Origin: Planctomycetota bacterium
GTDB taxonomy: Bacteria; Planctomycetota; Planctomycetia; Pirellulales; Pirellulaceae
Length of the DNA stretch: 64,000 nt
Direction of reading: 5' to 3'
Assembly (NCBI GenBank): GCA_027619595.1
Contig: JAQCHP010000004.1
Coordinates: 1 to 64,000, forward strand
Part shown: positions 1 through 64,000 of the stretch, piece after piece
Numbering within the stretch: the stretch's first letter is position 1
Layout of the letters: every line of letters begins with the position of its first letter
The notes under the pieces: model-generated
The model's input: the letters and a program-made list of their open reading frames with translations, nothing else
Databases searched by the model: none
Told to the model about the DNA's origin: nothing
Position numbers and translations under genes: made by a program

Positions 1-45
1 CGCTTTTCTCACTTTACCAATCTGGCTCAGGCCCGATCTTTTCGT

Positions 46-208
46 ACGCAAAATAAATCAGCTACGGCGTTGCCCTCCGGGCTATGGAAAGATACGGCGA
101 CGCAATTTTCCCGGAATTAACCTGGACTCTTTCGTTCTTGCAATGTCAATAATGCCCCGCACTCTTAACGCAAAATAAATCAGCTACTGCGTTGACCGTG
201 GGGCTGTG
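46..208. repeat. Direct repeat pair, 27-bp core
   Basis: A 27-base core at 46-72 recurs at 168-194 with one mismatch; both copies begin ACGCAAAATAAATCAGCTAC and end GCGTTG. Weaker similarity continues for about 14 more bases in each copy (to 86 and 208, with a shared GGGCT). The copies are 122 bases apart, in the gene-free stretch downstream of the proline catabolic gene. No coding region is seen in 1-242. The function is unknown; it could be an intergenic repeat family or the edge of a mobile or duplicated element lying outside the window. Confidence 0.6.
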
Positions 209-242
209 ATCCGTTACTAGGAACCTAAGAGTGTCAAGTCGA

Positions 243-2213
243 TTACGACCGTTCACGGCGCAGTTCCGTCGAACGGATCCCTAGATTTCCGTACCGATGG
301 TAATTTGTCGAGACGCTTTGTTCGCGTAAATACCACAATAGTTCGACGCGGCCTTCCGGTAAGACTGGAGCACGTGCAACATAGACACTGGCCTGTGCCG
401 CCGCTCGTAAGATGGACTCGGGGACAGTCGCCTGCGACGAGTAACGAAGTCGATCGATTTGGCCGTTGAGCAACACGTCGGCTAACTGTTCGTCGGTTTC
501 TTCTACCAGTTCTACGTGCGCGCCCCAGGGTTGCGTGATCTCATCCAGGAATTGTAACGCGGGGCAATCAAATTCCAGCGGTGTGCTGATCGTCGTTCGA
601 CACCCCAAACTGCGCGCGGCGCCTACGCGGCTGATGATGTCAAAAAAGGTGTCTGCTCTGTCGAGCCGGACCCGAACTTCGCGGAAAGAACGATAGCCCA
701 TAAAATTGTCCTGCCCTAAAATGCGGCAGAAGTCATGGCGGCCGCCAAATTCCGTTTTGGACATCTGGTCATAACTGCTCAATGCCTCTACCACATTTCG
801 GCGTTCAGTTACCGGAATTCGTGCCACTGTGCGATGTGGCCGGAGGAGTTCGGCAGCAAGGATTGCGAGTTCTGTGTTCACGAGCGGCGAGGCTTGATGA
901 AAACCGGTCGCTGACTGGAAGTTCATAAGTGACACAACGTAGTTGGGACCGCCCGCCTTGAGGCCCGGTCCAAAGGCCGACTTCGCCCAGCCTCCAAACG
1001 GTTGACGCAGCACGATGGCTCCGGTCGTCGGCCGGTTCACGTAGAGATTTCCAGCAAGCGTCAACTCCTGCCACAACTGTTGCTCTCGATCGTCGAGGCT
1101 CTCGAGGCCGGCGGTGAGGCCATATCCGGTTTGATGGGATAGCGTGATGGCTTCGCGCAGATTTCGGGCGGGCATCACAGCCAGTAGCGGACCAAAGAAT
1201 TCAGTTATGTGCGTGTAGCTGCCGGGTCGAACGCCCCACTTAATTCCCGGCGAGACAAGTTGGCGGTTCTGTTCCGAAATTCGTGGTAACAAAGCCCATG
1301 ATTCACCATGTTCCAATTCTTTCAGACCGCGTTCTAGTGGTCCGGCCGGCGCGTGAATTAACGGCCCAATATTCGTGGCTAATTCCCAGGCCGAACCGAC
1401 GGCTCGACTAGCTACGGCGTCACATAAGGTGTCGCGGAATGTCGCGTCGTCATAGACCTCTTGCTCCAAAATCAGCAGCGACGTTGCGGAGCATTTTTGT
1501 CCGCTATGGCTAAAGGCAGAATGCACGACGTTCTTGATGGCCTGATCTCGATCGGACATCGCAGTGACGATGGTGGCGTTTTTTCCTCCGGTTTCCGCGA
1601 TCAGGTTGAGCCTTGGGGAACGGTTCAGCATCGAGAGTGCCGTAGCCGTCCCGCCTGTCAAGACGACTGCTTGGATTCCGCTGTGTGTAACGAGTTTTTG
1701 TGCCGTATCCTTGCCGGCACAGGGGAGAAACTGCAAAGTGTGTCGTGAGATCCCAGCCTGCCAAAAGCATTCACACAATTTGTACGCCACGAGAGTTGCA
1801 TTTGACGCAGGCTTGAGAATTACGCAATTTCCGGCCGCAAGCGCGGCAGCGATACCGCCACAGGGGATTGCCAGCGGAAAATTCCACGGTGACACTACGG
1901 CTACTACGCCTGTTCCGCAGGTCTTGAGCGTGGTCAGTGAGTAAAAGTGTTCGGCGGTGCGAGCATAGAATCGCACAAAATCGATGGCCTCGGATACTTC
2001 CGGATCGGATTCGGGCACCAGTTTTCCCGTCTCTGCTAGTGCAGCGCCAATGAGGTCGCCTCGTTGTTCAGCAATCTGTTGTGCCACTCGATCGAGCACT
2101 TCGCGACGAAATTGCGGCGTAGCTTGTCGCCATCCGTCAACGTCAGCGTTTGCGCAACTTATCGCTCGATTCACGTCCCGTTCATCCGCAAGTGCGCACC
2201 GAGTTACCGCCAC
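243..2213 (-). CDS. putA: PutA-type protein, C-terminal fragment: L-glutamate gamma-semialdehyde dehydrogenase domain
   Basis: This reading frame holds the aldehyde dehydrogenase half of a bifunctional proline catabolic enzyme, which oxidises glutamate semialdehyde to glutamate with NAD. The ALDH core covers about residues 1-440. The active-site cysteine is visible in SGQKCSATS and the general-base glutamate in LIAETGGKNA; SPWNFPLAIP is the usual cofactor-side motif. The last 210 residues match the conserved extra C-terminal region of long PutA proteins, ending in ELLWYLREQSVSTNYHRYGN. The frame has no natural start: its first codons continue, after a one-frame change near 2211-2222, a linker in another frame. 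Catalytic residues are intact, so the disruption is recent or is a sequencing error. Confidence 0.85.
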   Translation of the reverse strand: MAVTRCALADERDVNRAISCANADVDGWRQATPQFRREVLDRVAQQIAEQRGDLIGAALAETGKLVPESDPEVSEAIDFVRFYARTAEHFYSLTTLKTCGTGVVAVVSPWNFPLAIPCGGIAAALAAGNCVILKPASNATLVAYKLCECFWQAGISRHTLQFLPCAGKDTAQKLVTHSGIQAVVLTGGTATALSMLNRSPRLNLIAETGGKNATIVTAMSDRDQAIKNVVHSAFSHSGQKCSATSLLILEQEVYDDATFRDTLCDAVASRAVGSAWELATNIGPLIHAPAGPLERGLKELEHGESWALLPRISEQNRQLVSPGIKWGVRPGSYTHITEFFGPLLAVMPARNLREAITLSHQTGYGLTAGLESLDDREQQLWQELTLAGNLYVNRPTTGAIVLRQPFGGWAKSAFGPGLKAGGPNYVVSLMNFQSATGFHQASPLVNTELAILAAELLRPHRTVARIPVTERRNVVEALSSYDQMSKTEFGGRHDFCRILGQDNFMGYRSFREVRVRLDRADTFFDIISRVGAARSLGCRTTISTPLEFDCPALQFLDEITQPWGAHVELVEETDEQLADVLLNGQIDRLRYSSQATVPESILRAAAQASVYVARAPVLPEGRVELLWYLREQSVSTNYHRYGNLGIRSTELRRERS

Positions 2214-2703
2214 GCCGGGACGGATCAGTATTTATTTGCTCGTGTGGCCGATCAAAATGCTCTTCTCCCGCAACCACGATGGGCACCGACGTGGCCCCTG
2301 CGTTGCAGCGTGCGAGCCATTTCTCAAGGATCGATACTGCCCACTGGCTGTGATGTGGCAGCGAAAAGTCGGTGTCCGGCTCGTTCTCGAATTCTTTCCA
2401 GTCGTGTGGAAGTTCCGCAATGCGTTGCGATGCGTCACGGCGGTCCTGTGTACGGCGTGGAATCTGCCGCACCGATTCCACTAATTTCCAAGAGTCGACG
2501 AACGACTGTTGCAGAGCCAACCATTCGGGGCTATCAACCTGCAGACGAAAGGCGTATCGCAGGAAGTTTTCAGGGCCTGAATTTTCGTCGAGGCGACGAA
2601 TGAGGTACCCCACAGCGTGTAAGAATTCCTCACGACGGCAAGCCGGAGCATAAAGAAGAATGTCCGGGACAACCTCGTTAAGAGCACGTCTTTGAGGGTT
2701 GGC
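2182..2703 (-). pseudogene. putA: PutA linker segment between the two catalytic halves, in a third frame
   Basis: Between the PRODH and ALDH frames lies a segment in a separate frame that reads as normal PutA linker: NPQRRALNEVVPDILLYAPA, followed by the end of the PRODH barrel (EEFLHAVGYLIRRLDENSG) and a stretch ending INTDPS. The junction to the upstream frame is at about 2701-2706, where one missing base fits: GGGATGCCAACC would be in frame as GGGATGGCCAACC. The junction to the downstream frame is at about 2211-2222, where one extra C in a CCC run would explain the shift. All three segments are continuous in homology, so this is one gene split twice. Confidence 0.8.
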
Positions 2704-3887
2704 ATCCCCTCTAACATTTCAAATTGCACATGCTGCATGTTGTGTGTTTCCCAGGCCAACACGATTGCGTAGGCGACATCGAATAGGTTATGCGAGGCAA
2801 TTGCTAGGCGTGCTGCTGACAGGTTGGCGGGCAGCAACGCCGTACTCAACATGCGCTTAAAATTGGCGTCGGTTTCTACCTTGGTCGTATAGGGTGCTGG
2901 ATGCCATCCATGAATCGACGCATCGACACGTTCCATTTCCATATTGGCCCCTTTGACGAGGCGCACAGTAATGGGTGATCCTCCCGCTTCGACCCGTTGT
3001 CTTGCCCATGCATACAAACTCTGTTGGATCTCGCACGAGTCGGGCAGATAGGCTTGCAGGGCAATTCCAGCCGGAATTCGTAGCAATCCTGGACGATCCA
3101 GCGTTCGCATCATCACCTGCGCAGTCAAGTGCAGGTCGCGATATTCCTCCATGTCTAGGTAAACAAACTTGGGAACAGATTGCCCATTCGATAAGCGAAA
3201 CGACTCGCGTCCGGCGGCTCGGTAAATCAGTTCCAATCGGTCGCACAATACATCGATCGTATGTTGGCGGGCCACGGGAGAGATTTGGGAAAAAATCGTA
3301 GAAATTTTTATCGAGATGACTTCAATGTAGGGAGACTGCAGCGCGATCAAGTAGGACTGTAGGCGTCGTTGAGCCTCCGTCTCACCCAGCAATGCTTCGC
3401 CGAGAAAATTTATGTTGACGCGAATATTAGCTTTCCGTCTCGCCTCGAGATAGGAATGAAGCAATTCGGGTTCCGCTGGTAAGATGACATTCGCTGTCTC
3501 ACGACGCATTTTGTCCTTAACAAGCGGAATGGTTACGTCGGGTAGGTAGGCTCCAAACGATTGAAAACCACGCATCAGAGTCTGATTCAACGGGCTAAAA
3601 AACCGTGGTATTCCCTGCACATCTAAGATATGAACAAGTTGATCTGCAGCGCGGTCCGCAGCTTTGGCCCGAAATGCTTGGTCGGTTAATTGCGTAAGAG
3701 TGGCGAGATCGTGTGGATCGCGAATAATACGATCCAGTTCTGCTTGCTGTCGATGTTCCTCGGCGGTCTGAAGTTCTTGCGCCCGTTGCTGCAGCCACCG
3801 GGCGAGTGCCATCGATTGCTGGATGGTCCGCGGATAGGGATCCATTTCATCCGGTTGCCAATGCGTCAAGAACTGTGTAACGTCCAT
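2481..3887 (-). CDS. putA: PutA-type protein, N-terminal fragment: proline dehydrogenase domain
   Basis: This is the flavin-dependent proline dehydrogenase barrel of a bifunctional PutA, oxidising proline to pyrroline-5-carboxylate. The barrel is recognised by RVNINFLGEALLGETEA, SPYIEVISIKIS, the strand with YLDMEEYRDLHLT, and ITVRLVKGANMEMERV, in which the lysine and arginines face substrate and FAD. Homology stops at about residue 395 (QFEMLEGM, near 2703). The remaining residues to 2481 are out-of-frame read-through, while the true continuation runs in another frame. The ATG start at 3887 opens a normal-length N-terminus. It is the last gene of a minus-strand run, 111 bases after nagB. Confidence 0.85.
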   Translation of the reverse strand: MDVTQFLTHWQPDEMDPYPRTIQQSMALARWLQQRAQELQTAEEHRQQAELDRIIRDPHDLATLTQLTDQAFRAKAADRAADQLVHILDVQGIPRFFSPLNQTLMRGFQSFGAYLPDVTIPLVKDKMRRETANVILPAEPELLHSYLEARRKANIRVNINFLGEALLGETEAQRRLQSYLIALQSPYIEVISIKISTIFSQISPVARQHTIDVLCDRLELIYRAAGRESFRLSNGQSVPKFVYLDMEEYRDLHLTAQVMMRTLDRPGLLRIPAGIALQAYLPDSCEIQQSLYAWARQRVEAGGSPITVRLVKGANMEMERVDASIHGWHPAPYTTKVETDANFKRMLSTALLPANLSAARLAIASHNLFDVAYAIVLAWETHNMQHVQFEMLEGMPTLKDVLLTRLSRTFFFMLRLAVVRNSYTLWGTSFVASTKIQALKTSCDTPFVCRLIAPNGWLCNSRSSTLGN

Positions 3888-3998
3888 ATTCCAATCCTAG
3901 CTGGGCCGATCCCACTAGCGCAACGAATGCCGTGCCGCTTGCGCAGGGCGGTTAACATAGACGTGGGCGCGCAAGTTGGGTCGTTCTGGACGATTTGT

Positions 3999-4826
3999 CT
4001 AGTTCATCCGGTGTGCAATTTGCCTCTGGAAATGTGGGCGGCTGACCCTGAGCGCAGCGCCCGGATGTTTGGCTTGAACCCAACGATAGTATTCGATCAT
4101 TTCCAGCTGGCTGGCTGCTGCTTCGTCCAATAGGCACGTCACATCAGCGTGCATTTGCAGTGCACTGGCGGTGATTCGGCTTGTTATCGGGCCCTCGATG
4201 GCGGCCGCTACAGCGGGCGCCTTTTTTGTGCCATTTGCCAACAAGAGAATTCTTCTCGCTTCAAGGATCGTGCCCACGCCCATTGTAATGGCGTAAATGG
4301 GAACGTCTTCCAACCGATCAAAGAACCGCGCATTGTCCTCAATCGTCTGTTTTGCCAATGTCTTAATACGCGTCCGTGACCCTAACGAGCTGCTGGGTTC
4401 ATTGAAGGCAATGTGCCCATCGGAACCGATGCCCAGTACCTGTAGGTCGATTCCTCCAGATTCTACGATGCGACGTTCATACCATGCGCAGAACGCATGA
4501 TAGTTGTCGGTCGTTCCGGAAGGGACATAGATATTCTGAGGAGAAATATTCACGTGGCGAAACAGGTTTTCCCGCATGAAATGGTAGTAGCTGCGAGGGT
4601 CATTTTTGGTCAAACCGACATATTCGTCGAGATTGAACGTGACGACCTGAGAGAAGTCGAGCCCCTCCTCACGGTGCATTCGTACCAGCTCCTGATAGAG
4701 CCCCAGTGGCGTGCTTCCCGTTGCCAATCCCAAAACTGCGTTGGGCTTGGAGTTGAGTGTTTGAGCCACAATCCGAGCCGCAGCGCGACCGACAGACTCG
4801 TAGTCTTGATGTACGATGACTTCCAT
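3999..4826 (-). CDS. nagB: Glucosamine-6-phosphate deaminase
   Basis: A 275-residue cytoplasmic enzyme converting glucosamine-6-phosphate to fructose-6-phosphate and ammonia, in amino-sugar catabolism. The length matches the NagB family. Visible signatures are the phosphate loop GLATGSTPLGLY (residues 33-44), the catalytic aspartate D67 in TFNLDEYVGL, and the active-site loop GIGSDGHIAFNEP with D136, H138 and E143, equivalent to the classical Asp-His-Glu set. The tail after about residue 245 is divergent. It lies 31 bases downstream of the peroxiredoxin gene on the same strand. No other nag gene is in the window, so the source of the amino sugar (cell-wall turnover or exogenous glycans) cannot be told from here. 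Confidence 0.95.
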   Translation of the reverse strand: MEVIVHQDYESVGRAAARIVAQTLNSKPNAVLGLATGSTPLGLYQELVRMHREEGLDFSQVVTFNLDEYVGLTKNDPRSYYHFMRENLFRHVNISPQNIYVPSGTTDNYHAFCAWYERRIVESGGIDLQVLGIGSDGHIAFNEPSSSLGSRTRIKTLAKQTIEDNARFFDRLEDVPIYAITMGVGTILEARRILLLANGTKKAPAVAAAIEGPITSRITASALQMHADVTCLLDEAAASQLEMIEYYRWVQAKHPGAALRVSRPHFQRQIAHRMN

Positions 4827-4857
4827 GTTGATGCATCCATGTGACTAAGAAATGAAC

Positions 4858-5337
4858 CTAAACCTTGGCTAGGTCCTGTAACGCTTGAATTACCTGTTGG
4901 TCATGCCCGTCCGTTTTGACTCGTTTCCACACTTTTGCCACCTTTCCCAACGAGTCGATCAGAAACGTGCTGCGTTGGATCCCCATGCTCTTTTTGCCGT
5001 ACATGTTCTTTTCGCGCCAGGCGCCGTACTTCTCCGCGACCGCGTGGTCAACGTCTGCCAAAAGGGAAAAGTTAAGTCCGTATTTATCTCGGAATTTTGC
5101 GTGGCTTGCGACGTCGTCGGCGCTGACACCCAGGACTGCAGCCTGATGGGTGGCGAACTGTTGGATGCAATCCCGAAAGGCACAAGCCTCCTTGGTGCAG
5201 CCCGGAGTGTCGTCTTTCGGGTAGAAATAGAGAACGATTGGGCGTCCGAGGTAGTCCGATAATTGCACTTTATTTCCCTGGTCGGTGACCAAGGTGAAGT
5301 TTGGTGCTTGGGTGCCTTCTTCGATCCAGTCGGACAT
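4858..5337 (-). CDS. bcp: Thioredoxin-dependent peroxiredoxin, Bcp/PrxQ type
   Basis: A 159-residue thiol peroxidase that reduces hydrogen peroxide and organic hydroperoxides using thioredoxin-type donors. The motif PKDDTPGCTKEAC has the peroxidatic cysteine at C47 and the resolving cysteine five residues later at C52, the hallmark of the one-subunit 2-Cys PrxQ class. The region around VLGVSADDVASHAKF, with the later RSTFLIDSLG, completes the fold. It has no signal peptide and is probably cytoplasmic. It sits between nagB (31 bases downstream) and the M48 protease (about 105 bases upstream) on the same strand. Confidence 0.95.
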   Translation of the reverse strand: MSDWIEEGTQAPNFTLVTDQGNKVQLSDYLGRPIVLYFYPKDDTPGCTKEACAFRDCIQQFATHQAAVLGVSADDVASHAKFRDKYGLNFSLLADVDHAVAEKYGAWREKNMYGKKSMGIQRSTFLIDSLGKVAKVWKRVKTDGHDQQVIQALQDLAKV

Positions 5338-5442
5338 GGCTAGGCCCTTGCGGTGAGCAGGTGGAAGCAGCGAAAGTGTCTCTGTATAGTACCGTTCCGC
5401 AACGAATCGGAAAACAGGTCGGTGTGTGTCGGATTGACGTTC

Positions 5443-6336
5443 CTAGTGATTGTGGCCCTGATGGTTCCACAGCTCCGAAAAGGCGGCCGGCGCCGTGGTA
5501 GCCGATGGAATGGGGGTCGTATGATTCAACGCTACGGCGATGGATTCGCCCATTCCGTACTGCACAGCAGATTTAGCGTAGACATCGACGGCCATAGGCA
5601 TAAGAGCCCGCAGGTCGGCCGCTCGACGGTCGTCCGCAGGATGCGTGGAGAGGAATTCGGGTTTTTGCGGGCCGGAGTGTGACTTGGAAAATCGTTCCCA
5701 GAATTCCGGCGCCGCGTTCGGATCATAGCCGGCTTGAGACATGAGGATCAGGCCCATGTGATCGGCCTCCGATTCATGCTTCCGGCTGTAAGGTAGCACG
5801 AATCCATATTGAGACGTGATTCCATAAGCCTGCGAGATTCGTTGCCTCAACAGTGCTTCTTGCTTCTGAGTCGCATAGCTAAGTGCGGTGCCGAGTCCGT
5901 TCACAACGTAAGAATGCGACATACGTTCGCCGCCATGGCGTGCCAAGGCATGGGCAATTTCGTGCGACATAACCACCGCTAGCCCTGCCTCCGTCTGGCA
6001 CACCGGCATGATCCCCTCGTAAATGGCCACCTTGCCACCAGGGAGGGCAAAAGCGTTCATTGTGGGTGATGCAATGACGCGAAATTCCCACTGGTAATCG
6101 GGGCGCTGTGCGGCAGCTGCGATCCGCTGTCCGACCCGATTGACAAGTTCGGTGTAATGCCTGTTCTGCGAGATCGGCTCCTTCGCCGTAATCTCGTTAA
6201 AGGATGTCATGCCGAGTGTAACTTCTCGCGACTCGGGTACCATGAGCAACTGCTTACGACCTGTGATCGGGGCTGACTTGCATCCGATCCAGAACGCAAT
6301 CGCCACAAAAAGAAGTGACTTAACGATCGGGTTCAT
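5443..6336 (-). CDS. M48 family metalloprotease, lipoprotein
   Basis: A predicted zinc metalloprotease of about 297 residues, similar to the LoiP/BepA-type periplasmic M48 proteases that act in envelope quality control. The N-terminus is a short hydrophobic signal ending in a lipobox-like FWIGC (C19). The zinc site is MSHEIAHALARHGGE, and the third ligand lies in the later ESEADHMGLILM. I chose ATG at 6336 over an upstream start because it leads directly into the signal sequence. It also overlaps the stop codon of the preceding gene as TAATG, pointing to translational coupling. The C-terminal tail is proline/threonine-rich and histidine-ended, with no recognised TPR domain. Confidence 0.88.
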   Translation of the reverse strand: MNPIVKSLLFVAIAFWIGCKSAPITGRKQLLMVPESREVTLGMTSFNEITAKEPISQNRHYTELVNRVGQRIAAAAQRPDYQWEFRVIASPTMNAFALPGGKVAIYEGIMPVCQTEAGLAVVMSHEIAHALARHGGERMSHSYVVNGLGTALSYATQKQEALLRQRISQAYGITSQYGFVLPYSRKHESEADHMGLILMSQAGYDPNAAPEFWERFSKSHSGPQKPEFLSTHPADDRRAADLRALMPMAVDVYAKSAVQYGMGESIAVALNHTTPIPSATTAPAAFSELWNHQGHNH

Positions 6337-7361
6337 TAACGATATTGCCTCGTCAGAGTCTGCCTCGCTATCGATCCGTTCACGCCCCCTTCGTGAGCAG
6401 AAAAATCTGCCCAAACTGGTAAGTGATCCGAGACCTCGAGAGCCTGTTGTTGTGTAAGGCTGTATGCCTTTTGGAAATCGAGAACGCCACCTCGTTGGTA
6501 TTCAACGGTCGTAAATCCCAAATAACAAATATTGTCGTACACTTTGTCACGGCGCGTGTTCGTTGGTGTGTCGTCGACTACCCAGTGCATGTCCTGTACC
6601 TGTGCCAGTTGATCGAAATTCCCTGGTGGAAGGTAAAGGTCTCCTAGCAAGATCACGTCGTCTTCACCACTGCCATCTCGAGCCACCACTTGCAAGATAT
6701 CATCTAGTAAGTTGATCTCTTTGTCGGCATCGTGGGGGTCCGTATGGATATTGACTAATGTAAACGTGAATGGCGCAAGGTTGTTCAATGGACGTGTAAC
6801 GAATCGTGCTACAAACGGTTCCCGGTGCAATAGATCCTGTGGATCGAGAAGTGTATAGACGTTGCTGGGGTCGATCGCGACGCGGTTAGCATCAAAGATG
6901 AATGCGTACTGCTCCTTGGAATTGCTGCGACCGATGGGCGGTCCAATCACGTAGTCGTACAGGCTCGATGATCCCGCCAACCGTGCTGAACGATTGATTT
7001 CTTCCAGAAGGACATCGAGCACCGGCGCATGTACCGAACGAATCTCCTGGACGGCCATGACGTCAAAGGCTCGGACGATGCGTGCCAAGGTCGAAATCGC
7101 TTGACTGTCCTTACTCTTCGACGGACCAAAGACTCCCAAATTAAAAGTCCCGATTCGTACCTGGTCTGGGTTGGGCGCGACGACCCCCTCGTGACCAGCG
7201 GTGTCCCCCGTTGAGCGGGATTGCCGGTCCTGGAGCCGTTTGACCAATGAGGTGATTTTGGGGTCACAGCCCGATGCCAGCGCGAGGGTCCCGGCAGCCA
7301 TCGCGATGCCAGCGATGGCCAAGCGTTGCACCAAATAGTTGGTACGGTCGCGCATCCGCAC
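6336..7361 (-). CDS. Endonuclease/exonuclease/phosphatase family protein, probable lipoprotein
   Basis: A 341-residue DNase I-fold protein. The N-terminus has a hydrophobic segment ending LALASGC, a lipobox, so export is likely. The fold motifs appear in order: RIGTFNLGVFG, MAVQEIRS, TLVNIHTDP, ILLGDLYLPPG (in place of the more usual GDFN) and VSDHLPVWADF. The substrate (nucleic acid or a phosphoester) cannot be told. The likely start is the GTG at 7361, because AGGAG lies seven bases upstream, although an ATG follows two codons later. The stop overlaps the M48 start by one base, so an exported hydrolase pair is co-translated. Confidence 0.82.
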   Translation of the reverse strand: MRMRDRTNYLVQRLAIAGIAMAAGTLALASGCDPKITSLVKRLQDRQSRSTGDTAGHEGVVAPNPDQVRIGTFNLGVFGPSKSKDSQAISTLARIVRAFDVMAVQEIRSVHAPVLDVLLEEINRSARLAGSSSLYDYVIGPPIGRSNSKEQYAFIFDANRVAIDPSNVYTLLDPQDLLHREPFVARFVTRPLNNLAPFTFTLVNIHTDPHDADKEINLLDDILQVVARDGSGEDDVILLGDLYLPPGNFDQLAQVQDMHWVVDDTPTNTRRDKVYDNICYLGFTTVEYQRGGVLDFQKAYSLTQQQALEVSDHLPVWADFSAHEGGVNGSIARQTLTRQYR

Positions 7362-7670
7362 GGGTTGTCTCCTCAGGAAGGGTAGTCGTCGCGACGGGAC
7401 AATACACGATGGACCATCTTCACGCCAAGAGAGTTTTGGCTGCTAGCGGCCTGTCAATTGATGGGCTGCTGGGCGGCTTGAGACATCAATGGGCGGGCGA
7501 CGAAACGTCGGCTTGTGGAGGAGGAGAGGCAGTTGGCCCGTTCCGTTTTTTGTTAGACTGTTTCTCTTGCTAGAAGTTTGGTAACCGCTCAGGGCCCGCT
7601 GGGCAGTGAACAGGTACGAATGGTCAGATGAGCGTGGACAGGGCCGGGCGACGAGGCGATTTGGTAAACG
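7362..7670. other. Divergent intergenic region
   Basis: About 309 bases separate the divergently transcribed endonuclease-family gene and the CNNM-type gene, so both promoters must lie here. It holds a ribosome-binding site for the minus-strand gene near 7370. I see no convincing gene, no strong inverted repeat and no clear -35/-10 pair. Confidence 0.5.
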
Positions 7671-8990
7671 ATGTGGACACTGGAAATTCTCGTGATGCTG
7701 GGCATGATCGGTATGAACAGCGTCTTTGCTGCCTATGAGATCGCACTGGCGTCCGTGGGACTGGCGAGATTGGATTCGTTGGGGCGCGAACATCGACCAG
7801 GTGCTGCCGCCGCACTACGGATGCGGAGCAACATGGAAGGGAGTCTCGCAGTCGTACAGCTTGGTATTACGCTCGTGGGCGCGGTTGCTGCAGCCACAGG
7901 GGGGGCCGGAGCCGAAGAGAGTATTCAACCTTGGCTTGTGCAACAAGGGCTAAGTGCTTCGATGGCCCAGGTCATTGCGATCAGTCTCGTTGTCATCCCA
8001 CTGATCGTCATCACGATCGTTTTCGGGGAATTGATTCCCAAGGTCTTTGCTCTCAAAAACAAAGAGTGGGTGTGTTTGAAACTGTCTCCTGCAATTGAGT
8101 GGTTTGGTCTGTGCGCCTGGCCCATCGTCTGGATGTTAGAGAATTCCGTTTCCCTACTCATGGCGATCGGCCATCGATTCCAAAGTACTTCGTCTGTCGA
8201 GTCGCCGCCGGCGATGCAGGAATTATGGGCCTCTGCCGCTCTTGCCAGGACCGCTCGGCTCATTGGGCACCGCGAAGAAGCGATCATTATCGGCGCGTCA
8301 CGCATGTCGACGACTTCGATTGCTACGATCATGTTGCCGGCGAACTACATCTTCACACTATGTATCGACGATTCATTCTCCGACGCATTGATTGCAGCAC
8401 ACGCGAACATGCATACGCGCTTTCCGGTGACTTCGGCACGAGACAACCCTCAGCAAATCGTGGGCTATGTCAATTTTAAAGACATCGTAGCCGCTCTGCG
8501 CATGTCACCGAGATCCCCTTCCTTGCGAAAGATCATGCGTCCGCTACCAGTGTTTCGCGCTGATCTAACCATTGCAGGATGTTTGGAGGCGATGATTAAA
8601 GACCACAATCATATTGCGCTGATTCGCGACTCGCAGGGCATCGTGGTTGGTCTGGTGACGATGGAAGATATCTTAGAGGAACTGGTGGGTGAGATCCACG
8701 ACGAATACGACCGACTCCCTTCCCATGTGGTGGCGTCCGGCGATGGATGGATTGTGGGAGGGAATATTGCCTTAAATACACTGCAGCGAGCGACAAAACT
8801 GGAGTTGCCAGTTGCGTCGGAGCGATCTGTACATACGCTCAATGAGTGGGTGATGTCCCATCTGGGAAGACCTGTTGATAAAGGCGAAGAGATCCGCGTC
8901 GCCAACTTTCGCATTCTTGTACGAAAGATACGTCGTCAATTTGTAATGGAAGCATTTATCGGTCCCGCGGTAGATCCCGTCACTCAATAA
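7671..8990 (+). CDS. CNNM/CorC-type hemolysin-family membrane protein with CBS pair
   Basis: A 439-residue inner-membrane protein of the DUF21-CBS-CorC_HlyC architecture, a family linked to magnesium/cobalt efflux or tolerance. The N-terminal DUF21 region (about residues 1-190) has an amphipathic segment and further hydrophobic helices, with ITIVFGELIPKVFAL as the family signature before the last helix. Two CBS domains follow (about 210-350; FPVTSARDNPQQIVGYV and VVGLVTMEDILEELVGEI). A C-terminal CorC_HlyC domain (about 365-435) contains DGWIVGGNIALNTL. It is monocistronic as far as seen and convergent with the permease downstream, the two stops being only 17 bases apart. The transported ion is inference from the family. 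Confidence 0.9.
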   Translation: MWTLEILVMLGMIGMNSVFAAYEIALASVGLARLDSLGREHRPGAAAALRMRSNMEGSLAVVQLGITLVGAVAAATGGAGAEESIQPWLVQQGLSASMAQVIAISLVVIPLIVITIVFGELIPKVFALKNKEWVCLKLSPAIEWFGLCAWPIVWMLENSVSLLMAIGHRFQSTSSVESPPAMQELWASAALARTARLIGHREEAIIIGASRMSTTSIATIMLPANYIFTLCIDDSFSDALIAAHANMHTRFPVTSARDNPQQIVGYVNFKDIVAALRMSPRSPSLRKIMRPLPVFRADLTIAGCLEAMIKDHNHIALIRDSQGIVVGLVTMEDILEELVGEIHDEYDRLPSHVVASGDGWIVGGNIALNTLQRATKLELPVASERSVHTLNEWVMSHLGRPVDKGEEIRVANFRILVRKIRRQFVMEAFIGPAVDPVTQ

Positions 8991-9007
8991 CGGTCACCTG
9001 CTGCCGA

Positions 9008-10972
9008 TCATCCGATAATGACTCTCGGTTGCTTCGTTGGGTCGGGTTGCGCCTTGAGGATCAGTTCACGTACCATCCACGGTACGTTTCCTTCGCCGAA
9101 GAGAACGAATTTTAGGTTGGCGGCAAGCGGTGACTCGTCGGACCAGCCAAAGTGAATTTCCGGTGGGCGACCCGTTTTGGCTAATTCCAATCCTACCGTC
9201 GCGATCACGTGAGGGATCGAGGCACAGTTGGTCACTTTCAGCACGATACGTCCATGATCCTGCTCAACATCCAGAGTCGGATGATGCAGAAATTCACTCA
9301 CGTCACCCCGCTCAACTTCCAGGAAAACGATCGATTCCCCAGCCGTAAGGTGATGTTCAGCGCGGATACTCTGTTCCTTTTCCTCAATTTCTCGGCCGCC
9401 TGGGCGATGGGGGACTAAGACGGGACATTCGAGATATCGCATGCTGTCCCACAGGAACTGCGACGACTCGTTCTTAAACGTGAATCCCGTGAATCGCAGT
9501 TCGGTACTGCGCATCGTGCGCGATATAAGTGAGGAGATCAAGACCGCACTGACAAAGCACATGGCGATCCGCATACCTGCCGGACGTTCGATGATGATGG
9601 CGATCATCGTATAAAAAAACAACACAGAGATCAGTAAGTATCCCCATGGCACGCGTTGCCACCAATTTCCGCGGCGTTTCAAGTATTTCTCCGCGACCGT
9701 TGCCAGGCCAGCACTGGACATCAACACAATCACACCCGTTGCATAGGCAGATCCTTGCGCGAGCACGTCGGCATTAAATAGCCAAGTAACGAACAGATTG
9801 ATGCCGGTGAATAGCAGTACAAGTGGACGGCTTGCTCGAGCCCATTCGGGTGCCATGCCATATCGCGGCAGATATTGTGGTACCAAATTAAGCAACCCGG
9901 CCATGGCGCTCGCACCCGCGAACCAAAGGATAACGACGGTGGATGCATCATAAAGGGTACCAAACGCATTGCCAAAAAGCGGGCTGATGTTGTGTCGACT
10001 TTCGCCGTGGGCCAAGAACGCCAGAGCACGGTTGGCGGCAGAGCCACCCTCATGCCCGGGAGTGAATTGCTCAGCATCGATCAAAGTTACTGTGCAGATC
10101 GACGAGCCGAGAAGCAAAACCGACATGATGATGGCCGCCGTCACTAACAGCTTTCGTGTGCCTGAGACACGGCTCTGAAGTTGCTCTTCTGGAGTTGTTC
10201 CCGATTGCTTTACCAACGGCATAACGGCTACACCGGTTTCAAAACCGCTAAGGCCAAGGGCAAGTTTAGGAAAAAACCAAAAGCAAAGCACAGTGATGGT
10301 AAACCAGTCTGTCCCTTGGATCGGAATGTGCTCCGCCGCAATGCCCCAGTTCCCCGTTTGCACGTCCTGATACCATTGTTGGAGTAATTCACCATGCTGC
10401 ACAAGGTACAACAGGCTTAGTCCGATCAAGAGCACGTTGAGCGTCAGGTAGACACCGACAATTGCGACGGCGATGGAGATCACTTCTCCAAAGCCTCGCA
10501 TAAATGATGCACCTAAGAAAACGAGTAAGATCATCGCCAGAGTCATTTGTCCGTGCAGCCAAGCGGGGGCCTGTTCCCAAAGCGGGTTGTGGATCAGATG
10601 CTCGGCAGCGTCGGCCGCTGATAAGGTTTTTGTGATGACGAAGTCCGTGGCTGCGAAACCGAGCAGAACAAGCACCAAGATCTTGCCGGTCCAACCACTG
10701 ACCAATCGTTCCAACATAGCAATGGACCCCTGGCCGTGCGGTGACGAACTCGCGACGTACCGATAGCACGGCACGGCGCCGCAGAGGGTGACGAGCACCA
10801 AGAACACGGTGGCCAGTGGCGAGAGTTTGCCTGCCGCCTCGAAGGCGATGGAGGGCTGATAGCCAAGTGTGCTGAAGTAGTCGACCCCAGTCAGGCACAT
10901 CACCCAAAGCCAAGGGCTCTGGAAATGAGAAGCGGTCGGCTCCGCTGTGGGAGCTGAAGTACTTTGAGACAT
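9008..10972 (-). CDS. APC-superfamily amino acid permease with C-terminal soluble domain
   Basis: A predicted transporter of about 654 residues. Residues about 20-500 form around twelve membrane helices and start with the substrate-site region MCLTGVDYFSTLGYQPSIAF, as in APC permeases related to the KUP/amino-acid group. The last 160 residues, from about SRTMRSTELR, are hydrophilic and form an extra cytoplasmic domain that includes VPHRPGGREIEEKEQ and a repeatedly charged strand pattern. I chose ATG at 10972 because the 20 residues upstream look like untranslated leader. It follows the 2060-residue surface protein gene on the same strand, but 164 bases and a strong palindrome separate them. 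The substrate is unknown. Confidence 0.85.
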   Translation of the reverse strand: MSQSTSAPTAEPTASHFQSPWLWVMCLTGVDYFSTLGYQPSIAFEAAGKLSPLATVFLVLVTLCGAVPCYRYVASSSPHGQGSIAMLERLVSGWTGKILVLVLLGFAATDFVITKTLSAADAAEHLIHNPLWEQAPAWLHGQMTLAMILLVFLGASFMRGFGEVISIAVAIVGVYLTLNVLLIGLSLLYLVQHGELLQQWYQDVQTGNWGIAAEHIPIQGTDWFTITVLCFWFFPKLALGLSGFETGVAVMPLVKQSGTTPEEQLQSRVSGTRKLLVTAAIIMSVLLLGSSICTVTLIDAEQFTPGHEGGSAANRALAFLAHGESRHNISPLFGNAFGTLYDASTVVILWFAGASAMAGLLNLVPQYLPRYGMAPEWARASRPLVLLFTGINLFVTWLFNADVLAQGSAYATGVIVLMSSAGLATVAEKYLKRRGNWWQRVPWGYLLISVLFFYTMIAIIIERPAGMRIAMCFVSAVLISSLISRTMRSTELRFTGFTFKNESSQFLWDSMRYLECPVLVPHRPGGREIEEKEQSIRAEHHLTAGESIVFLEVERGDVSEFLHHPTLDVEQDHGRIVLKVTNCASIPHVIATVGLELAKTGRPPEIHFGWSDESPLAANLKFVLFGEGNVPWMVRELILKAQPDPTKQPRVIIG

Positions 10973-11065
10973 AAAGAGCGAGCAGGAACCACGTACGGGG
11001 ACGTTGATGCTTCGTGCTCCGGGCACGGTCACCCTCGCGGACCAAACGTGGTGGAATCGATCAAG

Positions 11066-11088
11066 CCCATAATGATATCATTACTGGG
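11066..11088. promoter_or_regulatory. Palindrome upstream of the APC permease gene
   Basis: The sequence CCCA-TAATGATATCATTA-C-TGGG contains a perfect 14-base palindrome (11070-11083) with extra matching CCCA/TGGG flanks. It lies about 95 bases upstream of the permease ATG, between two minus-strand genes. The dyad symmetry and position suit a dimeric repressor operator. It is A+T rich with no T-run, so a terminator is less likely. No regulator gene is adjacent. Confidence 0.4.
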
Positions 11089-11136
11089 TCGTTCTACAAG
11101 ATCTCGCGGACGCCCCGCTCCACGTCTGGCAACCTG

Positions 11137-14100
11137 TTAAAGCAAATTGGCAAAAATCGCGTCCAGGGCGGAATTGCGGGCCGCCGCACGAGGTGCGGCC
11201 GACGTATTTGACCCACTGCTGCTGACGCCGCCTGCCGTGACCACTTGGGTCGATGCATTGGGAACTGGCTGCAAACCGAACGAATTCGGTGCACCCACCA
11301 GACGCACTAGTCTCGTACCATTTGCCACACCCAACAGCTGGACCAACGACGTGTCCCGCGTGGAGAGGGTACGGGTAAGGCGATCGCCGTCTGTCTCTGT
11401 GACGTTGATCGTTACCGAACTTGCATCGGCCGACAGCACGACGTCCATACTCTGGTAGGCACTCCAGAGATCGTCAAGAATTTGCCACTGCGTGCGTCCT
11501 TGGGAATCAGAAGCAAATTCGACTGGATTTCTGGGCGTCGATGCGAGGGCATACAACATGTTGAATTGTGGGACGACCCCTCCACCCCCAAAATTGTTCG
11601 ACCCCGATTGGCCTCCGGTGTTACCTGGAGTGATCGTAATGCCCCCATTTCCGTTGGACGGATTCGTCGAAAGCACCGCGCCCCCGGTCAAAAGACCGGA
11701 GCTGGTTTGCGTAACGGTATAGCTGCCCGGGTTGACCGATGCGAAATTATAGCCGCCCGTCTTATCAGTGCGTGTCGTTAGATTGACGGCGGCTCCGCTG
11801 GTCTCGGTACCGGTCAACTTGACCTCCATCCCCGACACTGCACGTTCGCCGACATCTTGAGTTCCGTTGCCGTTGGTGTCGAAGAAGATTTTTCCCGTCA
11901 CCGCAGTCGGAAGGAATGGTGCGACATTGACAGTTACCGTTCCTTGCGCAGTGTCGCCGTTTCCGTCGGCGAGCGTATAGGTGAACGTCTCGGTGCCGGT
12001 AAAATCGACGGCGGGCTTATAACGAATCGCCGTATTGTTGTTGATACGTTCGATCGTGCCCCCGTTGTTTCCTGTGGACACGGCCGAGATTGACAAAGTT
12101 TCGCCAGTGTCGGGAGCGAAGGAATCGTTGGACAAAACGTCAATCTGAATTGCATCACCATTTCGGCGCGATTGCGCCGTGTCGTTCACGGCGGTGGGAG
12201 GGTCATTCACACTCGTTACGGTGACCGTAACGGTTCCTGTTGCCGATGCTTCGCTCTGGTCGGTCACCGTGTACGTAAACGTTTCGGTGCCGAAGAAATT
12301 TGCTCGAGGCGTGTAGCGAACGCTTTGGCCGTCCGGAGCGATGCTGACCGTTCCATTCTGTGTCGGCGTCGACACGGCAGAAACTGTGCGATTACCAGAC
12401 GTCGGACCGACCGTGTCGTTCGTCAGGACATTGATTGTTGTCACAGCTGCGTCTTCCGCCACAGACGCGGTATCCGCAACTGCCGATAAGCCCTGCACGA
12501 TTTGCAGCGTGCCACTGCCAAAGGTGATTCCCTGTTCGGGAATTGCGGACGGCTGACCGTGCAAGGTGACGGTGCGATTGGCCTGCTCGGCGAAATCGGT
12601 ATCGAATTTTACATTCGAACCGATCGCGATCGCTCGAAACCTTTGGGTGAACAACAACGTCGGATCTGCTGATTGAGGCGTTGTGGTTGTGCCCCCGGTT
12701 GCACCAACTTTTCCCGTGGTAACGCTGCCTTGGACGGGCGACCCAAATGGCGTATTCACGGTGGGCAAGCCGACTGCGTCCAGTAGCGTGTCGTTGAATA
12801 GCAACTCAGCAAAAGCGGTGGCCAAGCCAGGTTGCGCTGCACCGCTGCGGAGATCGTCCACGTGAACCTGCACCGCAAAAATCGACCCGGTCCCCACCGA
12901 CGTGATCTCTTGGTTGCTGTTGTTAGGGTCGACAAACCGAACCGTGAAGGCGACTTGCTTGTCGGCGACCGTCAGAGCGACATTTTGCGATCTGACATTT
13001 CCGGCTAAGTCTGTCGCATTGACGCTAAACGAAACCGTGCCAATGTCTGCTGCGATCGGCGTCCAGCTTACGAGGCCGCTTGTGGGATTAATCGTGGCCG
13101 TTGCTGGTGCGTTGGAGAGGCTGAATACAACGCTTGCCTCATTCGGTACGTTGGCGTCATACGTAAAGGAAGTGCCGACAAACGCAGTCGTATCGGGCGT
13201 TGACGTGAATGGTTCGGGCAAGGTTCGGTCAATGTTGACGGTAAGCGGATTTGAAGCTCCGCTTGTACTGCCGTTCAACGTTTGCACGGCCGTGAAAATG
13301 ACGTCTCCAGTCAGAGCCGTGGTGTCGACGGCCGCGAACGTTACGCTCGTTCCAGCAGCCACAAGGGGGTTGCCAATGGCTGTCCCGTTCGCTCGTAATA
13401 CCACTGTGGCCCCCGACGTTACGCCGTTGACGACAAAATCGAGCGAGGTTGCATTCGTAATGTTGTCCGTTGCCGAACTTCCTGTATCGGTGGAGGATGA
13501 TAGATCCGGAGCGTCTGGGGCAACCAAAGTGACGTTGACAGTAACCGTTGCTGTGTCAGTACCACCATTCCCGTCATTGATCGTATAGGTAAAAGTTTCG
13601 TTACCCGTAAATGTCGCGTTCGGTGGCGTGTAGCGTACCTTTAGATTGCCCGGCGAGATCGACACCGTACCACCTTGCGTACCTTGCGTGACGCTGGTGA
13701 TCGTTAGAGTCTCGCCGGTGTCTGGCGCGAAGAGATCATTGCCCAATACGTCTAGTTCTTCATTCGTCTTGTCTTGTGCAACATTAAACATATCGTCGTC
13801 GGCGGTCGGCGGGTCGTTGACGTTCGCCACGTTGACGGTCACGGTGGCGACACTCGGAGTTGCAGCTCCAAAGGACAATGTATAGGTGAACGTTTCGGTC
13901 CCGAAGAAATTTGCAGCCGGAGTGTATGTAACGCTTCGCGCACCGCTATTAATGGTCACCGATCCTCCGCTGTTGGGAGTTCCGACCAGCGTAATGGTGC
14001 CCAGACCAGCCGGAAGGTCATTCGCCACGACATCGAGTGATGTGGTGGACCCTTCTGCTACATTAAACGAATCGTTGTTCGCGAGGATTCCGTCCGCGAC

Positions 14101-17100
14101 CGAAAGCTGCGCCGAACCATAAGAGATTTCGGTCACGTCCGCGGTCTTGGCCGGGTTGACAAAATTGACGACATGTAAACCTGATGTTTGCGGGTGAAGC
14201 GCCCGTGCTGTGGCAAATGTTACGACGCCCGCATTGTTAGCGATAAACCGCTGCGTGAAGACCAACATCGGGTCACTTCCCCGCGTTAGGGTCGTGGGGG
14301 TGGATCCACCCGCCTCATCGATCAGGCCAGGTTGTGTATTGGTGCCTCCGCTGATGGGAGATGCGGAAAAATTGGGGCCGATAACGAGCGGCGCGCCACT
14401 AGCTACTGATACCAAGTTGGAGTTGTAGGACATGTCCACAAAGACATTAAACAGATTATTTAATGCCACACCGTCCCGTAGGTCGTCGGCAAGTACCCGC
14501 ACTTGGAATTCAGTCCCCTTAGCGATTGACGTGATGGGACTGCCGTTCAGGTCGAGTACCTGCACCGTAAATCCAGCGGCGATATCGGCCGCTGCAACGG
14601 CAACCGTAAAGTCGTGGGAAACGAAATTGCCGGCCACATCGGTTACGCGCACCTTGAAGTTCTCGGAGGTATTGGTGGAAGTGAAACCAGGTGTCCAAGC
14701 AATGACGCCTGTCTTGGCGTTTATCGTGGCGGTGGTTGGATTTTGCGTGAATGTATAAACGTCAGTCGTGGTGTCTTCTATTGAACTCTCGACGTTATAT
14801 CCGATGTTTTGTCCCTTTTTGACCGTGGTGGGAGCAGTTGATGTGACCGTTGGTGCTACTCGGTCAATGGTGACGGTCAATTGGTGATCGAGAGTGGTTG
14901 TGTCGCCGTTGTTGGTGACTTGTGCCGTAAACACGATGTTACCCGAATTAGCGGTGGCATCATAGTTAAATACGGCTCCGTTGGGCCCCGCGACAGCAGT
15001 GCCGGCCGGCGTTCCGTCCCGTAGGAGTGCCACCGTGGAATTTTCAGGCACACCGGTGACGCGAATTTCAAGGTTCGTGGCGTTGGTAATGTTGTCAAAC
15101 TTCGAACTTCCCGAATCCGACGCTTCCCATAGATCGATTCCAGTGAATAGGACGGTCAACTCCTGACTGTCGAACGATGCTCGGTTTGTTGGAAACGCTC
15201 CGATCAATACCTTGATTTCACCAGCAAATCCGGACGGCGGTGTAACGGTCACTGTCTTGGTAGTGTCGTCGACAGCCAATGATGGGAAATTTGGCGGGGC
15301 CGAATTGATAATAGCATCGAAATCGATGGGGTCCCCTTCGACGTCAATCCCGTTCACTGGAATCACAAGGGGCGTGTCATGGGGCGCAGTAAATAAAGAC
15401 GACGAAAAATCGGTGAGGAATGGCGGGCTATTTTGCGTATCCGCTTGGACTGTCACTGTAAAGGTTTCCGATGATTTCTTCCCTTGAGCGTCGGTGACCT
15501 CGACGGTGACAGTTGTGCTGCCGGTGGCCCCTTCGGCAGCCTTGAGCATGAAGACCGCATTTTCCGTGTCATTGAAGACACTCACGTCGTCCATCGTGAC
15601 TGTGTTTACCGGCCTGTCATTTGCGCCGACGGGCGTTGTGCGAATTGCATTGCGAACGTCATTGCCTTCGACCAGGTAACCAAAGAGCGAATGGTTATAG
15701 TCGAGTGAGCGTTCGTCCCCTTCAGTTATAAAGAACTGAGAGTCGTTGGTGTCGTCGTTGGATTTTGCCATCGACAGTACACCACTCTGGTTGTGCTGCA
15801 GGTCAACATGAAATTGATCATCGAAGTCTCCCAGTGGCGATCCGCCTCCGCCGGTACCCGTGGGATCGCCTCCCTGGATGACAAAGTTACTGATAATCCG
15901 ATGAAAGATCACTCCGTTGTAGAAGTCGTCGTTTGCAAGTTGCGTAATTTGGTTCGTGACGCGTGGAACCATGTCATCGAATAGTCGAAAGACCATGTCG
16001 CCAAAACCCGCCGTGGAGATCCGCAAATTACTATTTGTTTGCGGTATCAGCGTCGGAGTTACCAGTGACGGATTGCTGGACGTGACCGTGTAGGTCAAAG
16101 GTCCGTTATTGGGGTCGTAGCCGTCGACGGCCACCATCAGCGGCGAGCCGCCGAGCACAGTTTTATTGCCAATCGGCTTAAAGGAGGGACTGTCGGTGGT
16201 GGGGATTGCGATACCGCTGGCCGTTGCGATTTCGCTCAGGCTACGCACCCCCGTCAACCGCTGTCCATTGGTGAAAATCCACGTCGGCTTCTCGGTAATA
16301 TTCAGTTCGGTGACAATTGGTTTGTCTGTTCGGTCCAAGTTCGTGACGTCGGTGAAGGTGAGATGAGTCGCTCCATCCTGGAACAGATCTTTTTGTTCCG
16401 TGGTCGCCGCATCCCAAACAGCACCGTAGAGAGCCGCTCCCCCAGCTGCCAGATTTTTGGCGAATTGCACCAGATCCTGAACGGGCGCGGGGTCAATGTT
16501 GAGTGTGACACTGCCATAGTCAATATTTGCGGCGGCAACGGCGGAGGATGCTCCCAATAGCAGCGTGTTACTGACGGGCACGTTGTCCGCGGGATCACCC
16601 GTAAACGTTAGCGAACCAGCCGCAGAAGCAGTAAATGGCAATTGGAATAGGAGGGATTCCGTCGAGCTACCTGTGGAGCTAGAGCTGATGCCACCCACTT
16701 CATTGACGATACTGCCATCAACGCTACCGCTCGTGCCATTGACATAGGTGGCGCCATGCCCAATTGTTCCTGAGGGTGTTGCCAGCGAAGTGTTAAACGT
16801 CACATCGAGGAACCCGGCAAAGACGCCCGTATCGGCCTGCGTACCGATCGACCTGACAAATCCGCGTAGCTGAAACGTGTCTCCTACGGTGACCGTTGTG
16901 ACCGGTGTGCCGGATGCGTTCGTGACCGCCAGGCGAAACTCGACGACGTCATCGGCGTCTGCCAGTGCCACAACTCCTGGGCCTTCATCACCCATAATAT
17001 TATTGGCGTCGGCACCAGAAATCGCTTGGCCAGAAACCTGGGCCATCGTCTGCACGACCGTGTTGGACACAACTGGGGCTGCTACAGAATCGGACGAAAT

Positions 17101-17319
17101 CGACACGCTTGGCGTCGTGTTGGATGCCACGATGGAGGTGGGAGACGCCACCCCCCGCCCTCCGCGGCTGAGGGCACTCAGCATGCTCGACATGACGAAC
17201 AGGTCAGATGCCAACAGCTCGCGTGCTTCCAGAGCTTCCGTTTGGAGCCGAATACACGTGTTCAATTGACTTGTCGGGCGACGACGTTTCATGATTCGCG
17301 AAGTTGGTGGGTAGCTCAT
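11137..17319 (-). CDS. Giant exported multi-domain protein: three cohesin-like modules, embedded cyclophilin, cadherin/Ig-like repeats
   Basis: A 2060-residue extracytoplasmic protein. The N-terminus carries the planctomycete signature LEARELLASD (about 30-40). Domains in order: cohesin-like module A (126-275); Ig-like segment (380-425); cyclophilin-type peptidyl-prolyl isomerase (432-582), with FHRIISNF, IQGGDPTGTG and SQFFIT intact; Ig-like repeats (600-910); cohesin-like B (916-1076); tandem cadherin-like repeats of the NDxFxxxTFTYT type (1080-1265); Ig-like (1270-1450); cohesin-like C (1457-1610); two more cadherin-like repeats (1612-1800); an SdrD/CNA-B-like domain (1807-1880, starting GKIFFDTNGNGTQDVGE); and a C-terminal domain (1925-2020) shared with the protein at 48086-51292. 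The end is ALDAIFANLL. Function is inferred as surface scaffold or adhesin. It is transcribed divergently from the BBP7 gene. Confidence 0.85.
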   Translation of the reverse strand: MSYPPTSRIMKRRRPTSQLNTCIRLQTEALEARELLASDLFVMSSMLSALSRGGRGVASPTSIVASNTTPSVSISSDSVAAPVVSNTVVQTMAQVSGQAISGADANNIMGDEGPGVVALADADDVVEFRLAVTNASGTPVTTVTVGDTFQLRGFVRSIGTQADTGVFAGFLDVTFNTSLATPSGTIGHGATYVNGTSGSVDGSIVNEVGGISSSSTGSSTESLLFQLPFTASAAGSLTFTGDPADNVPVSNTLLLGASSAVAAANIDYGSVTLNIDPAPVQDLVQFAKNLAAGGAALYGAVWDAATTEQKDLFQDGATHLTFTDVTNLDRTDKPIVTELNITEKPTWIFTNGQRLTGVRSLSEIATASGIAIPTTDSPSFKPIGNKTVLGGSPLMVAVDGYDPNNGPLTYTVTSSNPSLVTPTLIPQTNSNLRISTAGFGDMVFRLFDDMVPRVTNQITQLANDDFYNGVIFHRIISNFVIQGGDPTGTGGGGSPLGDFDDQFHVDLQHNQSGVLSMAKSNDDTNDSQFFITEGDERSLDYNHSLFGYLVEGNDVRNAIRTTPVGANDRPVNTVTMDDVSVFNDTENAVFMLKAAEGATGSTTVTVEVTDAQGKKSSETFTVTVQADTQNSPPFLTDFSSSLFTAPHDTPLVIPVNGIDVEGDPIDFDAIINSAPPNFPSLAVDDTTKTVTVTPPSGFAGEIKVLIGAFPTNRASFDSQELTVLFTGIDLWEASDSGSSKFDNITNATNLEIRVTGVPENSTVALLRDGTPAGTAVAGPNGAVFNYDATANSGNIVFTAQVTNNGDTTTLDHQLTVTIDRVAPTVTSTAPTTVKKGQNIGYNVESSIEDTTTDVYTFTQNPTTATINAKTGVIAWTPGFTSTNTSENFKVRVTDVAGNFVSHDFTVAVAAADIAAGFTVQVLDLNGSPITSIAKGTEFQVRVLADDLRDGVALNNLFNVFVDMSYNSNLVSVASGAPLVIGPNFSASPISGGTNTQPGLIDEAGGSTPTTLTRGSDPMLVFTQRFIANNAGVVTFATARALHPQTSGLHVVNFVNPAKTADVTEISYGSAQLSVADGILANNDSFNVAEGSTTSLDVVANDLPAGLGTITLVGTPNSGGSVTINSGARSVTYTPAANFFGTETFTYTLSFGAATPSVATVTVNVANVNDPPTADDDMFNVAQDKTNEELDVLGNDLFAPDTGETLTITSVTQGTQGGTVSISPGNLKVRYTPPNATFTGNETFTYTINDGNGGTDTATVTVNVTLVAPDAPDLSSSTDTGSSATDNITNATSLDFVVNGVTSGATVVLRANGTAIGNPLVAAGTSVTFAAVDTTALTGDVIFTAVQTLNGSTSGASNPLTVNIDRTLPEPFTSTPDTTAFVGTSFTYDANVPNEASVVFSLSNAPATATINPTSGLVSWTPIAADIGTVSFSVNATDLAGNVRSQNVALTVADKQVAFTVRFVDPNNSNQEITSVGTGSIFAVQVHVDDLRSGAAQPGLATAFAELLFNDTLLDAVGLPTVNTPFGSPVQGSVTTGKVGATGGTTTTPQSADPTLLFTQRFRAIAIGSNVKFDTDFAEQANRTVTLHGQPSAIPEQGITFGSGTLQIVQGLSAVADTASVAEDAAVTTINVLTNDTVGPTSGNRTVSAVSTPTQNGTVSIAPDGQSVRYTPRANFFGTETFTYTVTDQSEASATGTVTVTVTSVNDPPTAVNDTAQSRRNGDAIQIDVLSNDSFAPDTGETLSISAVSTGNNGGTIERINNNTAIRYKPAVDFTGTETFTYTLADGNGDTAQGTVTVNVAPFLPTAVTGKIFFDTNGNGTQDVGERAVSGMEVKLTGTETSGAAVNLTTRTDKTGGYNFASVNPGSYTVTQTSSGLLTGGAVLSTNPSNGNGGITITPGNTGGQSGSNNFGGGGVVPQFNMLYALASTPRNPVEFASDSQGRTQWQILDDLWSAYQSMDVVLSADASSVTINVTETDGDRLTRTLSTRDTSLVQLLGVANGTRLVRLVGAPNSFGLQPVPNASTQVVTAGGVSSSGSNTSAAPRAAARNSALDAIFANLL

Positions 17320-17878
17320 TTTCCGGTCAATTCCGTGTGAGATCCAGGTAAAACAACAAAGACAGCAAGATACTCAATTGAAGGAACGATTCTGGCGTTT
17401 TTCAATTCCGAGGTCTAATTCCACTTCACACCGTTCAAGTTGCATGGCAGAATTTGCGGCTAAAAGTAACTGGCAAAGCTGGTGAAGATAGGGGTGTCTG
17501 GCCGCAAGGCCATCAGTTCAGGCTAGTCGTACCGCCACCATTTTGCAACTTTTTCCTCCGCCATGGACTGGTTTTGCGGGGCCTTTGCGTTGCGACCCGC
17601 AAAATCGTTCTAGAGCTGCTCTTTACTTCGGCAAATGGGTTCCCGATTGCCTAGCACAAAATCTGGCTTATTGGTCCGCTTCGATTCAAAGTGCCCCCCT
17701 GATGGCACGGCAATGCTGCCCGATTGGTGTCAAGTAAATACGGTTGCTACCGCAGTGTTAACTTGGGTGGGATTTGCTTGTTGTACAGCAAGTGCCTTTT
17801 CTACTTGAAATTCACTAAGTGCCGGTCGATCTGTCTTTACGGATGTTTTCGCATTGTTTCAATAAGCGAGATATAACA
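17320..17878. other. Long divergent intergenic region
   Basis: About 559 bases lie between the giant surface protein (minus) and the BBP7 barrel gene (plus). No coding region is convincing. It contains an inverted repeat at 17572-17604 and a near-perfect 16-base palindrome CTTGTTGTACAGCAAG at 17777-17792 (one mismatched pair), about 90 bases before the BBP7 start. The length suggests long 5' leaders or regulator sites for two cell-surface genes. No clear sigma-factor promoter was recognised. Confidence 0.5.
17572..17604. repeat. Inverted repeat, 9-bp arms
   Basis: TTTTGCGGG at 17572-17580 pairs perfectly with CCCGCAAAA at 17596-17604 across a 15-base spacer. A transcript from either strand could form a hairpin with an A/U-rich base. 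It lies near the middle of the divergent region, so it might be a regulatory stem or the end of a short leader transcript. Confidence 0.45.
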
Positions 17879-19375
17879 ATGAAATGGACATATGAATTGG
17901 TAGTAATGGGGACCGCCTTCGTTCTCCTGGTAGCGAACGTTCACGGTCAGGGGCTACCGTCGAGTTCGGGTGGGTATCCGATCGACCCTGCGACCGGGAT
18001 GGTAATGCCAGTTTCCCATATGCAATCGGGCGGGTGCGACACCGGATGCGTAGGTATGGGGTGTGATGGCGGCTGTACCGGCGGCTGTACCGGCGGTTGT
18101 ACCGACCTAGGTTGTACCGACTTAGGTTGTACCGACTTAGGTTGTTCGTCCGGGGGCGAGTGCAGCGGGACGTGTGGCAGCTGTGGCGACGTGTGCGGAG
18201 GCAGCTGCGGCGGCGGACTCTTCAGGGGGCGGAGCGGCTGCCGTCCGGGGCTGTTCAGCGGAGGCGGTCTGTTTGGCGCTGGCGGGCTCTTCGGCAGCGG
18301 GTCAGGCCGGCCATCGCGTATCTGGGCCGATGGTGAATACCTTCTTTGGTGGAACAAGGAACGCAATTTGCCGGCGTTGGCGACTTCAAGTCCAATCAAT
18401 ACGCTCCCGCAGGACGCTGGCGTGCTCGGTGCGGCCGGTACTTCGATCCTGTTCGGGAATTCGCAGATCGGACAAGAATCGGATCAAGGGTACCGGTTTG
18501 GCGGTGGTCTGTGGCTTAACCAAGACCAAACTTGGGGGGTAGGCGGACGTTACTACCGACTGGATCAAGATGCAATCAACTTCGACCGCGTTTCCAACGG
18601 CGACCCGATCCTTGCCCGGCCCTTCTTTGATACGCAATCCAACGAACAGGCCTCGCTGCTCGTGGCCTTTCCGAGCCTTTATTCCGGCAATATTTCAGCT
18701 ACCGCTGCGAATCAAGTGTCCGGTGGAGATGTCTACTTGCGGGCGCTCTTGTTGTCGGGCCATGGCAACCGTCTGGACTTGATCGGTGGATACGACTACG
18801 CCAATATCGATGATTCGGTGAGCGTTTCGCACGGGGTCGTGTTCAACGATCCTGCCGGCAGGTTTCCCATCGGAACATCGCTTGTATCGAGAGATCTTTT
18901 CGACGTCGAGAACGTTTTCAACGGTGGTAGTGTCGGTTTGATGTCGGAGTCCGAAGACGGATGCGTTACTTGGCGCCTCTTGGCAAAAGTTGCCTTTGGA
19001 AACATGAATCAACGCGTCGGCATCCGTGGTACTTCGACCGCTACGTCGCCCAACGGAGCTGTAGCTGTAAATAACGCCGAAGGACTACTGGCGCTCCCGA
19101 CCAATATCGGTGACTACGAACAAGATCAATTCGCTGTGATGCCTGAAGCGGGTGTATCGGCAGGTATTAAGTTGACAAAGCAACTGCAGATGACCGTGGG
19201 ATACTCCTTCTTGTACTGGTCTCGAGTACAACTTGCGGGCGATGCCATTGATACCACCGTCAATACTTCGCAGTTCGCCGGGAACGTGATTGGAACGCCA
19301 CGCCCACAGTTCCAATTCGAAGATACGAGCTTCTGGGTCCAGGGGATAAATTTCGGCCTGAACCTGCGTTACTAA
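17879..19375 (+). CDS. BBP7-family outer-membrane beta-barrel protein with cysteine-rich repeat linker
   Basis: A predicted outer-membrane protein of about 498 residues. ATG at 17879 starts a good signal peptide ending near ANVHGQG. Residues about 50-110 are extremely glycine/cysteine rich: three GGCT units, three DLGCT units, then further Cys-Gly pairs. A glycine-rich LFSGGGLFGAGG segment precedes the domain starting RIWADGEYLLWWNKERN, the planctomycete BBP7 signature. The rest alternates beta strands and ends with VQGINFGLNLRY, an aromatic C-terminus typical of outer-membrane barrels. The cysteines could form disulfides or bind metal in the envelope. A terminator-like hairpin follows 43 bases after the stop. 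Confidence 0.85.
   Translation: MKWTYELVVMGTAFVLLVANVHGQGLPSSSGGYPIDPATGMVMPVSHMQSGGCDTGCVGMGCDGGCTGGCTGGCTDLGCTDLGCTDLGCSSGGECSGTCGSCGDVCGGSCGGGLFRGRSGCRPGLFSGGGLFGAGGLFGSGSGRPSRIWADGEYLLWWNKERNLPALATSSPINTLPQDAGVLGAAGTSILFGNSQIGQESDQGYRFGGGLWLNQDQTWGVGGRYYRLDQDAINFDRVSNGDPILARPFFDTQSNEQASLLVAFPSLYSGNISATAANQVSGGDVYLRALLLSGHGNRLDLIGGYDYANIDDSVSVSHGVVFNDPAGRFPIGTSLVSRDLFDVENVFNGGSVGLMSESEDGCVTWRLLAKVAFGNMNQRVGIRGTSTATSPNGAVAVNNAEGLLALPTNIGDYEQDQFAVMPEAGVSAGIKLTKQLQMTVGYSFLYWSRVQLAGDAIDTTVNTSQFAGNVIGTPRPQFQFEDTSFWVQGINFGLNLRY
18068..18145 (+). repeat. In-frame tandem repeats encoding GGCT and DLGCT units
   Basis: Three 12-base units (consensus GGCGGCTGTACC) at 18068-18103 are followed by three 15-base units (consensus GACTTAGGTTGTACC, the last truncated) at 18104-18145. 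They encode the cysteine-rich linker of the BBP7 protein. Near-identity of the units at DNA level indicates recent expansion by slippage, so copy number may vary between strains. Confidence 0.85.
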
Positions 19376-19417
19376 GCCGTTCTTCATCGGCAAACGAAAA
19401 CATCCACGTGCAACAAA

Positions 19418-19448
19418 GGCCCACCCAGCGTAATGCTGGGTGGGCCTC
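19418..19448 (+). terminator. Strong hairpin after the BBP7 gene
   Basis: A perfect 13-base stem, AGGCCCACCCAGC and its complement GCTGGGTGGGCCT, encloses a five-base loop GTAAT. It begins 43 bases after the BBP7 stop and sits between two convergent genes. The stem is flanked by AAA on one side and a short CTCTT on the other, so it may terminate from both directions. The U-tract is weak. Confidence 0.75.
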
Positions 19449-19580
19449 TTGTGCATGTAATCTAAACAATGGGCGTAATTTTCCGTCGCCGACGGGTACG
19501 AGTTCTTTGTCAAACTTCTCGCTCAATGTCCGTGACGCGTAGCACATTTCAAACTAGAAATATCGCAAAGCGCCAGGCTA

Positions 19581-20696
19581 TCACGCGAGTGGATTTCGCA
19601 ACGATTCACGCACACGACAAATGCGACGCCAAACTCGTCGCACGGAATGCCCCAGGGGCGTTCGACGTACCCTTTCTTGCATGAAGAATGCGCTTCGTGA
19701 CAGTTGTCGCATTAAGAGTGGCCTGCCGATTGCCACGTCGGAAACATGGACTGAATCATTCTCGAATCGTTCCTTGAATTGCTCTGTGCCGCGAGTGAGA
19801 TGTACGCGATGCACGTCATATCGAATTGCGTCCCGCAGCAAAAAATAGAATAACAGCAGTCCAGGCGAATACTGACGTAGTTCTGGATCGAATGCGGTCA
19901 TCACACATTCTAAAACACCACCTGACTGCAGGCACACGAGTGCCGCTACGGGACGCCCGCCGAATCGCAAGACGAAAAGACGCCCGCAAAACAAGTCATC
20001 ACGCTGGCGGCAAAATTCTTGCAACGCTTGTCGTGTCCAAAGCTGCGACAAGAAGTCTTTGGCAAGAATCTCACGATTACGTTGCCGTCGCCATGACACT
20101 AACCGTTCCAGTATTAAATCGTTCTCAGATTCATCTACAAGATCAATCGTGGAACAATCCCGCATCACGCGCCGCTTCTTTTGTTCCAATCGAGTAACAA
20201 GTTGACTGCCGCGATCTTGCAGTTGGCGTACGTAGTCGTCGTAGCCATTCCGCAAATCAACGACCGGCGAACTCGCCGTAAAAAGCGAATAGCCGGCGAA
20301 ATCATCGTTGGGACATACCATCCGATCAAAACAGATTTGGCGAACTTGGCAGGCCGTTAGCCACAATTTCGGATCGACGCGATAGCGAGGATCACGAACG
20401 ATCGTCTGAAAGGACATCAGCCATCGCCCAGCCGGTAGTGCAATACCGGGCGTTTCCACAACATAGGGAAAAAAGCCCACGCTTGCGCCACGATACCGCA
20501 TCACTGCCACCCGTAGGTTGGGCCGTAACGGAACCAATAGCTTCGTGTATTCGGGACGCAGCGACGGTGATTCATAGCAAGCGTGCGATCGCTGTAGATC
20601 CGACCAGTTTCGCCAGTCAGCTGCTTGCAAGCAACCTGGTGCAACGACATCTATGCTATCGATCAACAACGACGCACCAAAAGCGAGGTTTCCCAC
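19581..20696 (-). CDS. GNAT/FemAB-like acyltransferase, CelD (BcsL) type
   Basis: A 371-residue protein of the CelD-type acyltransferase group, whose members often act in exopolysaccharide or cell-envelope synthesis. The fold is recognised from the half SFFPYVVE-like strands (VGFFPYVVETPG), the conserved helix around RLEQKKRRVMRD, the segment LFCGRLFVLRFGGRPVAALVCL, and SPGLLLFYFLLRDAIRYDVHRVHLTRGTEQFKERF in two parts, which matches the acetyl-CoA-binding end of the domain. The start is probably the GTG at 20696. It has no signal peptide. It is convergent with BBP7 and divergent from the YwqK-type gene. Substrate is unknown; a second member of the family lies at 35316-36464. Confidence 0.75.
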   Translation of the reverse strand: MGNLAFGASLLIDSIDVVAPGCLQAADWRNWSDLQRSHACYESPSLRPEYTKLLVPLRPNLRVAVMRYRGASVGFFPYVVETPGIALPAGRWLMSFQTIVRDPRYRVDPKLWLTACQVRQICFDRMVCPNDDFAGYSLFTASSPVVDLRNGYDDYVRQLQDRGSQLVTRLEQKKRRVMRDCSTIDLVDESENDLILERLVSWRRQRNREILAKDFLSQLWTRQALQEFCRQRDDLFCGRLFVLRFGGRPVAALVCLQSGGVLECVMTAFDPELRQYSPGLLLFYFLLRDAIRYDVHRVHLTRGTEQFKERFENDSVHVSDVAIGRPLLMRQLSRSAFFMQERVRRTPLGHSVRRVWRRICRVRESLRNPLA

Positions 20697-20931
20697 GACC
20701 CTATGAAAGTCAGCCGCGAATTTTGTACCTGACGATTTCAGTCTAGTTGGAGCCGAACCATTTGCAATTTGACTCGATTTCCAATGCCTGGCACCGCGTC
20801 AGCCGCACCCTCTCCAGGAGGGTTCTAGCCATCTCAGATCCTGCAGTCGATAAAATCGCTCAAGTCCGACCGTAAATTGCTCGATATCCAGACGGTGCGG
20901 CCGTGCCGTGACAAGTCTGGAGCAGGACCTG

Positions 20932-22203
20932 ATGAGCAAGCAACAACTAGCAATTCAAGCAAGCGTATTTGGGTTGGCGTTTTTCCTAGGTCACGTTGCG
21001 CACGGCCAAACCGCCACCGACCGATTCTCGGATTCCACGGCGCTACAAGCCACGATCGAAGCAGAGTTAATAAACTCCTCGCCTGCTCCCAGTGGGATCG
21101 GACCGATTGAGGAAATCGAGGCAGAAGAACTGCCACTCGGCCAGCCACTTCCGGACGACGAACAGCCCTCCGATGGGTCAGAGATCGTTCGGGAAAGGTA
21201 CGAAAACGGTCAGATCAAGATTGAGCGGCATGTGGTGCAAGATGATCAAGAAAACTACGTCAACCACGGCGAGTGGCGGATGTGGGATCCTGACGCGAAA
21301 CTGGTGGCGATGGGGAATTACCTCCAGAATATGAAGGAAGGTGAATGGTCGCGGTGGTACCGTGCCGACGAGGCCAACTTGTTCAAGACCGACATTTTCG
21401 ATCAGTTCGAGTCACCTTTTCTTTCAACTGCCCAATTTCAATCCGACTTACTGGATGGTAAGTGGGTCATCACGGACAACAAGAAGCTCAAGATCGTCGA
21501 ATGGAATTTTGCTGGCGGAAAACGTCACGGAAAATCGACTTGGTGGTACCCTTCGGGCCAATGCATGAAAGAACTCAACTACGATGACGGCATCTTGAAC
21601 GGAGAACTTATCGAATGGTTGCCCGATGGCACACTTGTCACACGTGACCGCTATGAACTCGGGCGACGTATTACTAAACGCACCGGAAAATTTCCCAGCG
21701 GCCAAAAAAAATCCGAAGGGATATACCTCAAGGCGAAGTTGGAAGTCAAAGACCTCGACGACTGGTGGAATGCCACCGTTTTGACGTATTCGGTCCAGGG
21801 CAAAGATGAAAAACATGGCGCATGGACCTCCTGGTACGAAACCGGGCAGAAGAAGGTCGTAGGGAACTACCAAGACGACCAGCCCGACGGGGAGTTTATT
21901 TGGTGGCACGCGAATGGACAGAAAGCCTTACGTTCGGAGTACCAGCAAGGGAAAGAAGACGGAAACTGGGCTTGGTGGCACGAGAACGGCCAAAAGTCGA
22001 TTAGTGGCGCCTACGGGTTAGGGGCGGCTACGGGCCGGTGGGTGTGGTGGGATGAAAACGGAAAAGTGTCACAGCGAGTCGATTTTAATGCCGACGGCGA
22101 AGGCCAGGTTCTGGCCAATGATTCTCAAAACGAGAATGAGCAATCAACACCATTCCCGACCCCGATTGATCGATCGGCCCAAAGATCTATCCTCAACAAG
22201 TAG
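20932..22203 (+). CDS. Exported YwqK/MORN-type repeat protein
   Basis: A secreted protein of about 423 residues. ATG at 20932 has GGAGCAGG about five bases upstream and opens a signal peptide (ASVFGLAFFLGHVAHGQ). The mature part has roughly eight repeats of the type WWxxNGQKxxxGxYxxGxxxG, e.g. WYETGQKKVVGNYQDDQPDG, WWHANGQKALRSEYQQGKED and WWHENGQKSISGAYGLGAAT. These are the repeats annotated in databases as YwqK family antitoxin. No toxin gene is next to it, so the toxin-antitoxin label should not be taken as function. The stop is only 20 bases before the nucleoside phosphorylase start, which suggests co-transcription. Confidence 0.8.
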   Translation: MSKQQLAIQASVFGLAFFLGHVAHGQTATDRFSDSTALQATIEAELINSSPAPSGIGPIEEIEAEELPLGQPLPDDEQPSDGSEIVRERYENGQIKIERHVVQDDQENYVNHGEWRMWDPDAKLVAMGNYLQNMKEGEWSRWYRADEANLFKTDIFDQFESPFLSTAQFQSDLLDGKWVITDNKKLKIVEWNFAGGKRHGKSTWWYPSGQCMKELNYDDGILNGELIEWLPDGTLVTRDRYELGRRITKRTGKFPSGQKKSEGIYLKAKLEVKDLDDWWNATVLTYSVQGKDEKHGAWTSWYETGQKKVVGNYQDDQPDGEFIWWHANGQKALRSEYQQGKEDGNWAWWHENGQKSISGAYGLGAATGRWVWWDENGKVSQRVDFNADGEGQVLANDSQNENEQSTPFPTPIDRSAQRSILNK

Positions 22204-22223
22204 ATTTCCTTACAATCGCCGGC

Positions 22224-23513
22224 ATGACACCTGATTGGATTATCGCAAAGAAAAGAGACGGCGATACACTCAGCGACCAGGAAATTTATTGGGTTATTGC
22301 TGAATTTGCTGTCGGCCGTCTTCCCGACTATCAAATGGCTGCGCTGGCGATGGCCATCTACCTTCGTGGTATGTCGGCCGAGGAAGTTGTTTCGTTAACG
22401 GAAGCGATGTTAGCAAGCGGAACGCGTCTGGCCTGGCCCGACCTGCCAGGCCCCACGGTGGATAAACATTCCACAGGCGGGATCGGCGACAAGACCTCCA
22501 TTATTCTCGCTCCGCTACTTGCCAGCTGTGGGTTGTTCGTACCCATGATTTCCGGGCGGGGTCTCGGCGCTACCGGAGGCACGTTGGACAAGCTGGAATC
22601 TATACCAGGATTTCGCGCCGACTTGTCAATTCGAGAGCTTCAGTCGGTTGTTCGGCGCGTGGGATGTGCGATTACTGGTGCAACAGACGAAATTGCCCCA
22701 GCAGACCGTGAACTCTACGCATTGCGTGATGTGACAGCGACAGTCGCATCAATCCCGCTCATTACGGCTAGTATCTTGAGCAAAAAACTGGCAGAAGGCA
22801 TTGAGTACCTGGTGCTTGACGTCAAATACGGGTCTGGAGCATTCATGAAGAACCTTGGCGACGCCCGGCGGCTTGCAACTTCACTGACAGAAGTCGGTAG
22901 TCGTCTCGGATTGAACGTGTCGGCCGTGCTCAGCGATATGAACCAGCCACTCGGATGTATGGTCGGCAATGCACTTGAGATCAAGGAATCGATCGAAGTT
23001 TTACAAGGGACTGGTCCGACCGATACCACCAAGCTCACCCTGGAGCTATCTTCACAGCTGATGGTGGCGGCTCGCGTTTCGTTAAACAAGTTGGAAGCGA
23101 TTCAAGCGTTAAGCTCCGCAATTTCGAGTGGAAGTGCCCGTCAAAAATACGACGAAATGGTTTCTGCCCAAGGAGGCGATCCTTACGCTCCGCTGCCCTT
23201 AGCGGATACAGGCGACCTTTGCGCGAGTAGGAATGGATTCGTTACACAAATTGAAACGGAAATGTTAGGCCGAGCCGTGATCGAATTGGGCGGTGGAAGA
23301 AAACACAAAGGGGATCGAATCGATCACTCCGTTGGCTTCGAAATGCGAGTACGCGTGGGAGATTGGGTGGAACAAGGGCAGCCCTACGTGACCGTCTATG
23401 CGCATCCTCCGCAGATCGATCGCGTGAGGCAGCTCATCGAAAAGGCTGTCGTGCTCGATGCACAGCCGCCAGCAGAAGTCGCACCATTGATTGGCGAATG
23501 GGTTCATGCATAA
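22224..23513 (+). CDS. Pyrimidine-nucleoside / thymidine phosphorylase
   Basis: A 429-residue cytosolic enzyme splitting uridine, thymidine or deoxyuridine with phosphate into free base and (deoxy)ribose-1-phosphate. The family signature is complete: VDKHSTGGIGDKTS (K81, H82, S83 at the phosphate site), SGRGLGATGGTLDKLE, and ASILSKKLAEGIEYLVLDVK in two adjoining motifs. The C-terminal domain (about 340-429) includes GGGRKHKGDRIDHSVG, as in other family members. The length is typical of the Pdp/DeoA group, and thymidine versus broad pyrimidine specificity cannot be decided. It precedes the cytidine deaminase gene by 74 bases on the same strand. Confidence 0.93.
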   Translation: MTPDWIIAKKRDGDTLSDQEIYWVIAEFAVGRLPDYQMAALAMAIYLRGMSAEEVVSLTEAMLASGTRLAWPDLPGPTVDKHSTGGIGDKTSIILAPLLASCGLFVPMISGRGLGATGGTLDKLESIPGFRADLSIRELQSVVRRVGCAITGATDEIAPADRELYALRDVTATVASIPLITASILSKKLAEGIEYLVLDVKYGSGAFMKNLGDARRLATSLTEVGSRLGLNVSAVLSDMNQPLGCMVGNALEIKESIEVLQGTGPTDTTKLTLELSSQLMVAARVSLNKLEAIQALSSAISSGSARQKYDEMVSAQGGDPYAPLPLADTGDLCASRNGFVTQIETEMLGRAVIELGGGRKHKGDRIDHSVGFEMRVRVGDWVEQGQPYVTVYAHPPQIDRVRQLIEKAVVLDAQPPAEVAPLIGEWVHA

Positions 23514-23587
23514 ACGTACAAATTGAAGGCCACGGATCTCAGGCCCCTGACGCCAGAAACTCTGCCAAGCGGCAGTACATCATCGAT

Positions 23588-24010
23588 ATGACTCCAGACC
23601 CAACCTTAATCCAAGCCGCATTAGAGGTCCGACAAAACGCATATGCGCGTTATTCGAATTTTAGCGTGGGGGCAGCCTTGTGGGCACGAGCAGTGGGGCG
23701 GGCAGGATCACCAACGTTGTTTGTCGGTTGCAACGTCGAAAATCAGTCCTATGGCTTAACCATCTGTGCCGAACGATGCGCGATTGGAAATGCCGTGGCG
23801 GCTGGCTACCGCGAAATTACCGAGATCGCCATCGCGACGGCCGGTGGCGTTACTCCATGTGGAGCATGTCGACAAGTGATGGCCGAATTCTCGTCGGAAC
23901 TTATCATCTGGCTGGTCGATGCCGACCAACCGCAACACTCCCCGCATGTCACCACGTTGCTGGAACTGCTGCCCAATCGGTTCCGTTTCGATGACAGGAC
24001 GAGGGGGTAG
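23588..24010 (+). CDS. cdd: Cytidine deaminase
   Basis: A 140-residue homotetrameric-type zinc enzyme deaminating cytidine and deoxycytidine to uridine and deoxyuridine, feeding the phosphorylase upstream. Visible residues are the substrate site YSNFSVGAALW and GCNVENQSYG, the zinc cysteine C60 and proton-shuttle glutamate E62 in CAERC, and the two further zinc cysteines in PCGACRQ (C91, C94). I chose ATG at 23588 because it gives the usual 22-residue lead before YSNF; an ATG at 23498 overlapping the phosphorylase gene is possible. The last 255 bases are overlapped on the opposite strand by the nucleoside transporter frame. Confidence 0.93.
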   Translation: MTPDPTLIQAALEVRQNAYARYSNFSVGAALWARAVGRAGSPTLFVGCNVENQSYGLTICAERCAIGNAVAAGYREITEIAIATAGGVTPCGACRQVMAEFSSELIIWLVDADQPQHSPHVTTLLELLPNRFRFDDRTRG

Positions 24011-25300
24011 GGTACTGTCTGGTACCAGGATACCTGCCACACAAGCGGTCATAAAGGATGCCAGCGTGCCTCCCAACATGGCTCGAAATCCCAACTTGGC
24101 CAAATCCCCTTTCCGTGACTCTGCCAAACTTCCAATCCCGCCAATCTGAATTCCGATCGATCCTAGGTTGGCGAAACCACACATGGCGTACGAAAGGATC
24201 ATGACCGTGCGGGGGGTTACTTGACGACCCTTATCCCAATCGGCCAATTGCTCGTAAGCCAGAAATTCGTTCGCCACCGTCTTGAGGCCCAACAACTCTC
24301 CGGCTTTCTGGCAATCACTGGCCGGAATCCCCATGAGCCACGCGAACGGATAAAACGCCCAACCGAGCAGCATTTCCATCCGCCACGGGGCATCCAAGGG
24401 CGCAAGGCCGGATTGCACGCTGGCCCAACCGAGCATCAAATTGACCATCGCAACCAGAGCCAAGAATGCGATGAGCATAGCGCCCACGTTCAATGCCAAT
24501 TTCATTCCTTCCGCTGCGCCGTCGGTCGCCGCCTGCAGCAGGTTTTGCGACGTTCGTTCAATTTTGATACGAACAACTCCCATGGTTTGCGGGTGTTCGG
24601 TCTCTGGTACCATAACTTTGGCAATCAGAAGTGAGGCAGGAGCAGAGATTACAGACGCGGCGATCAGGTGCCCGGCATCAATCCCCATTTTTACATAAGC
24701 GGCCAAGACTCCGCCGGCAATCGTCGTAAATCCACCCACCATTACCGCATTGAGTTCCGACAACGTCATGCTGGGAAGATACGGACGTACCACCAGCGGC
24801 GCTTCGGTTTGACCGACAAATATATTGGCCGCTGCAGACAAACTCTCTGCGCCGGATGTACCCAGCGTACGCTGCATGACCCACGCAAATAGCGTTACGA
24901 CGAACTGGGCAACACCGATGTGATATAGCATTGACATGAGCGCAGAAAAGAAAACGATCGTCGGTAAGACGCGAAATGCAACAGAGGCAAGTACGTGATA
25001 ACGTCGTGTCTCGGAGTCGATTCCTTTCGCAGTATCACCTAGTCTACTCTCCACGGCCGAAAAGTCGAACAAGAAATCGGAGCCAGCATCGACACAACCG
25101 ATCAACGCATTAAACGACGATCCGCAAATCTCAAAGACAAATCGCCCAACATCTGTTTTCAAAACAAAAGTGGCGAAGGCAAATTGCAATAACAAGCCTG
25201 CGATCACAACGCGCCACGGAATTGAGGCGCGATGAGAACTCATTGCCCAAGCGCAGAAGATCATAGTGAAGAGACCGACTAGGCTAATGACTGTTTGCAT
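23756..25300 (-). CDS. nupC: Concentrative nucleoside transporter (CNT/NupC family)
   Basis: A predicted inner-membrane, cation-coupled nucleoside uptake protein. The transporter core spans about residues 1-426 and includes RVLPTIVFFSALMSMLYHIG, the family motif ESLSAAANIFVGQTEAPL, and SYAMCGFANLGSIGIQIGG. ATG at 25300 is likely; a TTG three codons upstream sits close to GGAGG and is an alternative. Family proteins normally end near LASFMTACVAGIL. Here the frame continues 88 hydrophilic residues, nearly all antisense to the cytidine deaminase gene, so the stop may have been lost or frameshifted. It lies 47 bases downstream of upp on the same strand, with uptake and salvage in one unit. Confidence 0.88.
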   Translation of the reverse strand: MQTVISLVGLFTMIFCAWAMSSHRASIPWRVVIAGLLLQFAFATFVLKTDVGRFVFEICGSSFNALIGCVDAGSDFLFDFSAVESRLGDTAKGIDSETRRYHVLASVAFRVLPTIVFFSALMSMLYHIGVAQFVVTLFAWVMQRTLGTSGAESLSAAANIFVGQTEAPLVVRPYLPSMTLSELNAVMVGGFTTIAGGVLAAYVKMGIDAGHLIAASVISAPASLLIAKVMVPETEHPQTMGVVRIKIERTSQNLLQAATDGAAEGMKLALNVGAMLIAFLALVAMVNLMLGWASVQSGLAPLDAPWRMEMLLGWAFYPFAWLMGIPASDCQKAGELLGLKTVANEFLAYEQLADWDKGRQVTPRTVMILSYAMCGFANLGSIGIQIGGIGSLAESRKGDLAKLGFRAMLGGTLASFMTACVAGILVPDSTLPPRPVIETEPIGQQFQQRGDMRGVLRLVGIDQPDDKFRREFGHHLSTCSTWSNATGRRDGDLGNFAVASRHGISNRASFGTDG

Positions 25301-25347
25301 GCTTAACAACGCTCCTCCGACCCGCCAGGTTTCAAGGTTGAACCTGC

Positions 25348-25998
25348 CTATCGAGCGGAAGTTCCCCTGGGAAATGTATTGAAAATCCGATCACCGGCAT
25401 CGCCCAGGCCAGGGACGATAAAGTTTTGTTGATTCAATTCACTGTCGATAGCGCAGACGTAGATGGAGACCGTGGGAAATTCACGCTGCAATAATTCGAT
25501 TCCCGACCGCGACGCGATGACCGCCAAAAGCTTGATGGTCGGCACGCCCCACTGCTGTAGCGTCGTAAAGGCAGCGGTTGCTGAGCCCCCCGTCGCCAGC
25601 ATGGGGTCCAGCACCAAACCCACATCAACCGGATGCGACTGGGGAAACTTGCGATAATACTCCACCGGCTCAGCTGTTTGCTCGTCCCGGTAAAGTCCCA
25701 GATGCCATACTTCGGACTCCGGTAGAAATTCCAAGGCCGTCTCCACCATTCCCAAGCCAGCACGCAGGATGGGGATCAATCCCACGCGATCCGAAAGTTT
25801 TTTGCCTGTGATTTTCTGCAAGGGTGTCGTTACGGAGCGGTCCTCCTGCCGTAAATCGCGAGTTGCTTCCATCGCCAAGAGGGCCGTCAACGGTCTTAAA
25901 TTCTGCCGAAACGCCGCACTGTTCGTCGCCACATCGCGCAGTTGCGACAGGTGATGATCCACCAATGGATGCTGTATCAAGTGCACAACGGAAACCAT
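25348..25998 (-). CDS. upp: Uracil phosphoribosyltransferase
   Basis: A 216-residue salvage enzyme making UMP from uracil and PRPP. Signatures are RAGLGMVETALEFLPES, the PRPP-binding loop VLDPMLATGGSATAA, and the uracil-binding C-terminal region VPGLGDAGDRIFNT. ATG at 25998 is decided by a very strong ribosome-binding site, AAAGGAGGG, ending six bases before it; the 20 residues upstream in frame are leader. It is followed on the same strand by the nucleoside transporter gene. This closes the route uridine, uracil, UMP with the phosphorylase encoded on the other strand. Confidence 0.94.
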   Translation of the reverse strand: MVSVVHLIQHPLVDHHLSQLRDVATNSAAFRQNLRPLTALLAMEATRDLRQEDRSVTTPLQKITGKKLSDRVGLIPILRAGLGMVETALEFLPESEVWHLGLYRDEQTAEPVEYYRKFPQSHPVDVGLVLDPMLATGGSATAAFTTLQQWGVPTIKLLAVIASRSGIELLQREFPTVSIYVCAIDSELNQQNFIVPGLGDAGDRIFNTFPRGTSAR

Positions 25999-26044
25999 GC
26001 CAGTCCCTCCTTTAAGGAACAAGTCATGAACGGCTAAACCGATC

Positions 26045-26233
26045 CTAATCAAATCCACATGGGGTAAATTTATCGGCCAACGACAACTTAATCGATTGAC
26101 TTAGCTTGTGCCAGTTGGCCAGTCCGATGGGTTGATTCGGACCCTCAACCTTGGCCTGATGTAAGGCCACTGCAATTTCATGCTTCCCATCGTCCGCTTG
26201 GTACTTTAGGATGGTGGTTTCACTTGTCGCCAA
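26045..26233 (-). CDS. Possible small protein upstream of upp
   Basis: A 62-residue frame starting with TTG, 46 bases upstream of the upp start on the same strand. The product is hydrophilic and balanced (ILKYQADDGKHEIAVALHQA, ending FTPCGFD), more protein-like than most shadow frames, and no gene overlaps it apart from the first bases of the divergent rluA leader. The ribosome-binding site is weak. I recognise no family. It could equally be untranslated leader of the upp transcript. Confidence 0.3.
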   Translation of the reverse strand: MATSETTILKYQADDGKHEIAVALHQAKVEGPNQPIGLANWHKLSQSIKLSLADKFTPCGFD

Positions 26234-26244
26234 TAGAGCTTCGC

Positions 26245-27165
26245 ATGACTCACAAATCGATGACGGTCCATGAGCGAATGCCCGAACCGGCGCGCCGCTT
26301 GGTCAATCTGGTTCAGCAACTACTTCGTCAGGGCAAATCGCCAGCGGCGCATGCGATTCGCGATGGTCTGGCCTACGTGAACGGAACGTGCGTTCGAAAA
26401 GCCGAAATCACGCTACGGCCGGGCGACTTACTGGAGATTCGTCTACCTCCCGTCAAGGCCCCGATTGTCGCGCAAAAATCCCCCTTTCGGCAACCTCTGG
26501 AGATCGTCTACAACGACGAACACCTCATGGTTGTCAACAAGCCACCCGGTTTGCTGACAGTTCCTACGCCCTACAAAGAAAAGACCACGTTAATCTCTCT
26601 GGTCGACCGTTGGATTCAGGCTCAAGAATCTCTCGGTCAGGCGTATTGTGTCCATCGACTGGACCGTGGCGTTTCTGGATTGTTGGTGTTCGCTAAATGG
26701 CTAAAGATTGCCGAATTGCTGCGCGATCAATTTGAGGCGAGAAAGCCGCAACGACGCTACGTCGCGATTGTGGACGGGCTCGTCAAGCAAAAGCAGGGAA
26801 CGTTTCGCAGCTACATTGCGACCGACAAGAAAACGTTGCAACGTTATTCGACTCAAGACACCGAGGCGGGACAGCTAGCCATTACTCACTACTCGGTGCT
26901 GCATTCCACCTCCGACACATCAGCAGTAGAGGTGCGCCTCGAGACAGGTCGACGCAATCAGATTCGAGTCCACTTTTCAGAAGCAGGACACCCAATCCTT
27001 GGCGATGTGCGGTACGGCGCGTCGGATGAGCGTTCGACGCAATGGCCATTTCGGCGCCTCGCTTTGCACGCCGAGTCGCTGGGATTTGTCCATCCAATGC
27101 TCCGCCAGCCTTTGGAATTTCACGCAACGGTGCCCACAGAGTTTACGCGATTTATGCCCAAGTAG
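26245..27165 (+). CDS. RluA-family 23S rRNA/tRNA pseudouridine synthase
   Basis: A cytoplasmic RNA-modifying enzyme of about 306 residues. The N-terminal part (about 15-75) has the S4-like RNA-binding pattern around LRQGKSPAAHAIRDGLAYVN. The catalytic domain has YCVHRLDRGVSGLLVFAK, with the catalytic aspartate in HRLDR, then ETGRRNQIRVHFSEAGHPILGD split over the uridine pocket. ATG at 26245 is the likeliest start. It is unrelated in function to the nucleoside salvage genes around it, although free pseudouridine is a nucleoside. It is convergent with deoC, whose stop is 15 bases away. The target uridines cannot be told. Confidence 0.9.
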   Translation: MTHKSMTVHERMPEPARRLVNLVQQLLRQGKSPAAHAIRDGLAYVNGTCVRKAEITLRPGDLLEIRLPPVKAPIVAQKSPFRQPLEIVYNDEHLMVVNKPPGLLTVPTPYKEKTTLISLVDRWIQAQESLGQAYCVHRLDRGVSGLLVFAKWLKIAELLRDQFEARKPQRRYVAIVDGLVKQKQGTFRSYIATDKKTLQRYSTQDTEAGQLAITHYSVLHSTSDTSAVEVRLETGRRNQIRVHFSEAGHPILGDVRYGASDERSTQWPFRRLALHAESLGFVHPMLRQPLEFHATVPTEFTRFMPK

Positions 27166-27180
27166 AGCCAATCGCCGAAA

Positions 27181-27918
27181 TCAATATCCAACTGAATTGG
27201 TTCGTGCGAATCCTACGGCAGGTAAAGACAGACGAGACCGCCATTCGTCCAAAACTTCTTGAGTGCGGCTAGTCCCGCATCGTGATGCCCCCAGTTCGCG
27301 CATCGACAGGGCCGTATCAATGTCCCTAACGCCGCCCGCCGCCTTCACCTGAACAGTCTCAGGCACATGCTGCCGCATGAGCCTGACATCGTCGAACGTC
27401 GCACCAGTTGGGCCAAATCCCGTCGAAGTCTTGACCCAGTCGGCGCACAATTCAGTCGCGATTTCACACAGGCGAATCTTGTGCTCGTCCTGCAGATAAC
27501 AGTTTTCGAAAATCACTTTGACTTTCCGCGCAGACCCATGCGCCACTTGCACTACCGCGTCAATATCCTTTTTTACATAATCCCATTGAGCACTGAGGAC
27601 CTGGGATATATTGACAACCATATCGAGCTCTTCGCATCCGTCGCGAACAGCCTGGTCTGCTTCTGCGCACTTCACACTTGTCGTATGGCCTCCGTGTGGG
27701 AACCCAATGGTTGTACTGGCCTTCACGCTACTTCCACGGAGCAATCTGACGCATTCGGAAACGTAGAACGGCATGGTACAGACACTCGCGACGTCGTAGG
27801 CAATCGCGAGTTGGCATCCTCGTTCCAAATCCTCTTGGGTCAGGTTGGGCGTTAGAATCGCGTGATCGATCATCTTTGAAATAGATCGATACGTGATCCC
27901 GTCCGTCGTGGGTTCCAT
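27181..27918 (-). CDS. deoC: Deoxyribose-phosphate aldolase
   Basis: An enzyme of about 245 residues cleaving deoxyribose-5-phosphate to glyceraldehyde-3-phosphate and acetaldehyde, the last step in deoxynucleoside catabolism. Signatures are MIDHAILTPNLTQEDLE, TTIGFPHGG, the proton-relay aspartate in EELDMVVNI, the Schiff-base lysine in DWVKTSTGFGPTGAT, and the second lysine in VQVKAAGGVRD. ATG at 27918 has GAGGCAGA just upstream. A phosphopentomutase to link it to the phosphorylase is not in the window. It follows an APC permease on the same strand, 80 bases downstream. Confidence 0.94.
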   Translation of the reverse strand: MEPTTDGITYRSISKMIDHAILTPNLTQEDLERGCQLAIAYDVASVCTMPFYVSECVRLLRGSSVKASTTIGFPHGGHTTSVKCAEADQAVRDGCEELDMVVNISQVLSAQWDYVKKDIDAVVQVAHGSARKVKVIFENCYLQDEHKIRLCEIATELCADWVKTSTGFGPTGATFDDVRLMRQHVPETVQVKAAGGVRDIDTALSMRELGASRCGTSRTQEVLDEWRSRLSLPAVGFARTNSVGY

Positions 27919-27998
27919 TTCTGCCTCGCCATGATGAGTGTCCGGAAGTGCCGCCCACAAAGTCTGAGCGATCTTGATCGATAAACACGTGGCAATCG

Positions 27999-29426
27999 TT
28001 ACCGTTCGCCGCGATTGCGTTCAAATAAATTGAAGATCAACAAACCGACGAGCAGGGGGAGCACGGCCAGTACTGCCAGGGCTCGCGCGTAACACAAGCT
28101 CGAGTACAACATATAAACACAGGTCACACAGAACAACAACGGCGTTACCGGAAAAAACGGGACTGAAAATCCGCGATTCTGGTGAGGATAGGCTCGTCGC
28201 AAAACAAACAAAGAAACTCCCGTGGCGAGAAAAAACACCCAGAAGATCGGCGCAGAACCCGCCACAAGCGTCTCGAATCCTCCGTGATACCGTGTCCATG
28301 GCACAGCAGGTATGCCGACGCAGCCGAGCAATGTATCCAGCATGCCCCGTCCCCGACCCGTCCCGACAAGGCCAACCAAAATCGAAGAGACGGTTGCTTG
28401 GGCTAAGAGCGCTCGAAAGGGTACTCCTCGGTTTGGGTCCCACCAGGACAACCAGCGCAAGGAACGATGATCTACTCCTACGCATGCATAGACCCTTGCA
28501 CCAGTAAAGATCATCCCCTGAATTGCCCCAGCCGCCGAGATCATTACCAGCACCGTAATCGCCGTGGCGCCCCAATCGCCCAACGCGATCTGTAGCACAT
28601 CCGCCGCGGGAGTCTCACTTTTGCCGGCACCCTCAAAACCCAATACGCTTAGATAGGTCAGATTCACTAGCAGGTAAACGAGAGTTACAGCCCCGAGACC
28701 CAACGCCAAGGCACGCGGAAGGTTTCGATGAACGTCGCGCACCTCGGCCGCCACAAACGCGGCATCGTTCCAGCCACCAAACGCGTAAAGCACAAACACC
28801 AGGGTAAGTCCCCAATTCGATGCGTGTTGTCCGACGAAAGGATGACTGTCCGCGAGATTCTCGCGAGTACCCCAAACATAAATTCCCGAGAACACTAACA
28901 ACACCAAACCCAACAACTTGGTGCAACTCAAAAAATTTTGCATCCTCCGCCCCACCGACGTACCGCACAGATTGAACAGCGTCATCATGACGATCGCGAG
29001 CATTGCGGTTGCCGCCCGACCATTTTCGCTGAGCGGTACCAATCGTCCGGCATAGTCTGCAAATGCGTAAGACATCGCGCTCAGACTTCCGGTCAGTACG
29101 ACTGTAAGTTGCGCCCAAGCGAAGAGAAATCCAGTTTGCGGTCCAAATGCACTTCGCAGAAACGAATAGTCACCACCCTCCCGTCGATAACTCGTCGCTA
29201 ATTCGGCATAACACAACGCGCCGAGGAGCGACAGCGTCCCTCCGACAAGCCAGGCGACGATCGCCGACCACGGTCCGGAGCTATTTTGAAACACCATCGG
29301 CGGCGAGCGGAAGATGGCCGTTCCAACTACGATCCCCACGAGGATATTGAAAGTATCCCACAGACCGAGAGAAGCAACACGGTTACCCTGCAGCGGATCC
29401 ACACGGTCCGTTTCATCCCACTCCAT
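27999..29426 (-). CDS. APC-family amino acid permease
   Basis: A 475-residue inner-membrane transporter with about twelve to thirteen helices. The first helix has FNILVGIVVGTAIFRSPPMV, the glycine-rich substrate-binding break of the LAT/APC group. LLGALCYAELATSYRREGGDYSFL is split over helix 2 and its following loop, matching the conserved ELAT-x-P-x-AGG region (here RREGGDY). The C-terminus is short and basic. It lies 92 bases downstream of birA, so it could end the pyc-birA transcript. Substrate is not predictable; it differs from the larger APC permease at 9008-10972, which has a soluble tail. Confidence 0.88.
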   Translation of the reverse strand: MEWDETDRVDPLQGNRVASLGLWDTFNILVGIVVGTAIFRSPPMVFQNSSGPWSAIVAWLVGGTLSLLGALCYAELATSYRREGGDYSFLRSAFGPQTGFLFAWAQLTVVLTGSLSAMSYAFADYAGRLVPLSENGRAATAMLAIVMMTLFNLCGTSVGRRMQNFLSCTKLLGLVLLVFSGIYVWGTRENLADSHPFVGQHASNWGLTLVFVLYAFGGWNDAAFVAAEVRDVHRNLPRALALGLGAVTLVYLLVNLTYLSVLGFEGAGKSETPAADVLQIALGDWGATAITVLVMISAAGAIQGMIFTGARVYACVGVDHRSLRWLSWWDPNRGVPFRALLAQATVSSILVGLVGTGRGRGMLDTLLGCVGIPAVPWTRYHGGFETLVAGSAPIFWVFFLATGVSLFVLRRAYPHQNRGFSVPFFPVTPLLFCVTCVYMLYSSLCYARALAVLAVLPLLVGLLIFNLFERNRGER

Positions 29427-29518
29427 TTCAACCTCAAGTCAAATGGTCCTTTACAGTCCATGAGCTGAGTCACTACGCAGCTAAAATAGAACCGTGCTTG
29501 CCGATACGCCGTCTACCG

Positions 29519-30328
29519 TCAGCCACAATCGAAAGCAATCACTTCGCCCGAATGCACCGCATGTGTGCGTTGGTTTGCATCAGCAACCAGCAAGGCACCG
29601 TTTGATTGAGTTCCGCGACATATGCCTATAATGTCCCCAGATGCGGTTTGCAGTCGAACGGATTTACCTCGCAATAAGCAGAAGCGTTCCCATGGCATGC
29701 TTTCCGACCAGCTCGGAAAACATTGACGGTCGAATACGTCGTTCATTCGGTCAAGTATGGCGGAGAGTACATCGCTGGGGTGGCAGGCGTTTGCTGCGAC
29801 AGCCTGTAGAGAAATTGCGCGCGACTGCACTTCTTGGGGGGCATTATCGAAAGAGTTGTTCACATTCACGCCGATTCCGATCACATGCATTCCCTTGGGG
29901 TCGCCGGGTGCTTCGATGAGGATTCCGGCGATCTTTCGTTGCCGAATGTAAACATCGTTCGGCCACTTGAGACGAACAGGATCGCAGCCACAGAGCGGCT
30001 CTAAGGCCTCACACACCACAGCTCCTACGAGCAGCGAGAGCGGCGCACTACCCTCTCTTACTGGTGGCATTTCCCACAGGAGCGAAAACGTTAGCGCCCC
30101 TTGAGTGCTGTACCACATATGGCTGCCGCGTCCTCGACCACTTTCTTGTTCCTCTGCCAGAATCAAATAGGGCCAGGGACACGCCGGAAGAGATTCCGGA
30201 AGAGATTTGAGACGACGCAAACCGTGAGCATTCGTGGAATCCAAACTTGAATGATACTCAGCACCGCTGAGCCACGGATGCGCCAATGATCGCTGCCAAA
30301 CGTCAGGAATTTCCGTCGTGTCGCGCAT
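29519..30328 (-). CDS. birA: Biotin-[acetyl-CoA-carboxylase] ligase, monofunctional
   Basis: A 269-residue ligase that activates biotin with ATP and transfers it to carrier lysines. The biotinyl-AMP loop reads ESGRGRGSHMWYS, followed by LTFSLLW, VRLKWPNDVYIRQRKIAGIL and HVIGIGVNVNN, the full catalytic-core set. There is no N-terminal helix-turn-helix, so it is not the repressor type. The C-terminal SH3-like domain ends GEVIAFDCG. The gene starts 19 bases after the stop of pyruvate carboxylase, which is the obvious substrate and probably shares its transcript. Confidence 0.93.
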   Translation of the reverse strand: MRDTTEIPDVWQRSLAHPWLSGAEYHSSLDSTNAHGLRRLKSLPESLPACPWPYLILAEEQESGRGRGSHMWYSTQGALTFSLLWEMPPVREGSAPLSLLVGAVVCEALEPLCGCDPVRLKWPNDVYIRQRKIAGILIEAPGDPKGMHVIGIGVNVNNSFDNAPQEVQSRAISLQAVAANACHPSDVLSAILDRMNDVFDRQCFPSWSESMPWERFCLLRGKSVRLQTASGDIIGICRGTQSNGALLVADANQRTHAVHSGEVIAFDCG

Positions 30329-30347
30329 AGTTGCTCAGGCAGGCTTC

Positions 30348-33300
30348 CTATTCGAAAACAAGAAGTAGGTCACCGGTCTCGACTTGGCTACCCGGTTTGA
30401 CACACAGTTGAGCAATCTTACCCTCACGCTCGGCATTGATCGTCGTCTCCATTTTCATGGCTTCGATGCTGATCAGCCGTTGCCCTTTTTGGATGGTATC
30501 CCCCACAGCCACACTCACAGTAACGACCATTCCTGGCATCGCGGAACCAACGTGCTTCGGGTTGTCGGCGTCCGCCTTTTCTGCTCGTTCTGCCGTAACT
30601 TCCAGCCCCAGGTCGAGTACTGAGATGTCACGTGGCACACCATTGACCTCAAAGTACACCGTTCGAAAACCATCGGGATGCGGACTCCCCTCAGTAACAT
30701 ATTTGATAATGAGAGTCTTTCCCTTTTCGATATCAACTGCGAATTCTTGACCGGGCGCGAGACCGTAGAAAAATATCGGTGTGGGGATACCGCTCACATC
30801 GCCATACTTTTCTTCGTGCTTCGCAAACTCCTCAAACACTTTGGGGTACAGGAGGTGGGAGGAAAGTTCTTGCCGGCTCGGAGTTCGTCCCAGGATCTTT
30901 TCGAGATCCTGAGTGGCGGCAGCAAAGTCGGCTGGCGGCAACACTTCTCCTGGCCGGCCTAGCATCGGCGCTTGATCGCGCAGGATCCGCTGCTGCACCG
31001 CTTCTGGAAATCCACCGGGTGGCTGTCCCATTCGTCCACCGAGCAAATCGAGCACGGAAGCCGGATACGACAGTTCGCGACTACCATGAACAACTTCGTC
31101 AGGACTGACTTCGTTGGCAACCATGAACAATGCCATGTCACCCACGGCCTTCGATGTGGGTGTCACCTTCACAATGTCACCAAACATCATGTTCACTTGT
31201 GCGTAGACTTGGCACACTTCGTGCCAACGATCGGCCAAGCCCAAAGCGAGCGCTTGTTGATACAGGTTCGTGTACTGACCACCGGGCATTTCATGTTCAT
31301 AGAGATCGGCAGTGGCTGGCAGTACCTGCTGGTCGAATGGCAGGTAAAATCCGCGAACAGCCCGCCAATAGTCGGCCAGCAGGTCAATTTTCCGAGTATC
31401 GAGTTCCGTTTCTCGATCGGAGAAACGGAGAGCCTCCACCAGCGTGTTCAAATTCGGCTGAGAGGTACTTCCGGAAAGGGGTGCCATCGCAGCGTCGGCG
31501 ATATCAAGCCCTTCCTCCGCTGCATTCAAGATGGCAGCGGCCTGAATTCCTGCTGTATCGTGAGTGTGAAAATGAATGGGAATTCCGATCTCTTGCTTGA
31601 GCGTCCTCACGAGCAATCGTGCGGCACTTGGTTTGCACAATCCAGCCATATCCTTAATGGCCAAAATATGCGTTCCCATCCGTTCCAATTTTTTGGCCAA
31701 ATCGACGTAATATTTGAGGCTGTACTTGGCGCGATTGGGATTCAATATGTCGCCGGTATAGCAAATCGCCGCTTCGCAAATGGCGTCGGTCTTCAGGATA
31801 GAATCGATCGAGGCCTGCAAATTGGGCAGCCAATTCAAAGCGTCAAAAACCCGAAATACGTCGATCCCAGCTGCGGCAGCCTCTTGTACGAAACAATCGA
31901 CAACATTGTCAGGATAATTCGTGTATCCCACCGCGCTGGATGCACGCAACAACATCTGAAACAGGATGTTGGGAACGAGCGTCCGCATTTGCTCTAATCG
32001 CAACCAGGGGGACTCCTTGAGGAATCGCATGGAAGTATCAAAGGTCGCTCCGCCCCACATTTCGAGCGAAAACAATTCTGGCGCGCCGTGAGCATAGGCC
32101 GGCGCAATATTCAGCAGGTCATTTGTTCGCAACCGTGTCGCAAATAGCGACTGATGTGCATCGCGAAATGTCGTATCCGTGATTAGGAGCGGCTTGTGTT
32201 CGCGAATCCATTGGCAGAATTTCGTGGGGCCCATTTGCTGGAGCTTCTGGCGATATCCTGTGGGCAATTCATGTTGGCTCCAATCGGGCACAGGCGCGGC
32301 GTTCGAACGCGTGGACTTGGGCAAACCCTTCAACAGAGGATTACCGTTCACGGTAACATCTGCCAGGAAGCTTAAGAGCCGTGTGGCCCGGTCCTGCTGT
32401 GCTCGGAATTCAAAGAGCGACGGGGTCTCGTCAATGAATCGCGTCGTGCATTCACCGTTAAGGAAATCGGGATGGGAGATTAATTTCGCAAGGAACGGCA
32501 GATTTGTCTTCACACCACGAACGCGAAATTCATTCAGGCAGCGATCCATACGGCTTACGGCGTCTTGGAACCGCCGTCCCCACGCCGTGACCTTCACGAG
32601 CAGCGAATCATAAAACGGATTCACGACGGCTCCTGAATAAGCACTCCCTGCGTCCAGTCGAATTCCCATACCGCTCGCAGAACGATAGTGCGCAATCCTC
32701 CCGTAGTCTGGCAGGAACTGATTTTCGGGATCTTCCGTCGTCACGCGACACTGCACGGCGAACCCGTGCGTAGTCACGTCCGTTTGGTTAGAAATCCCAA
32801 TATCAGGATGGGCGAGCGGAACGCCGGCCGCAATCAGGATCTGCGACTTGACGATATCAATCCCCGTGACCTGTTCCGTCACCGTGTGCTCTACCTGAAC
32901 TCGCGGGTTCACTTCAATGAAGTAAAACAGGTTCGTGTCGGTATCTAAAAGGAACTCCACCGTGCCGGCATTTTGGTAGTCGACTGCTTGGCCGATTTTC
33001 AGAGCCGCTTGGCAAAGTTCGTCGCGCCGTTCCGGTGACAATTGCGGCGCCGGAGCAATCTCCACAACTTTCTGATGTCGCCGCTGTACAGAACAGTCGC
33101 GCTCGTAGAGGTGAACCAAATTGCCGTGTTGATCTCCCAGCAACTGCACTTCGATATGTCGAGCGTGGCGGATATATTTTTCGAGGAAGACATCGCCGCT
33201 CCCAAAAGCGGCGGCGGCCTCACGCTGCGCCTGGCGAAAGGAGGCCGAAAAATCTTTGGCCTCGTGGACCACACGCATGCCCCGGCCACCACCACCGTGA

Positions 33301-33794
33301 GCCGCCTTCAAGATTACAGGATACCCAATCTCCGCCGCCTTTTGTTCCCCGATTTGCTCGCTTTCAATCGGTTGTTCCGTGCCCCCCAAGATGGGCACGC
33401 CCGCCTTGAGTGCCAGGGCGCGAGCGGAGGTCTTATTGCCCAGTTTGCGCAAGACATCTGGCTTAGGTCCCACAAAAATAATCCCAGCCGCTGCACAGGC
33501 GTCCGCGAAATCGGGGTTCTCCGAAAGGAAACCGTAACCAGGATGGATGGCATCAATCCGATGTTTCTCGGCCAGTTCAATAATCGAAGGAATATCTAAG
33601 TAGGCCCGAATCGGTTCGCCTGCCGTACCAATTTGATAGGCCTCTTCCGCCTTGAATCGATGAAGGGCAAAACGGTCTTCGTGCGTATAGATGGCGACGT
33701 TGGAAATGCCCAGCTCGTGTGCACTGCGAAATACTCGAATTGCTATTTCGCTTCGATTGGCGACCAATAAGCGGCGAATTGATTTCATGGACAT
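30348..33794 (-). CDS. pyc: Pyruvate carboxylase
   Basis: A 1148-residue single-chain anaplerotic enzyme converting pyruvate, bicarbonate and ATP to oxaloacetate. The N-terminal biotin carboxylase domain (about 5-460) has KAAHGGGGRGMRVV and FIEVNPRVQVEHTVTE. The carboxyltransferase barrel (about 530-800) starts ITDTTFRDAHQSLFATRLRT and carries the catalytic lysine in HILAIKDMAGLCKP and the metal-binding histidines in PIHFHTHDTAG. The C-terminal biotinyl domain has EAMKMETTI with the biotinylated lysine K1114. AAGG six bases before the third codon suggests that the ATG at 33788 could be the true start. It is divergent from the small GTPase gene. Confidence 0.97.
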   Translation of the reverse strand: MSMKSIRRLLVANRSEIAIRVFRSAHELGISNVAIYTHEDRFALHRFKAEEAYQIGTAGEPIRAYLDIPSIIELAEKHRIDAIHPGYGFLSENPDFADACAAAGIIFVGPKPDVLRKLGNKTSARALALKAGVPILGGTEQPIESEQIGEQKAAEIGYPVILKAAHGGGGRGMRVVHEAKDFSASFRQAQREAAAAFGSGDVFLEKYIRHARHIEVQLLGDQHGNLVHLYERDCSVQRRHQKVVEIAPAPQLSPERRDELCQAALKIGQAVDYQNAGTVEFLLDTDTNLFYFIEVNPRVQVEHTVTEQVTGIDIVKSQILIAAGVPLAHPDIGISNQTDVTTHGFAVQCRVTTEDPENQFLPDYGRIAHYRSASGMGIRLDAGSAYSGAVVNPFYDSLLVKVTAWGRRFQDAVSRMDRCLNEFRVRGVKTNLPFLAKLISHPDFLNGECTTRFIDETPSLFEFRAQQDRATRLLSFLADVTVNGNPLLKGLPKSTRSNAAPVPDWSQHELPTGYRQKLQQMGPTKFCQWIREHKPLLITDTTFRDAHQSLFATRLRTNDLLNIAPAYAHGAPELFSLEMWGGATFDTSMRFLKESPWLRLEQMRTLVPNILFQMLLRASSAVGYTNYPDNVVDCFVQEAAAAGIDVFRVFDALNWLPNLQASIDSILKTDAICEAAICYTGDILNPNRAKYSLKYYVDLAKKLERMGTHILAIKDMAGLCKPSAARLLVRTLKQEIGIPIHFHTHDTAGIQAAAILNAAEEGLDIADAAMAPLSGSTSQPNLNTLVEALRFSDRETELDTRKIDLLADYWRAVRGFYLPFDQQVLPATADLYEHEMPGGQYTNLYQQALALGLADRWHEVCQVYAQVNMMFGDIVKVTPTSKAVGDMALFMVANEVSPDEVVHGSRELSYPASVLDLLGGRMGQPPGGFPEAVQQRILRDQAPMLGRPGEVLPPADFAAATQDLEKILGRTPSRQELSSHLLYPKVFEEFAKHEEKYGDVSGIPTPIFFYGLAPGQEFAVDIEKGKTLIIKYVTEGSPHPDGFRTVYFEVNGVPRDISVLDLGLEVTAERAEKADADNPKHVGSAMPGMVVTVSVAVGDTIQKGQRLISIEAMKMETTINAEREGKIAQLCVKPGSQVETGDLLLVFE

Positions 33795-33978
33795 CCTTAC
33801 AAAGGGAGCAAATTCGATCGCGATCGCTCACGTACTCCCAATCCGGGAGCGATCGTACCCCCATCCTGCAACGGTACAGTTGCGACACCCAGCAGGCGTA
33901 CCGTCGTCGAGCGGGGACCGCTATCATAAGCGAAATCAGGCGAGGTCACTACGCAGTCAGCTCGGCAGGTCGCACAAA

Positions 33979-34479
33979 ATGCTACAAAAAAAGATGTGTA
34001 TGCTGGGAGCGTTCGCGGTGGGGAAAACCAGCCTCGTTTCCCGCTTCGTCCATAGCGTTTTTAGCGACCGGTACCTCACCACGGTGGGCGTCAAAATCGA
34101 TAAGGAAATCGTTTCGGTAGCCGGGGTCGACGTGATGATGATCCTGTGGGATATACACGGTGAGGACGACCTCCAGGAAGTTCGCCCCTCCTATCTGCGA
34201 GGAATGCATGGTTACTTACTTGTTTCGGATATTACTCGACCGGCGACGCTGCAAACTGCTCTGGAACTTCACGAACGGGCCCGAGGCGTGGTCGGGGATG
34301 TCCCCTGCGCCTTCCTGATCAATAAATGTGACTTAGTGGGTCCCCAAGAGACCGAATTGTTGATCGCTGGGCTCAATTTGCCCATGCGGTGTTTCGGCAC
34401 GAGCGCCCATAACGGAACTCACGTCGAGTCAGCCTTTGAGTTCTTGGCGGAACAGGTGTCCGGGGGATCGACGTCATGA
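33979..34479 (+). CDS. Ras-superfamily small GTPase, prokaryotic Rab-like type
   Basis: A 166-residue single-domain GTPase. All five nucleotide-binding motifs are present: P-loop GAFAVGKTS (G10-S18), switch threonine in YLTTVGVKI, switch II WDIHGEDDL (D58-G61), NKCD (115-118) and TSA (141-143). The residue after DxxG, the catalytic glutamine in Ras and Rab, is glutamate E62 here. There is no lipidation signal, GAP or Roadblock domain. ATG at 33979 opens the first strand directly. The stop overlaps the start of the next gene as ATGA, so the two products are made together. Bacterial relatives (MglA and Rup groups) act in polarity and signalling; the role here is unknown. Confidence 0.88.
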   Translation: MLQKKMCMLGAFAVGKTSLVSRFVHSVFSDRYLTTVGVKIDKEIVSVAGVDVMMILWDIHGEDDLQEVRPSYLRGMHGYLLVSDITRPATLQTALELHERARGVVGDVPCAFLINKCDLVGPQETELLIAGLNLPMRCFGTSAHNGTHVESAFEFLAEQVSGGSTS

Positions 34480-34889
34480 CGTTGCCGGACCGGCTGGTAC
34501 AAAGCCTCCTGAAAAACGCTTTCCACCTGCGGTATCCCGCATTCCTTGCAGTGACCCGCCAAGGCGTGATACGACAAGTTGGCGGCCATTGGAATCACTA
34601 TGCGATCGCCGTGCCTAGAATCATGGCCCCTGCCTGCGTTGAATTGCCATTCTTGGTTGGTTTGATCCCACTTTTGACACCTTTCGAATTCCTGCCGCGA
34701 TTGAATCTGGGACAAGATCGGTTTGTGGACATCTATCTCTTACCGGACGAGGACTTGGATTGGGTCCTCCTGGTAGATGCGGGTGACCAGAGTGCCGTAC
34801 AGCAATCCCAGCAGGCCAGACTCGAATCCCAGCAGCCAACTCGGGCTCGATCCGGTACATCGTCTCTCGCCGGCGCCGGCAATCGTTGA
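34476..34889 (+). CDS. Small sensor-like protein coupled to the GTPase
   Basis: A 137-residue protein translationally coupled to the small GTPase by a four-base overlap. The pattern FLAVTRQGVIRQVGGHWNHY, then PFLVGLIPLLTPFEFLPRLN, DRFVDIYLLPDEDLDWVLLV and DAGDQSAVQQSQQ resembles a PAS-like sensory domain followed by the start of a signalling helix. From memory, similar segments stand in front of cyclase or kinase domains in other bacteria, next to Rab-like GTPases. Here there is no output domain, and the last 30 residues are low-complexity Ser/Arg/Gln. It may sense a ligand and regulate nucleotide exchange or hydrolysis by the GTPase. Family assignment is tentative. Confidence 0.7.
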   Translation: MTLPDRLVQSLLKNAFHLRYPAFLAVTRQGVIRQVGGHWNHYAIAVPRIMAPACVELPFLVGLIPLLTPFEFLPRLNLGQDRFVDIYLLPDEDLDWVLLVDAGDQSAVQQSQQARLESQQPTRARSGTSSLAGAGNR

Positions 34890-34925
34890 GGCCTAGGCTT
34901 TCGCTCGAGTTCACTCCCCACAATA

Positions 34926-35312
34926 TTAAGTGGTCGAAGTCGTCGGCGGATTGGCCCGTACAAAATCCTGCAACGCCAGCGCAAGTTCTTCCATGATCCC
35001 TTCGAGATTGGGCTGCAAGCGGCGCACCTTGTCGAGATCGCGCAGCAGCGACGCTTCGTGCATGATGGCAGTAATATGCCAAAGTGGTCCCGCTCGAAAG
35101 TACCCCACAGCCCCACGCAACGAATGTATCGCCCGTTCGACTTCAGGAACGTCTTCCTGCTGTAACGCAATGCGCAGGCTGTCGATCATGCTGCCGTGCG
35201 ACTGCAGGTAAAGCTCTGCCAGATTCCGCAGCAGATGTACGCGGCCGTCCAAGGCACTCAGGGCTGCGGCAACGTCAAACGGAGGGACCGATTCCGAATC
35301 CTGACCCGACAC
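34926..35312 (-). CDS. HPt (histidine phosphotransfer) domain protein
   Basis: A 128-residue stand-alone phosphotransfer protein, helical throughout. The phospho-accepting histidine is H63 in RAIHSLRGAVGYFRA, matching the HPt consensus in which H is followed by x-L-K/R-G. It would relay phosphate between response-regulator receivers, but no kinase or receiver gene is in the window. The start is GTG at 35312, supported by GGAGGA seven bases upstream, which is formed by the last two codons of the preceding CelD-type gene. That arrangement couples its translation to that gene. It is convergent with the GTPase/sensor pair, 36 bases away. Confidence 0.82.
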   Translation of the reverse strand: MSGQDSESVPPFDVAAALSALDGRVHLLRNLAELYLQSHGSMIDSLRIALQQEDVPEVERAIHSLRGAVGYFRAGPLWHITAIMHEASLLRDLDKVRRLQPNLEGIMEELALALQDFVRANPPTTSTT

Positions 35313-35315
35313 AAA

Positions 35316-36464
35316 TCATCCTCCATTCGCCCCACCTGTCCAGGTTGCATATGCCCAATCACGCAATTGTGCTCCCGCGTCCCAAACATGGTAACGTATT
35401 TGCGGAATCGTTCGACGAGGCACGAACCGCAGTCGATCGCACCTTTGGGGATGGGCACCCAGACACGCCTTGTAAGGCTCGTCGCCACGCAGCAAATTGT
35501 AGTTTGCAATACCGCGTCGTTGGCATTCCCGGACCATGAGCAAGTTAAGCAGCCAGCCAGGTTGATCGCTACTCATTTCGGGTTCCATTCCGCATTGATA
35601 GAGATAAAGCGTATCCTGCCCCAAGAATCCGACGCCCACGGCCGCTACCTGCTGACGCAATTTCACCTTCGCCAGCACGAGCCGATCCTGGCTTCCAAAC
35701 AATTCCAAACACTCCCGCAAGAATTCCTCGAATTGGGGACTGGCAAAGCACCCCGCCTGGCCCAGACTCACCCGACGACGTTGGTGCACTTCGATTAAGC
35801 TAAGCAGGGTTTCGTTTCGTTCTTCGGACGTCGTGGCCAAGTGCAACTCGGCGAGTCCCGAGTCCAGTGATTTTTTTGCCAACGAGCGGACCTTTTGACG
35901 ATTTCGTTTGTCGAGCATTGCCACAAAATCGTCCCAAGCAGACGGCACTCTTATGTTCCAACAGCTCTCCAGCTCACGCGACTTCGCTTGTGCACAGATG
36001 GGCTGGCTCTGCTCCGTAAATTCATCGACGGTCGCGTCCTCGACGACCCCTTCCAACTCCAATAGATCCCACGCCGGCGAACACTTGCTGGAAGCGGATG
36101 AGTTTGACCCCGCGGCAAGGCTATCCCACAGCGCACCACAAACGTTTTTCCGATCGGCGTCGGATGTCAAGATGGTGGCATAGTCGGTGCAAACTTTCCC
36201 TGACCCTAAGAATCGCAGCGTTTGCCCTTGGCCAAGGGTCCAGTCAGCATACCAGGGCGCTATGCCAACTACTTTGTGAGTCTCATCCCGAACAACGGCG
36301 ACCCGCAACTGCCAATCCGACTGTCGATAGTGGCGCCACCAGGTAATTAGCCATTCCCACTCGCGAAAGGGTATACCGGCAGCCAATCGATTCCAGTCGG
36401 TGTGAAATCCTTGGAGCTGGTCGATATCGTGAAAGAATTCCACTGTCAGTTGGTCAGCACGCAT
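35316..36464 (-). CDS. GNAT/FemAB-like acyltransferase, CelD (BcsL) type
   Basis: A 382-residue protein with the CelD-type domain order. An N-terminal half contains FREWEWLITWWRHY and RVAVVRDETHKVVGIAPWY, a family hallmark. A middle helix has DKRNRQKVRSLAKKSLDSG. The C-terminal half has LVLAKVKLRQQVAAVGVGFL, the tyrosine-rich LYLYQCGMEP, and NYNLLRGDEPYKACLGAHP near the acyl-CoA site. Such proteins are usually near polysaccharide genes, but here the partner is an HPt gene whose ribosome-binding site lies in its last codons. The substrate is unknown. It shares family but little direct identity with 19581-20696. Confidence 0.78.
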   Translation of the reverse strand: MRADQLTVEFFHDIDQLQGFHTDWNRLAAGIPFREWEWLITWWRHYRQSDWQLRVAVVRDETHKVVGIAPWYADWTLGQGQTLRFLGSGKVCTDYATILTSDADRKNVCGALWDSLAAGSNSSASSKCSPAWDLLELEGVVEDATVDEFTEQSQPICAQAKSRELESCWNIRVPSAWDDFVAMLDKRNRQKVRSLAKKSLDSGLAELHLATTSEERNETLLSLIEVHQRRRVSLGQAGCFASPQFEEFLRECLELFGSQDRLVLAKVKLRQQVAAVGVGFLGQDTLYLYQCGMEPEMSSDQPGWLLNLLMVRECQRRGIANYNLLRGDEPYKACLGAHPQRCDRLRFVPRRTIPQIRYHVWDAGAQLRDWAYATWTGGANGG

Positions 36465-36650
36465 GTCACAGGCTCACATAGAAATTCGACGAAGCCGTAC
36501 GATCCGATCAATCAGGATCTTCGTTGTATTCAGCGCGCAGAACTGGCATGATCGACGGCAACGCACGCTGGTGGACGACGGAACGACTCAAGTCTAGCCC
36601 GCAAACCGACCGCTGGGGGGTACGTCACAGGTCGAAAATCGGTCCGCGGC

Positions 36651-37430
36651 CTACTGGAGGCTCTTCCACAGATCGCTAATGTCCTGTTGCAAACGCGTCA
36701 GATCCTTGCGCAGCGATTCAATCTCGTTTCGCAGCCAATGGAGTTCGGCGTCGACGCGCGTGTCGCTTGCGGCAGACGAAACCACCTGAGGTGCTGATGC
36801 ACGCGCGGGCGACGAAGCGGCGATCGGCAATACCGGTGGTGCCACGGAAGTTTCAGGGACCGTCGCCAATTCCTGTGCCGTCACCTTGGATTTGAGACGT
36901 GCAAGTTCGTCGGACGGGTAAAGATTGTGGGTAACAATTTGTCCACGACCTTCGGAAGAGAGAGAAAGGACGAGTCGTTTTTGGATTAAGGATTGAATGA
37001 CGGGTCGTAGCGCGGATAGATCGGCAATCGGCTCCATGCGAGCGGCACGTCCACGGAGCTCCCCGACGGTTTGTGCACCCCGCAGTAGCAATTCGCCCAT
37101 GACCGCCAATTCAACCTTGTCGACACCTAACCAGTCGTACAATAGGTGCCGAAACTTCGAAACACGCCCGCTACCGGCAACTTCCACAACAGCACCAAAA
37201 CCGCGCAGGTCTTCCAGGCATGCCTCAACGTCGTCGGAATCAAGCTCCATCTGAGGATCACGGTTGCTTTTCTGATTGCAACCGGTAGTAAGTGAATTGA
37301 GGGTCAACGGATAAGCATCCGGGGTCGTCTTGGCTTTCTCGATCATGACGCCAATCACACGTCGTGCTTTCGGCGGCAGTGCTGTCCAACGTGGGGCCGA
37401 TGGACTGGACGTTGTGGTGTCGATGCTCAT
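36651..37430 (-). CDS. YceH/DUF480 family winged-helix protein
   Basis: A 259-residue protein matching the YceH (DUF480) family. The signature is PPKARRVIGVMIEKAKTTPD followed by YPLTLNSLTTGCNQKSNRDP. Two winged-helix domains cover about residues 15-185, the second with LRGAQTVGELRGRAARMEP. An Ala/Pro/Ser-rich linker (about 190-220) leads to a C-terminal coiled coil of about 35 residues ending DISDLWKSLQ. The molecular function of the family is not established; a DNA- or protein-binding role is inferred from the fold. It lies 91 bases downstream of a purine nucleoside phosphorylase gene on the same strand. Confidence 0.88.
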   Translation of the reverse strand: MSIDTTTSSPSAPRWTALPPKARRVIGVMIEKAKTTPDAYPLTLNSLTTGCNQKSNRDPQMELDSDDVEACLEDLRGFGAVVEVAGSGRVSKFRHLLYDWLGVDKVELAVMGELLLRGAQTVGELRGRAARMEPIADLSALRPVIQSLIQKRLVLSLSSEGRGQIVTHNLYPSDELARLKSKVTAQELATVPETSVAPPVLPIAASSPARASAPQVVSSAASDTRVDAELHWLRNEIESLRKDLTRLQQDISDLWKSLQ

Positions 37431-37521
37431 TGAATGACCATTCCCTTCGGGACCTGCAATTTCGATTGATCGTGTGCTTGATTGTCTTATGTGTCTAATT
37501 CGGCGTCGTAATTCCCATCCC

Positions 37522-38361
37522 CTAATTTTTCCCAGTTGAAAGGGCTTGCTCGATGACGCCGGTCACTAGTTTTCTTAATCGAGGTTCGGCGGAATTTGCT
37601 GTCGCAATGATTTGCGGAACATCAGCTACCTCTAGGGAGTCGGGAAAACACATATCGGTGATGACGGAAAATCCCACGACAGGAAGCCCGGCGTGCACGG
37701 CCACGATCACCTCGGGTACCGTCGACATTCCAACCACGTCAGCGCCGATGCCCCGCAGGAACCGATATTCCGCTCGGGTTTCCAGGTTGGGTCCCGTCAC
37801 GGCAACAAACACACCACGATGTAATGCAAAGTCCTCGCGCCGCGCTATGCCTTGCGCAATTTCTGTCAATCGCCGATCGTAGGGCTGACTCATGTCGGGA
37901 AACCGTGGCCCCAAGCGATCGTCGTTGATTCCAATGAGCGGGTTGTCCCCCATCAGGTTGATATGATCATCGATCACCATAATGTCGCCGCAAGCGTATT
38001 GGGCGTTCATGCCGCCACAGGCGTTTGTCACGACAAGCATTTCGGCGCCCAACGCCTTCATTACTCGCACTGGAAGCGTAATCTGCTGGAGCGAATATCC
38101 CTCATAGGCGTGAAAACGTCCCTCCATCACCATGACGGCCGCACCACGCAGGGTCCCACAAACGAGACGCCCTCGATGACTGATCGCCGTCGATCGCAAG
38201 AAATGAGGGATTTCGGCATAGTCGATCGAAACTGGATTGCTAATCTCCTCAACGAGGTTTCCCAACCCCGTCCCGAGAATGATCCCCGCCTGCGGACGCT
38301 CGGGCCAGAAACGACGGATCGCCTCACAGGCTTCTTGAACTTGGTCAAATAGCTTCAGCAT
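37522..38361 (-). CDS. Purine nucleoside phosphorylase, trimeric type (copy 1)
   Basis: A 279-residue enzyme splitting purine (deoxy)nucleosides with phosphate. Motifs are ILGTGLGNLVEEI (phosphate loop), STAISHRGRLVCG, MEGRFHAYEGYS, VVTNACGGMNAQYACGD, the canonical loop DDHINLMGDNPLIGINDD and TGPNLETRAEYRFLRGIGAD with the purine-binding glutamate. At the position that in mammalian PNP is asparagine 243 the sequence has aspartate (VITDMCFPD), which could favour 6-amino purines. ATG at 38361 was chosen because the 31 residues upstream lack family similarity. It heads a minus-strand run with YceH. A second, divergent copy lies at 43238-44092. Confidence 0.92.
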   Translation of the reverse strand: MLKLFDQVQEACEAIRRFWPERPQAGIILGTGLGNLVEEISNPVSIDYAEIPHFLRSTAISHRGRLVCGTLRGAAVMVMEGRFHAYEGYSLQQITLPVRVMKALGAEMLVVTNACGGMNAQYACGDIMVIDDHINLMGDNPLIGINDDRLGPRFPDMSQPYDRRLTEIAQGIARREDFALHRGVFVAVTGPNLETRAEYRFLRGIGADVVGMSTVPEVIVAVHAGLPVVGFSVITDMCFPDSLEVADVPQIIATANSAEPRLRKLVTGVIEQALSTGKN

Positions 38362-38695
38362 GGAAGGTCTCGAATAGGTATCCACGGGGAATAGGGCCGT
38401 CGGAATAGGAAAGCAGACTCGTATCAGGCTACTCTTGGCCGTGCCCTTCGGCAACCCAGCTCAATTGCGGGAAAACGCGGGGAAAAGTCATGTCTTTGCG
38501 AAGTTTCAACGCGGCACACTTTTACGGAAACTTGGTTTCGCATAGACTGGGAGTCCCGTCGAGCTAAAGACCCGGTCAATACGCCAGCTTGACGCTGCAT
38601 ACATTGAGCACCGTAAAGGCACCGAACCAGTGCCCTGTGTTGCTCGCCGCATTTTCCCGTTGAATCGACAATTAATCAGAAGGGCCTGCAATCCG
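38362..38695. other. Divergent intergenic region
   Basis: About 334 bases between the purine nucleoside phosphorylase (minus) and cyclophilin (plus) genes. The short frames here have no coding character and overlap the leaders. I see no RNA gene, strong hairpin or repeat; it should hold both promoters. Confidence 0.45.
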
Positions 38696-39130
38696 ATGAA
38701 GGTAGCGACAATCGATACAAACCGCGGCACCATTCGCCTGCGACTTTACTCCGAGGAAACGCCAAAGACCTGTGAGAATTTTGAAAAATTAGTTGTAAGC
38801 GGCTTCTACAATGGCCTGAAGTTCCATCGCGTGATCGCGGACTTCATGGTCCAGGCCGGTTGCCCGCGCGGTGACGGAACGGGTGGCCCTGGCTACCAAT
38901 TTGAAGATGAATTCCACAAAGACCTGAAGCATACGGGCCCGGGAATCTTGTCGATGGCAAACGCGGGCCCGAACACCAACGGCTCACAATTTTTTATCAC
39001 GCACGTTGCGACACCTTGGCTCGATGGCAAGCACTCCGTATTCGGAGTGGTCCTGGAGGGACAAGACGTTGTCGATTCCATCCAGCAAGGTGACAAGATG
39101 GTGTCAGTCACAGTTACCGAAGAAAAATAA
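38696..39130 (+). CDS. Peptidyl-prolyl cis-trans isomerase, cyclophilin type
   Basis: A 144-residue single-domain cyclophilin, cytoplasmic because no signal peptide is present, that speeds prolyl isomerisation during folding. The active-site set is complete: [18 protein letters not shown] (the arginine and phenylalanine), [20 protein letters not shown], and [12 protein letters not shown] with the tryptophan and histidine. The glycine-rich [15 protein letters not shown] loop is typical of bacterial members. ATG at 38696 matches the family start ([11 protein letters not shown]). It is convergent with the DinB-fold gene. A related but exported cyclophilin domain is embedded in the giant protein at 11137-17319. 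Confidence 0.95.
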
Positions 39131-39171
39131 GACAGCTTTCGACGTGCGGCTTCCGTGGAAGTGCCGGCCCA

Positions 39172-39675
39172 TTAACGCAGCGGCGCATGTCCCATGAGCC
39201 GCCGCAAGAGACCGATTTGGCCCGCATGCAACATTTCATGCGTCGAGCAGAAATAGAGGCTCCCCATCTTCGTATCGAAGACCGCATGCGGTTCGGGTAA
39301 CTTGACATCCAGCTCCTCGTCGGTGTATCGGCCTAGCTCGTCCAAAGTCTTCACATGGACGGCCTGGTAAACCGCGAGGATCTCCTGAGGCGAATAGCCG
39401 CCTGCCCCGACACTGGGTGCAGACCCCTTTTTAAATACCTTGAAAAAGGTGGAGGGGATAAATTGCTCGTCATCGGGCTCCTTGCCCCGAATACGAATCA
39501 TCGTGAGCCCATACTGGGCCATCGCGATGTGCCCAACCTGCCAAGCAATATGCGTTACCTTGGGTTCGGGTTGCCAAAGCCAATCCGCATCTTGCAGGCC
39601 CTCCAAGAGGCTCAGGGTATACCGATGAGAGAATTCGATCTGTTGTCTCGCGATCTCAAGTCGTAATTTGGCCAT
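39172..39675 (-). CDS. DinB-fold (DinB/YfiT-like) metal-binding protein
   Basis: A protein of about 167 residues with the four-helix DinB/YfiT-like fold. The three metal-binding histidine positions are visible: one in AWQVGHIAMAQYG and two in STHEMLHAGQIGLLRRLMG. Members are thiol-S-transferase-like or of unknown role. The loop KVFKKGSAPSVGAGGYSPQE is typical of planctomycete members. ATG at 39675 (MAKLRLEIARQQIEF) is preferred over longer frames. It is divergent from fhcA and convergent with the cyclophilin gene. Confidence 0.82.
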   Translation of the reverse strand: MAKLRLEIARQQIEFSHRYTLSLLEGLQDADWLWQPEPKVTHIAWQVGHIAMAQYGLTMIRIRGKEPDDEQFIPSTFFKVFKKGSAPSVGAGGYSPQEILAVYQAVHVKTLDELGRYTDEELDVKLPEPHAVFDTKMGSLYFCSTHEMLHAGQIGLLRRLMGHAPLR

Positions 39676-39822
39676 CGTAATAGCGCTCCAGAATTCGGGG
39701 ACGGTCCCTGCATTCTGACAGGAAGTCCGAGACCTCGTAAGCACCTCTTTGAAATCGGGTCGCGCGTGATTAAGGTGGCAGCATGTGCATTACGGAAGCC
39801 AACTAACAGTAATATCACGAAT

Positions 39823-41511
39823 ATGTCTAGCAACGAATATCTCAAGATCGCGGGCGGCTATGTCTACGACCCTGCGAATAACGTGGACGGTCAGGTCCGC
39901 GATATCTGGATCTGCGACGGGCGTATTGTCGATCCTCCCGCCGACCCGCTGTTGCGTCCAGCCCGAACCATCAACGCCAGTGGACTGATCGTCATGCCCG
40001 GGGGGGTCGACATGCACTGCCATATCGCTGGGCCGAAGGTCAATACCGCGCGGAAAATGCGTCCCGAAGAAAAGCGAAATGCGGAACCTGTGCGTCGTAC
40101 AGCCATCAGCCATAGTGGCACCATGGGGAGTGTGCCAAGTACTTTCGCTACGGGCTACAAATATTGCGGACTGGGATATACCACGGCGTTTGACGCAGCC
40201 GTCCCACCTTTGGCAGCGCGGCATGCACACGAGGAATTCGAAGATACTCCTTGCATTGACAAGGGTTTCTATGTCCTGATGGGCAACAATCACTTTGTCA
40301 TGCAGTCGATCAAGGACAACGACCCGGAACGGCTACGCGCATTTGTCGGATGGCTCCTCGGCGCAGCCAAGGGATATGCTACCAAACTGGTCAATCCCGG
40401 TGGAGTCGAAGTGTGGAAACAACAACAGGCGGGTAATGTCGCGGGAATTGACAGTACAGTCGACCATTTCGATGTCACGCCACGGCAAATCATCCGCGAA
40501 ATGGCCAGAACTGTCGATACCTTGCAGCTTCCGCATCCGGTACACATCCACTGCAATAATCTCGGCATGCCGGGAAATTGGCAAACGACGCTGGGGACCA
40601 TGCAGGCTCTGGAAGGACACCGAGCGCACCTGACCCATATTCAATTCCATAGCTACGGCGGCGGCGAGGCTGATGAAAACACCTTCAACTCCAAGGTCCA
40701 GCCGCTGGCAGACTACCTGAATGAACATCCCAACATTACCGTCGACGTGGGCCAAGTTCTCTTTGGGGAGACTACCAGCATGACGGGAGATGGTCCGCTC
40801 GGATACTTTCTATCAAATGTCTACGGCACAAAATGGTTCAGTGCGGACACCGAGCTAGAATCGGGCTGTGGAATTGCCCCGATTCAGTATCGTAACAAGA
40901 GTCTCGTACATAGCCTGCAATGGGCGATCGGGCTTGAGTGGTATTTACAAGTCAAGAACCCTTGGCAAGTTGCCATGAGCACCGACCATCCTAACGGCGG
41001 CTCTTTTTTGGCGTACCCACAAATTATTCACTTGCTCATGGATCGAACTTATCGTGAAGAAGTCCTACGTAGCGTCCACCCCTTGGTGCGCCAACGTTCG
41101 GCGCTCGGGGACCTGCAACGTGAATATACACTCAATGAAATTGCAATTATCACACGAGCCGGCCCCGCTCGTATGCTGGGACTGAAAAACAAAGGTCATT
41201 TGGGGCCAGGGGCGGATGCTGATGTAACCATCTATACGCCACACGAAAACCGCCAAACGATGTTTGAGCTACCGCGGTACGTCATCAAGTCAGGGCGAGT
41301 CTTGATGGAAGAAGGTGATTTGCGGGAAGATTTTTATGGCAAGACGTTGCACGTGCGACCAGCCTACGATGCGGCCATTGAAAATACTATCGCTGAGTGG
41401 TTCGAGCAATATTACTCGATTCGCTTTCGAAATTATCCCGTAACCGACCACTACCTGCAGCAAGCCGAGGAAATTCGGTGCGAGGCTGGAAACGAAAACC
41501 GTTCGGCCTAA
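39823..41511 (+). CDS. fhcA: Formylmethanofuran dehydrogenase / formyltransferase-hydrolase complex subunit A
   Basis: A 562-residue amidohydrolase-superfamily subunit of the Fhc/Fwd complex, which releases or uses formate from the formyl-methanofuran analogue in tetrahydromethanopterin-linked C1 transfer. Metal-site residues are visible: H65 and H67 in GGVDMHCHIAG, the likely carboxylated lysine in YATKLVNPGG, histidines in VHIHCNNLG and HLTHIQFHSYGG, and the aspartate in MSTDHPNGG. ATG at 39823 was chosen because it directly opens the first strand (YLKIAGGYVYDP). The neighbours are the convergent fhcC and, beyond it, mobA. FhcB and FhcD are not in the window, so the genes are scattered. Confidence 0.93.
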   Translation: MSSNEYLKIAGGYVYDPANNVDGQVRDIWICDGRIVDPPADPLLRPARTINASGLIVMPGGVDMHCHIAGPKVNTARKMRPEEKRNAEPVRRTAISHSGTMGSVPSTFATGYKYCGLGYTTAFDAAVPPLAARHAHEEFEDTPCIDKGFYVLMGNNHFVMQSIKDNDPERLRAFVGWLLGAAKGYATKLVNPGGVEVWKQQQAGNVAGIDSTVDHFDVTPRQIIREMARTVDTLQLPHPVHIHCNNLGMPGNWQTTLGTMQALEGHRAHLTHIQFHSYGGGEADENTFNSKVQPLADYLNEHPNITVDVGQVLFGETTSMTGDGPLGYFLSNVYGTKWFSADTELESGCGIAPIQYRNKSLVHSLQWAIGLEWYLQVKNPWQVAMSTDHPNGGSFLAYPQIIHLLMDRTYREEVLRSVHPLVRQRSALGDLQREYTLNEIAIITRAGPARMLGLKNKGHLGPGADADVTIYTPHENRQTMFELPRYVIKSGRVLMEEGDLREDFYGKTLHVRPAYDAAIENTIAEWFEQYYSIRFRNYPVTDHYLQQAEEIRCEAGNENRSA

Positions 41512-41528
41512 GGCCGAATAGCACGGTT
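41497..41528 (+). terminator. Hairpin spanning the fhcA stop codon
   Basis: Eight-base arms TTCGGCCT (41502-41509) and AGGCCGAA (41511-41518) surround a single A, with the TAA stop at the centre. An outer AACCG/CGGTT pair (41497-41501 and 41524-41528) extends the stem. There is no T-run, so it may be a weak terminator or an RNA-stability element between the convergent fhcA and fhcC. Confidence 0.35.
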
Positions 41529-41630
41529 GCCTCGTGTGCCTGGCTGCGTCACCTATGCATATCGAGCCAATGTTGGTTGGTCGATTTTGCAACTGAGGTA
41601 CAATCCGGCCAGGACATCCGACATGCGGCA

Positions 41631-42446
41631 TTAGACTCGAGTTAAAATTTCGCCGCGCCCATTTTCCAGCAAATCGCCATGAAAGAGTTGGCACTGTCGC
41701 TGCCAGTCCTCGATCGGCCAAGAGTACCCCCCCGCGGCCAAAAAGGTTCCCAATAAGGGCAACCAAGGCGACGAATACTTTCCTGCAGGACGAAACGTCG
41801 GGAGCATCGGAGGGGGTTGATGTCCGAACAACCCGATTGTCCCACGGTGCATGCCGGCGCCATGACGGATCCCACTGTCGCCAAGTATGAGAATAGTGCC
41901 GGCCAAGATATTGAACCCCACGAGGTCGCCGGCATTTCCGCCAATCACGATACATCCTCGCCGCATGGTGTGCCCAATTTCGTTTCCGGCAGCACCTTCG
42001 ACGATAATGGTGCCGGCCGTCATTCCGCGACGGCTACCGCGGTATGCAGATCCAACAAGGTGTCCTGCGCGACCGCGTACGTGAACCCAGCCGCCGTGCA
42101 TTTCGGCACCTAACCAGTCGCTAACGTCCCCGATGACTTCGATTCGACCACCCGACATTCCGCTACCAACATGCCGTCCTGCAGAACCTTCGACCACAAT
42201 CGAACCGTGCCCCATTTTGGCACCAATCCAATGTACGCCTCGTAGGTCACCACACCAGCGTACGTGCCCGTCGCTTGCCGATCCCTCCACGCGAAATAGC
42301 TCGCCACAAGCGACTTGCCGATTTCCGACGTACACCGGTAGTGCCGAAATCTCCTTAAGCGAGCAATCCATCAGTTTGTCTGGTGTCAATCCGTCTACCT
42401 CAACGGGCACGGCGCACGGCGCGATGTAGGTCAATGTGAGCGGCAT
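41631..42446 (-). CDS. fhcC: Formylmethanofuran dehydrogenase complex subunit C
   Basis: A 271-residue subunit with the GXGXG beta-helix fold also found at the C-terminus of glutamate synthase. The repeats GKMGHG-like (IGAKMGHGSIVVEGSAG), HVGSGMSGGRIEVIGDV, WLGAEMHGGWVHVRGRAG, GMTAGTIIVEGAAGNEIG and GMHRGTIGLFG step through the helix. It helps to shape the complex that handles formyl-methanofuran. ATG at 42446 (MPLTLTYIAP) removes 52 unconvincing residues from the longest frame. It is convergent with fhcA and divergent from mobA, with 136 bases between the starts for promoters. Confidence 0.92.
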   Translation of the reverse strand: MPLTLTYIAPCAVPVEVDGLTPDKLMDCSLKEISALPVYVGNRQVACGELFRVEGSASDGHVRWCGDLRGVHWIGAKMGHGSIVVEGSAGRHVGSGMSGGRIEVIGDVSDWLGAEMHGGWVHVRGRAGHLVGSAYRGSRRGMTAGTIIVEGAAGNEIGHTMRRGCIVIGGNAGDLVGFNILAGTILILGDSGIRHGAGMHRGTIGLFGHQPPPMLPTFRPAGKYSSPWLPLLGTFLAAGGYSWPIEDWQRQCQLFHGDLLENGRGEILTRV

Positions 42447-42582
42447 ATCGATCCGAAGTCTTGTGGAATTCAGCCTGTCGAAACTAGAAAAATTGCTGCG
42501 ATGAACTCGTCGAGGCAACCCATCACGAATCTGGAGTATACTCGATTGTTTTCGCAAAATGAACCTAACGGGGAGGCCTCTG

Positions 42583-43182
42583 GTGGAACGAGCCGCAATC
42601 ATTCTTTGTGGCGGTCATAGCCGTCGGATGGGTCGGCCCAAGGCGTGGCTCCCGTTTGGCCCGGAAACGATGCTGCAGCGGATCGTGCGAATCGTTTCGA
42701 CGGAAGTCTCGACAGTGATTGTGGTGGCCGCCCAAGGCCAGGAACTACCGCCACTCCCTGCCATTGCCACGGTCGTATACGACGGGCAGCGGGACCGTGG
42801 ACCTCTCCAAGGACTCGCGCGAGGATTACAATGCCTTTCTGCTAGTCAAGTAGCGTATGTGACAAGTTGCGATGTTCCGCGTTTGAACACCGCATTTGTC
42901 CGGGCCATGTTCGATTTCCTACCCGGATATGATATTGCCGTACCCCAGGAAGCCACTTTTTGCCACCCCTTGGCGGCTGTTTACCGGTCGACGGTACTAC
43001 CGCAGGTAGAATTACTACTCGAGAGGGACCAATTGCGACCAATGTTCCTTTTTGATCAAGCGTCGACTCGATTCGTTCCCGTCGATGATCTTCGCGCAGC
43101 GGACCCGGAATTGACGAGCCTTGAGAATCTCAACTCACCTGAAGACTACGAACGCGCCCTTCGAGCATCGGGGCTTGCTTAG
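42583..43182 (+). CDS. mobA: Molybdenum cofactor guanylyltransferase
   Basis: A nucleotidyltransferase of about 199 residues that attaches GMP to molybdopterin, making the bis-MGD precursor. The family loop is LCGGHSRRMGRPKAWLPFG, with the later DRGPLQGLARGL and the metal-binding aspartate in VTSCDVPRLN. The start is probably GTG at 42583, because GGGGAGG sits six bases before it, while the ATG at 42559 has no ribosome-binding site. Divergent neighbour is fhcC. Archaeal formylmethanofuran dehydrogenases need this cofactor, but the methylotroph Fhc complex is reported to work without it, so the link is only suggestive. Confidence 0.88.
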   Translation: MERAAIILCGGHSRRMGRPKAWLPFGPETMLQRIVRIVSTEVSTVIVVAAQGQELPPLPAIATVVYDGQRDRGPLQGLARGLQCLSASQVAYVTSCDVPRLNTAFVRAMFDFLPGYDIAVPQEATFCHPLAAVYRSTVLPQVELLLERDQLRPMFLFDQASTRFVPVDDLRAADPELTSLENLNSPEDYERALRASGLA

Positions 43183-43237
43183 ACGGCACGCACCAAGATA
43201 CTAAGCCTCAGCTTAGGCCACGCTAGGAACTGATTCG

Positions 43238-44092
43238 ATGTCTGATGGTAGACCTGAACAACAACTGGCGAACGATATATTGCGCGAATGCAACCTACAA
43301 CCGCGGGTTGCGATCGTGTTGGGGAGCGGCCTGTCGGGCCTCGCCTCAGAGATTGATACGCTATGCAGTTGGAATTTTGCCGATTTGAAAGGGTTCGCCC
43401 CAACCACGGCTATGGGGCATCTGGGTCGACTGATTCTTGGTCGGCTGAATGGTGTTCCCGTCGTTGCATTGCAGGGGCGTTTACATCTCTATGAGGGTCA
43501 TGACTTGTCGACCATCGTATTCCCGGTGCGTGTGATGCGTGCGATGGGAGCCGAACGTCTGATCCTTTCTAACGCTGCTGGCGGCATCAATCCGCAGTTC
43601 CGGGTGGGTGACCTCATGCTCCTACGTAGTCACCTCAATTTATTGTTCCGCCGCATAGGATGGGGCTTTTCGAACTCCGGAATTGCGAACTTGGGGAACG
43701 GACGCGGTTCCATGGAAATGAGCAGCGCACTAGGTACGTCTGTTTACGACAAGGGCCTGCTCAACGAGGCCGATCGCGAAGCTCATCGCTTGCAACTACG
43801 CGTTTGGAGCGGCACCTACGCAGCGGTTATCGGCCCCAATTACGAAACAAGATCTGAATATCGCATGCTACGGGGTTGGGGAGTGGACGCGGTAGGTATG
43901 TCGACTGTCCCAGAAGCGGTTGTTGGCGCTGGCCTGGGAATGCAAGTCTTGGGCATCTCAGTCGTAACCAACGAGTATCGTCCGCAGTTGACTGCGGCGG
44001 TCGTAGGGGATGACGTTTTGCACGCAGCCGCACAGGCAGAACCTCAAGTCTTGGCGATTGTACGTGCTGTCACATCGCTGCCAGCTTCATAA
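43238..44092 (+). CDS. Purine nucleoside phosphorylase family protein (divergent copy 2)
   Basis: A 284-residue trimeric-type purine nucleoside phosphorylase. Motifs are VLGSGLSGLASEI, APTTAMGHLGRLILG, LQGRLHLYEGHD, LSNAAGGINPQFRVGD and IGPNYETRSEYRMLRGWGVD. The canonical loop after it, DHxNLxGxNPLxGPND, is replaced by SHLNLLFRRIGWGF followed by a 30-residue non-standard stretch. The purine-selecting position has asparagine (VVTNEYRPQ), unlike copy 1, which has aspartate. The two copies may therefore take different purines. ATG at 43238 has AGGA nine bases upstream. It lies 55 bases after mobA on the same strand and may be co-transcribed. Confidence 0.87.
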   Translation: MSDGRPEQQLANDILRECNLQPRVAIVLGSGLSGLASEIDTLCSWNFADLKGFAPTTAMGHLGRLILGRLNGVPVVALQGRLHLYEGHDLSTIVFPVRVMRAMGAERLILSNAAGGINPQFRVGDLMLLRSHLNLLFRRIGWGFSNSGIANLGNGRGSMEMSSALGTSVYDKGLLNEADREAHRLQLRVWSGTYAAVIGPNYETRSEYRMLRGWGVDAVGMSTVPEAVVGAGLGMQVLGISVVTNEYRPQLTAAVVGDDVLHAAAQAEPQVLAIVRAVTSLPAS

Positions 44093-44235
44093 GCGGCCGA
44101 CAAACGATCTGGTCACAGCTGTTGCTGGCTGCCTATAATCCGCCCGCGCCGGAGTTCCCGAAAGTCACCCCCTGGGTGCCTTCGCGCCTTCGCGCTGTGA
44201 ACGCCAGGAAGGCAACTTGCATTGACGAATCCAAC

Positions 44236-47200
44236 ATGATCGGACAAGGACGTCCGCGTTTTTTTCCTCCTATCGCCGTTCGGCTCGGTCTATCCGCGCT
44301 TGCGATTGCGTTTCTGGGAGGTGCTGGTTCAACGGCCGAAAATCGGCCGCCGGTCGCCGTGCGCGTGTATGTCGCCTGGGGAAGCCTTGACGCCAAGTCA
44401 ACCACGCCATCACCCAAGCCATGGCGTGCTTCCTTAGAATTAAGTGACGGTCGTTGGGAATCGCTCGATCACCTCGCTACCGACCCAATTTCGGTGGGCA
44501 CGGTCTGGCAAGAGAACTCACGGATCCGGGTCGATACTCTAGATTCGGCTGTTTCAATCAACGCGTTTGAAGCCGATATCGTGGCACCCTCTGACGCAAT
44601 CCTGAAGGTTCAATTTGCGTCTCGCAGCGACGAACCCAAACAATTCGAAATTCCACTCAATCGGCTTACCAATCCAAGAAGCCATGATCTATTGAGCGCC
44701 AATGAATTCCTTAAGGGAAGACCCGACCGAATAGATCAGCCTCTGGATGACTTAGGCAATCTTTTCGAAATTCGTGTGGTAGGAGTCGAACAGATTGGCA
44801 TCGATCCTCAACGAAACACAATGATCTTCTCGCCGGGGGAACGATGGAACCCGTTGATCAGGTTTCGTATACCGGGACTTGCGGCTCAACAAAATATCCG
44901 CCTTCAGGCAGGATTTCGAGATGCAAGTGGCAAGGAGATCAGCGAAACGACTGTACGGCGCACAGTGCAAACCGACGAGTTCGGCCAACTGTCCAATATC
45001 ACTGACTTCGATCTGAAGCTCCCTGAGTCCGAGGGTAGCCACCAATTTTTCCTCGAGCTACAGAGGCAGGGATTGAGCGTACGCAAGTCAATTTTGCGGC
45101 GGCAGTTTGACGTACTTGTAATCAGTCCACAAGCGGTCACACAATCCGCAACTGCGACGGAGAAACTCGTCAAGGAAATTGACCTGTCCCACTCCGACGG
45201 GTCTCACCGTTTGGCGCGTTTGCCTCGACTGCCACTGCCCGGCGTGAAACGAGACGCTACGACACCTCGCATCGCGGATCGGGATGGCAAGCGCTGGGTC
45301 ATTCTCGAAGGGAGTGGCTGGCAAGCTTATCCGTTAACGATCGACTCGCTTGAAGTTGCCCATGCGCTTGACGTTGAATACGAATCGAGTTCCCCCCAAA
45401 CGCTTGGGATTGCGGTGATCGAGGGAGAATCGGACGGCAGTGCCCCTCGTATTCTGGCCGACTCCGGGATCCAAGTCCCTTCTGCGGAGGAATTTATGGC
45501 CGTCGCGGAGGAACCGAAAGCGGGCTCCCATCGCGTGATTTTCTGGCCGCGTCGACGCAACATCTGGCTCGTATTTACCAACCGTCAACCGGATCACGAA
45601 GCAACCTATTCCACGGCCAAGCTCTATTCGCTTCCCAACGGCCTGCCCATCAGGACCCCTCCCTCCACCAGCGAACGTCTGGCGGCCATCGCATTTGAGC
45701 AACCGCGATTCGCCGAACTTTTTGGTGGAGCCGATAACGACACGTGGCTGACTTATTTCCAAGCCGCGCAACGCATGATCGAATTCACCGCATACAGTGG
45801 CTACAACTGTATTGTGTTGCCAGTTTCTGCCCAAGGTGGAACGCTCTTTCCGAGCTCGGTATGGCCCAATCTTCCGGTGTTTGACCGAACCGCCTCCTCC
45901 AACGAGCGTCAGCCGATACGTAAGGACATCGCCGAACTTGTATTCCGGCTCGCAGACCGTGCCGGTGTTCGTATTATTCCTGAAGTGGCATTTGAATCGC
46001 GGTTGCCTGCACTCGAATCGTTGCGGCAGTCGGAGCCCGACTTTGCGTCATTCGTACAAAATGGAAGTGAAGTCGTGGAGCATCAGACCGGCGTCGACAG
46101 CAAGTCCAACGCCAACTCCCTGTACAATCCACTCCATCCCCAAGTTCAAAATGTGATGGAAGCCGCTGTTCGGGAGATCGTCCAACGGTACGGCGACCAC
46201 GATTCTTTTGCCGGCGTGTTTGTGCGATGCCGCCCACAGGGCTTTGGCCAGCTGCAGAGTCCTGAAGCGGGTATGAGCGATTCGGTATTCACTCAGTACG
46301 CGCATGACATTCGAAGCGGTCCCGACGCAAACGTTACCGTGGGTAAAGTATCGCCGGTGCTCTATGGACTCGCACGCACGCAGTGGGTTGATTGGAGCTG
46401 TCAGCAAATTTCGCAACTACACGCCCGTATGTCCGCCGCTACCAAGATTCGGCCCGACGTGCGGCTATTCCTTTCGCTGGATGAATTGGTACTGTCGTCG
46501 CCGCAAGATGGAAAGGGCGTTGTTACTGGAAAGTCCAAATTTCAGGTCAATGCTCTCCGGGACAGAGGACTTGATTTAACTCAACTCGCCCAGTTAGACC
46601 ATCTCGTTTTGCTCCAACCACACCGCGAGGATGCTCGGTCGCTGCTATCGCAAAACACGTCGTCCCCACGTCGGCCGATTTCGTTGGCGAGTCGTAACGA
46701 CAACGTAGATATGCATGTCGGTAGTATTGATGATCATCCAGTAGCAAGGGTGGAAATTCCTCGTCTTCCGGTGCGGAGTGGAATCGCGGTTCCACCCTCT
46801 CTGTTTGATCGGGGCTCTCGCCAAGAGGACGCTCGCCCGATCGAATTAAGATCGCGCATCGATCTCACTGGCGCTACCGCGCGGCGGTTGGTAGCGCAGG
46901 CCCTGGCTGATGACGATCGTTTGATCCTCGTGAATCAGAGTCGCCAGATTCCCCAGGGACAGCAGCGGACGTTCCTATCCTGGCTGGAGAGTTTTCGATC
47001 GTTGCCGCTCGGAAGATGCGAATCGGCGGACACACAAAACCTACCCGTCGAAAATAACCAAGCAGTTGCGGTTCGTTGGCACAAGACCGCTGACACCACT
47101 CGCATCTATGCGATTAACGATGCACCTGTCGCGATCGATCTAACGGTCAAGTTACGACTGCCGCCCGAAACTCGCTTTCGCGGACTGACACTCGCTACAG

Positions 47201-48075
47201 AGTCTAAATTTACGAAGGATCGTGGACAGCGTGACACGATTTCATGGAGCGGCAGCATCAAGCCCTACGATTTAGCCATCGCGGAAGTCGGCACGAGCGA
47301 TGTCACAATCGTTTCGATCAACGCAGAAGCCGCGAAGACCAACGAGACGCATGAACAACTCCAGGTTCGACTCCGCAACGTGGAAAGTCGTTTGTTGACA
47401 GATAAAATCGACTTTGAAACACCCGACACAGTTGGGTGGACCGGTACTCCATCAGGACAAGCAATTGCAGCGTCTGCTGACCCTGAATCGCCGAAGAATC
47501 GGGCTCTAGAATTACAGGGCACGGGGAGTTTGGTGGTTGCTCAGAGCCCATCCATTTCTCTACCGCCCACAGGATGCTTGTCCATTCAGGCGCGCGTTTA
47601 CCGCGCTTTCGCTAAAGCCCCGCCCACCGTACGAGTTCGTATCGATGGCAATCCTGATGCAAAAACAATTTCGTTGACGGAATCGGTTCCCGGCTCTTCC
47701 ACGGGTTGGCACGACATTCCTGAGATCGTTTGGCAGCTAAGCGAGTCAACGAGCAACGGCAGCGTACGACTGGCCATCGAACTGGATGGGGAAGGGACCG
47801 TCTGGTTCGACGACCTTAAGCTTTCTGGATTCACAGCGGAGGATCGGTCCAATCTGCAGAAAATGATGATTGCAGCGAACAATCACCTGCGCAATGGCCG
47901 GCAAATTGAGTGTGCCAAGATCCTGGACGGACATTGGCCACGATTCTTGCTCACAGAGCTACCGGATCCGCTAACGCGAATGGCTCAGCATCCCGCGGAG
48001 GTATTGCCCAACTCGGCCCCCACGCGAAAGGTAGGCAAGGGAAGTTGGTTTACGATACCTCGCATCTTGCGCTGA
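44236..48075 (+). CDS. Large exported protein with glycosidase-like (GHL10/YngK-like) core
   Basis: A secreted protein of about 1279 residues. ATG at 44236 opens a signal peptide (LGLSALAIAFLGGAGSTAEN). Residues about 35-470 are beta-rich and of unknown type. The central part (about 500-830) looks like a TIM-barrel glycosidase-like domain: RMIEFTAYSGYNCIVLPVSA, LADRAGVRIIPEVAFESRLP, YNPLHPQVQNVMEAAVREI, then WVDWSCQQISQLHARM. This pattern suits the YngK/GHL10-like hydrolases. A beta-sandwich at the C-terminal end (about 1105-1230; KIDFETPDTVGWTG to VWFDDLKLSGF) resembles a carbohydrate-binding jelly roll. I do not recognise a clear catalytic acid pair. It is convergent with the dockerin protein, 10 bases away. 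Confidence 0.6.
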   Translation: MIGQGRPRFFPPIAVRLGLSALAIAFLGGAGSTAENRPPVAVRVYVAWGSLDAKSTTPSPKPWRASLELSDGRWESLDHLATDPISVGTVWQENSRIRVDTLDSAVSINAFEADIVAPSDAILKVQFASRSDEPKQFEIPLNRLTNPRSHDLLSANEFLKGRPDRIDQPLDDLGNLFEIRVVGVEQIGIDPQRNTMIFSPGERWNPLIRFRIPGLAAQQNIRLQAGFRDASGKEISETTVRRTVQTDEFGQLSNITDFDLKLPESEGSHQFFLELQRQGLSVRKSILRRQFDVLVISPQAVTQSATATEKLVKEIDLSHSDGSHRLARLPRLPLPGVKRDATTPRIADRDGKRWVILEGSGWQAYPLTIDSLEVAHALDVEYESSSPQTLGIAVIEGESDGSAPRILADSGIQVPSAEEFMAVAEEPKAGSHRVIFWPRRRNIWLVFTNRQPDHEATYSTAKLYSLPNGLPIRTPPSTSERLAAIAFEQPRFAELFGGADNDTWLTYFQAAQRMIEFTAYSGYNCIVLPVSAQGGTLFPSSVWPNLPVFDRTASSNERQPIRKDIAELVFRLADRAGVRIIPEVAFESRLPALESLRQSEPDFASFVQNGSEVVEHQTGVDSKSNANSLYNPLHPQVQNVMEAAVREIVQRYGDHDSFAGVFVRCRPQGFGQLQSPEAGMSDSVFTQYAHDIRSGPDANVTVGKVSPVLYGLARTQWVDWSCQQISQLHARMSAATKIRPDVRLFLSLDELVLSSPQDGKGVVTGKSKFQVNALRDRGLDLTQLAQLDHLVLLQPHREDARSLLSQNTSSPRRPISLASRNDNVDMHVGSIDDHPVARVEIPRLPVRSGIAVPPSLFDRGSRQEDARPIELRSRIDLTGATARRLVAQALADDDRLILVNQSRQIPQGQQRTFLSWLESFRSLPLGRCESADTQNLPVENNQAVAVRWHKTADTTRIYAINDAPVAIDLTVKLRLPPETRFRGLTLATESKFTKDRGQRDTISWSGSIKPYDLAIAEVGTSDVTIVSINAEAAKTNETHEQLQVRLRNVESRLLTDKIDFETPDTVGWTGTPSGQAIAASADPESPKNRALELQGTGSLVVAQSPSISLPPTGCLSIQARVYRAFAKAPPTVRVRIDGNPDAKTISLTESVPGSSTGWHDIPEIVWQLSESTSNGSVRLAIELDGEGTVWFDDLKLSGFTAEDRSNLQKMMIAANNHLRNGRQIECAKILDGHWPRFLLTELPDPLTRMAQHPAEVLPNSAPTRKVGKGSWFTIPRILR

Positions 48076-48085
48076 CAAACCAACG

Positions 48086-51000
48086 CTAAGCCTGGAAGGC
48101 CGCATCGACCGCCACTGCATTTAACGGATTTGGCGGCAGTCCAAAGTCGCTCGGGTTCCCTACGAGCCGGAGCATCAGCCCCTCGGGACGAGTCCCCAAG
48201 ATTTGGACGCGAGGGTTATTCAGCACAGTAATGTCGGAAGTAAACGTCTGTCCCAGCGTATCACGAACGGTAACCGTCAGAACGGTGCGAGCGCTGTTCA
48301 ACTGAGTTGTGACACTCGCGTAGTCTCGCCAGGGAGTGCTGCCGCACCACCAATGCTGCGCCCCCGTGTTATCTAAGGCTACCAGTAGTTCACTCACCAC
48401 CGGACGCGAGATCAACGCTCCGTTGCGGGCAAAGTCCGGCAGCAGTCCCCATTCACCAAAATTGACACCCGTTACGTTGGTACCCGGTGGCAAATCAAAA
48501 GATATCGCATCATTGATCGGTGACAGCTGTCCACCGAACGTGTCTTTACCGTCGATCATGAACAACGGCTGATCTTCGATCACGGTGTACGCACCGCGCG
48601 TTACACCATCAAACCTGTAGGAACCGTTTCCAGCCGTAGTCGTCGTACGAAATACGGACTGACCAGAAGCGGTGGTACCTTGCAATGTAATGAGGATTCC
48701 TGCGATGGGCGCTTCCGTTAACCCCCGTATGCCATCATTGTTCACGTCGGTATAGACGTGCCCCGCGATCGAGCTAGGAGTGAGATCGTCGACGTTGAGC
48801 GATACGGTGGCTGAGTTTGAGGCTACACCATTGCCAACCGCACGGTACGTGAAGCTGTCTACCCCAACAAACGAGGCCCGGGGTGTGTACACAAAAGAAC
48901 CATCTGCATTTAGTGTTAGTATTCCATTGGCCGGCTGTGATACCAACTGAGCGGTAAGTGGATCGCTATCGAGATCGGTATCGTTCTTGAGGACACCATC
49001 GGCGGCTGAGACAGTCAGGGAAACGCCTCCCACGGTATACGAGTCATTCACCGATGTCGGTGGGTCATCTACAGATGCCACGTTAATCGTCACGGTAGCA
49101 GTATTCGAATTAACTGTTCCATCATTGGCCGTGTAGGTAAATGTATCGATTCCGTGAAAATTCGCGTTCGCCAGATACGAGAACGAACCGTCAGCATTTA
49201 GCGTCAGCGTACCATTTTGGACATTCTGTACAACCGTTGCGGTTAACGGCAAACCTCCGGGATTCGTGTCATTTGCCAATACACCTTGGCCAACGGCGAT
49301 GTTGAGTTGCACATCTTCTTGAGCGTCGTAGGTATCATTGACGGCTGTCGGAACAGCACCTTGAAAGACATTGATCGACACAGGAACGAAGGACATTGCA
49401 CTGATCGGTTCTGCTGTCGGCTTCGCGAACAGAAGAACGTCATTGGCGGGTGTAAGATCACGAGGATCGCCGGCGAACACGGCGATGCCTGCCGCCAACG
49501 CTTGCACTGGGACCCGCATCAATAACTTAGGGCCTCCACCAAGTTCCTGCAGTCCTGCCAACGCACCCGCCTCGTTGACAATGCCGTCCGTAGCAATGTC
49601 GGCCTTTCGGCCGTTTAGATAGTCGCTCCCAAACGTGGGTGCGCCGCTGACATCAATCAGTCGAGTGTCATAGAAAATATCTAGGAATGCCTGAAAGACG
49701 CCCGTCGTTACGGTGCGAACATCTTCTACTTGGACCTGCACGAAAAAGGTGCCACCGACAGGTATCGAAGTGATCGCGGTCCCAGCGGCATTCACAGTCG
49801 ATAAGGTGAATACGACCGTTGTTGAACTGGGAGATGGGACGTTGATTCGCACAACGGTATCGCTCGATGCTCCCGTTCCATCACTGGCGGCATAGGTAAA
49901 TGAGTCCAATCCAGAGAACCCACTATTGGGGGTGTACGTGAACGAGCCATTGGCACTCAGTGAAAGCAAACCATTTATCGGTTGCGTCTTTACGATTGCC
50001 GTCAGCGTACCACCGTCAGGAGCGCTATCGTTTCGCAGCAGGCCATTTGCTTCGTCGACGGTTAGCGTCGATCCTCCGGTGAATTGATAGGCGTCGAGTC
50101 CAGCTATTGGTAGTGCATTGATAAGAATTGTCACGGTCGCCGTATTCGAATCAGATCCTCCATCAACCACGTGGTAGGTGAACGTGTCGGTACCTGAGAA
50201 GCCGGCGACTGGCGTGTAGGCAAACGAACCGTCCGAATTCAATTGCAAGTCGCCATTACTTGTGGTTACATCAAGGGCGGCCGTTATCACACCAGCGCCC
50301 AAGTCATTCGATAGCACTCCGGGCGCCGCGATATTGAGCGTAGTTCCGGCATTTACCGCAAAATTATCGTCTTGGGCGAACGGGACCACGTTGATTCTGA
50401 CAATCGCAGACATCGATGAACCGCCATTGGCGTCGCGAGCAACATAACGAAAGGAATCGGTACCTCGAAAATTGGCGTTGGGTGTATAAAGAAAGGAACC
50501 ATCGGGGTTGAATAATAACGTGCCATTTTGTGTTGATCCGGGCGGCCCGACCAGGCGCTCGGCCGTCAGCGTGCCGCCATCGGCATCGGTATCATTGGCC
50601 AAAACTCCCTGTGGTGGGGCGACGGTCAATTGCACTCCGGTACGTGTTGAATAGGTGTCATCGACTGATTGTGGGCGCGCATTGACATTCAGCGAGACCG
50701 TGATGGGGCTCGAGTTAATACCGCCATTGTTGACTGCGTAGGTAAACGAATCGGCACCAGAAAAATTGGTGGCGGGCGTATACGTGAAACCTCCATTGGC
50801 CGCTAAGGCTAATGTTCCATGTGTCGGATCGGTCAATTTGACCGCCGTAATCGTTTCCGTGCCGTCACGATCATTTGCCAATACACCGTTCGCTTCGTTC
50901 ACATTCAGCGGCGTGTTTTGCTGCGCCGTGTAGCTGTCAGCTGTGGGCACCGAATGCGGAAGCGGTTGGGGATTCCTGGAATTCTCATTTAATTGATTGA

Positions 51001-51292
51001 TTACGAGCAACGCGTCAATCGCCGAAATGTAATAGTCGTTATTAACGTCGTAGAAGGTCGACGTAGGCCCAGTATCGCCGCTTGACGATAAACTCACCGC
51101 GCCATTGCGGTTGATTTCGTTAATCACAAGCAACGCATCAATCGCGCTCACATACCCGTCTCGATTGACGTCGACGGGTGTGGTCACGTTGTGCCAAGGA
51201 TTCATATCGGCGGCCAGCAGGCAGCGTTGCTCCAGTGATTCGAGCAAGTGAGCATTTCGGCTTACAGACCGACGTAAAAGAGATTGACGCAT
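48086..51292 (-). CDS. Exported dockerin protein with cadherin-like repeats and one cohesin-like module
   Basis: A 1068-residue surface protein with the planctomycete signature LEQRCLLAAD (about 20-29). Two dockerin-type calcium loops follow: DVNRDGYVSAIDALLVINEI (41-60) and DVNNDYYISAIDALLVINQL (82-101). Four cadherin-like repeats of about 95 residues cover 110-486, each with VLANDxD and FTYTPNxxFxGxDSFTY-type cores. A cohesin-like module is at 490-645, two more repeats at 648-834, and an SdrD/CNA-B-like domain starts GHVYTDVNNDGIRGLTE (840-930). The C-terminal domain, with HWWCGSTPWRDY and MLRLVGNPSDFGL, is shared with the protein at 11137-17319. It follows the giant gene by 168 bases on the same strand. 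Role inferred: cell-surface assembly. Confidence 0.85.
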   Translation of the reverse strand: MRQSLLRRSVSRNAHLLESLEQRCLLAADMNPWHNVTTPVDVNRDGYVSAIDALLVINEINRNGAVSLSSSGDTGPTSTFYDVNNDYYISAIDALLVINQLNENSRNPQPLPHSVPTADSYTAQQNTPLNVNEANGVLANDRDGTETITAVKLTDPTHGTLALAANGGFTYTPATNFSGADSFTYAVNNGGINSSPITVSLNVNARPQSVDDTYSTRTGVQLTVAPPQGVLANDTDADGGTLTAERLVGPPGSTQNGTLLFNPDGSFLYTPNANFRGTDSFRYVARDANGGSSMSAIVRINVVPFAQDDNFAVNAGTTLNIAAPGVLSNDLGAGVITAALDVTTSNGDLQLNSDGSFAYTPVAGFSGTDTFTYHVVDGGSDSNTATVTILINALPIAGLDAYQFTGGSTLTVDEANGLLRNDSAPDGGTLTAIVKTQPINGLLSLSANGSFTYTPNSGFSGLDSFTYAASDGTGASSDTVVRINVPSPSSTTVVFTLSTVNAAGTAITSIPVGGTFFVQVQVEDVRTVTTGVFQAFLDIFYDTRLIDVSGAPTFGSDYLNGRKADIATDGIVNEAGALAGLQELGGGPKLLMRVPVQALAAGIAVFAGDPRDLTPANDVLLFAKPTAEPISAMSFVPVSINVFQGAVPTAVNDTYDAQEDVQLNIAVGQGVLANDTNPGGLPLTATVVQNVQNGTLTLNADGSFSYLANANFHGIDTFTYTANDGTVNSNTATVTINVASVDDPPTSVNDSYTVGGVSLTVSAADGVLKNDTDLDSDPLTAQLVSQPANGILTLNADGSFVYTPRASFVGVDSFTYRAVGNGVASNSATVSLNVDDLTPSSIAGHVYTDVNNDGIRGLTEAPIAGILITLQGTTASGQSVFRTTTTAGNGSYRFDGVTRGAYTVIEDQPLFMIDGKDTFGGQLSPINDAISFDLPPGTNVTGVNFGEWGLLPDFARNGALISRPVVSELLVALDNTGAQHWWCGSTPWRDYASVTTQLNSARTVLTVTVRDTLGQTFTSDITVLNNPRVQILGTRPEGLMLRLVGNPSDFGLPPNPLNAVAVDAAFQA

Positions 51293-51360
51293 GTTGCTAC
51301 CTTTTTCAATTGTCCCAAGTTGTTATGACACGATGTAACTTCATCTTAATTGCGACTCAC

Positions 51361-51376
51361 GACCGACAAGTCGGTC
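51361..51376. repeat. Small dyad between the two dockerin genes
   Basis: GACCGAC and GTCGGTC face each other with only AA between them, giving a six-base stem with a CAAG loop in the 168-base gap between the giant gene and the 1068-residue protein gene. No T-run follows in the direction of transcription, so termination is doubtful; an operator or processing site is equally possible. Confidence 0.3.
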
Positions 51377-51460
51377 TCGATGGAAAGACCTACCGGATCG
51401 ACGTCGAGCTGTCGGGATTTAGCGTTGGTTCCGAAAGATCTAAATCACGCCGTCAATGTC

Positions 51461-54400
51461 CTACTTTTTCCTGCGTTGTCGACCGGCCACGTCTTGTGCA
51501 AGCTCTGTAAATAGTTCGTCCTGCACAGACCAAGCCGCCCGCGCTGCCATTTGGTGGTCGTAATCCGATTTTTTGGCTCGGCCAGGACTCGCATCCGCCG
51601 GTACGACAGAAGGCAAACTTCTTTGCGCAAACGCCGCTTGTGGAACGGCCGCGGTACTTTCTGTCGAATCGCCGGCAAACAGCGTATCGACTGCTGTGGC
51701 ACGTTGGGATTTTGCTGCCGTGGCGGTGGTGGATGCGTTAGGCCCAGGAATCGCGGCAGCCACCGGTCCTGGGATAGCATTGGCGGTGGGCTGTAGGCCG
51801 CTTCGTTGCAACGCACTCACTCGGTTCAATTCATTGATGACCAGCAAAGCATCGATCGCCGTGACAAACCCATCACCATTAACGTCTAGGAACCCCGGCG
51901 GAACACTCGGTGGTTGCGTAATGGTGGGTAGCTCGCCGGTAGTCGGGTTCGACACAGTCGGTCGGTTCAATTCGTTGATGACCAACAACGCATCAATGGC
52001 CGTGACAAACGTGTCATTGTTGACGTCTAGGCGATTCACCGCGTTTTGCCAAGCTGCATCGGGACCGATCCGAAGCTGGTAGTCTTCCACTTCCCCGTCA
52101 TTTGCGGCTCCGGTCGGCGACAGGCCACCGGCCGTGCTGAACCGGAACCGAGCGAACGTCAGGCCTGTTGAGGCGTCGGCCGGAATGCCAACGTTGAGCA
52201 CGTTCGGACCCGACACCAATGCCTCACGGTTGAAGACCTGTTCACCCGAGTCGGCCCAATCTCCGTCGCGGTTGTAGTCGATCCACCCCTCGAGAAAACC
52301 GCCAACCGATGCGGTGATCGTGAAGGTCGCCGACGCTCCGGGAAGTATCTCGGAAAAGGTCACACCGTCGTCCACATCTCCGTCCGCTGCGCTCGTTGGC
52401 TGCCCGTCCACATCAGCGTCGACACTCACACCCAGGAACACGGTCGGCACAATGGTGTGTCGCGCGCCATCGCGGCTTAGCAACGTCGGATAACTCGGGT
52501 CGGGTGCGTCACCGTAGTCGGTAGGAACTTCAAACTCCACTGTGAACGTCGTAGCACCTGAATCCTGATTTGCGAGCAGTGAGTGTCCCGCGATGTCCTT
52601 AATCGCCTCGTCGCCCGAATTTGCCAGGGTAATCACGTACGTATGCCCGGCTTCCCAAACTCCTGCGAGTGGTGTCAAACGAATTGTTCGATTGGTGGAA
52701 TCGTAGCTGAAACTATAGTCGACACCATCAACGAGAGTCACGCCATCGCGTCGGATCGTGACCGCACCCGACGTGACGGTGCTATTGTTCACTCCCGACC
52801 CACGATTGACGTCAGCCAAATCGCTAAGGTCATTGAGCCGAATCTCAAATCGGGACAACAGTGTCGTATCGAGCCGCACCTGCGTAAACGCGCTGTTCTT
52901 GTCTGTAATTCCATCGTTATCAAGCGGCGTAAGCAGACTGGCTCGCGGACCAGTGATGTCGGCGCGATCGAGAGCACCTCGATCCTTAAAGACATTGTCC
53001 CCCACCCCGGAAGGTGGCTCTACCAATGGATCATCGACCCGCAATTGGCCCAGCAGATCATGGCTCGGCGCGAGTATAGGCGACAAACCGATTCCTACAT
53101 TTTCTTTGAACAGCCCCAAATCTCGGCGCTCCTCCAAGGAGTCAATCGAACTATCAATCAGACTCGATGCAGCAGCCGGATAAAACACGCCATTTGCGAA
53201 ATCGGTGAATGGTCTGGCATCTACCGGCAAGACAACCGTGAAATCTGTCGCGTTGATGTTAACCGCGTTGCGCACATTTCCTTGAAATGTCGACCCGGTG
53301 ACAACGGTCGTTTGCGACGTATTGTCAGAGACAACACCACGCTTAAAGTTCGCCACCACGTTATTCATCAGCGTGGGGCTGATGCTGTGTTCCACAAAGA
53401 TGCCGATATCATTAAAATCTTCAGCGTTGTACTCGGTATTATTCTCCAAGACTCCGCCGTTACCAACAATTGTGTTGTTCAATACTCTTGCGAACGGCAC
53501 GGCAGCTGACTGCACTGGTCTGGCGAAAATATCAAACCAATTACCTAAATTACTCACAATTCTAGTTGCGCCAGTCACGTACAATTCATCGAGGCTACTC
53601 CGATACACGGTGACATCTAAGTTCGAACTCTGAATGGCCCGCATGAGTGCATCAGCAGTATCGGTACGATTAGAGCACGCCGCCGCAGGGTGGACACATC
53701 CCGTCATAAACCAAGTGACAGAAATCGTACCGGCCGGCAACGTTCTGGCACCATCCCGATTAAATTCAAATCGCTGCGTTAATCCGTTATGGTCGGTCAC
53801 ATCAAATATGAAAGACAGTTCGTCCCAAACTTCGTTAATTGCAAGAGGGCTTGGTGGATCACCGGCTACAGGGGCCACGATCGAATATCCCCCCTCATCT
53901 CCCGATAGATGAATGCCACCGCGTCCACCATAGGCAACAACATTATTGGCAATTACTACCCCAGTAGACAATCGCTCCACATTGTCCTTGACCAGCTGCC
54001 GAGGACTTCCGTAGGGCGATGCGTAGTCGCTGTGGGAGAATTGCGAATGGTCCTGATTCGGTGTGATGGGTAGTCCCGAAAGACCATTCTCACCCGGAAG
54101 TCCACGTGGTGGTGCTTCGCTGACAATGCCGTAGTTGGCAGAATTCCGAATATTGTTGGAGGCGATAACAACTTGCCCCTGGTCCCGAGATAGGTTTCCC
54201 GACCCAAACGCGTCCACAACAGCGAATGGTATGCCGTTAGGTGCTGTATCACGACCTACAAATGCGTTGCCGAAGAGATTAACACGATTGGTCGTCCCGT
54301 CGATTCCGGAAGTTCGCCCGTCCGAAGTCGCGGCAATGATACCTTGCAACAATCTGCGTTCAGTGACATTTTGTACTGCATCTCGGATCAACTCGGCCAT

Positions 54401-57400
54401 GACGGAATCAGAGAATTCTGGCCTGAAAGAAATTTTCTCGTTCCCGTTTGTCACTCCGTTCGCCCGCGTTAGATCATCGAATTCGAACACAACGACATTC
54501 TTACCATCCCCCAATGTAAACAATTGACCGTCAAAGAGATCGGCGCCGGACGGTGCGAACAACGTCACACCGTTAGCACGGCGATCACGTGGGTCGATAT
54601 TACCATCCGGAATGACATCGTTCGAACCACGACGAATTTCAACTTGGTATAATCCGTCGGAAATCGTTGAAGGTTGCGGTACTACTGCACGAGACGTTGG
54701 CAAGCCCGCGAGTGCAAACACGTCGACTGGTCCGGTCAATTCTTGCTCGGGATTCGCCAAATTTATTTCGGTACAGGCGATGAGATCGCAGAGTTCCGGT
54801 CGCAAGTCGACAGTTGCTTCGCCGCGAGAGGCAAAGCCGATGATGATATCATCTAGGTAGACACCCTCATATTGCACGGTAAAACGAGCTTCATCATCCG
54901 GCAGACCGAACTGAAGCCCATTGTTGTCGGCTCCACGCAGAGGGCTATTAAAGGAACCGAAGTCATCACCGGGGAGTTGATCGGCTAGTCCCAGAGGACC
55001 CGCATCTGACACTGTTCGCCCAATAACCTTCACGATGCTATCGTGCCGAGGAAAGGCCGACGCAACACCCTTGGAAAACACTCTCGCTAGCGACTGCTGC
55101 ACTTGCTCTGCGACATTCGCCGCTGTCATCTCCGTCGTAACCGCAATTCGTTCGCGTCCTGTAGCAACTCCGATCTGACCCGAAACGACAAACGGCGCGT
55201 CGGTTGACACATATGCAGTGGGGAATGACAGTTTATTGTCAATTTGAGTGACGTTGATCGTGGGAGCAGTGGCACGCAATATGTCGGCAATGGAACGGGC
55301 CAGGCCAGACGCAGTGATATCCGGAGTCAACGTCACACGGGTAGAGCCGGCGGAGACGTTACCGTCCGTGTCGAACTCCAAGGTAATGGGAGTTCCGGTC
55401 GGTCCGTCCACGACCATGACCTGACCATCTGCCAGCAACGCCCCACTCACAGTCGTCACCGACTGACCGAAATCAAACTCGAACGTCGTGGCAGAAGCCC
55501 CCGTCCCGATCTGGAACGTGTCGCCATCGCGGAGTCGCGTTCCGGCGACAGCATGTAACTCCACGCCCCCTGTGTTCGTCACGCCAAAATCCAACGACGC
55601 GGCGGTGCTAAATTCAAACCGCAGTCGTAGATCACTGCTGCCAATAAATTCCTTGAGAGAAATCCTAGCCTGACGCCATACGTTGTCTGTCTCGTTCAGC
55701 AAGTCTGGAAAGACCTCCGCCTCATATGGCCGTTTTCCATCTTCATCCAAGAACGGAAATGGATCGCGTTGGCGATTTGGGGCTGCCCCAACCGGCGTGG
55801 TTTCGGTCCGAGGAATCAGAAAGGGGACGTCCTGGTACGTGCTGTCAAATAGTGGTTCCACCTGAGGAACACGCGGATCACCTAGCGAGTTGTATTCCGT
55901 TGCGTCCAGACCTAACGCGCCGGGACGATAGTCACTTGGTAACTGATTTGTGGCCAATAGATGCCATTGACCCTGTCCCGCTTCGGTCGCATTGTCAGAT
56001 ACAAATACTCGGAATGCGTCGCGAGCCGTCCCGGGTTTTCGATACGCTTCTTCGGTGCTCAACAGGTATGTGAAGTAAAGGTATGGATCGTCATTTTCGG
56101 AATAACCAGCCAAGCTGAATTGAGGCGAAATGATCGTCCCGTGCGCTCCACCCGCAAAGTCATAATTTCGGCTGTTTTCCGCCCCTCCCGTATCGCCAAA
56201 ATAGAGGCTCGTTGCGTTCTCCAGCGAGTGCCCAATGTCGTTGCCTCGACGATCGTCCACATGCCACAGGTTCTTGGGCTGTATGGCGAAGTCGATGCCC
56301 ACCAAATCCGAGACACTAAGTCCGATCGAGGTCGCCCCGTTCTGAAAAATAGGCTGAGGAACTCCGTTGATATCAAATGCAAAGAGGGCGTTCGACGTGC
56401 TTGCGATCAATGTCCCCGCCAAGGCATGGCCTTGTGGGACAACGGTAAGACCCGTAAATCCAGCTCGCCCTGACGTCCGGAACGAACCCGTAATGTAACG
56501 CAAAGCGGGCGAATCATTAAAGCCAAGGACCTCATACAACCCACCTCCATCCGACACGGCAAACAATCGATGGACATCATTGGCACCCACTTTTTGGGAA
56601 ACGAATGCCATACCGGAAATCAATCCTCCTGGAGCATTCCCTCCTACAATGAATCCAGGAACAGTACCCGAAAAGGTCGCACCGGCCCCCAAAGTCACCG
56701 CGTCTCCTTGCGCCGTCGCGGCAAAGAAATTCGGCAGATTCATAGACGTTTCAAATGTCTTCGTCGCTGTAACAAGCCGACTCGCTACGACTGCAGCCGT
56801 ATCCGAAATCAAATAAGGAACAGCTTGTACTCCCGCACCCGTTCCAACAGCCTCGTCGAAAATCACTACGACGCCTCGAGAAATTAAATTCCTCAGGTTG
56901 GATGCGCCAAGGAAATTGACTCGCTCCCCTGATACACCCACACTCGCGGCTGGCAACGCAGATACGATGGCGGAGACTAGCTCCGAAGTAGTAAACGACT
57001 CCTCTACACGAATCACGTTTCCTGTTCCACCCAAAGCTCCTTCAATCGTAACACCGGACGAAGTCGAAAGAGGTAGCACGGACTGCGAATCACTGATCAG
57101 CGAAATTCGATTCGCCCCGACAAGGCTCGTACGTACAGAGAAGTTGCCTACTCCGTTGACGGCGCTGACAATTGCATCCGCAATATTTCCCGAAATGGGA
57201 ATCGCCATATTCCCAGAGGTCACACCATTCCCCTGATCGAATTCGAAAATGCGTGTCACGCCACGAGCGTCAGTCAGGGTGAGTGTCTGTCCATCGGCAA
57301 CGGAACCGGCGGAGTTTAGGACGAGAACGGGGCCCGTATCAAACTCATATTGCAAACCGGACACTTGGAAGGTATCGCCATCACGCACGTGCTGTCCCGA

Positions 57401-60400
57401 GTTGGGGTCCGTTCTAAAACGGTAGACCATCCCGCTATCAAACTCAAATTCGACAGTCGCGGGAGTCCCTCCCGCTTTCGCAATGACGACTTTGGTGCCA
57501 TCGACAATATCTGGCCCACGAGGTACCGCCATCATCGAATTGGCTCGCCCGCCCGATGTTGTCCTCAGGATTCCTAACTCAATAATATCTGTGCCGGCGT
57601 GCAACCCCCTGGTGGGGAGGAGATCGTCCTCGGCGCGAACTCCTCCCAGCGCCTTACCTGTCTCGGAATCAAACCGATACATGATATTGGTATCTAGCAG
57701 ATCCGAACGCCACCCAACCGCTAGCCCAGTCTGCCGATCGGCAGCACTCGCATTGAATACAAGTGCATCGAACTGAATCCCCCCCTTGCCTTCTTCAACT
57801 TCCTGTGCGCGTACAGCCGGTGGCGGCTCCGGATCGTCCGGATTTGGCTCGAAGTTTGGATCCTCTACGTAGGTCAGAATCTGATCATCGTGCGGATCAC
57901 CGCCCGGATCTTCCGGCACCAGCAGCCTGCCGTTTTCTGGGCTTATATTGAAATAGTTTCCGACCGACTCATCGATCGGCTGTGGACCTCCGTCCGGGGC
58001 CATCGTTCGAAATGCGTGAATGCGTTGGGGCCGGTCATTTGACGCTCGATCGAATTGCGGATTGTCTCGCAGAGAAATGTCGCCGACAGAAAACGGAAAC
58101 GAACCCACAACTGTCTCTGTGACGCCCAGAAATGGATCGATCGTGACGATCTCTGTGCCGGGCTCACTGGGCGATCCGGTCTTTCGGCTGCCAAAGAGCA
58201 CCAGGTCGCCCAGGGAATAGGGGACCAAGCTAGGAGTACCTAGAAAAGTGTCAGAATTAGGTATCGATGAAACGGGGTCATCCACTAAACGTGTCGCTGC
58301 GGGAGCGGGCGACATACGAATGAATGGATTCGCCGGAAGAATGTCGGTAAATTGCGACATCTCTAACGGCTCCGTTTGCGCGGTGGCAACCCGCAGTAGG
58401 TAGAAGCCAGTTTCGAGACGAACCGGCCCCAAGAAAGGATCGAGTTTGCCGCCAGAGCCACGAGATAGGTCTGTTAGATCGACACCAAAACCGGGACGTG
58501 GCTGATCATCGGGATCGTAAGCTTGACGGCTATCGAAAACCAAACTACCACGCCCCACGTCACTAAGATTACCAATTCCATCGCTAAATGAGGCTCGATA
58601 TACCTGGAGACTCGAGTCCACACTCGCAAATCCGTCTGCATAGTCTACGTCGAATGTCACATCCACGGACCGTGGAATTCCAAGACCACCGTTTGTCGAC
58701 TCTCTTCCGTTTGTCGCGGTTTGGTCGTAGTTAACCTCAAATAAGTACCAGTCGACGTCCCCCGGCCCTTCCAAGCCCTCACGAAATGAGTCAAAAGGAG
58801 ATTCGGGAAAGAAGCGATCCGAATCGGACAGGCGTCCGGCGATCGAAATTGTACCACGGTCGGTCGTCAACAGATTACCGACGTATTGGGCATCGGCAAA
58901 CGCACGGTCATAGATTCTTGGAGTGCACACTCCAACCAGAATCGAAGTAGTCTGACGAATACAAACGCGATTATTTTCGGACTCGCCAGCCAACTGTGAA
59001 TTTAGCGTTGTATCTTCAGCTACCTCCCCGCTAAGTGGGGTATGCGATGGTAAACCGCGCAATCGAATCGCGTCGGTGGCATAACCTATGTCAGCAAACT
59101 GGACGGTGGAGCCTGCATGTTCGTCGAGTTCTCTGATGCGGATCTGTAAATTGTACGCACCACTCGTAACTCCCGGACCATTCTCGGTACTACCGGCACT
59201 GCGTACTCGCACATGGTAGGTCAACTGACCCGTTGCGCTCCCGGGAAGTACAACCCGCATACCCGCGTCAAAGATATTCTGGCTGAAGTAGTCGACGCTT
59301 CCATAGACGGACCGCTGCAGGCCAGCAGCAAAGACACCCGCCTTTACGAATTCAGGAAACGACTGCATCTCGGTCATGGAGTTATTGCTGCGAGCTAGCA
59401 CTTCGCCATCCGAGCTAATCAGTTCGATAACGGAATCAAACGCTACGCTCGATCGGTCAACATCAAACCAGACTTCCGTCCCTGGGAAAGCGTTAAAGCT
59501 ATAGACATCGACGTCGGTGGGGGAATGGGTCTGTCCATAGACCTCGAAACCGAGCCGCAGATTTTCATCCCCTGCGAATTCCCGCGAAGCGAGTGAACCA
59601 AGGTGCTGAGCGGTCGCTGGTGTGTTATTTTCGATCGTCGGCCCAGTAACAACGACTCCTGCGACACCGAGAGACTCTTGTTCCGTCACTGCCGCGACAT
59701 TCCGATCGTGACTAGCGGTTTCCAAAATCACTCCACGCCAATCACTAGGAATCGCTCCCCCAACGACGTTGTAACCAATTAGGTCCATCGCCTGCCGGTC
59801 TTGTTCCGTTATATTGAGTTCTCGACCCTCCAGCGGATCGATGGCTCCCACGCTCATGGGCACCTGCACGCCGAAGTCACTAAATCTCGCGTCCCAGTGG
59901 TCGAATCCGCCGTCCGCATCAGTTACGGGCACGTCTCCCAGTTCTAATCCAACCAAACCGAGCGCTGACGGATCGTAAAAACCACCGTCGTACAACACCT
60001 TCTCAACGCTCAGATCGAGAATTCGAGCCGCGCCGGTGAAGTCGGTCTTGCCGGTCCCCTTTTCCAGTTTAAACAGGTCAAGTGGCGCGGGGGACACCGC
60101 TCGAGGCAGCAAAGGATCCGCCAGCATCGCCGCCACTTCGAGGGCGGAACCCTGGAATCCCAAAATATGACCGATCCCATGGAGAACAACACCGACTAGG
60201 TCATAGCGTCCAGGCAAAATTCCATCGGTACGATCCAGGTCGTAAAACACCGGCGTGCCGTCCGCCTCCGTTCCCAGGGGATTGAAATTAATATTTACAG
60301 TTCCATCGATGGTTTCTGTAGGATCAAACGCAGACGGCCTAGCTGGTAGCAAACTAGGTGCAATTCCAAGGGCCAACGCATTAGCTCGAGCGAAGGTCAT

Positions 60401-63400
60401 CGTATTCGCCAAGGTGAAGGGATTGCCGGGATCGTTCGGCAACACAACATTGTTATTCAGCGTAGCGAAATCTGGCAGTCGCGCAACAACGGTTTCGTTG
60501 CCGCGACCGGCGGCATCAGTAATCATGGCCTGCCGTACCGTTTCGTAAGGCAACGATACCTCGTTGACCGTAAACACACCGGGTGCACCATTGCCCAAGT
60601 CGGTGATCTCAAAGTCAATCGAGACGGTAATGGGATCTTCTAGCAGGCGTTCCCAAATTTGAATCGCCGCTTCGGCCGCTTCGATTACGCCAGGTGTAGA
60701 CCGCGCCACCGGTCCATAATTGACGTTGAATTGGAAGGTGCCAACGGGTTTCGTTCGCTCGGGCCTGCCAACTCCGTCGGTATCGTTTTGCGGACGTCCG
60801 GAAGGATCCAGGCCTGCTCCGACAGAGTCATCGGCAAGCGACGTCATCACGACCGGAGAACCGGGCTGTCCCAGCACATGAAGCATTCCGCCGACACGAT
60901 CTTCGATTTCCAAGGGACGACCGGTCGAGCGAATATTCGCGTGCTCCCCCAGGAACTTCACTACTAGGCTTTGGTCGGAACTACTTTGCAATCGCAACCC
61001 GCCAAATGTATGCAGGTCGGGTATGACCACTTCGTCCAAGACAACATGGACAATCGAAGTATCGTCCCACACACCTCCCGTCAACATCGTGCCGCCACGT
61101 ACGACCATTCCATTGATGCCATTCTCCGCTAATCGATTGTCGCGAATTAGGGCGCCGCGGTTCCCCTTGGTATTGATCGCCAAATCAATCAAGCCGCGAG
61201 AACGTCCCCAATCAGGATTAAGTTCGTGGCTGAGAGTCGTCAGGTCGACGCTGATCGCCGGGGTATTCGCGCCTTGAGTGTTCCTGATAATGTTATCGAT
61301 GATAATCGGTTGTGCGCCACGCACGAAGATCGCCGCAGATTCGTTGGTTCCTCGACCGGCGCGAACTTTCGCAGCTTGACCACCGGTGCCTAAACTACTT
61401 GATTCGATGGTGGAATTAGCGATTCGAGCATGAGCCAGGTGGATCTCGATTGCGTTGAAAGCTGAATTTCCGCCTTCGATGCGAGTAATGCCGCCGCCGT
61501 ACGCGATCACGGCATGGTCGATACTCAACGAAGAAACGTTACCAACATAGATTCCACCCCAGTCCCCTGGAGTTGCAATGATGCTGCGACTCGTGGCAAA
61601 CGTGCCACCAGCGCCATATCGCGTATCAAAAAGCGAAGTCATTACTATTTGACGATCGGGAGCACCTTCCGCAGTAACCGTAGCCCCGATACCCGCTTCG
61701 ATCCGGGAAGATCGCAACTTCAAAACAACAGCGGGATCGATGACAAGATGCGCGTCTAAACGCGACTTATGTCTCCCGGTCGAGGCGACGAATTCAGTCC
61801 CCCCGGGGGTGCCGTCGACCAGCAAGTTTTCGGTGAAAACGTGCGTAATGTCGGTATCATCAAACCGTCCCGTGACCGTTAAGGTTTCAATTTGCTGACC
61901 CGCTGGCGTGCTAACTCGCACAAAAAGTCCATTGGTCGTGTTGTCGACGAGGCGATTGCCATGGATATCTGGACCGATACGCACAAAATCGCTGGTAAAC
62001 AGTCCGGATGCCTGGTAGTTAGAATTCACAGAATCGGGCGAATGAAAATTTGACTCTTCAAAGCTATCGGGATTCGCTGACATCGCCGCGTCAGCACTTA
62101 AAGTAATTTTGTTAAAGGAGATGGTAGGTCGTGCATCGATCAAGTGAATCGGATTGACAACTTGCGATACCGAATTAATGTTCACTCGACCACCGCCGTA
62201 CCTCATATCGGCGTTGTTGATGTGATTGAGGAAAATAGCTTGCTGTTCGTATTCGAATCGACGCTCGGATCGATCGTTATCGTTTCGAATAAAGATTCCA
62301 CCCCAGTCTCCTGGTTGGGGCGAGCTGGTCGATGGAATCTGGGCGGATCCGATGCCCGCCGTGCGATCAGCGATCGACGTAAATATCACCGGCGATGACG
62401 GTGTCCCGAGGACCTGAATGGCACTCCCACTTATATCGATCGACACAGAAAAACTGCCGACATTAATTGCAGTACGCGACAATTTAAAGATGGCCCCTGC
62501 ATCGACCATCAATGTTACACCCTTAGGCACATTCAGCGAGCTTCCATCGGTCAACGCAGAAGTCGAATTGGTAGCGCCGATTTCGTAGGCACGATTGTCT
62601 GCAACGGTCTCCGACTTTCCGTCCGTTCCGCCATTCCCCACGATGCGTACGATATCGCCGGGGCGTGCCGCAGCAAGAGCCAATCCAAGGTTGTTGTAGG
62701 GACGTAACAACGACCCCAGCACACCGGCACTACCTCCAACGAATGCTTTGTCCACAAAGATGACTCGTGGATTCGCCGTATTGGTTGAACTGGCAACGGC
62801 GCGAAACCAAAAGTTGAAAATGCCGCCTGGCGCGCCATCCGCATCGCCATCAAATAGTGTCCCTGTCGGGCTAACGCCCGTCACGTCTAAATCACGTAGT
62901 GCCGCTGCTGCTTGAACAACGGGTCGAAAATTGAGTCGCAGGTCATACTTGCCCTGGCTAGTACCGTTTGCTCCAGTGTTTTCGATGGATGGATCAAACT
63001 CGTCATTTCCACGCGACGACACCGCCACGTAGTACGTACCTGCTGTCAGATTGAGCTCTAAGAATGAATCCTCGCTAAAATAATCGTCATTCCTCGCAAT
63101 CAATTCCTTTTGCCCATTGTTCTCTCGATAGAGTGATATCAACGTATCGAGCCCACTGGCGTCCGTGAGTCGTTCGGCCAACGTTTCAGCAGAAAATCTG
63201 CCAGCCTGAGTCAGTTGGAAGCGGTAAAGATCGATGTCCACACTGTCGGGTCGGTACAGATACTGTCCGTGAATTACAGTTGCCGGCCCGGGGAACACCT
63301 CATCACGAAACGTTCCCGCCGGATATATGCCTTCCGAAATTTCCAGCAATGGATCTGGCTGTAGGTTAAATAACAGTTCGGGATTGTGGCCAAACACATT

Positions 63401-64000
63401 GGGACCGGGCAATTCGATGCTCACCCCAATACCCAAGATTCTACCAATTTGCCTCATGGCAACCTGAAAAAAATCGCCGCCTGGCTTGTCATCCCAATTC
63501 TCGCCCGAATCCAAGACAACCATGGGTGCTGGTGTCAATGGATTGGCTGGGGGATCGAGGGGACCGGGGGGCGGATTGCGTGGATCGATGGGAACTGTGC
63601 TTACCCCCAATGTTCCGAGTGGACCGGTGTCAATCAACGGCATAACGACACGCATGTCACCCGAGACGATCGTCACACCATGCGCGGCCGTCTCGTAGAA
63701 TTCGATCCCCATGTAATTGGAATACAGTTCAAGGACCTCACGAACCCGCTGCTTTTGGCTGGCCGTAATAACGTTGAAGAGTTGATTCCCTTGCGGGTCA
63801 CGTCCATACGCAATCTTAAAGTTATAGGGAATTCGTGTTACGCCATCGACAGGATCGGCACCTGCCAACAAATCACCCTGCGTAGGAATATTACGATGCC
63901 CAGGCTCATCAACGGACCCCGGAAAATCGAGCGGCAGCGACTTCGTCGTAATCGCCTCGGACACGATGACGCTACCACTCAACGTTCCTAACGACTGAGC
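51461..64000 (-). CDS. Giant exported protein (over 4170 residues, N-terminus outside window): metalloprotease-like, beta-helix, GEVED and dockerin modules
   Basis: The frame is open to the right edge, so the start lies outside. In protein order: a metzincin-like domain with a decayed zinc site (63421-63470, AMRQIGRILGIG); a pre-peptidase C-terminal type domain (about 63240-62930); parallel beta-helix-like blocks marked by PGDWGGIFIRN and PGDWGGIYVGN (62600-60800); a second metalloprotease-like domain (about 60750-59780) with LHGIGHILGF; further pre-peptidase-like domains (59560-58300); a region with seven DGxxF...EFD modules (57500-53700); a region starting YGDAPDPSYPTL with a GEVED domain (52520-52070); and two dockerin repeats (52031-51822). 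The tail ends in QRRKK. Probably a calcium-stabilised cell-surface protein. Confidence 0.85.
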   Translation of the reverse strand, partial: AQSLGTLSGSVIVSEAITTKSLPLDFPGSVDEPGHRNIPTQGDLLAGADPVDGVTRIPYNFKIAYGRDPQGNQLFNVITASQKQRVREVLELYSNYMGIEFYETAAHGVTIVSGDMRVVMPLIDTGPLGTLGVSTVPIDPRNPPPGPLDPPANPLTPAPMVVLDSGENWDDKPGGDFFQVAMRQIGRILGIGVSIELPGPNVFGHNPELLFNLQPDPLLEISEGIYPAGTFRDEVFPGPATVIHGQYLYRPDSVDIDLYRFQLTQAGRFSAETLAERLTDASGLDTLISLYRENNGQKELIARNDDYFSEDSFLELNLTAGTYYVAVSSRGNDEFDPSIENTGANGTSQGKYDLRLNFRPVVQAAAALRDLDVTGVSPTGTLFDGDADGAPGGIFNFWFRAVASSTNTANPRVIFVDKAFVGGSAGVLGSLLRPYNNLGLALAAARPGDIVRIVGNGGTDGKSETVADNRAYEIGATNSTSALTDGSSLNVPKGVTLMVDAGAIFKLSRTAINVGSFSVSIDISGSAIQVLGTPSSPVIFTSIADRTAGIGSAQIPSTSSPQPGDWGGIFIRNDNDRSERRFEYEQQAIFLNHINNADMRYGGGRVNINSVSQVVNPIHLIDARPTISFNKITLSADAAMSANPDSFEESNFHSPDSVNSNYQASGLFTSDFVRIGPDIHGNRLVDNTTNGLFVRVSTPAGQQIETLTVTGRFDDTDITHVFTENLLVDGTPGGTEFVASTGRHKSRLDAHLVIDPAVVLKLRSSRIEAGIGATVTAEGAPDRQIVMTSLFDTRYGAGGTFATSRSIIATPGDWGGIYVGNVSSLSIDHAVIAYGGGITRIEGGNSAFNAIEIHLAHARIANSTIESSSLGTGGQAAKVRAGRGTNESAAIFVRGAQPIIIDNIIRNTQGANTPAISVDLTTLSHELNPDWGRSRGLIDLAINTKGNRGALIRDNRLAENGINGMVVRGGTMLTGGVWDDTSIVHVVLDEVVIPDLHTFGGLRLQSSSDQSLVVKFLGEHANIRSTGRPLEIEDRVGGMLHVLGQPGSPVVMTSLADDSVGAGLDPSGRPQNDTDGVGRPERTKPVGTFQFNVNYGPVARSTPGVIEAAEAAIQIWERLLEDPITVSIDFEITDLGNGAPGVFTVNEVSLPYETVRQAMITDAAGRGNETVVARLPDFATLNNNVVLPNDPGNPFTLANTMTFARANALALGIAPSLLPARPSAFDPTETIDGTVNINFNPLGTEADGTPVFYDLDRTDGILPGRYDLVGVVLHGIGHILGFQGSALEVAAMLADPLLPRAVSPAPLDLFKLEKGTGKTDFTGAARILDLSVEKVLYDGGFYDPSALGLVGLELGDVPVTDADGGFDHWDARFSDFGVQVPMSVGAIDPLEGRELNITEQDRQAMDLIGYNVVGGAIPSDWRGVILETASHDRNVAAVTEQESLGVAGVVVTGPTIENNTPATAQHLGSLASREFAGDENLRLGFEVYGQTHSPTDVDVYSFNAFPGTEVWFDVDRSSVAFDSVIELISSDGEVLARSNNSMTEMQSFPEFVKAGVFAAGLQRSVYGSVDYFSQNIFDAGMRVVLPGSATGQLTYHVRVRSAGSTENGPGVTSGAYNLQIRIRELDEHAGSTVQFADIGYATDAIRLRGLPSHTPLSGEVAEDTTLNSQLAGESENNRVCIRQTTSILVGVCTPRIYDRAFADAQYVGNLLTTDRGTISIAGRLSDSDRFFPESPFDSFREGLEGPGDVDWYLFEVNYDQTATNGRESTNGGLGIPRSVDVTFDVDYADGFASVDSSLQVYRASFSDGIGNLSDVGRGSLVFDSRQAYDPDDQPRPGFGVDLTDLSRGSGGKLDPFLGPVRLETGFYLLRVATAQTEPLEMSQFTDILPANPFIRMSPAPAATRLVDDPVSSIPNSDTFLGTPSLVPYSLGDLVLFGSRKTGSPSEPGTEIVTIDPFLGVTETVVGSFPFSVGDISLRDNPQFDRASNDRPQRIHAFRTMAPDGGPQPIDESVGNYFNISPENGRLLVPEDPGGDPHDDQILTYVEDPNFEPNPDDPEPPPAVRAQEVEEGKGGIQFDALVFNASAADRQTGLAVGWRSDLLDTNIMYRFDSETGKALGGVRAEDDLLPTRGLHAGTDIIELGILRTTSGGRANSMMAVPRGPDIVDGTKVVIAKAGGTPATVEFEFDSGMVYRFRTDPNSGQHVRDGDTFQVSGLQYEFDTGPVLVLNSAGSVADGQTLTLTDARGVTRIFEFDQGNGVTSGNMAIPISGNIADAIVSAVNGVGNFSVRTSLVGANRISLISDSQSVLPLSTSSGVTIEGALGGTGNVIRVEESFTTSELVSAIVSALPAASVGVSGERVNFLGASNLRNLISRGVVVIFDEAVGTGAGVQAVPYLISDTAAVVASRLVTATKTFETSMNLPNFFAATAQGDAVTLGAGATFSGTVPGFIVGGNAPGGLISGMAFVSQKVGANDVHRLFAVSDGGGLYEVLGFNDSPALRYITGSFRTSGRAGFTGLTVVPQGHALAGTLIASTSNALFAFDINGVPQPIFQNGATSIGLSVSDLVGIDFAIQPKNLWHVDDRRGNDIGHSLENATSLYFGDTGGAENSRNYDFAGGAHGTIISPQFSLAGYSENDDPYLYFTYLLSTEEAYRKPGTARDAFRVFVSDNATEAGQGQWHLLATNQLPSDYRPGALGLDATEYNSLGDPRVPQVEPLFDSTYQDVPFLIPRTETTPVGAAPNRQRDPFPFLDEDGKRPYEAEVFPDLLNETDNVWRQARISLKEFIGSSDLRLRFEFSTAASLDFGVTNTGGVELHAVAGTRLRDGDTFQIGTGASATTFEFDFGQSVTTVSGALLADGQVMVVDGPTGTPITLEFDTDGNVSAGSTRVTLTPDITASGLARSIADILRATAPTINVTQIDNKLSFPTAYVSTDAPFVVSGQIGVATGRERIAVTTEMTAANVAEQVQQSLARVFSKGVASAFPRHDSIVKVIGRTVSDAGPLGLADQLPGDDFGSFNSPLRGADNNGLQFGLPDDEARFTVQYEGVYLDDIIIGFASRGEATVDLRPELCDLIACTEINLANPEQELTGPVDVFALAGLPTSRAVVPQPSTISDGLYQVEIRRGSNDVIPDGNIDPRDRRANGVTLFAPSGADLFDGQLFTLGDGKNVVVFEFDDLTRANGVTNGNEKISFRPEFSDSVMAELIRDAVQNVTERRLLQGIIAATSDGRTSGIDGTTNRVNLFGNAFVGRDTAPNGIPFAVVDAFGSGNLSRDQGQVVIASNNIRNSANYGIVSEAPPRGLPGENGLSGLPITPNQDHSQFSHSDYASPYGSPRQLVKDNVERLSTGVVIANNVVAYGGRGGIHLSGDEGGYSIVAPVAGDPPSPLAINEVWDELSFIFDVTDHNGLTQRFEFNRDGARTLPAGTISVTWFMTGCVHPAAACSNRTDTADALMRAIQSSNLDVTVYRSSLDELYVTGATRIVSNLGNWFDIFARPVQSAAVPFARVLNNTIVGNGGVLENNTEYNAEDFNDIGIFVEHSISPTLMNNVVANFKRGVVSDNTSQTTVVTGSTFQGNVRNAVNINATDFTVVLPVDARPFTDFANGVFYPAAASSLIDSSIDSLEERRDLGLFKENVGIGLSPILAPSHDLLGQLRVDDPLVEPPSGVGDNVFKDRGALDRADITGPRASLLTPLDNDGITDKNSAFTQVRLDTTLLSRFEIRLNDLSDLADVNRGSGVNNSTVTSGAVTIRRDGVTLVDGVDYSFSYDSTNRTIRLTPLAGVWEAGHTYVITLANSGDEAIKDIAGHSLLANQDSGATTFTVEFEVPTDYGDAPDPSYPTLLSRDGARHTIVPTVFLGVSVDADVDGQPTSAADGDVDDGVTFSEILPGASATFTITASVGGFLEGWIDYNRDGDWADSGEQVFNREALVSGPNVLNVGIPADASTGLTFARFRFSTAGGLSPTGAANDGEVEDYQLRIGPDAAWQNAVNRLDVNNDTFVTAIDALLVINELNRPTVSNPTTGELPTITQPPSVPPGFLDVNGDGFVTAIDALLVINELNRVSALQRSGLQPTANAIPGPVAAAIPGPNASTTATAAKSQRATAVDTLFAGDSTESTAAVPQAAFAQRSLPSVVPADASPGRAKKSDYDHQMAARAAWSVQDELFTELAQDVAGRQRRKK
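51822..52031 (-). repeat. Two near-identical 69-bp dockerin-coding repeats
   Basis: Segments 51822-51890 and 51963-52031 are equal in length and differ at only some third positions and a few codons. Each encodes a calcium-loop plus helix ending VTAIDALLVINELNR. The similarity at DNA level implies duplication or gene conversion inside the gene. Related dockerin units with ISAIDALLVIN and VSAIDALLVIN occur at the start of the neighbouring gene (50980-51180). Confidence 0.85.

Follow-up and report, generated by a model that had tools for sequence, protein, structure and literature searches.

Do candidate cohesins and dockerins encoded side by side in a planctomycete belong to an assembly comparable to a cellulosome, and what would such an assembly hold together? 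Planctomycete genomes are rich in dockerins, yet in many of those surveyed Pfam recognises hardly any cohesins or none, which has left it unclear what these dockerins pair with. The locus considered here is a stretch of 64,000 nucleotides from a Planctomycetota bacterium (GCA_027619595.1, JAQCHP010000004.1:1-64000; hereafter the window), in which a sequence-only reading had noticed cohesin-like modules in two proteins, P1 and P2, and dockerins in P2 and the giant P3 (Table 1).

Fold and descent of the four modules

All four modules, three in P1 and one in P2, translate in frame at the positions that the sequence-only reading had given them, with about 150 residues each. Aligned in pairs, they score 9.5 to 27.5 s.d. 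higher than composition-matched shuffles, by which measure M1 to M4 are mutually homologous beyond chance. The motif pattern described as common to them is accurate in part, with deviations in three of the copies: M1 lacks the D-x-R, M3 replaces E-A-G-G by GATGG, and M4 has EAGA at the same turn and LLMRVPVQA at the last strand.

Table 1. Features of the window encoding the module and dockerin proteins
Feature	Coordinates	Strand	Basis and remarks
P1 ORF, 2060 aa	11137..17319	-	ORF and Pfam; three cohesin-fold modules, cyclophilin, Big_9/cadherin-like repeats, SdrD_B
M3 cohesin-fold module	12490..12951	-	P1 aa 1457-1610; homology, family HMM
M2 cohesin-fold module	14092..14574	-	P1 aa 916-1076; homology, family HMM
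P1 cyclophilin-type peptidyl-prolyl isomerase domain	15580..16023	-	P1 aa 433-580; PF00160 E=4.7e-36
M1 cohesin-fold module	16495..16944	-	P1 aa 126-275; homology to M2-M4, family HMM; fold inferred from M4 model
P2 ORF, 1068 aa	48086..51292	-	N-terminal dockerin, one cohesin-fold module, Big_9/cadherin repeats, SdrD_B; candidate adaptor
M4 cohesin-fold module (modelled)	49358..49825	-	P2 aa 490-645; AF2, Foldseek, VIA-align, PF00963 16.9 bits (below cut-off)
P2 type I dockerin	50987..51172	-	PF00404 E=4.6e-13; two near-identical DVN.D...SAIDALLVIN repeats
P3 ORF, >4173 aa	51461..64000	-	Giant dockerin protein, continues past the window; first Met C250:64897
P3 type I dockerin	51824..52027	-	PF00404 E=2.2e-15; close to C-terminus
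P3 GEVED domain	52073..52294	-	PF20009 E=1.1e-15; just ahead of dockerin
P3 NF038122 metalloprotease-like domain	59768..60682	-	NCBIfam E=1.5e-35; active-site motif HGIGH

M4 was the sole module modelled directly, from an alignment of 36 sequences (M4 and 35 relatives), and the AF2 model is confident (pLDDT 96.7, pTM 0.90); a model from the four window modules alone reached a pLDDT of 54.2 and was discarded. Cohesins ranked best when the M4 model was compared with the PDB by Foldseek (E 3.6e-5, probability 1.00). VIA-align placed only cohesins in rows 1-33 of its PDB ranking, led by 2vo8 (Z 15.5, rmsd 2.1 over 130 residues), the best non-cohesin scoring Z 12.3. The order of the motifs had been read as that of a cohesin-type jelly roll, a proposal staked on the predicted fold not being an unrelated one, and the nine-stranded jelly roll of the M4 model is that of a cohesin.

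Links by sequence are fainter. M4, the best of the window modules, scores 16.9 bits (E 0.0075) against PF00963; the gathering cut-off of 24.1 bits is a detection threshold and no biological criterion. All window modules fall below it, so Pfam reports no cohesin in this genome, and a search of the 5.18 Mb assembly gave no PF00963 match at E<=1. The family HMM scores 27-33 bits (quoted in bits because the E-values stem from a small database) on four planctomycete proteins, L070, L072, L075 and L085, that are also found by PF00963, the last of them itself a cyclophilin-cohesin protein. Alignment of the module profile to a cohesin alignment by hhalign gave P=1.1e-4, against P=0.3 for a Big_9 control, which rules out the modules being chance similarities to Big_9 repeats. 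No PDB chain was matched at E<=10 by sequence searches with the module profiles, and homology to cohesins therefore rests on the fold and the intermediates. Together with hhalign the intermediates connect the modules to recognised cohesins by sequence as well, a link that is thin but present. By predicted fold and by descent the modules are divergent cohesins, M1 to M3 taking their fold through homology to M4.

Module and dockerin proteins in the genome and in relatives

The dockerin pairs noticed in P2 and P3 are recognised by Pfam as type I dockerins, at 49.6 and 57 bits against a PF00404 cut-off of 22.9, and both repeats keep the DxNxD..D calcium-loop pattern. P1 contains no dockerin by Pfam or by a dockerin HMM. 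Its cyclophilin domain sits between M1 and M2 and retains the FHR..QGGD and SQFFIT motifs. We identified no cell-surface anchor on P1, which has an N-terminal LEARELLA motif. A BBP7 porin adjoins P1; another was suspected next to P3, where the neighbour has no match to Pfam at all.

Six modules are present in the 5.18 Mb assembly, M1 to M4 and two more at C108:5729-6181 and C250:70433-70867, the latter about 6.4 kb past the end of the window. In both of the additional copies a dockerin follows within about 15 residues. The first belongs to an 1840-aa subtilase with P-domain, cohesin and dockerin, and the second to a subtilase-like gene whose reading is broken over three frames. Three of the four module proteins of the genome thus also bear a dockerin, directly adjacent to the module in two. 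PF00404 matches number 37, of which five share the SAIDALLVIN motif: those of P2, P3, the two subtilases and, on C19, a protein with Big_13 repeats. Searched with a profile of this class, the genome matches at these five places and no more. The other approximately 32 are F-hand dockerin-like domains; the eight that were read share another motif, DGADLAxVYxxWG or close to it, and several of the proteins end in PEP-CTERM-like tails. The idea that all 37 matches belong to one system was rejected on account of this second class. An LExRxLLA motif resembling the Pfam planctomycete extracellular motif is found at the N-terminus of most of these proteins, which argues for one route out of the cell.

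The sequence-only reading had also drawn protease-like domains into the assembly. Dockerin-bearing peptidases support this. In the giant P3 the metalloprotease-like site has Gly in place of the catalytic Glu, which four relatives keep (HEIGH), and the domain is probably inactive in this genome on the strength of that motif.

A profile search of planctomycete genomes, proposed with the original reading, found modules in 27 of 40 genomes of relatives, own genome counted. With a six-sequence alignment of the closer members as query for related loci, 23 module loci were recovered in named GTDB contigs, nearly all from Planctomycetota or Pirellulales. Modules and SAIDALLVIN dockerins occur together in 25 of the 40 genomes and are both missing from 13, among them three members of the same family; two genomes (G008 and G035) have modules without a dockerin of this class at the threshold used, and none has the dockerins alone. 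The association (Fisher p=8.7e-9, uncorrected for phylogeny; Spearman 0.85) is in part trivial because some dockerins lie on the same chain as a module. Totals of 100 modules and 317 SAIDALLVIN dockerins, about 1:3, mean that most dockerins must sit in module-free chains.

Cyclophilin followed by cohesin in one protein recurs in many genera, and adjacent COH-DOC or DOC-COH pairs are numerous in relatives. Genome G004 encodes homologues of P1 (38.6% over 1111 aa, with two cohesins and a cyclophilin), P2 (35% over 1133 aa) and P3 (41-51%). P3 is followed by P2 in the window, and in G004 a giant dockerin gene resembling P3 has a DOC-COH gene of the P2 kind as its immediate successor; G003, G022 and G024 have one HExxH-carrying dockerin gene between the two. 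Giant dockerin genes adjoin dockerin-cohesin genes, or lie one gene away from them, in five genera, in a sample of loci that was chosen from the dockerin match list and is not unbiased. Among 20 module-free dockerin proteins scanned are three proteases (a trypsin and two matrixins), a haem peroxidase and a vanadium-chloroperoxidase-like protein, together with a CAP-domain protein, a cyclophilin and a rhamnogalacturonan (pectin) lyase; among such clients a PL11 lyase belongs to one relative.

A proposed assembly and its alternatives

Support for the pairing of modules with dockerins is genomic in kind, and we consider it likely that the divergent cohesins and the SAIDALLVIN dockerins bind one another in a non-cellulosomal extracellular assembly. 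A cohesin-dockerin scaffold involving the cyclophilin, as originally suggested, is in keeping with the recurrent cyclophilin-cohesin proteins, the co-occurrence, the gene adjacency and the dockerin-bearing enzymes. The scaffold would be P1, which combines three cohesins with a cyclophilin and lacks a dockerin. P2 and the two subtilases, each with a cohesin and a dockerin, would act as adaptors or self-linking units, and P3 and the Big_13-repeat protein, which have a dockerin only, as clients. The near-symmetric repeats of the dockerin, loaded with calcium, would engage a single face of the cohesin's jelly roll; the individual pairs, a dependence on calcium, a location outside the cell and a degradative purpose are likewise predicted.

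Strand b3 of the module is a candidate for the docking face. Its outward-alternating positions 42, 44 and 46 show strong conservation, of A/S, Y/F and D respectively; they alternate with hydrophobic core positions and are among the most conserved in the module. In CtCoh2 of C. thermocellum, N37 and D39 contact the Ser/Thr motif of the dockerin (PMC5772552). The hhalign register equates module positions 42 and 44, with A/S and Y/F, to N37 and D39, so the known contact chemistry is not transferable. By our own reading the SAIDALLVIN dockerins have Ala-Ile where Ser-Thr would stand in the repeats, and residues on the two sides would fit an interface that is conserved but different.

A fold in common does not prove function, and the modules could have kept the cohesin fold and lost dockerin binding, serving long surface proteins of Ig-like repeats as spacers or as adhesive or glycan-binding units, with the dockerins binding other things. 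They do stand among Big_9/cadherin repeats, adhesin domains such as SspB and PrgB also exceed Z 11 in VIA-align, and the contact-equivalent residues are unlike those of characterised cohesins. We nevertheless regard a loss of binding as decidedly unlikely, given that no module-free genome has SAIDALLVIN dockerins, that dockerins exceed modules about threefold and the genes cluster, and that the conservation on b3 is as expected for a binding face. It is very improbable that the dockerins are mere calcium-triggered folding or sorting tails that accompany the modules through common descent of the surface-protein repertoires. For the other F-hand domains of the genome, several of whose proteins have PEP-CTERM-like tails, one can conceive of a role without binding, but these form a different class, outside the five places matched by the SAIDALLVIN profile. 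The putative recognition residues are nearly the same in the two SAIDALLVIN repeats, and the class tracks the modules over genera, including their joint absence from three members of the same family.

Self-assembly as the main role is likewise unlikely, if less so: chains with both cohesin and dockerin would join head to tail, the product being a polymer or lattice on the surface in which enzymes are minor passengers. The dockerins on most module proteins of this genome and the many adjacent pairs in relatives are what such chains would look like, although an intramolecular cap is just as likely as a polymer. The excess of dockerins, which places most of them in module-free chains including several enzymes, speaks against such a main role, as do P1 and the conserved cyclophilin-cohesin proteins, which mostly carry no dockerin.

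Taken as an assembly of scaffold, adaptors and clients, the system suggests that this planctomycete probably builds a snap-together extracellular enzyme complex, cellulosome-like but not for cellulose. A broader picture, which we offer tentatively as a real possibility, is a general extracellular 'plug-board' of the Pirellulales in which a small number of divergent cohesins that escape Pfam arrange tens of dockerin proteins per cell, giants as well as proteases, peroxidases and lyases, partly via self-linking cohesin-dockerin chains; the cyclophilin to which these cohesins are often joined may assist in folding or remodelling the docked clients. A divergent cohesin family that tracks dockerins over genera is a candidate for the missing partner and opens the pairing to tests on small purified domains. 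Were binding demonstrated, the reach of cohesin-dockerin organisation would widen to the proteases, peroxidases and lyases of a large environmental order, and new orthogonal protein-coupling pairs would be available.

Comparison with known systems

The system resembles the type I cellulosomal one of C. thermocellum CipA and C. cellulolyticum CipC in its cohesin jelly roll, its duplicated near-symmetric F-hand dockerin and the presence of a multi-cohesin protein versus single-dockerin clients. It differs in contact residues, in an identity below 21% in structural alignments, and in its cargo: Pfam detects no glycoside hydrolase domain in the five SAIDALLVIN dockerin proteins of the genome, whereas a cellulosome is defined by plant-cell-wall glycoside hydrolases that dockerins attach to a multi-cohesin scaffoldin. 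The nearest solved folds are the non-cellulosomal cohesins of C. perfringens glycoside hydrolases (2vo8, 2w1n and 2jh2; Z 14.8-15.5), which also lie within large secreted multidomain proteins but share 13-16% identity and have other host proteins. P1 and P2 consist for the greater part of the common repeat of Tandem-95/Big_9 cadherin-like surface proteins, which forms the spacer and to which the modules are unrelated by profile comparison. A literature search on cohesin, dockerin and cyclophilin in combination yielded nothing relevant.

Closest in concept is the peptide-degrading 'planctosome' proposed on similar grounds for Nemodlikiaceae of the class Phycisphaerae (Andrei et al. 2019, PMC6461901). 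Common to both are planctomycete cohesin and dockerin modules without cellulases, a dual cohesin-dockerin adaptor, here P2 with both domains on one protein, and a link to peptidases. Dockerin-bearing peptidases are represented here by the P-domain subtilase and the frame-broken subtilase, the P3 domain being degenerate, and P-domains by one of these subtilases. The anchoring protein of the planctosome unites a lamin-tail domain, a P-domain, TSP3 and a cohesin; Pfam scans found no lamin-tail or TSP3 domain in P1 to P3 or in the C108, C250 and C19 proteins. In place of the M12B/M14 peptidases of the planctosome, the present genome has subtilases, a giant protein with a metalloprotease-like domain and a protein that joins three cohesins to a cyclophilin. 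The Pirellulales cohesin family, often fused to cyclophilin, comes from a different class and stands in different protein families, and its members in this genome fall below the Pfam cut-off.

Peptidase-like domains in and beside the window

In P3, the giant dockerin protein, the metalloprotease-like motif reads HGIGH, where motif comparison found HEIGH kept in four relatives; a second, more N-terminal copy reads RQIGR. Barring an assembly error at the motif, P3 probably does not work as a protease in its own genome. The subtilase gene just past the window (L007) is broken over three reading frames, reflecting either recent pseudogenization or sequencing errors.

Features by position (window, C250 and locus coordinates)
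Feature	Location	Strand	Remark
P3 motif HGIGH	window 60167-60181	-	GGG at catalytic Glu position
P3 motif RQIGR	window 63440-63454	-	
Subtilase-SdrD-GEVED-Big_9-cohesin-dockerin gene	L007:3068-7287 = C250:67068-71287		
BBP7 family beta-barrel porin gene	window 17819-19375	+	adjoins P1 (three-module protein), divergent
AHETGH(M/I)FWxxDEY dockerin family	L110:5628-8420, L113:2146-3996, L115:2540-5155, L116:3891-6440		conserved family
Vanadium-chloroperoxidase-like protein with dockerin	L111:2106-4181		relative
Animal-type haem peroxidase with dockerin	L119:2292-4733		relative
Rhamnogalacturonan lyase with dockerin	L120:227-3466		relative
219-aa protein, single module	L042:7108-7764		VPLPA-type C-terminal anchor

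Dockerin proteins of the genome and its relatives

The AHETGH(M/I)FWxxDEY family, with AHELGH replacing AHETGH in one member, probably represents a zinc peptidase; the gene lies between a giant dockerin gene and a dockerin-cohesin gene in three of four loci, and the N-terminal domain had no Pfam matches. The window's own genome also encodes about 32 dockerin-like domains of a DGADLAxVYxxWG class (L091-L098), set apart from the SAIDALLVIN class that includes the dockerins of P2 and P3, and several of the proteins bearing them have PEP-CTERM-like tails.

Module distribution and C-terminal tails

The L042 module lies on a contig labelled Thermodesulfobacteriota, indicating either spread beyond planctomycetes or a binning error. 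Short C-terminal tails are common to module and dockerin proteins (P1, P2, P3, loci L007 and L008, and relatives). With both patterns picked after the set was seen, [AV]DxxhA occurs in 16 of 43 such proteins and in 7 of 297 background ORFs; for hAxDV the corresponding counts are 10 of 43 and 1 of 297. These tails may constitute an undescribed sorting or anchoring signal.

Follow-up and report, generated by a model that had tools for sequence, protein, structure and literature searches.

A planctomycete genome (Planctomycetota bacterium, family Pirellulaceae, assembly GCA_027619595.1) contains a gene for a Rab-like small GTPase that runs directly into the gene for a 137-residue protein. What does this pair do, and does it work by itself? 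The window is the whole stretch of DNA analyzed, the first 64,000 nucleotides of contig JAQCHP010000004.1. An earlier note made from its sequence alone described a self-contained two-gene module, a Rab-like GTPase coupled to a PAS-like sensor without an output domain, perhaps its ligand-controlled exchange or activating factor. Our analysis indicates that the pair likely serves as the cytoplasmic switch in a Group 1 Rup signaling system whose genes are divided between loci in this genome, with a mechanism that we infer. The features of the window that bear on the question are as follows.

33979–34479, plus strand: putative Rup-type Group 1 (Rab-like) small GTPase, 166 aa (Pfam Ras; 24-member family alignment)
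34476–34479, plus strand: ATGA overlap of the GTPase stop and the P0002 start (sequence)
34476–34889, plus strand: P0002, 137 aa, predicted PAS-like N-domain belonging to an output protein of the Rup system, free-standing and without an output domain (BLASTP, kinase profile, AlphaFold2)
34926–35312, minus strand: stand-alone Hpt (phosphotransfer) protein, convergent, 36 bases past the P0002 stop (Pfam Hpt, E 2e-8)
29519–30328, minus strand: biotin/lipoate ligase-family gene, functional neighbor of pyc

The length of 166 residues and the Ras-family identity of the GTPase were both borne out (Pfam Ras, E 7e-25; 87.9 bits against a cut-off of 21.6). An alternative start lies upstream at 33691, and the starts of the relatives correspond to 33979. 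The G1 (GAFAVGKTS), G2 (Thr35), G4 (NKCD), and G5 (TSA) motifs are present. G3 reads WDIHGEDD and lacks the catalytic Gln, whose position is occupied by Glu62, so the statement that all five motifs are present needs qualifying at G3. This substitution is a family trait. The column holds Glu in 23 of the 24 aligned members, the window protein included, and Asp in the other. All 24 keep the P-loop GKTS, Thr35, Trp57-Asp58, His60-Gly61, Asp63, NK-D, and TS. The solved structures nearest to the 24-member profile are eukaryotic Rabs, with Rab-23 first (E 1e-36). Relatives with 41–56% identity occur in Cyanobacteria, Bacteroidota, Deltaproteobacteria/Polyangia, Acidobacteria, Acidimicrobiales, and Planctomycetota. 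The genome encodes one GTPase of this family, the one in the window.

The sequence confirms the second gene as a 137-codon frame joined to the GTPase stop by the 4-base ATGA overlap. P0002 has no match in Pfam (E ≤ 1) or NCBIfam, and the Pfam PAS signature is absent from all 15 N-domain members scanned. BLASTP relates it to a free-standing 131-residue ORF of the cyanobacterium Iningainema (E 7e-12) and to the N terminus of a histidine kinase at locus L010 (E 2e-8). An AlphaFold2 model built from 15 sequences has PAS topology (pLDDT 79.9). The top Foldseek match to the model is a PAS domain (E 2.3e-3), and no match reaches E ≤ 1e-3. Realignment to the PAS domain of the ThkA kinase (3a0s) gave a Z score of 10.6 and an rmsd of 1.9 over 82 residues, and the best 50 realigned matches are all PAS-type chains as judged by their titles. 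The fold of P0002 as modeled is PAS-like, and the predicted structure thus supports the earlier description of the partner. Sequence profiles found no solved structure for the N-domain. A Roadblock fold was also considered for this domain and rejected. Weaker Foldseek matches to LAMTOR and Roadblock proteins were seen, the best 50 realigned matches contain PAS-type chains only (an absence that excludes nothing), and a profile comparison with Robl_LC7 was negative. A search of the same genome for a P0002 paralogue gave nothing beyond an E 0.11 match with an internal stop, and none of seven candidates on viral contigs was confirmed. P0002 does stand alone here, but it is not an output-less protein by nature, because its relatives are the N termini of histidine kinases or cyclases. 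The overlap had been taken to imply coupled, equal production. A 4-base overlap is found in 3 of the 18 GTPase/N-domain gene pairs measured, and the remaining pairs are spaced by −1 to +14 bases. The overlap is real and incidental, and equal production is a bare possibility.

A system with these components has been described. According to the portion of Wuichet and Sogaard-Andersen (2014; PMC4316618) used here, a Group 1 Rup neighborhood consists of a coiled-coil protein, a protein with a domain of unassigned type called Unc (to which a membrane helix and OmpA are often added), a GTPase without the G3 Gln, and finally an output protein. The conserved N-terminal region of the output protein contains an invariant Gln that those authors linked to a catalytic Gln supplied in trans. 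By the same account, experimental characterization was at that time lacking for every Rup protein. We recognized no later experimental Rup work among titles and abstracts in PMC, a search that does not extend to preprints outside it. The window pair resembles Group 1 Rup as set out in that portion of PMC4316618 in its Ras-type G1–G5, its lack of the G3 Gln, the presence of all four component types in the genome, and the homology of P0002 to the N-terminal region of output proteins. By this architecture and these motifs, we provisionally assign the pair to Group 1 Rup. For Group 1 the same portion lists Bacteroidetes, Chloroflexi, Cyanobacteria, and gamma-Proteobacteria, and Planctomycetota is absent from that list.

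The earlier note had proposed conserved adjacency as the property to survey. A search with the GTPase alone in a species-level collection (a single genome for each of 84,980 species, according to the database description) found 25 loci in six phyla by their titles. An N-domain homologue lies immediately downstream of the GTPase in 22 of these 25, which bears out the adjacency. The exceptions are L014, with a weak match in a divergent gene, L022, with none, and L027, where the contig stops inside the GTPase. Matches to the coiled-coil and Unc-OmpA proteins are found at all 25 loci; genes were mapped with profiles built largely from these same loci, and the counts are a description rather than an independent test. 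In most of the 22, the N-domain makes up the opening ~130 residues of a histidine kinase of ~505–530 residues. Iningainema (L006) has a free 131-residue N-domain ORF with, directly after it, a 371-residue ORF with the remaining kinase. In the acidobacterial locus L012, the coiled-coil and Unc-OmpA genes are on the opposite strand, convergent with the GTPase and kinase. Judged from these gene orders, the pairing of GTPase and N-domain is more than chance.

The distribution within the phylum was examined in samples of 392 genomes. The Unc-OmpA protein is present in 18 and the N-domain in 9, all of which fall within the 18 (hypergeometric 9e-14, assuming identical samples and ignoring relatedness). 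The two lie within a few kilobases on one contig in 8 of the 9 genomes, and the exception is the genome of the window. At the 17 other Planctomycetota Unc loci, the GTPase is present in 16 and the N-domain is directly downstream of it in 8. In 7 of the 17, the output protein has a second sensory segment alone, so the N-domain is frequent and not universal. Within the same family, 4 of 241 genomes have the Unc-OmpA protein. Genomes G049 and G051 carry the coiled-coil, Unc-OmpA, and GTPase genes in one operon, with a hybrid kinase upstream in G049. G131 has a similar operon plus a second Unc-OmpA copy by itself; one of its two copies (L049, L050) has no GTPase on its contig, and the other lacks the OmpA end. 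No N-domain follows the GTPase in G049, G051, or G131, and two of these contigs end within 200 bases.

The Unc-OmpA profile identified a single location in the genome of the window, on contig C120 (E 5e-146). Three components of the system lie there on one strand, in the order kinase, coiled-coil, Unc-OmpA, and no GTPase of the family accompanies them.

C120 7214–5487, same strand as the C120 coiled-coil and Unc-OmpA genes: hybrid kinase, 575 aa, HisKA, HATPase, and receiver domains (Pfam, kinase profile)
C120 (L038) 5431–5030, minus strand: coiled-coil gene with an in-frame stop (sequence)
C120 5003–2823, same strand as the C120 kinase and coiled-coil genes: Unc-OmpA protein, 726 aa, hydrophobic stretch near residue 309 (Unc-OmpA profile)

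The kinase and Unc-OmpA frames are open throughout. The OmpA domain scores 14.2 bits, under the Pfam cut-off of 27.2. The kinase has a receiver and no Hpt domain. A profile of the whole kinase has 19 matches in the genome. The window protein fills profile positions 3–132, the C120 kinase fills 140–502, and the other 17 start at position 253 or later. The pieces on C120 are thus complementary to those in the window, which indicates that the operon and the kinase were split and that the GTPase was kept with the N-domain. The GTPase pair is inside contig C250 (72,474 bases) and the remaining genes are inside C120 (36,463 bases), each with unrelated flanks; barring an assembly error, the loci are therefore separate. 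The in-frame stop in the coiled-coil gene suggests that the system may be decaying, or again that the assembly is wrong. The module is not self-contained, as had been thought, but part of a four-component system whose other components are on another contig of the same genome. It differs from the described Group 1 Rup arrangement in its two distant loci, its divided kinase, and its free N-domain, as well as in an Ala aligned with the Gln position of the N-domain and an interrupted coiled-coil gene.

The Unc domain was modeled from residues 1–273 of the L007 protein using 24 sequences. The whole model has a pLDDT of 60, and ten-residue blocks within residues 153–273 range from 56 to 88. The predicted core of this segment is beta-beta-alpha-beta-beta-beta-alpha with a helix before it. 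Its structural matches include Fuzzy of the CPLANE complex with Rab23 (9rs9; Z 12.6), Asgard Roadblock3 (Z 11.8), and MglB (Z 11.2). Foldseek returned 21 chains at E ≤ 1e-3, mostly of the TRAPP, MglB, Ragulator, and Roadblock type, including Asgard Roadblock. The model suggests a Roadblock/longin-like fold at the end of the Unc domain, similar to those of MglB, Ragulator, TRAPP, and Fuzzy. This is a claim about the fold of a predicted model, because sequence profiles give no link to Robl_LC7. Pfam Robl_LC7 is found in 0 of 17 Unc members, comparison of the Unc profile with a profile of 28 planctomycete Robl_LC7 sequences gave no alignment (hhalign probability 0.6%), and no solved structure was retrieved by sequence profile. 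The earlier statement that the pair has no MglB/Roadblock partner stands for Pfam Robl_LC7 (PF03259), which has no match in the genome. It does not stand for the fold, given the predicted Unc structure.

The observations that a mechanism must accommodate are the homologies, the gene arrangement, the complementary split of the kinase, and the predicted folds. The Unc protein on C120 would be anchored to peptidoglycan by its C terminus, with its Roadblock/longin-like domain facing the cytoplasm as a platform. Together, the platform and the coiled-coil protein would bind the Rab-like GTPase and set its nucleotide state according to the condition of the envelope. The GTPase would then engage the PAS-like N-domain, here the separate P0002, and through the N-domain the state of the GTPase would reach the remaining part of the output protein. 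In this genome that part would be the C120 hybrid kinase, acting in trans, because that kinase lacks its own N-domain. The physical contacts, the direction of signaling, and the assignment of GAP, GEF, or effector roles in this scheme are what we infer. The main hint that the N-domain is functionally tied to the GTPase is that a cut before the kinase leaves it beside the GTPase both here and in Iningainema. The system probably ties the cell envelope to a signaling enzyme. A phosphorelay may continue to an Hpt protein, and the one beside P0002 is a possible relay partner of the hybrid kinase, as a candidate picked from sequence. The genome has eight Hpt matches, this one included. As a conserved part of the system it finds no support: 44 of 100 family-sample genomes, its own among them, have matches, and those in the other genomes are ≤33% identical among the matches listed. 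The family sample has no close orthologue, so its position beside the pair may be a coincidence.

Several known systems share parts of this design. The actinobacterial conservon (CvnA kinase, CvnB Roadblock, CvnC, and CvnD GTPase, as outlined in the same portion of PMC4316618) likewise has a kinase, a small GTPase, and a Roadblock-like partner, the last being a predicted fold in our case. According to that portion, the conservon uses an MglA-type GTPase and CvnB, homologous to MglB, is a free protein, whereas here the Roadblock/longin-like domain would be within a membrane-OmpA protein and, unlike CvnB, has no sequence link to Robl_LC7. MglA-MglB of Myxococcus and Thermus is similar in pairing a small GTPase with a Roadblock-fold partner (again predicted here), but this genome has no Robl_LC7 match and its GTPase has eukaryotic Rabs as its nearest solved relatives. 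Rab23 with Fuzzy-Inturned (CPLANE), Ragulator, and TRAPP combine a Rab-like GTPase with the longin/Roadblock platforms that are the best matches to the Unc domain; this likeness is one of the fold of a predicted model, not of function. We tentatively entertain a wider idea, in which Group 1 Rup systems would be the bacterial equivalent of the Ragulator, TRAPP, and CPLANE platforms. A membrane-spanning protein anchored to peptidoglycan would use its Roadblock/longin-like domain to load a Rab-like GTPase, and the dedicated reader of that GTPase would be a PAS domain. In this genome the reader would be a free subunit, connecting GTPase and phosphorelay kinase in trans. What is new here is a split variant of the described Rup system and a fold-level proposal for the Unc domain. 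The predicted fold would give that domain a testable role and connects a bacterial envelope protein to the platforms by which eukaryotes regulate Rab and Rag GTPases. With the cut in this Rup system falling at the PAS/kinase joint and the domain staying with the GTPase, the two proteins stand out as a small pair suited to expression and to assays of binding and GTPase activity.

The idea that P0002 is itself the activating or exchange factor (GAP or GEF) of the GTPase, the kinase aside, was raised in the earlier note and follows the 2014 trans-Gln idea. The adjacency retained here and in Iningainema despite the severed kinase is in its favor, as is the absence of the G3 Gln across the GTPase family. 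The N-domain alignment has a Gln near the C-terminal helix in 13 of 15 members, and equating this column with the published invariant Gln rests on our own alignment. The two exceptions are L012, with Asn, and P0002, with Ala. A Gln is located one position earlier in P0002, within a QQSQQ run, so an alignment error or register shift is possible there. As aligned, the trans-Gln idea is not supported for this genome. The N-domain cannot be a universal GAP either, because the output protein lacks it at 7 of the 17 other Planctomycetota loci though the GTPase is present. PAS domains are not known to act as GAPs. We regard this role for P0002 as unlikely. An independent carbon-status switch linked to pyc, also raised earlier, is highly improbable. 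Its sole support is the divergent position of the GTPase beside pyc, and among the relatives' loci with ORFs read, none has pyc next to the GTPase. The surroundings of pyc are accounted for without the GTPase, because a biotin/lipoate ligase-family gene comes after the pyruvate carboxylase gene (together 29519–33794, minus strand), and the two make a sensible functional pair.

How the pair and the C120 genes came to be apart is a separate matter. In the Unc tree, C120 groups with genomes of the same family (support 94/98), so it is not foreign to the lineage. The GTPase tree gives the window protein no supported place and a long branch (1.31 compared to a median of 0.4). L106 was omitted before the trees were built, being the same locus as L010. 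The trees therefore do not show that the pair and the C120 genes descended together, and the pair may have been acquired separately from another lineage, with loss of the native GTPase of the C120 operon. The GTPase has its highest identity, 58%, with that of L010/L106, a locus from Planctomycetota but not from the family, which has the N-domain, and the family operons in G049, G051, and G131 show no N-domain beside the GTPase. Against this, the nearest GTPase by tree path is that of G131, a member of the same family, the GC content of the pair (about 0.55–0.57) matches its surroundings, and the segment missing from the C120 kinase is exactly what P0002 supplies. Separate acquisition strikes us as somewhat improbable; the simplest account is that an inherited operon was rearranged. 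The pair could also be a functionless relic of a broken operon, to which the interrupted coiled-coil gene, the long GTPase branch, and drifted motifs in the C-terminal helix and G5 of P0002 and the GTPase, respectively, would point. Both window frames are intact, the P-loop, G2 Thr, and the G4 and G5 cores are kept, and the C120 kinase and Unc-OmpA frames are fully open, all of which make decay a distinctly unlikely explanation.

The relatives' loci also show variety in the components that surround the GTPase. Outputs among 10 proteins scanned include kinases, a GGDEF protein (L118), and class III cyclases (L107, L014). The class III adenylate/guanylate cyclases are fused to the Rup N-domain (L107, 10168–11220; L014, 1428–2867, with a weak N-domain match), an output type absent from those named in the portion of PMC4316618 used here. 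Locus L114 in genome G291 has two Rup-type GTPases ~4 kb apart, each beside a protein with the second sensory segment, and a single coiled-coil/Unc-OmpA set in the same stretch.
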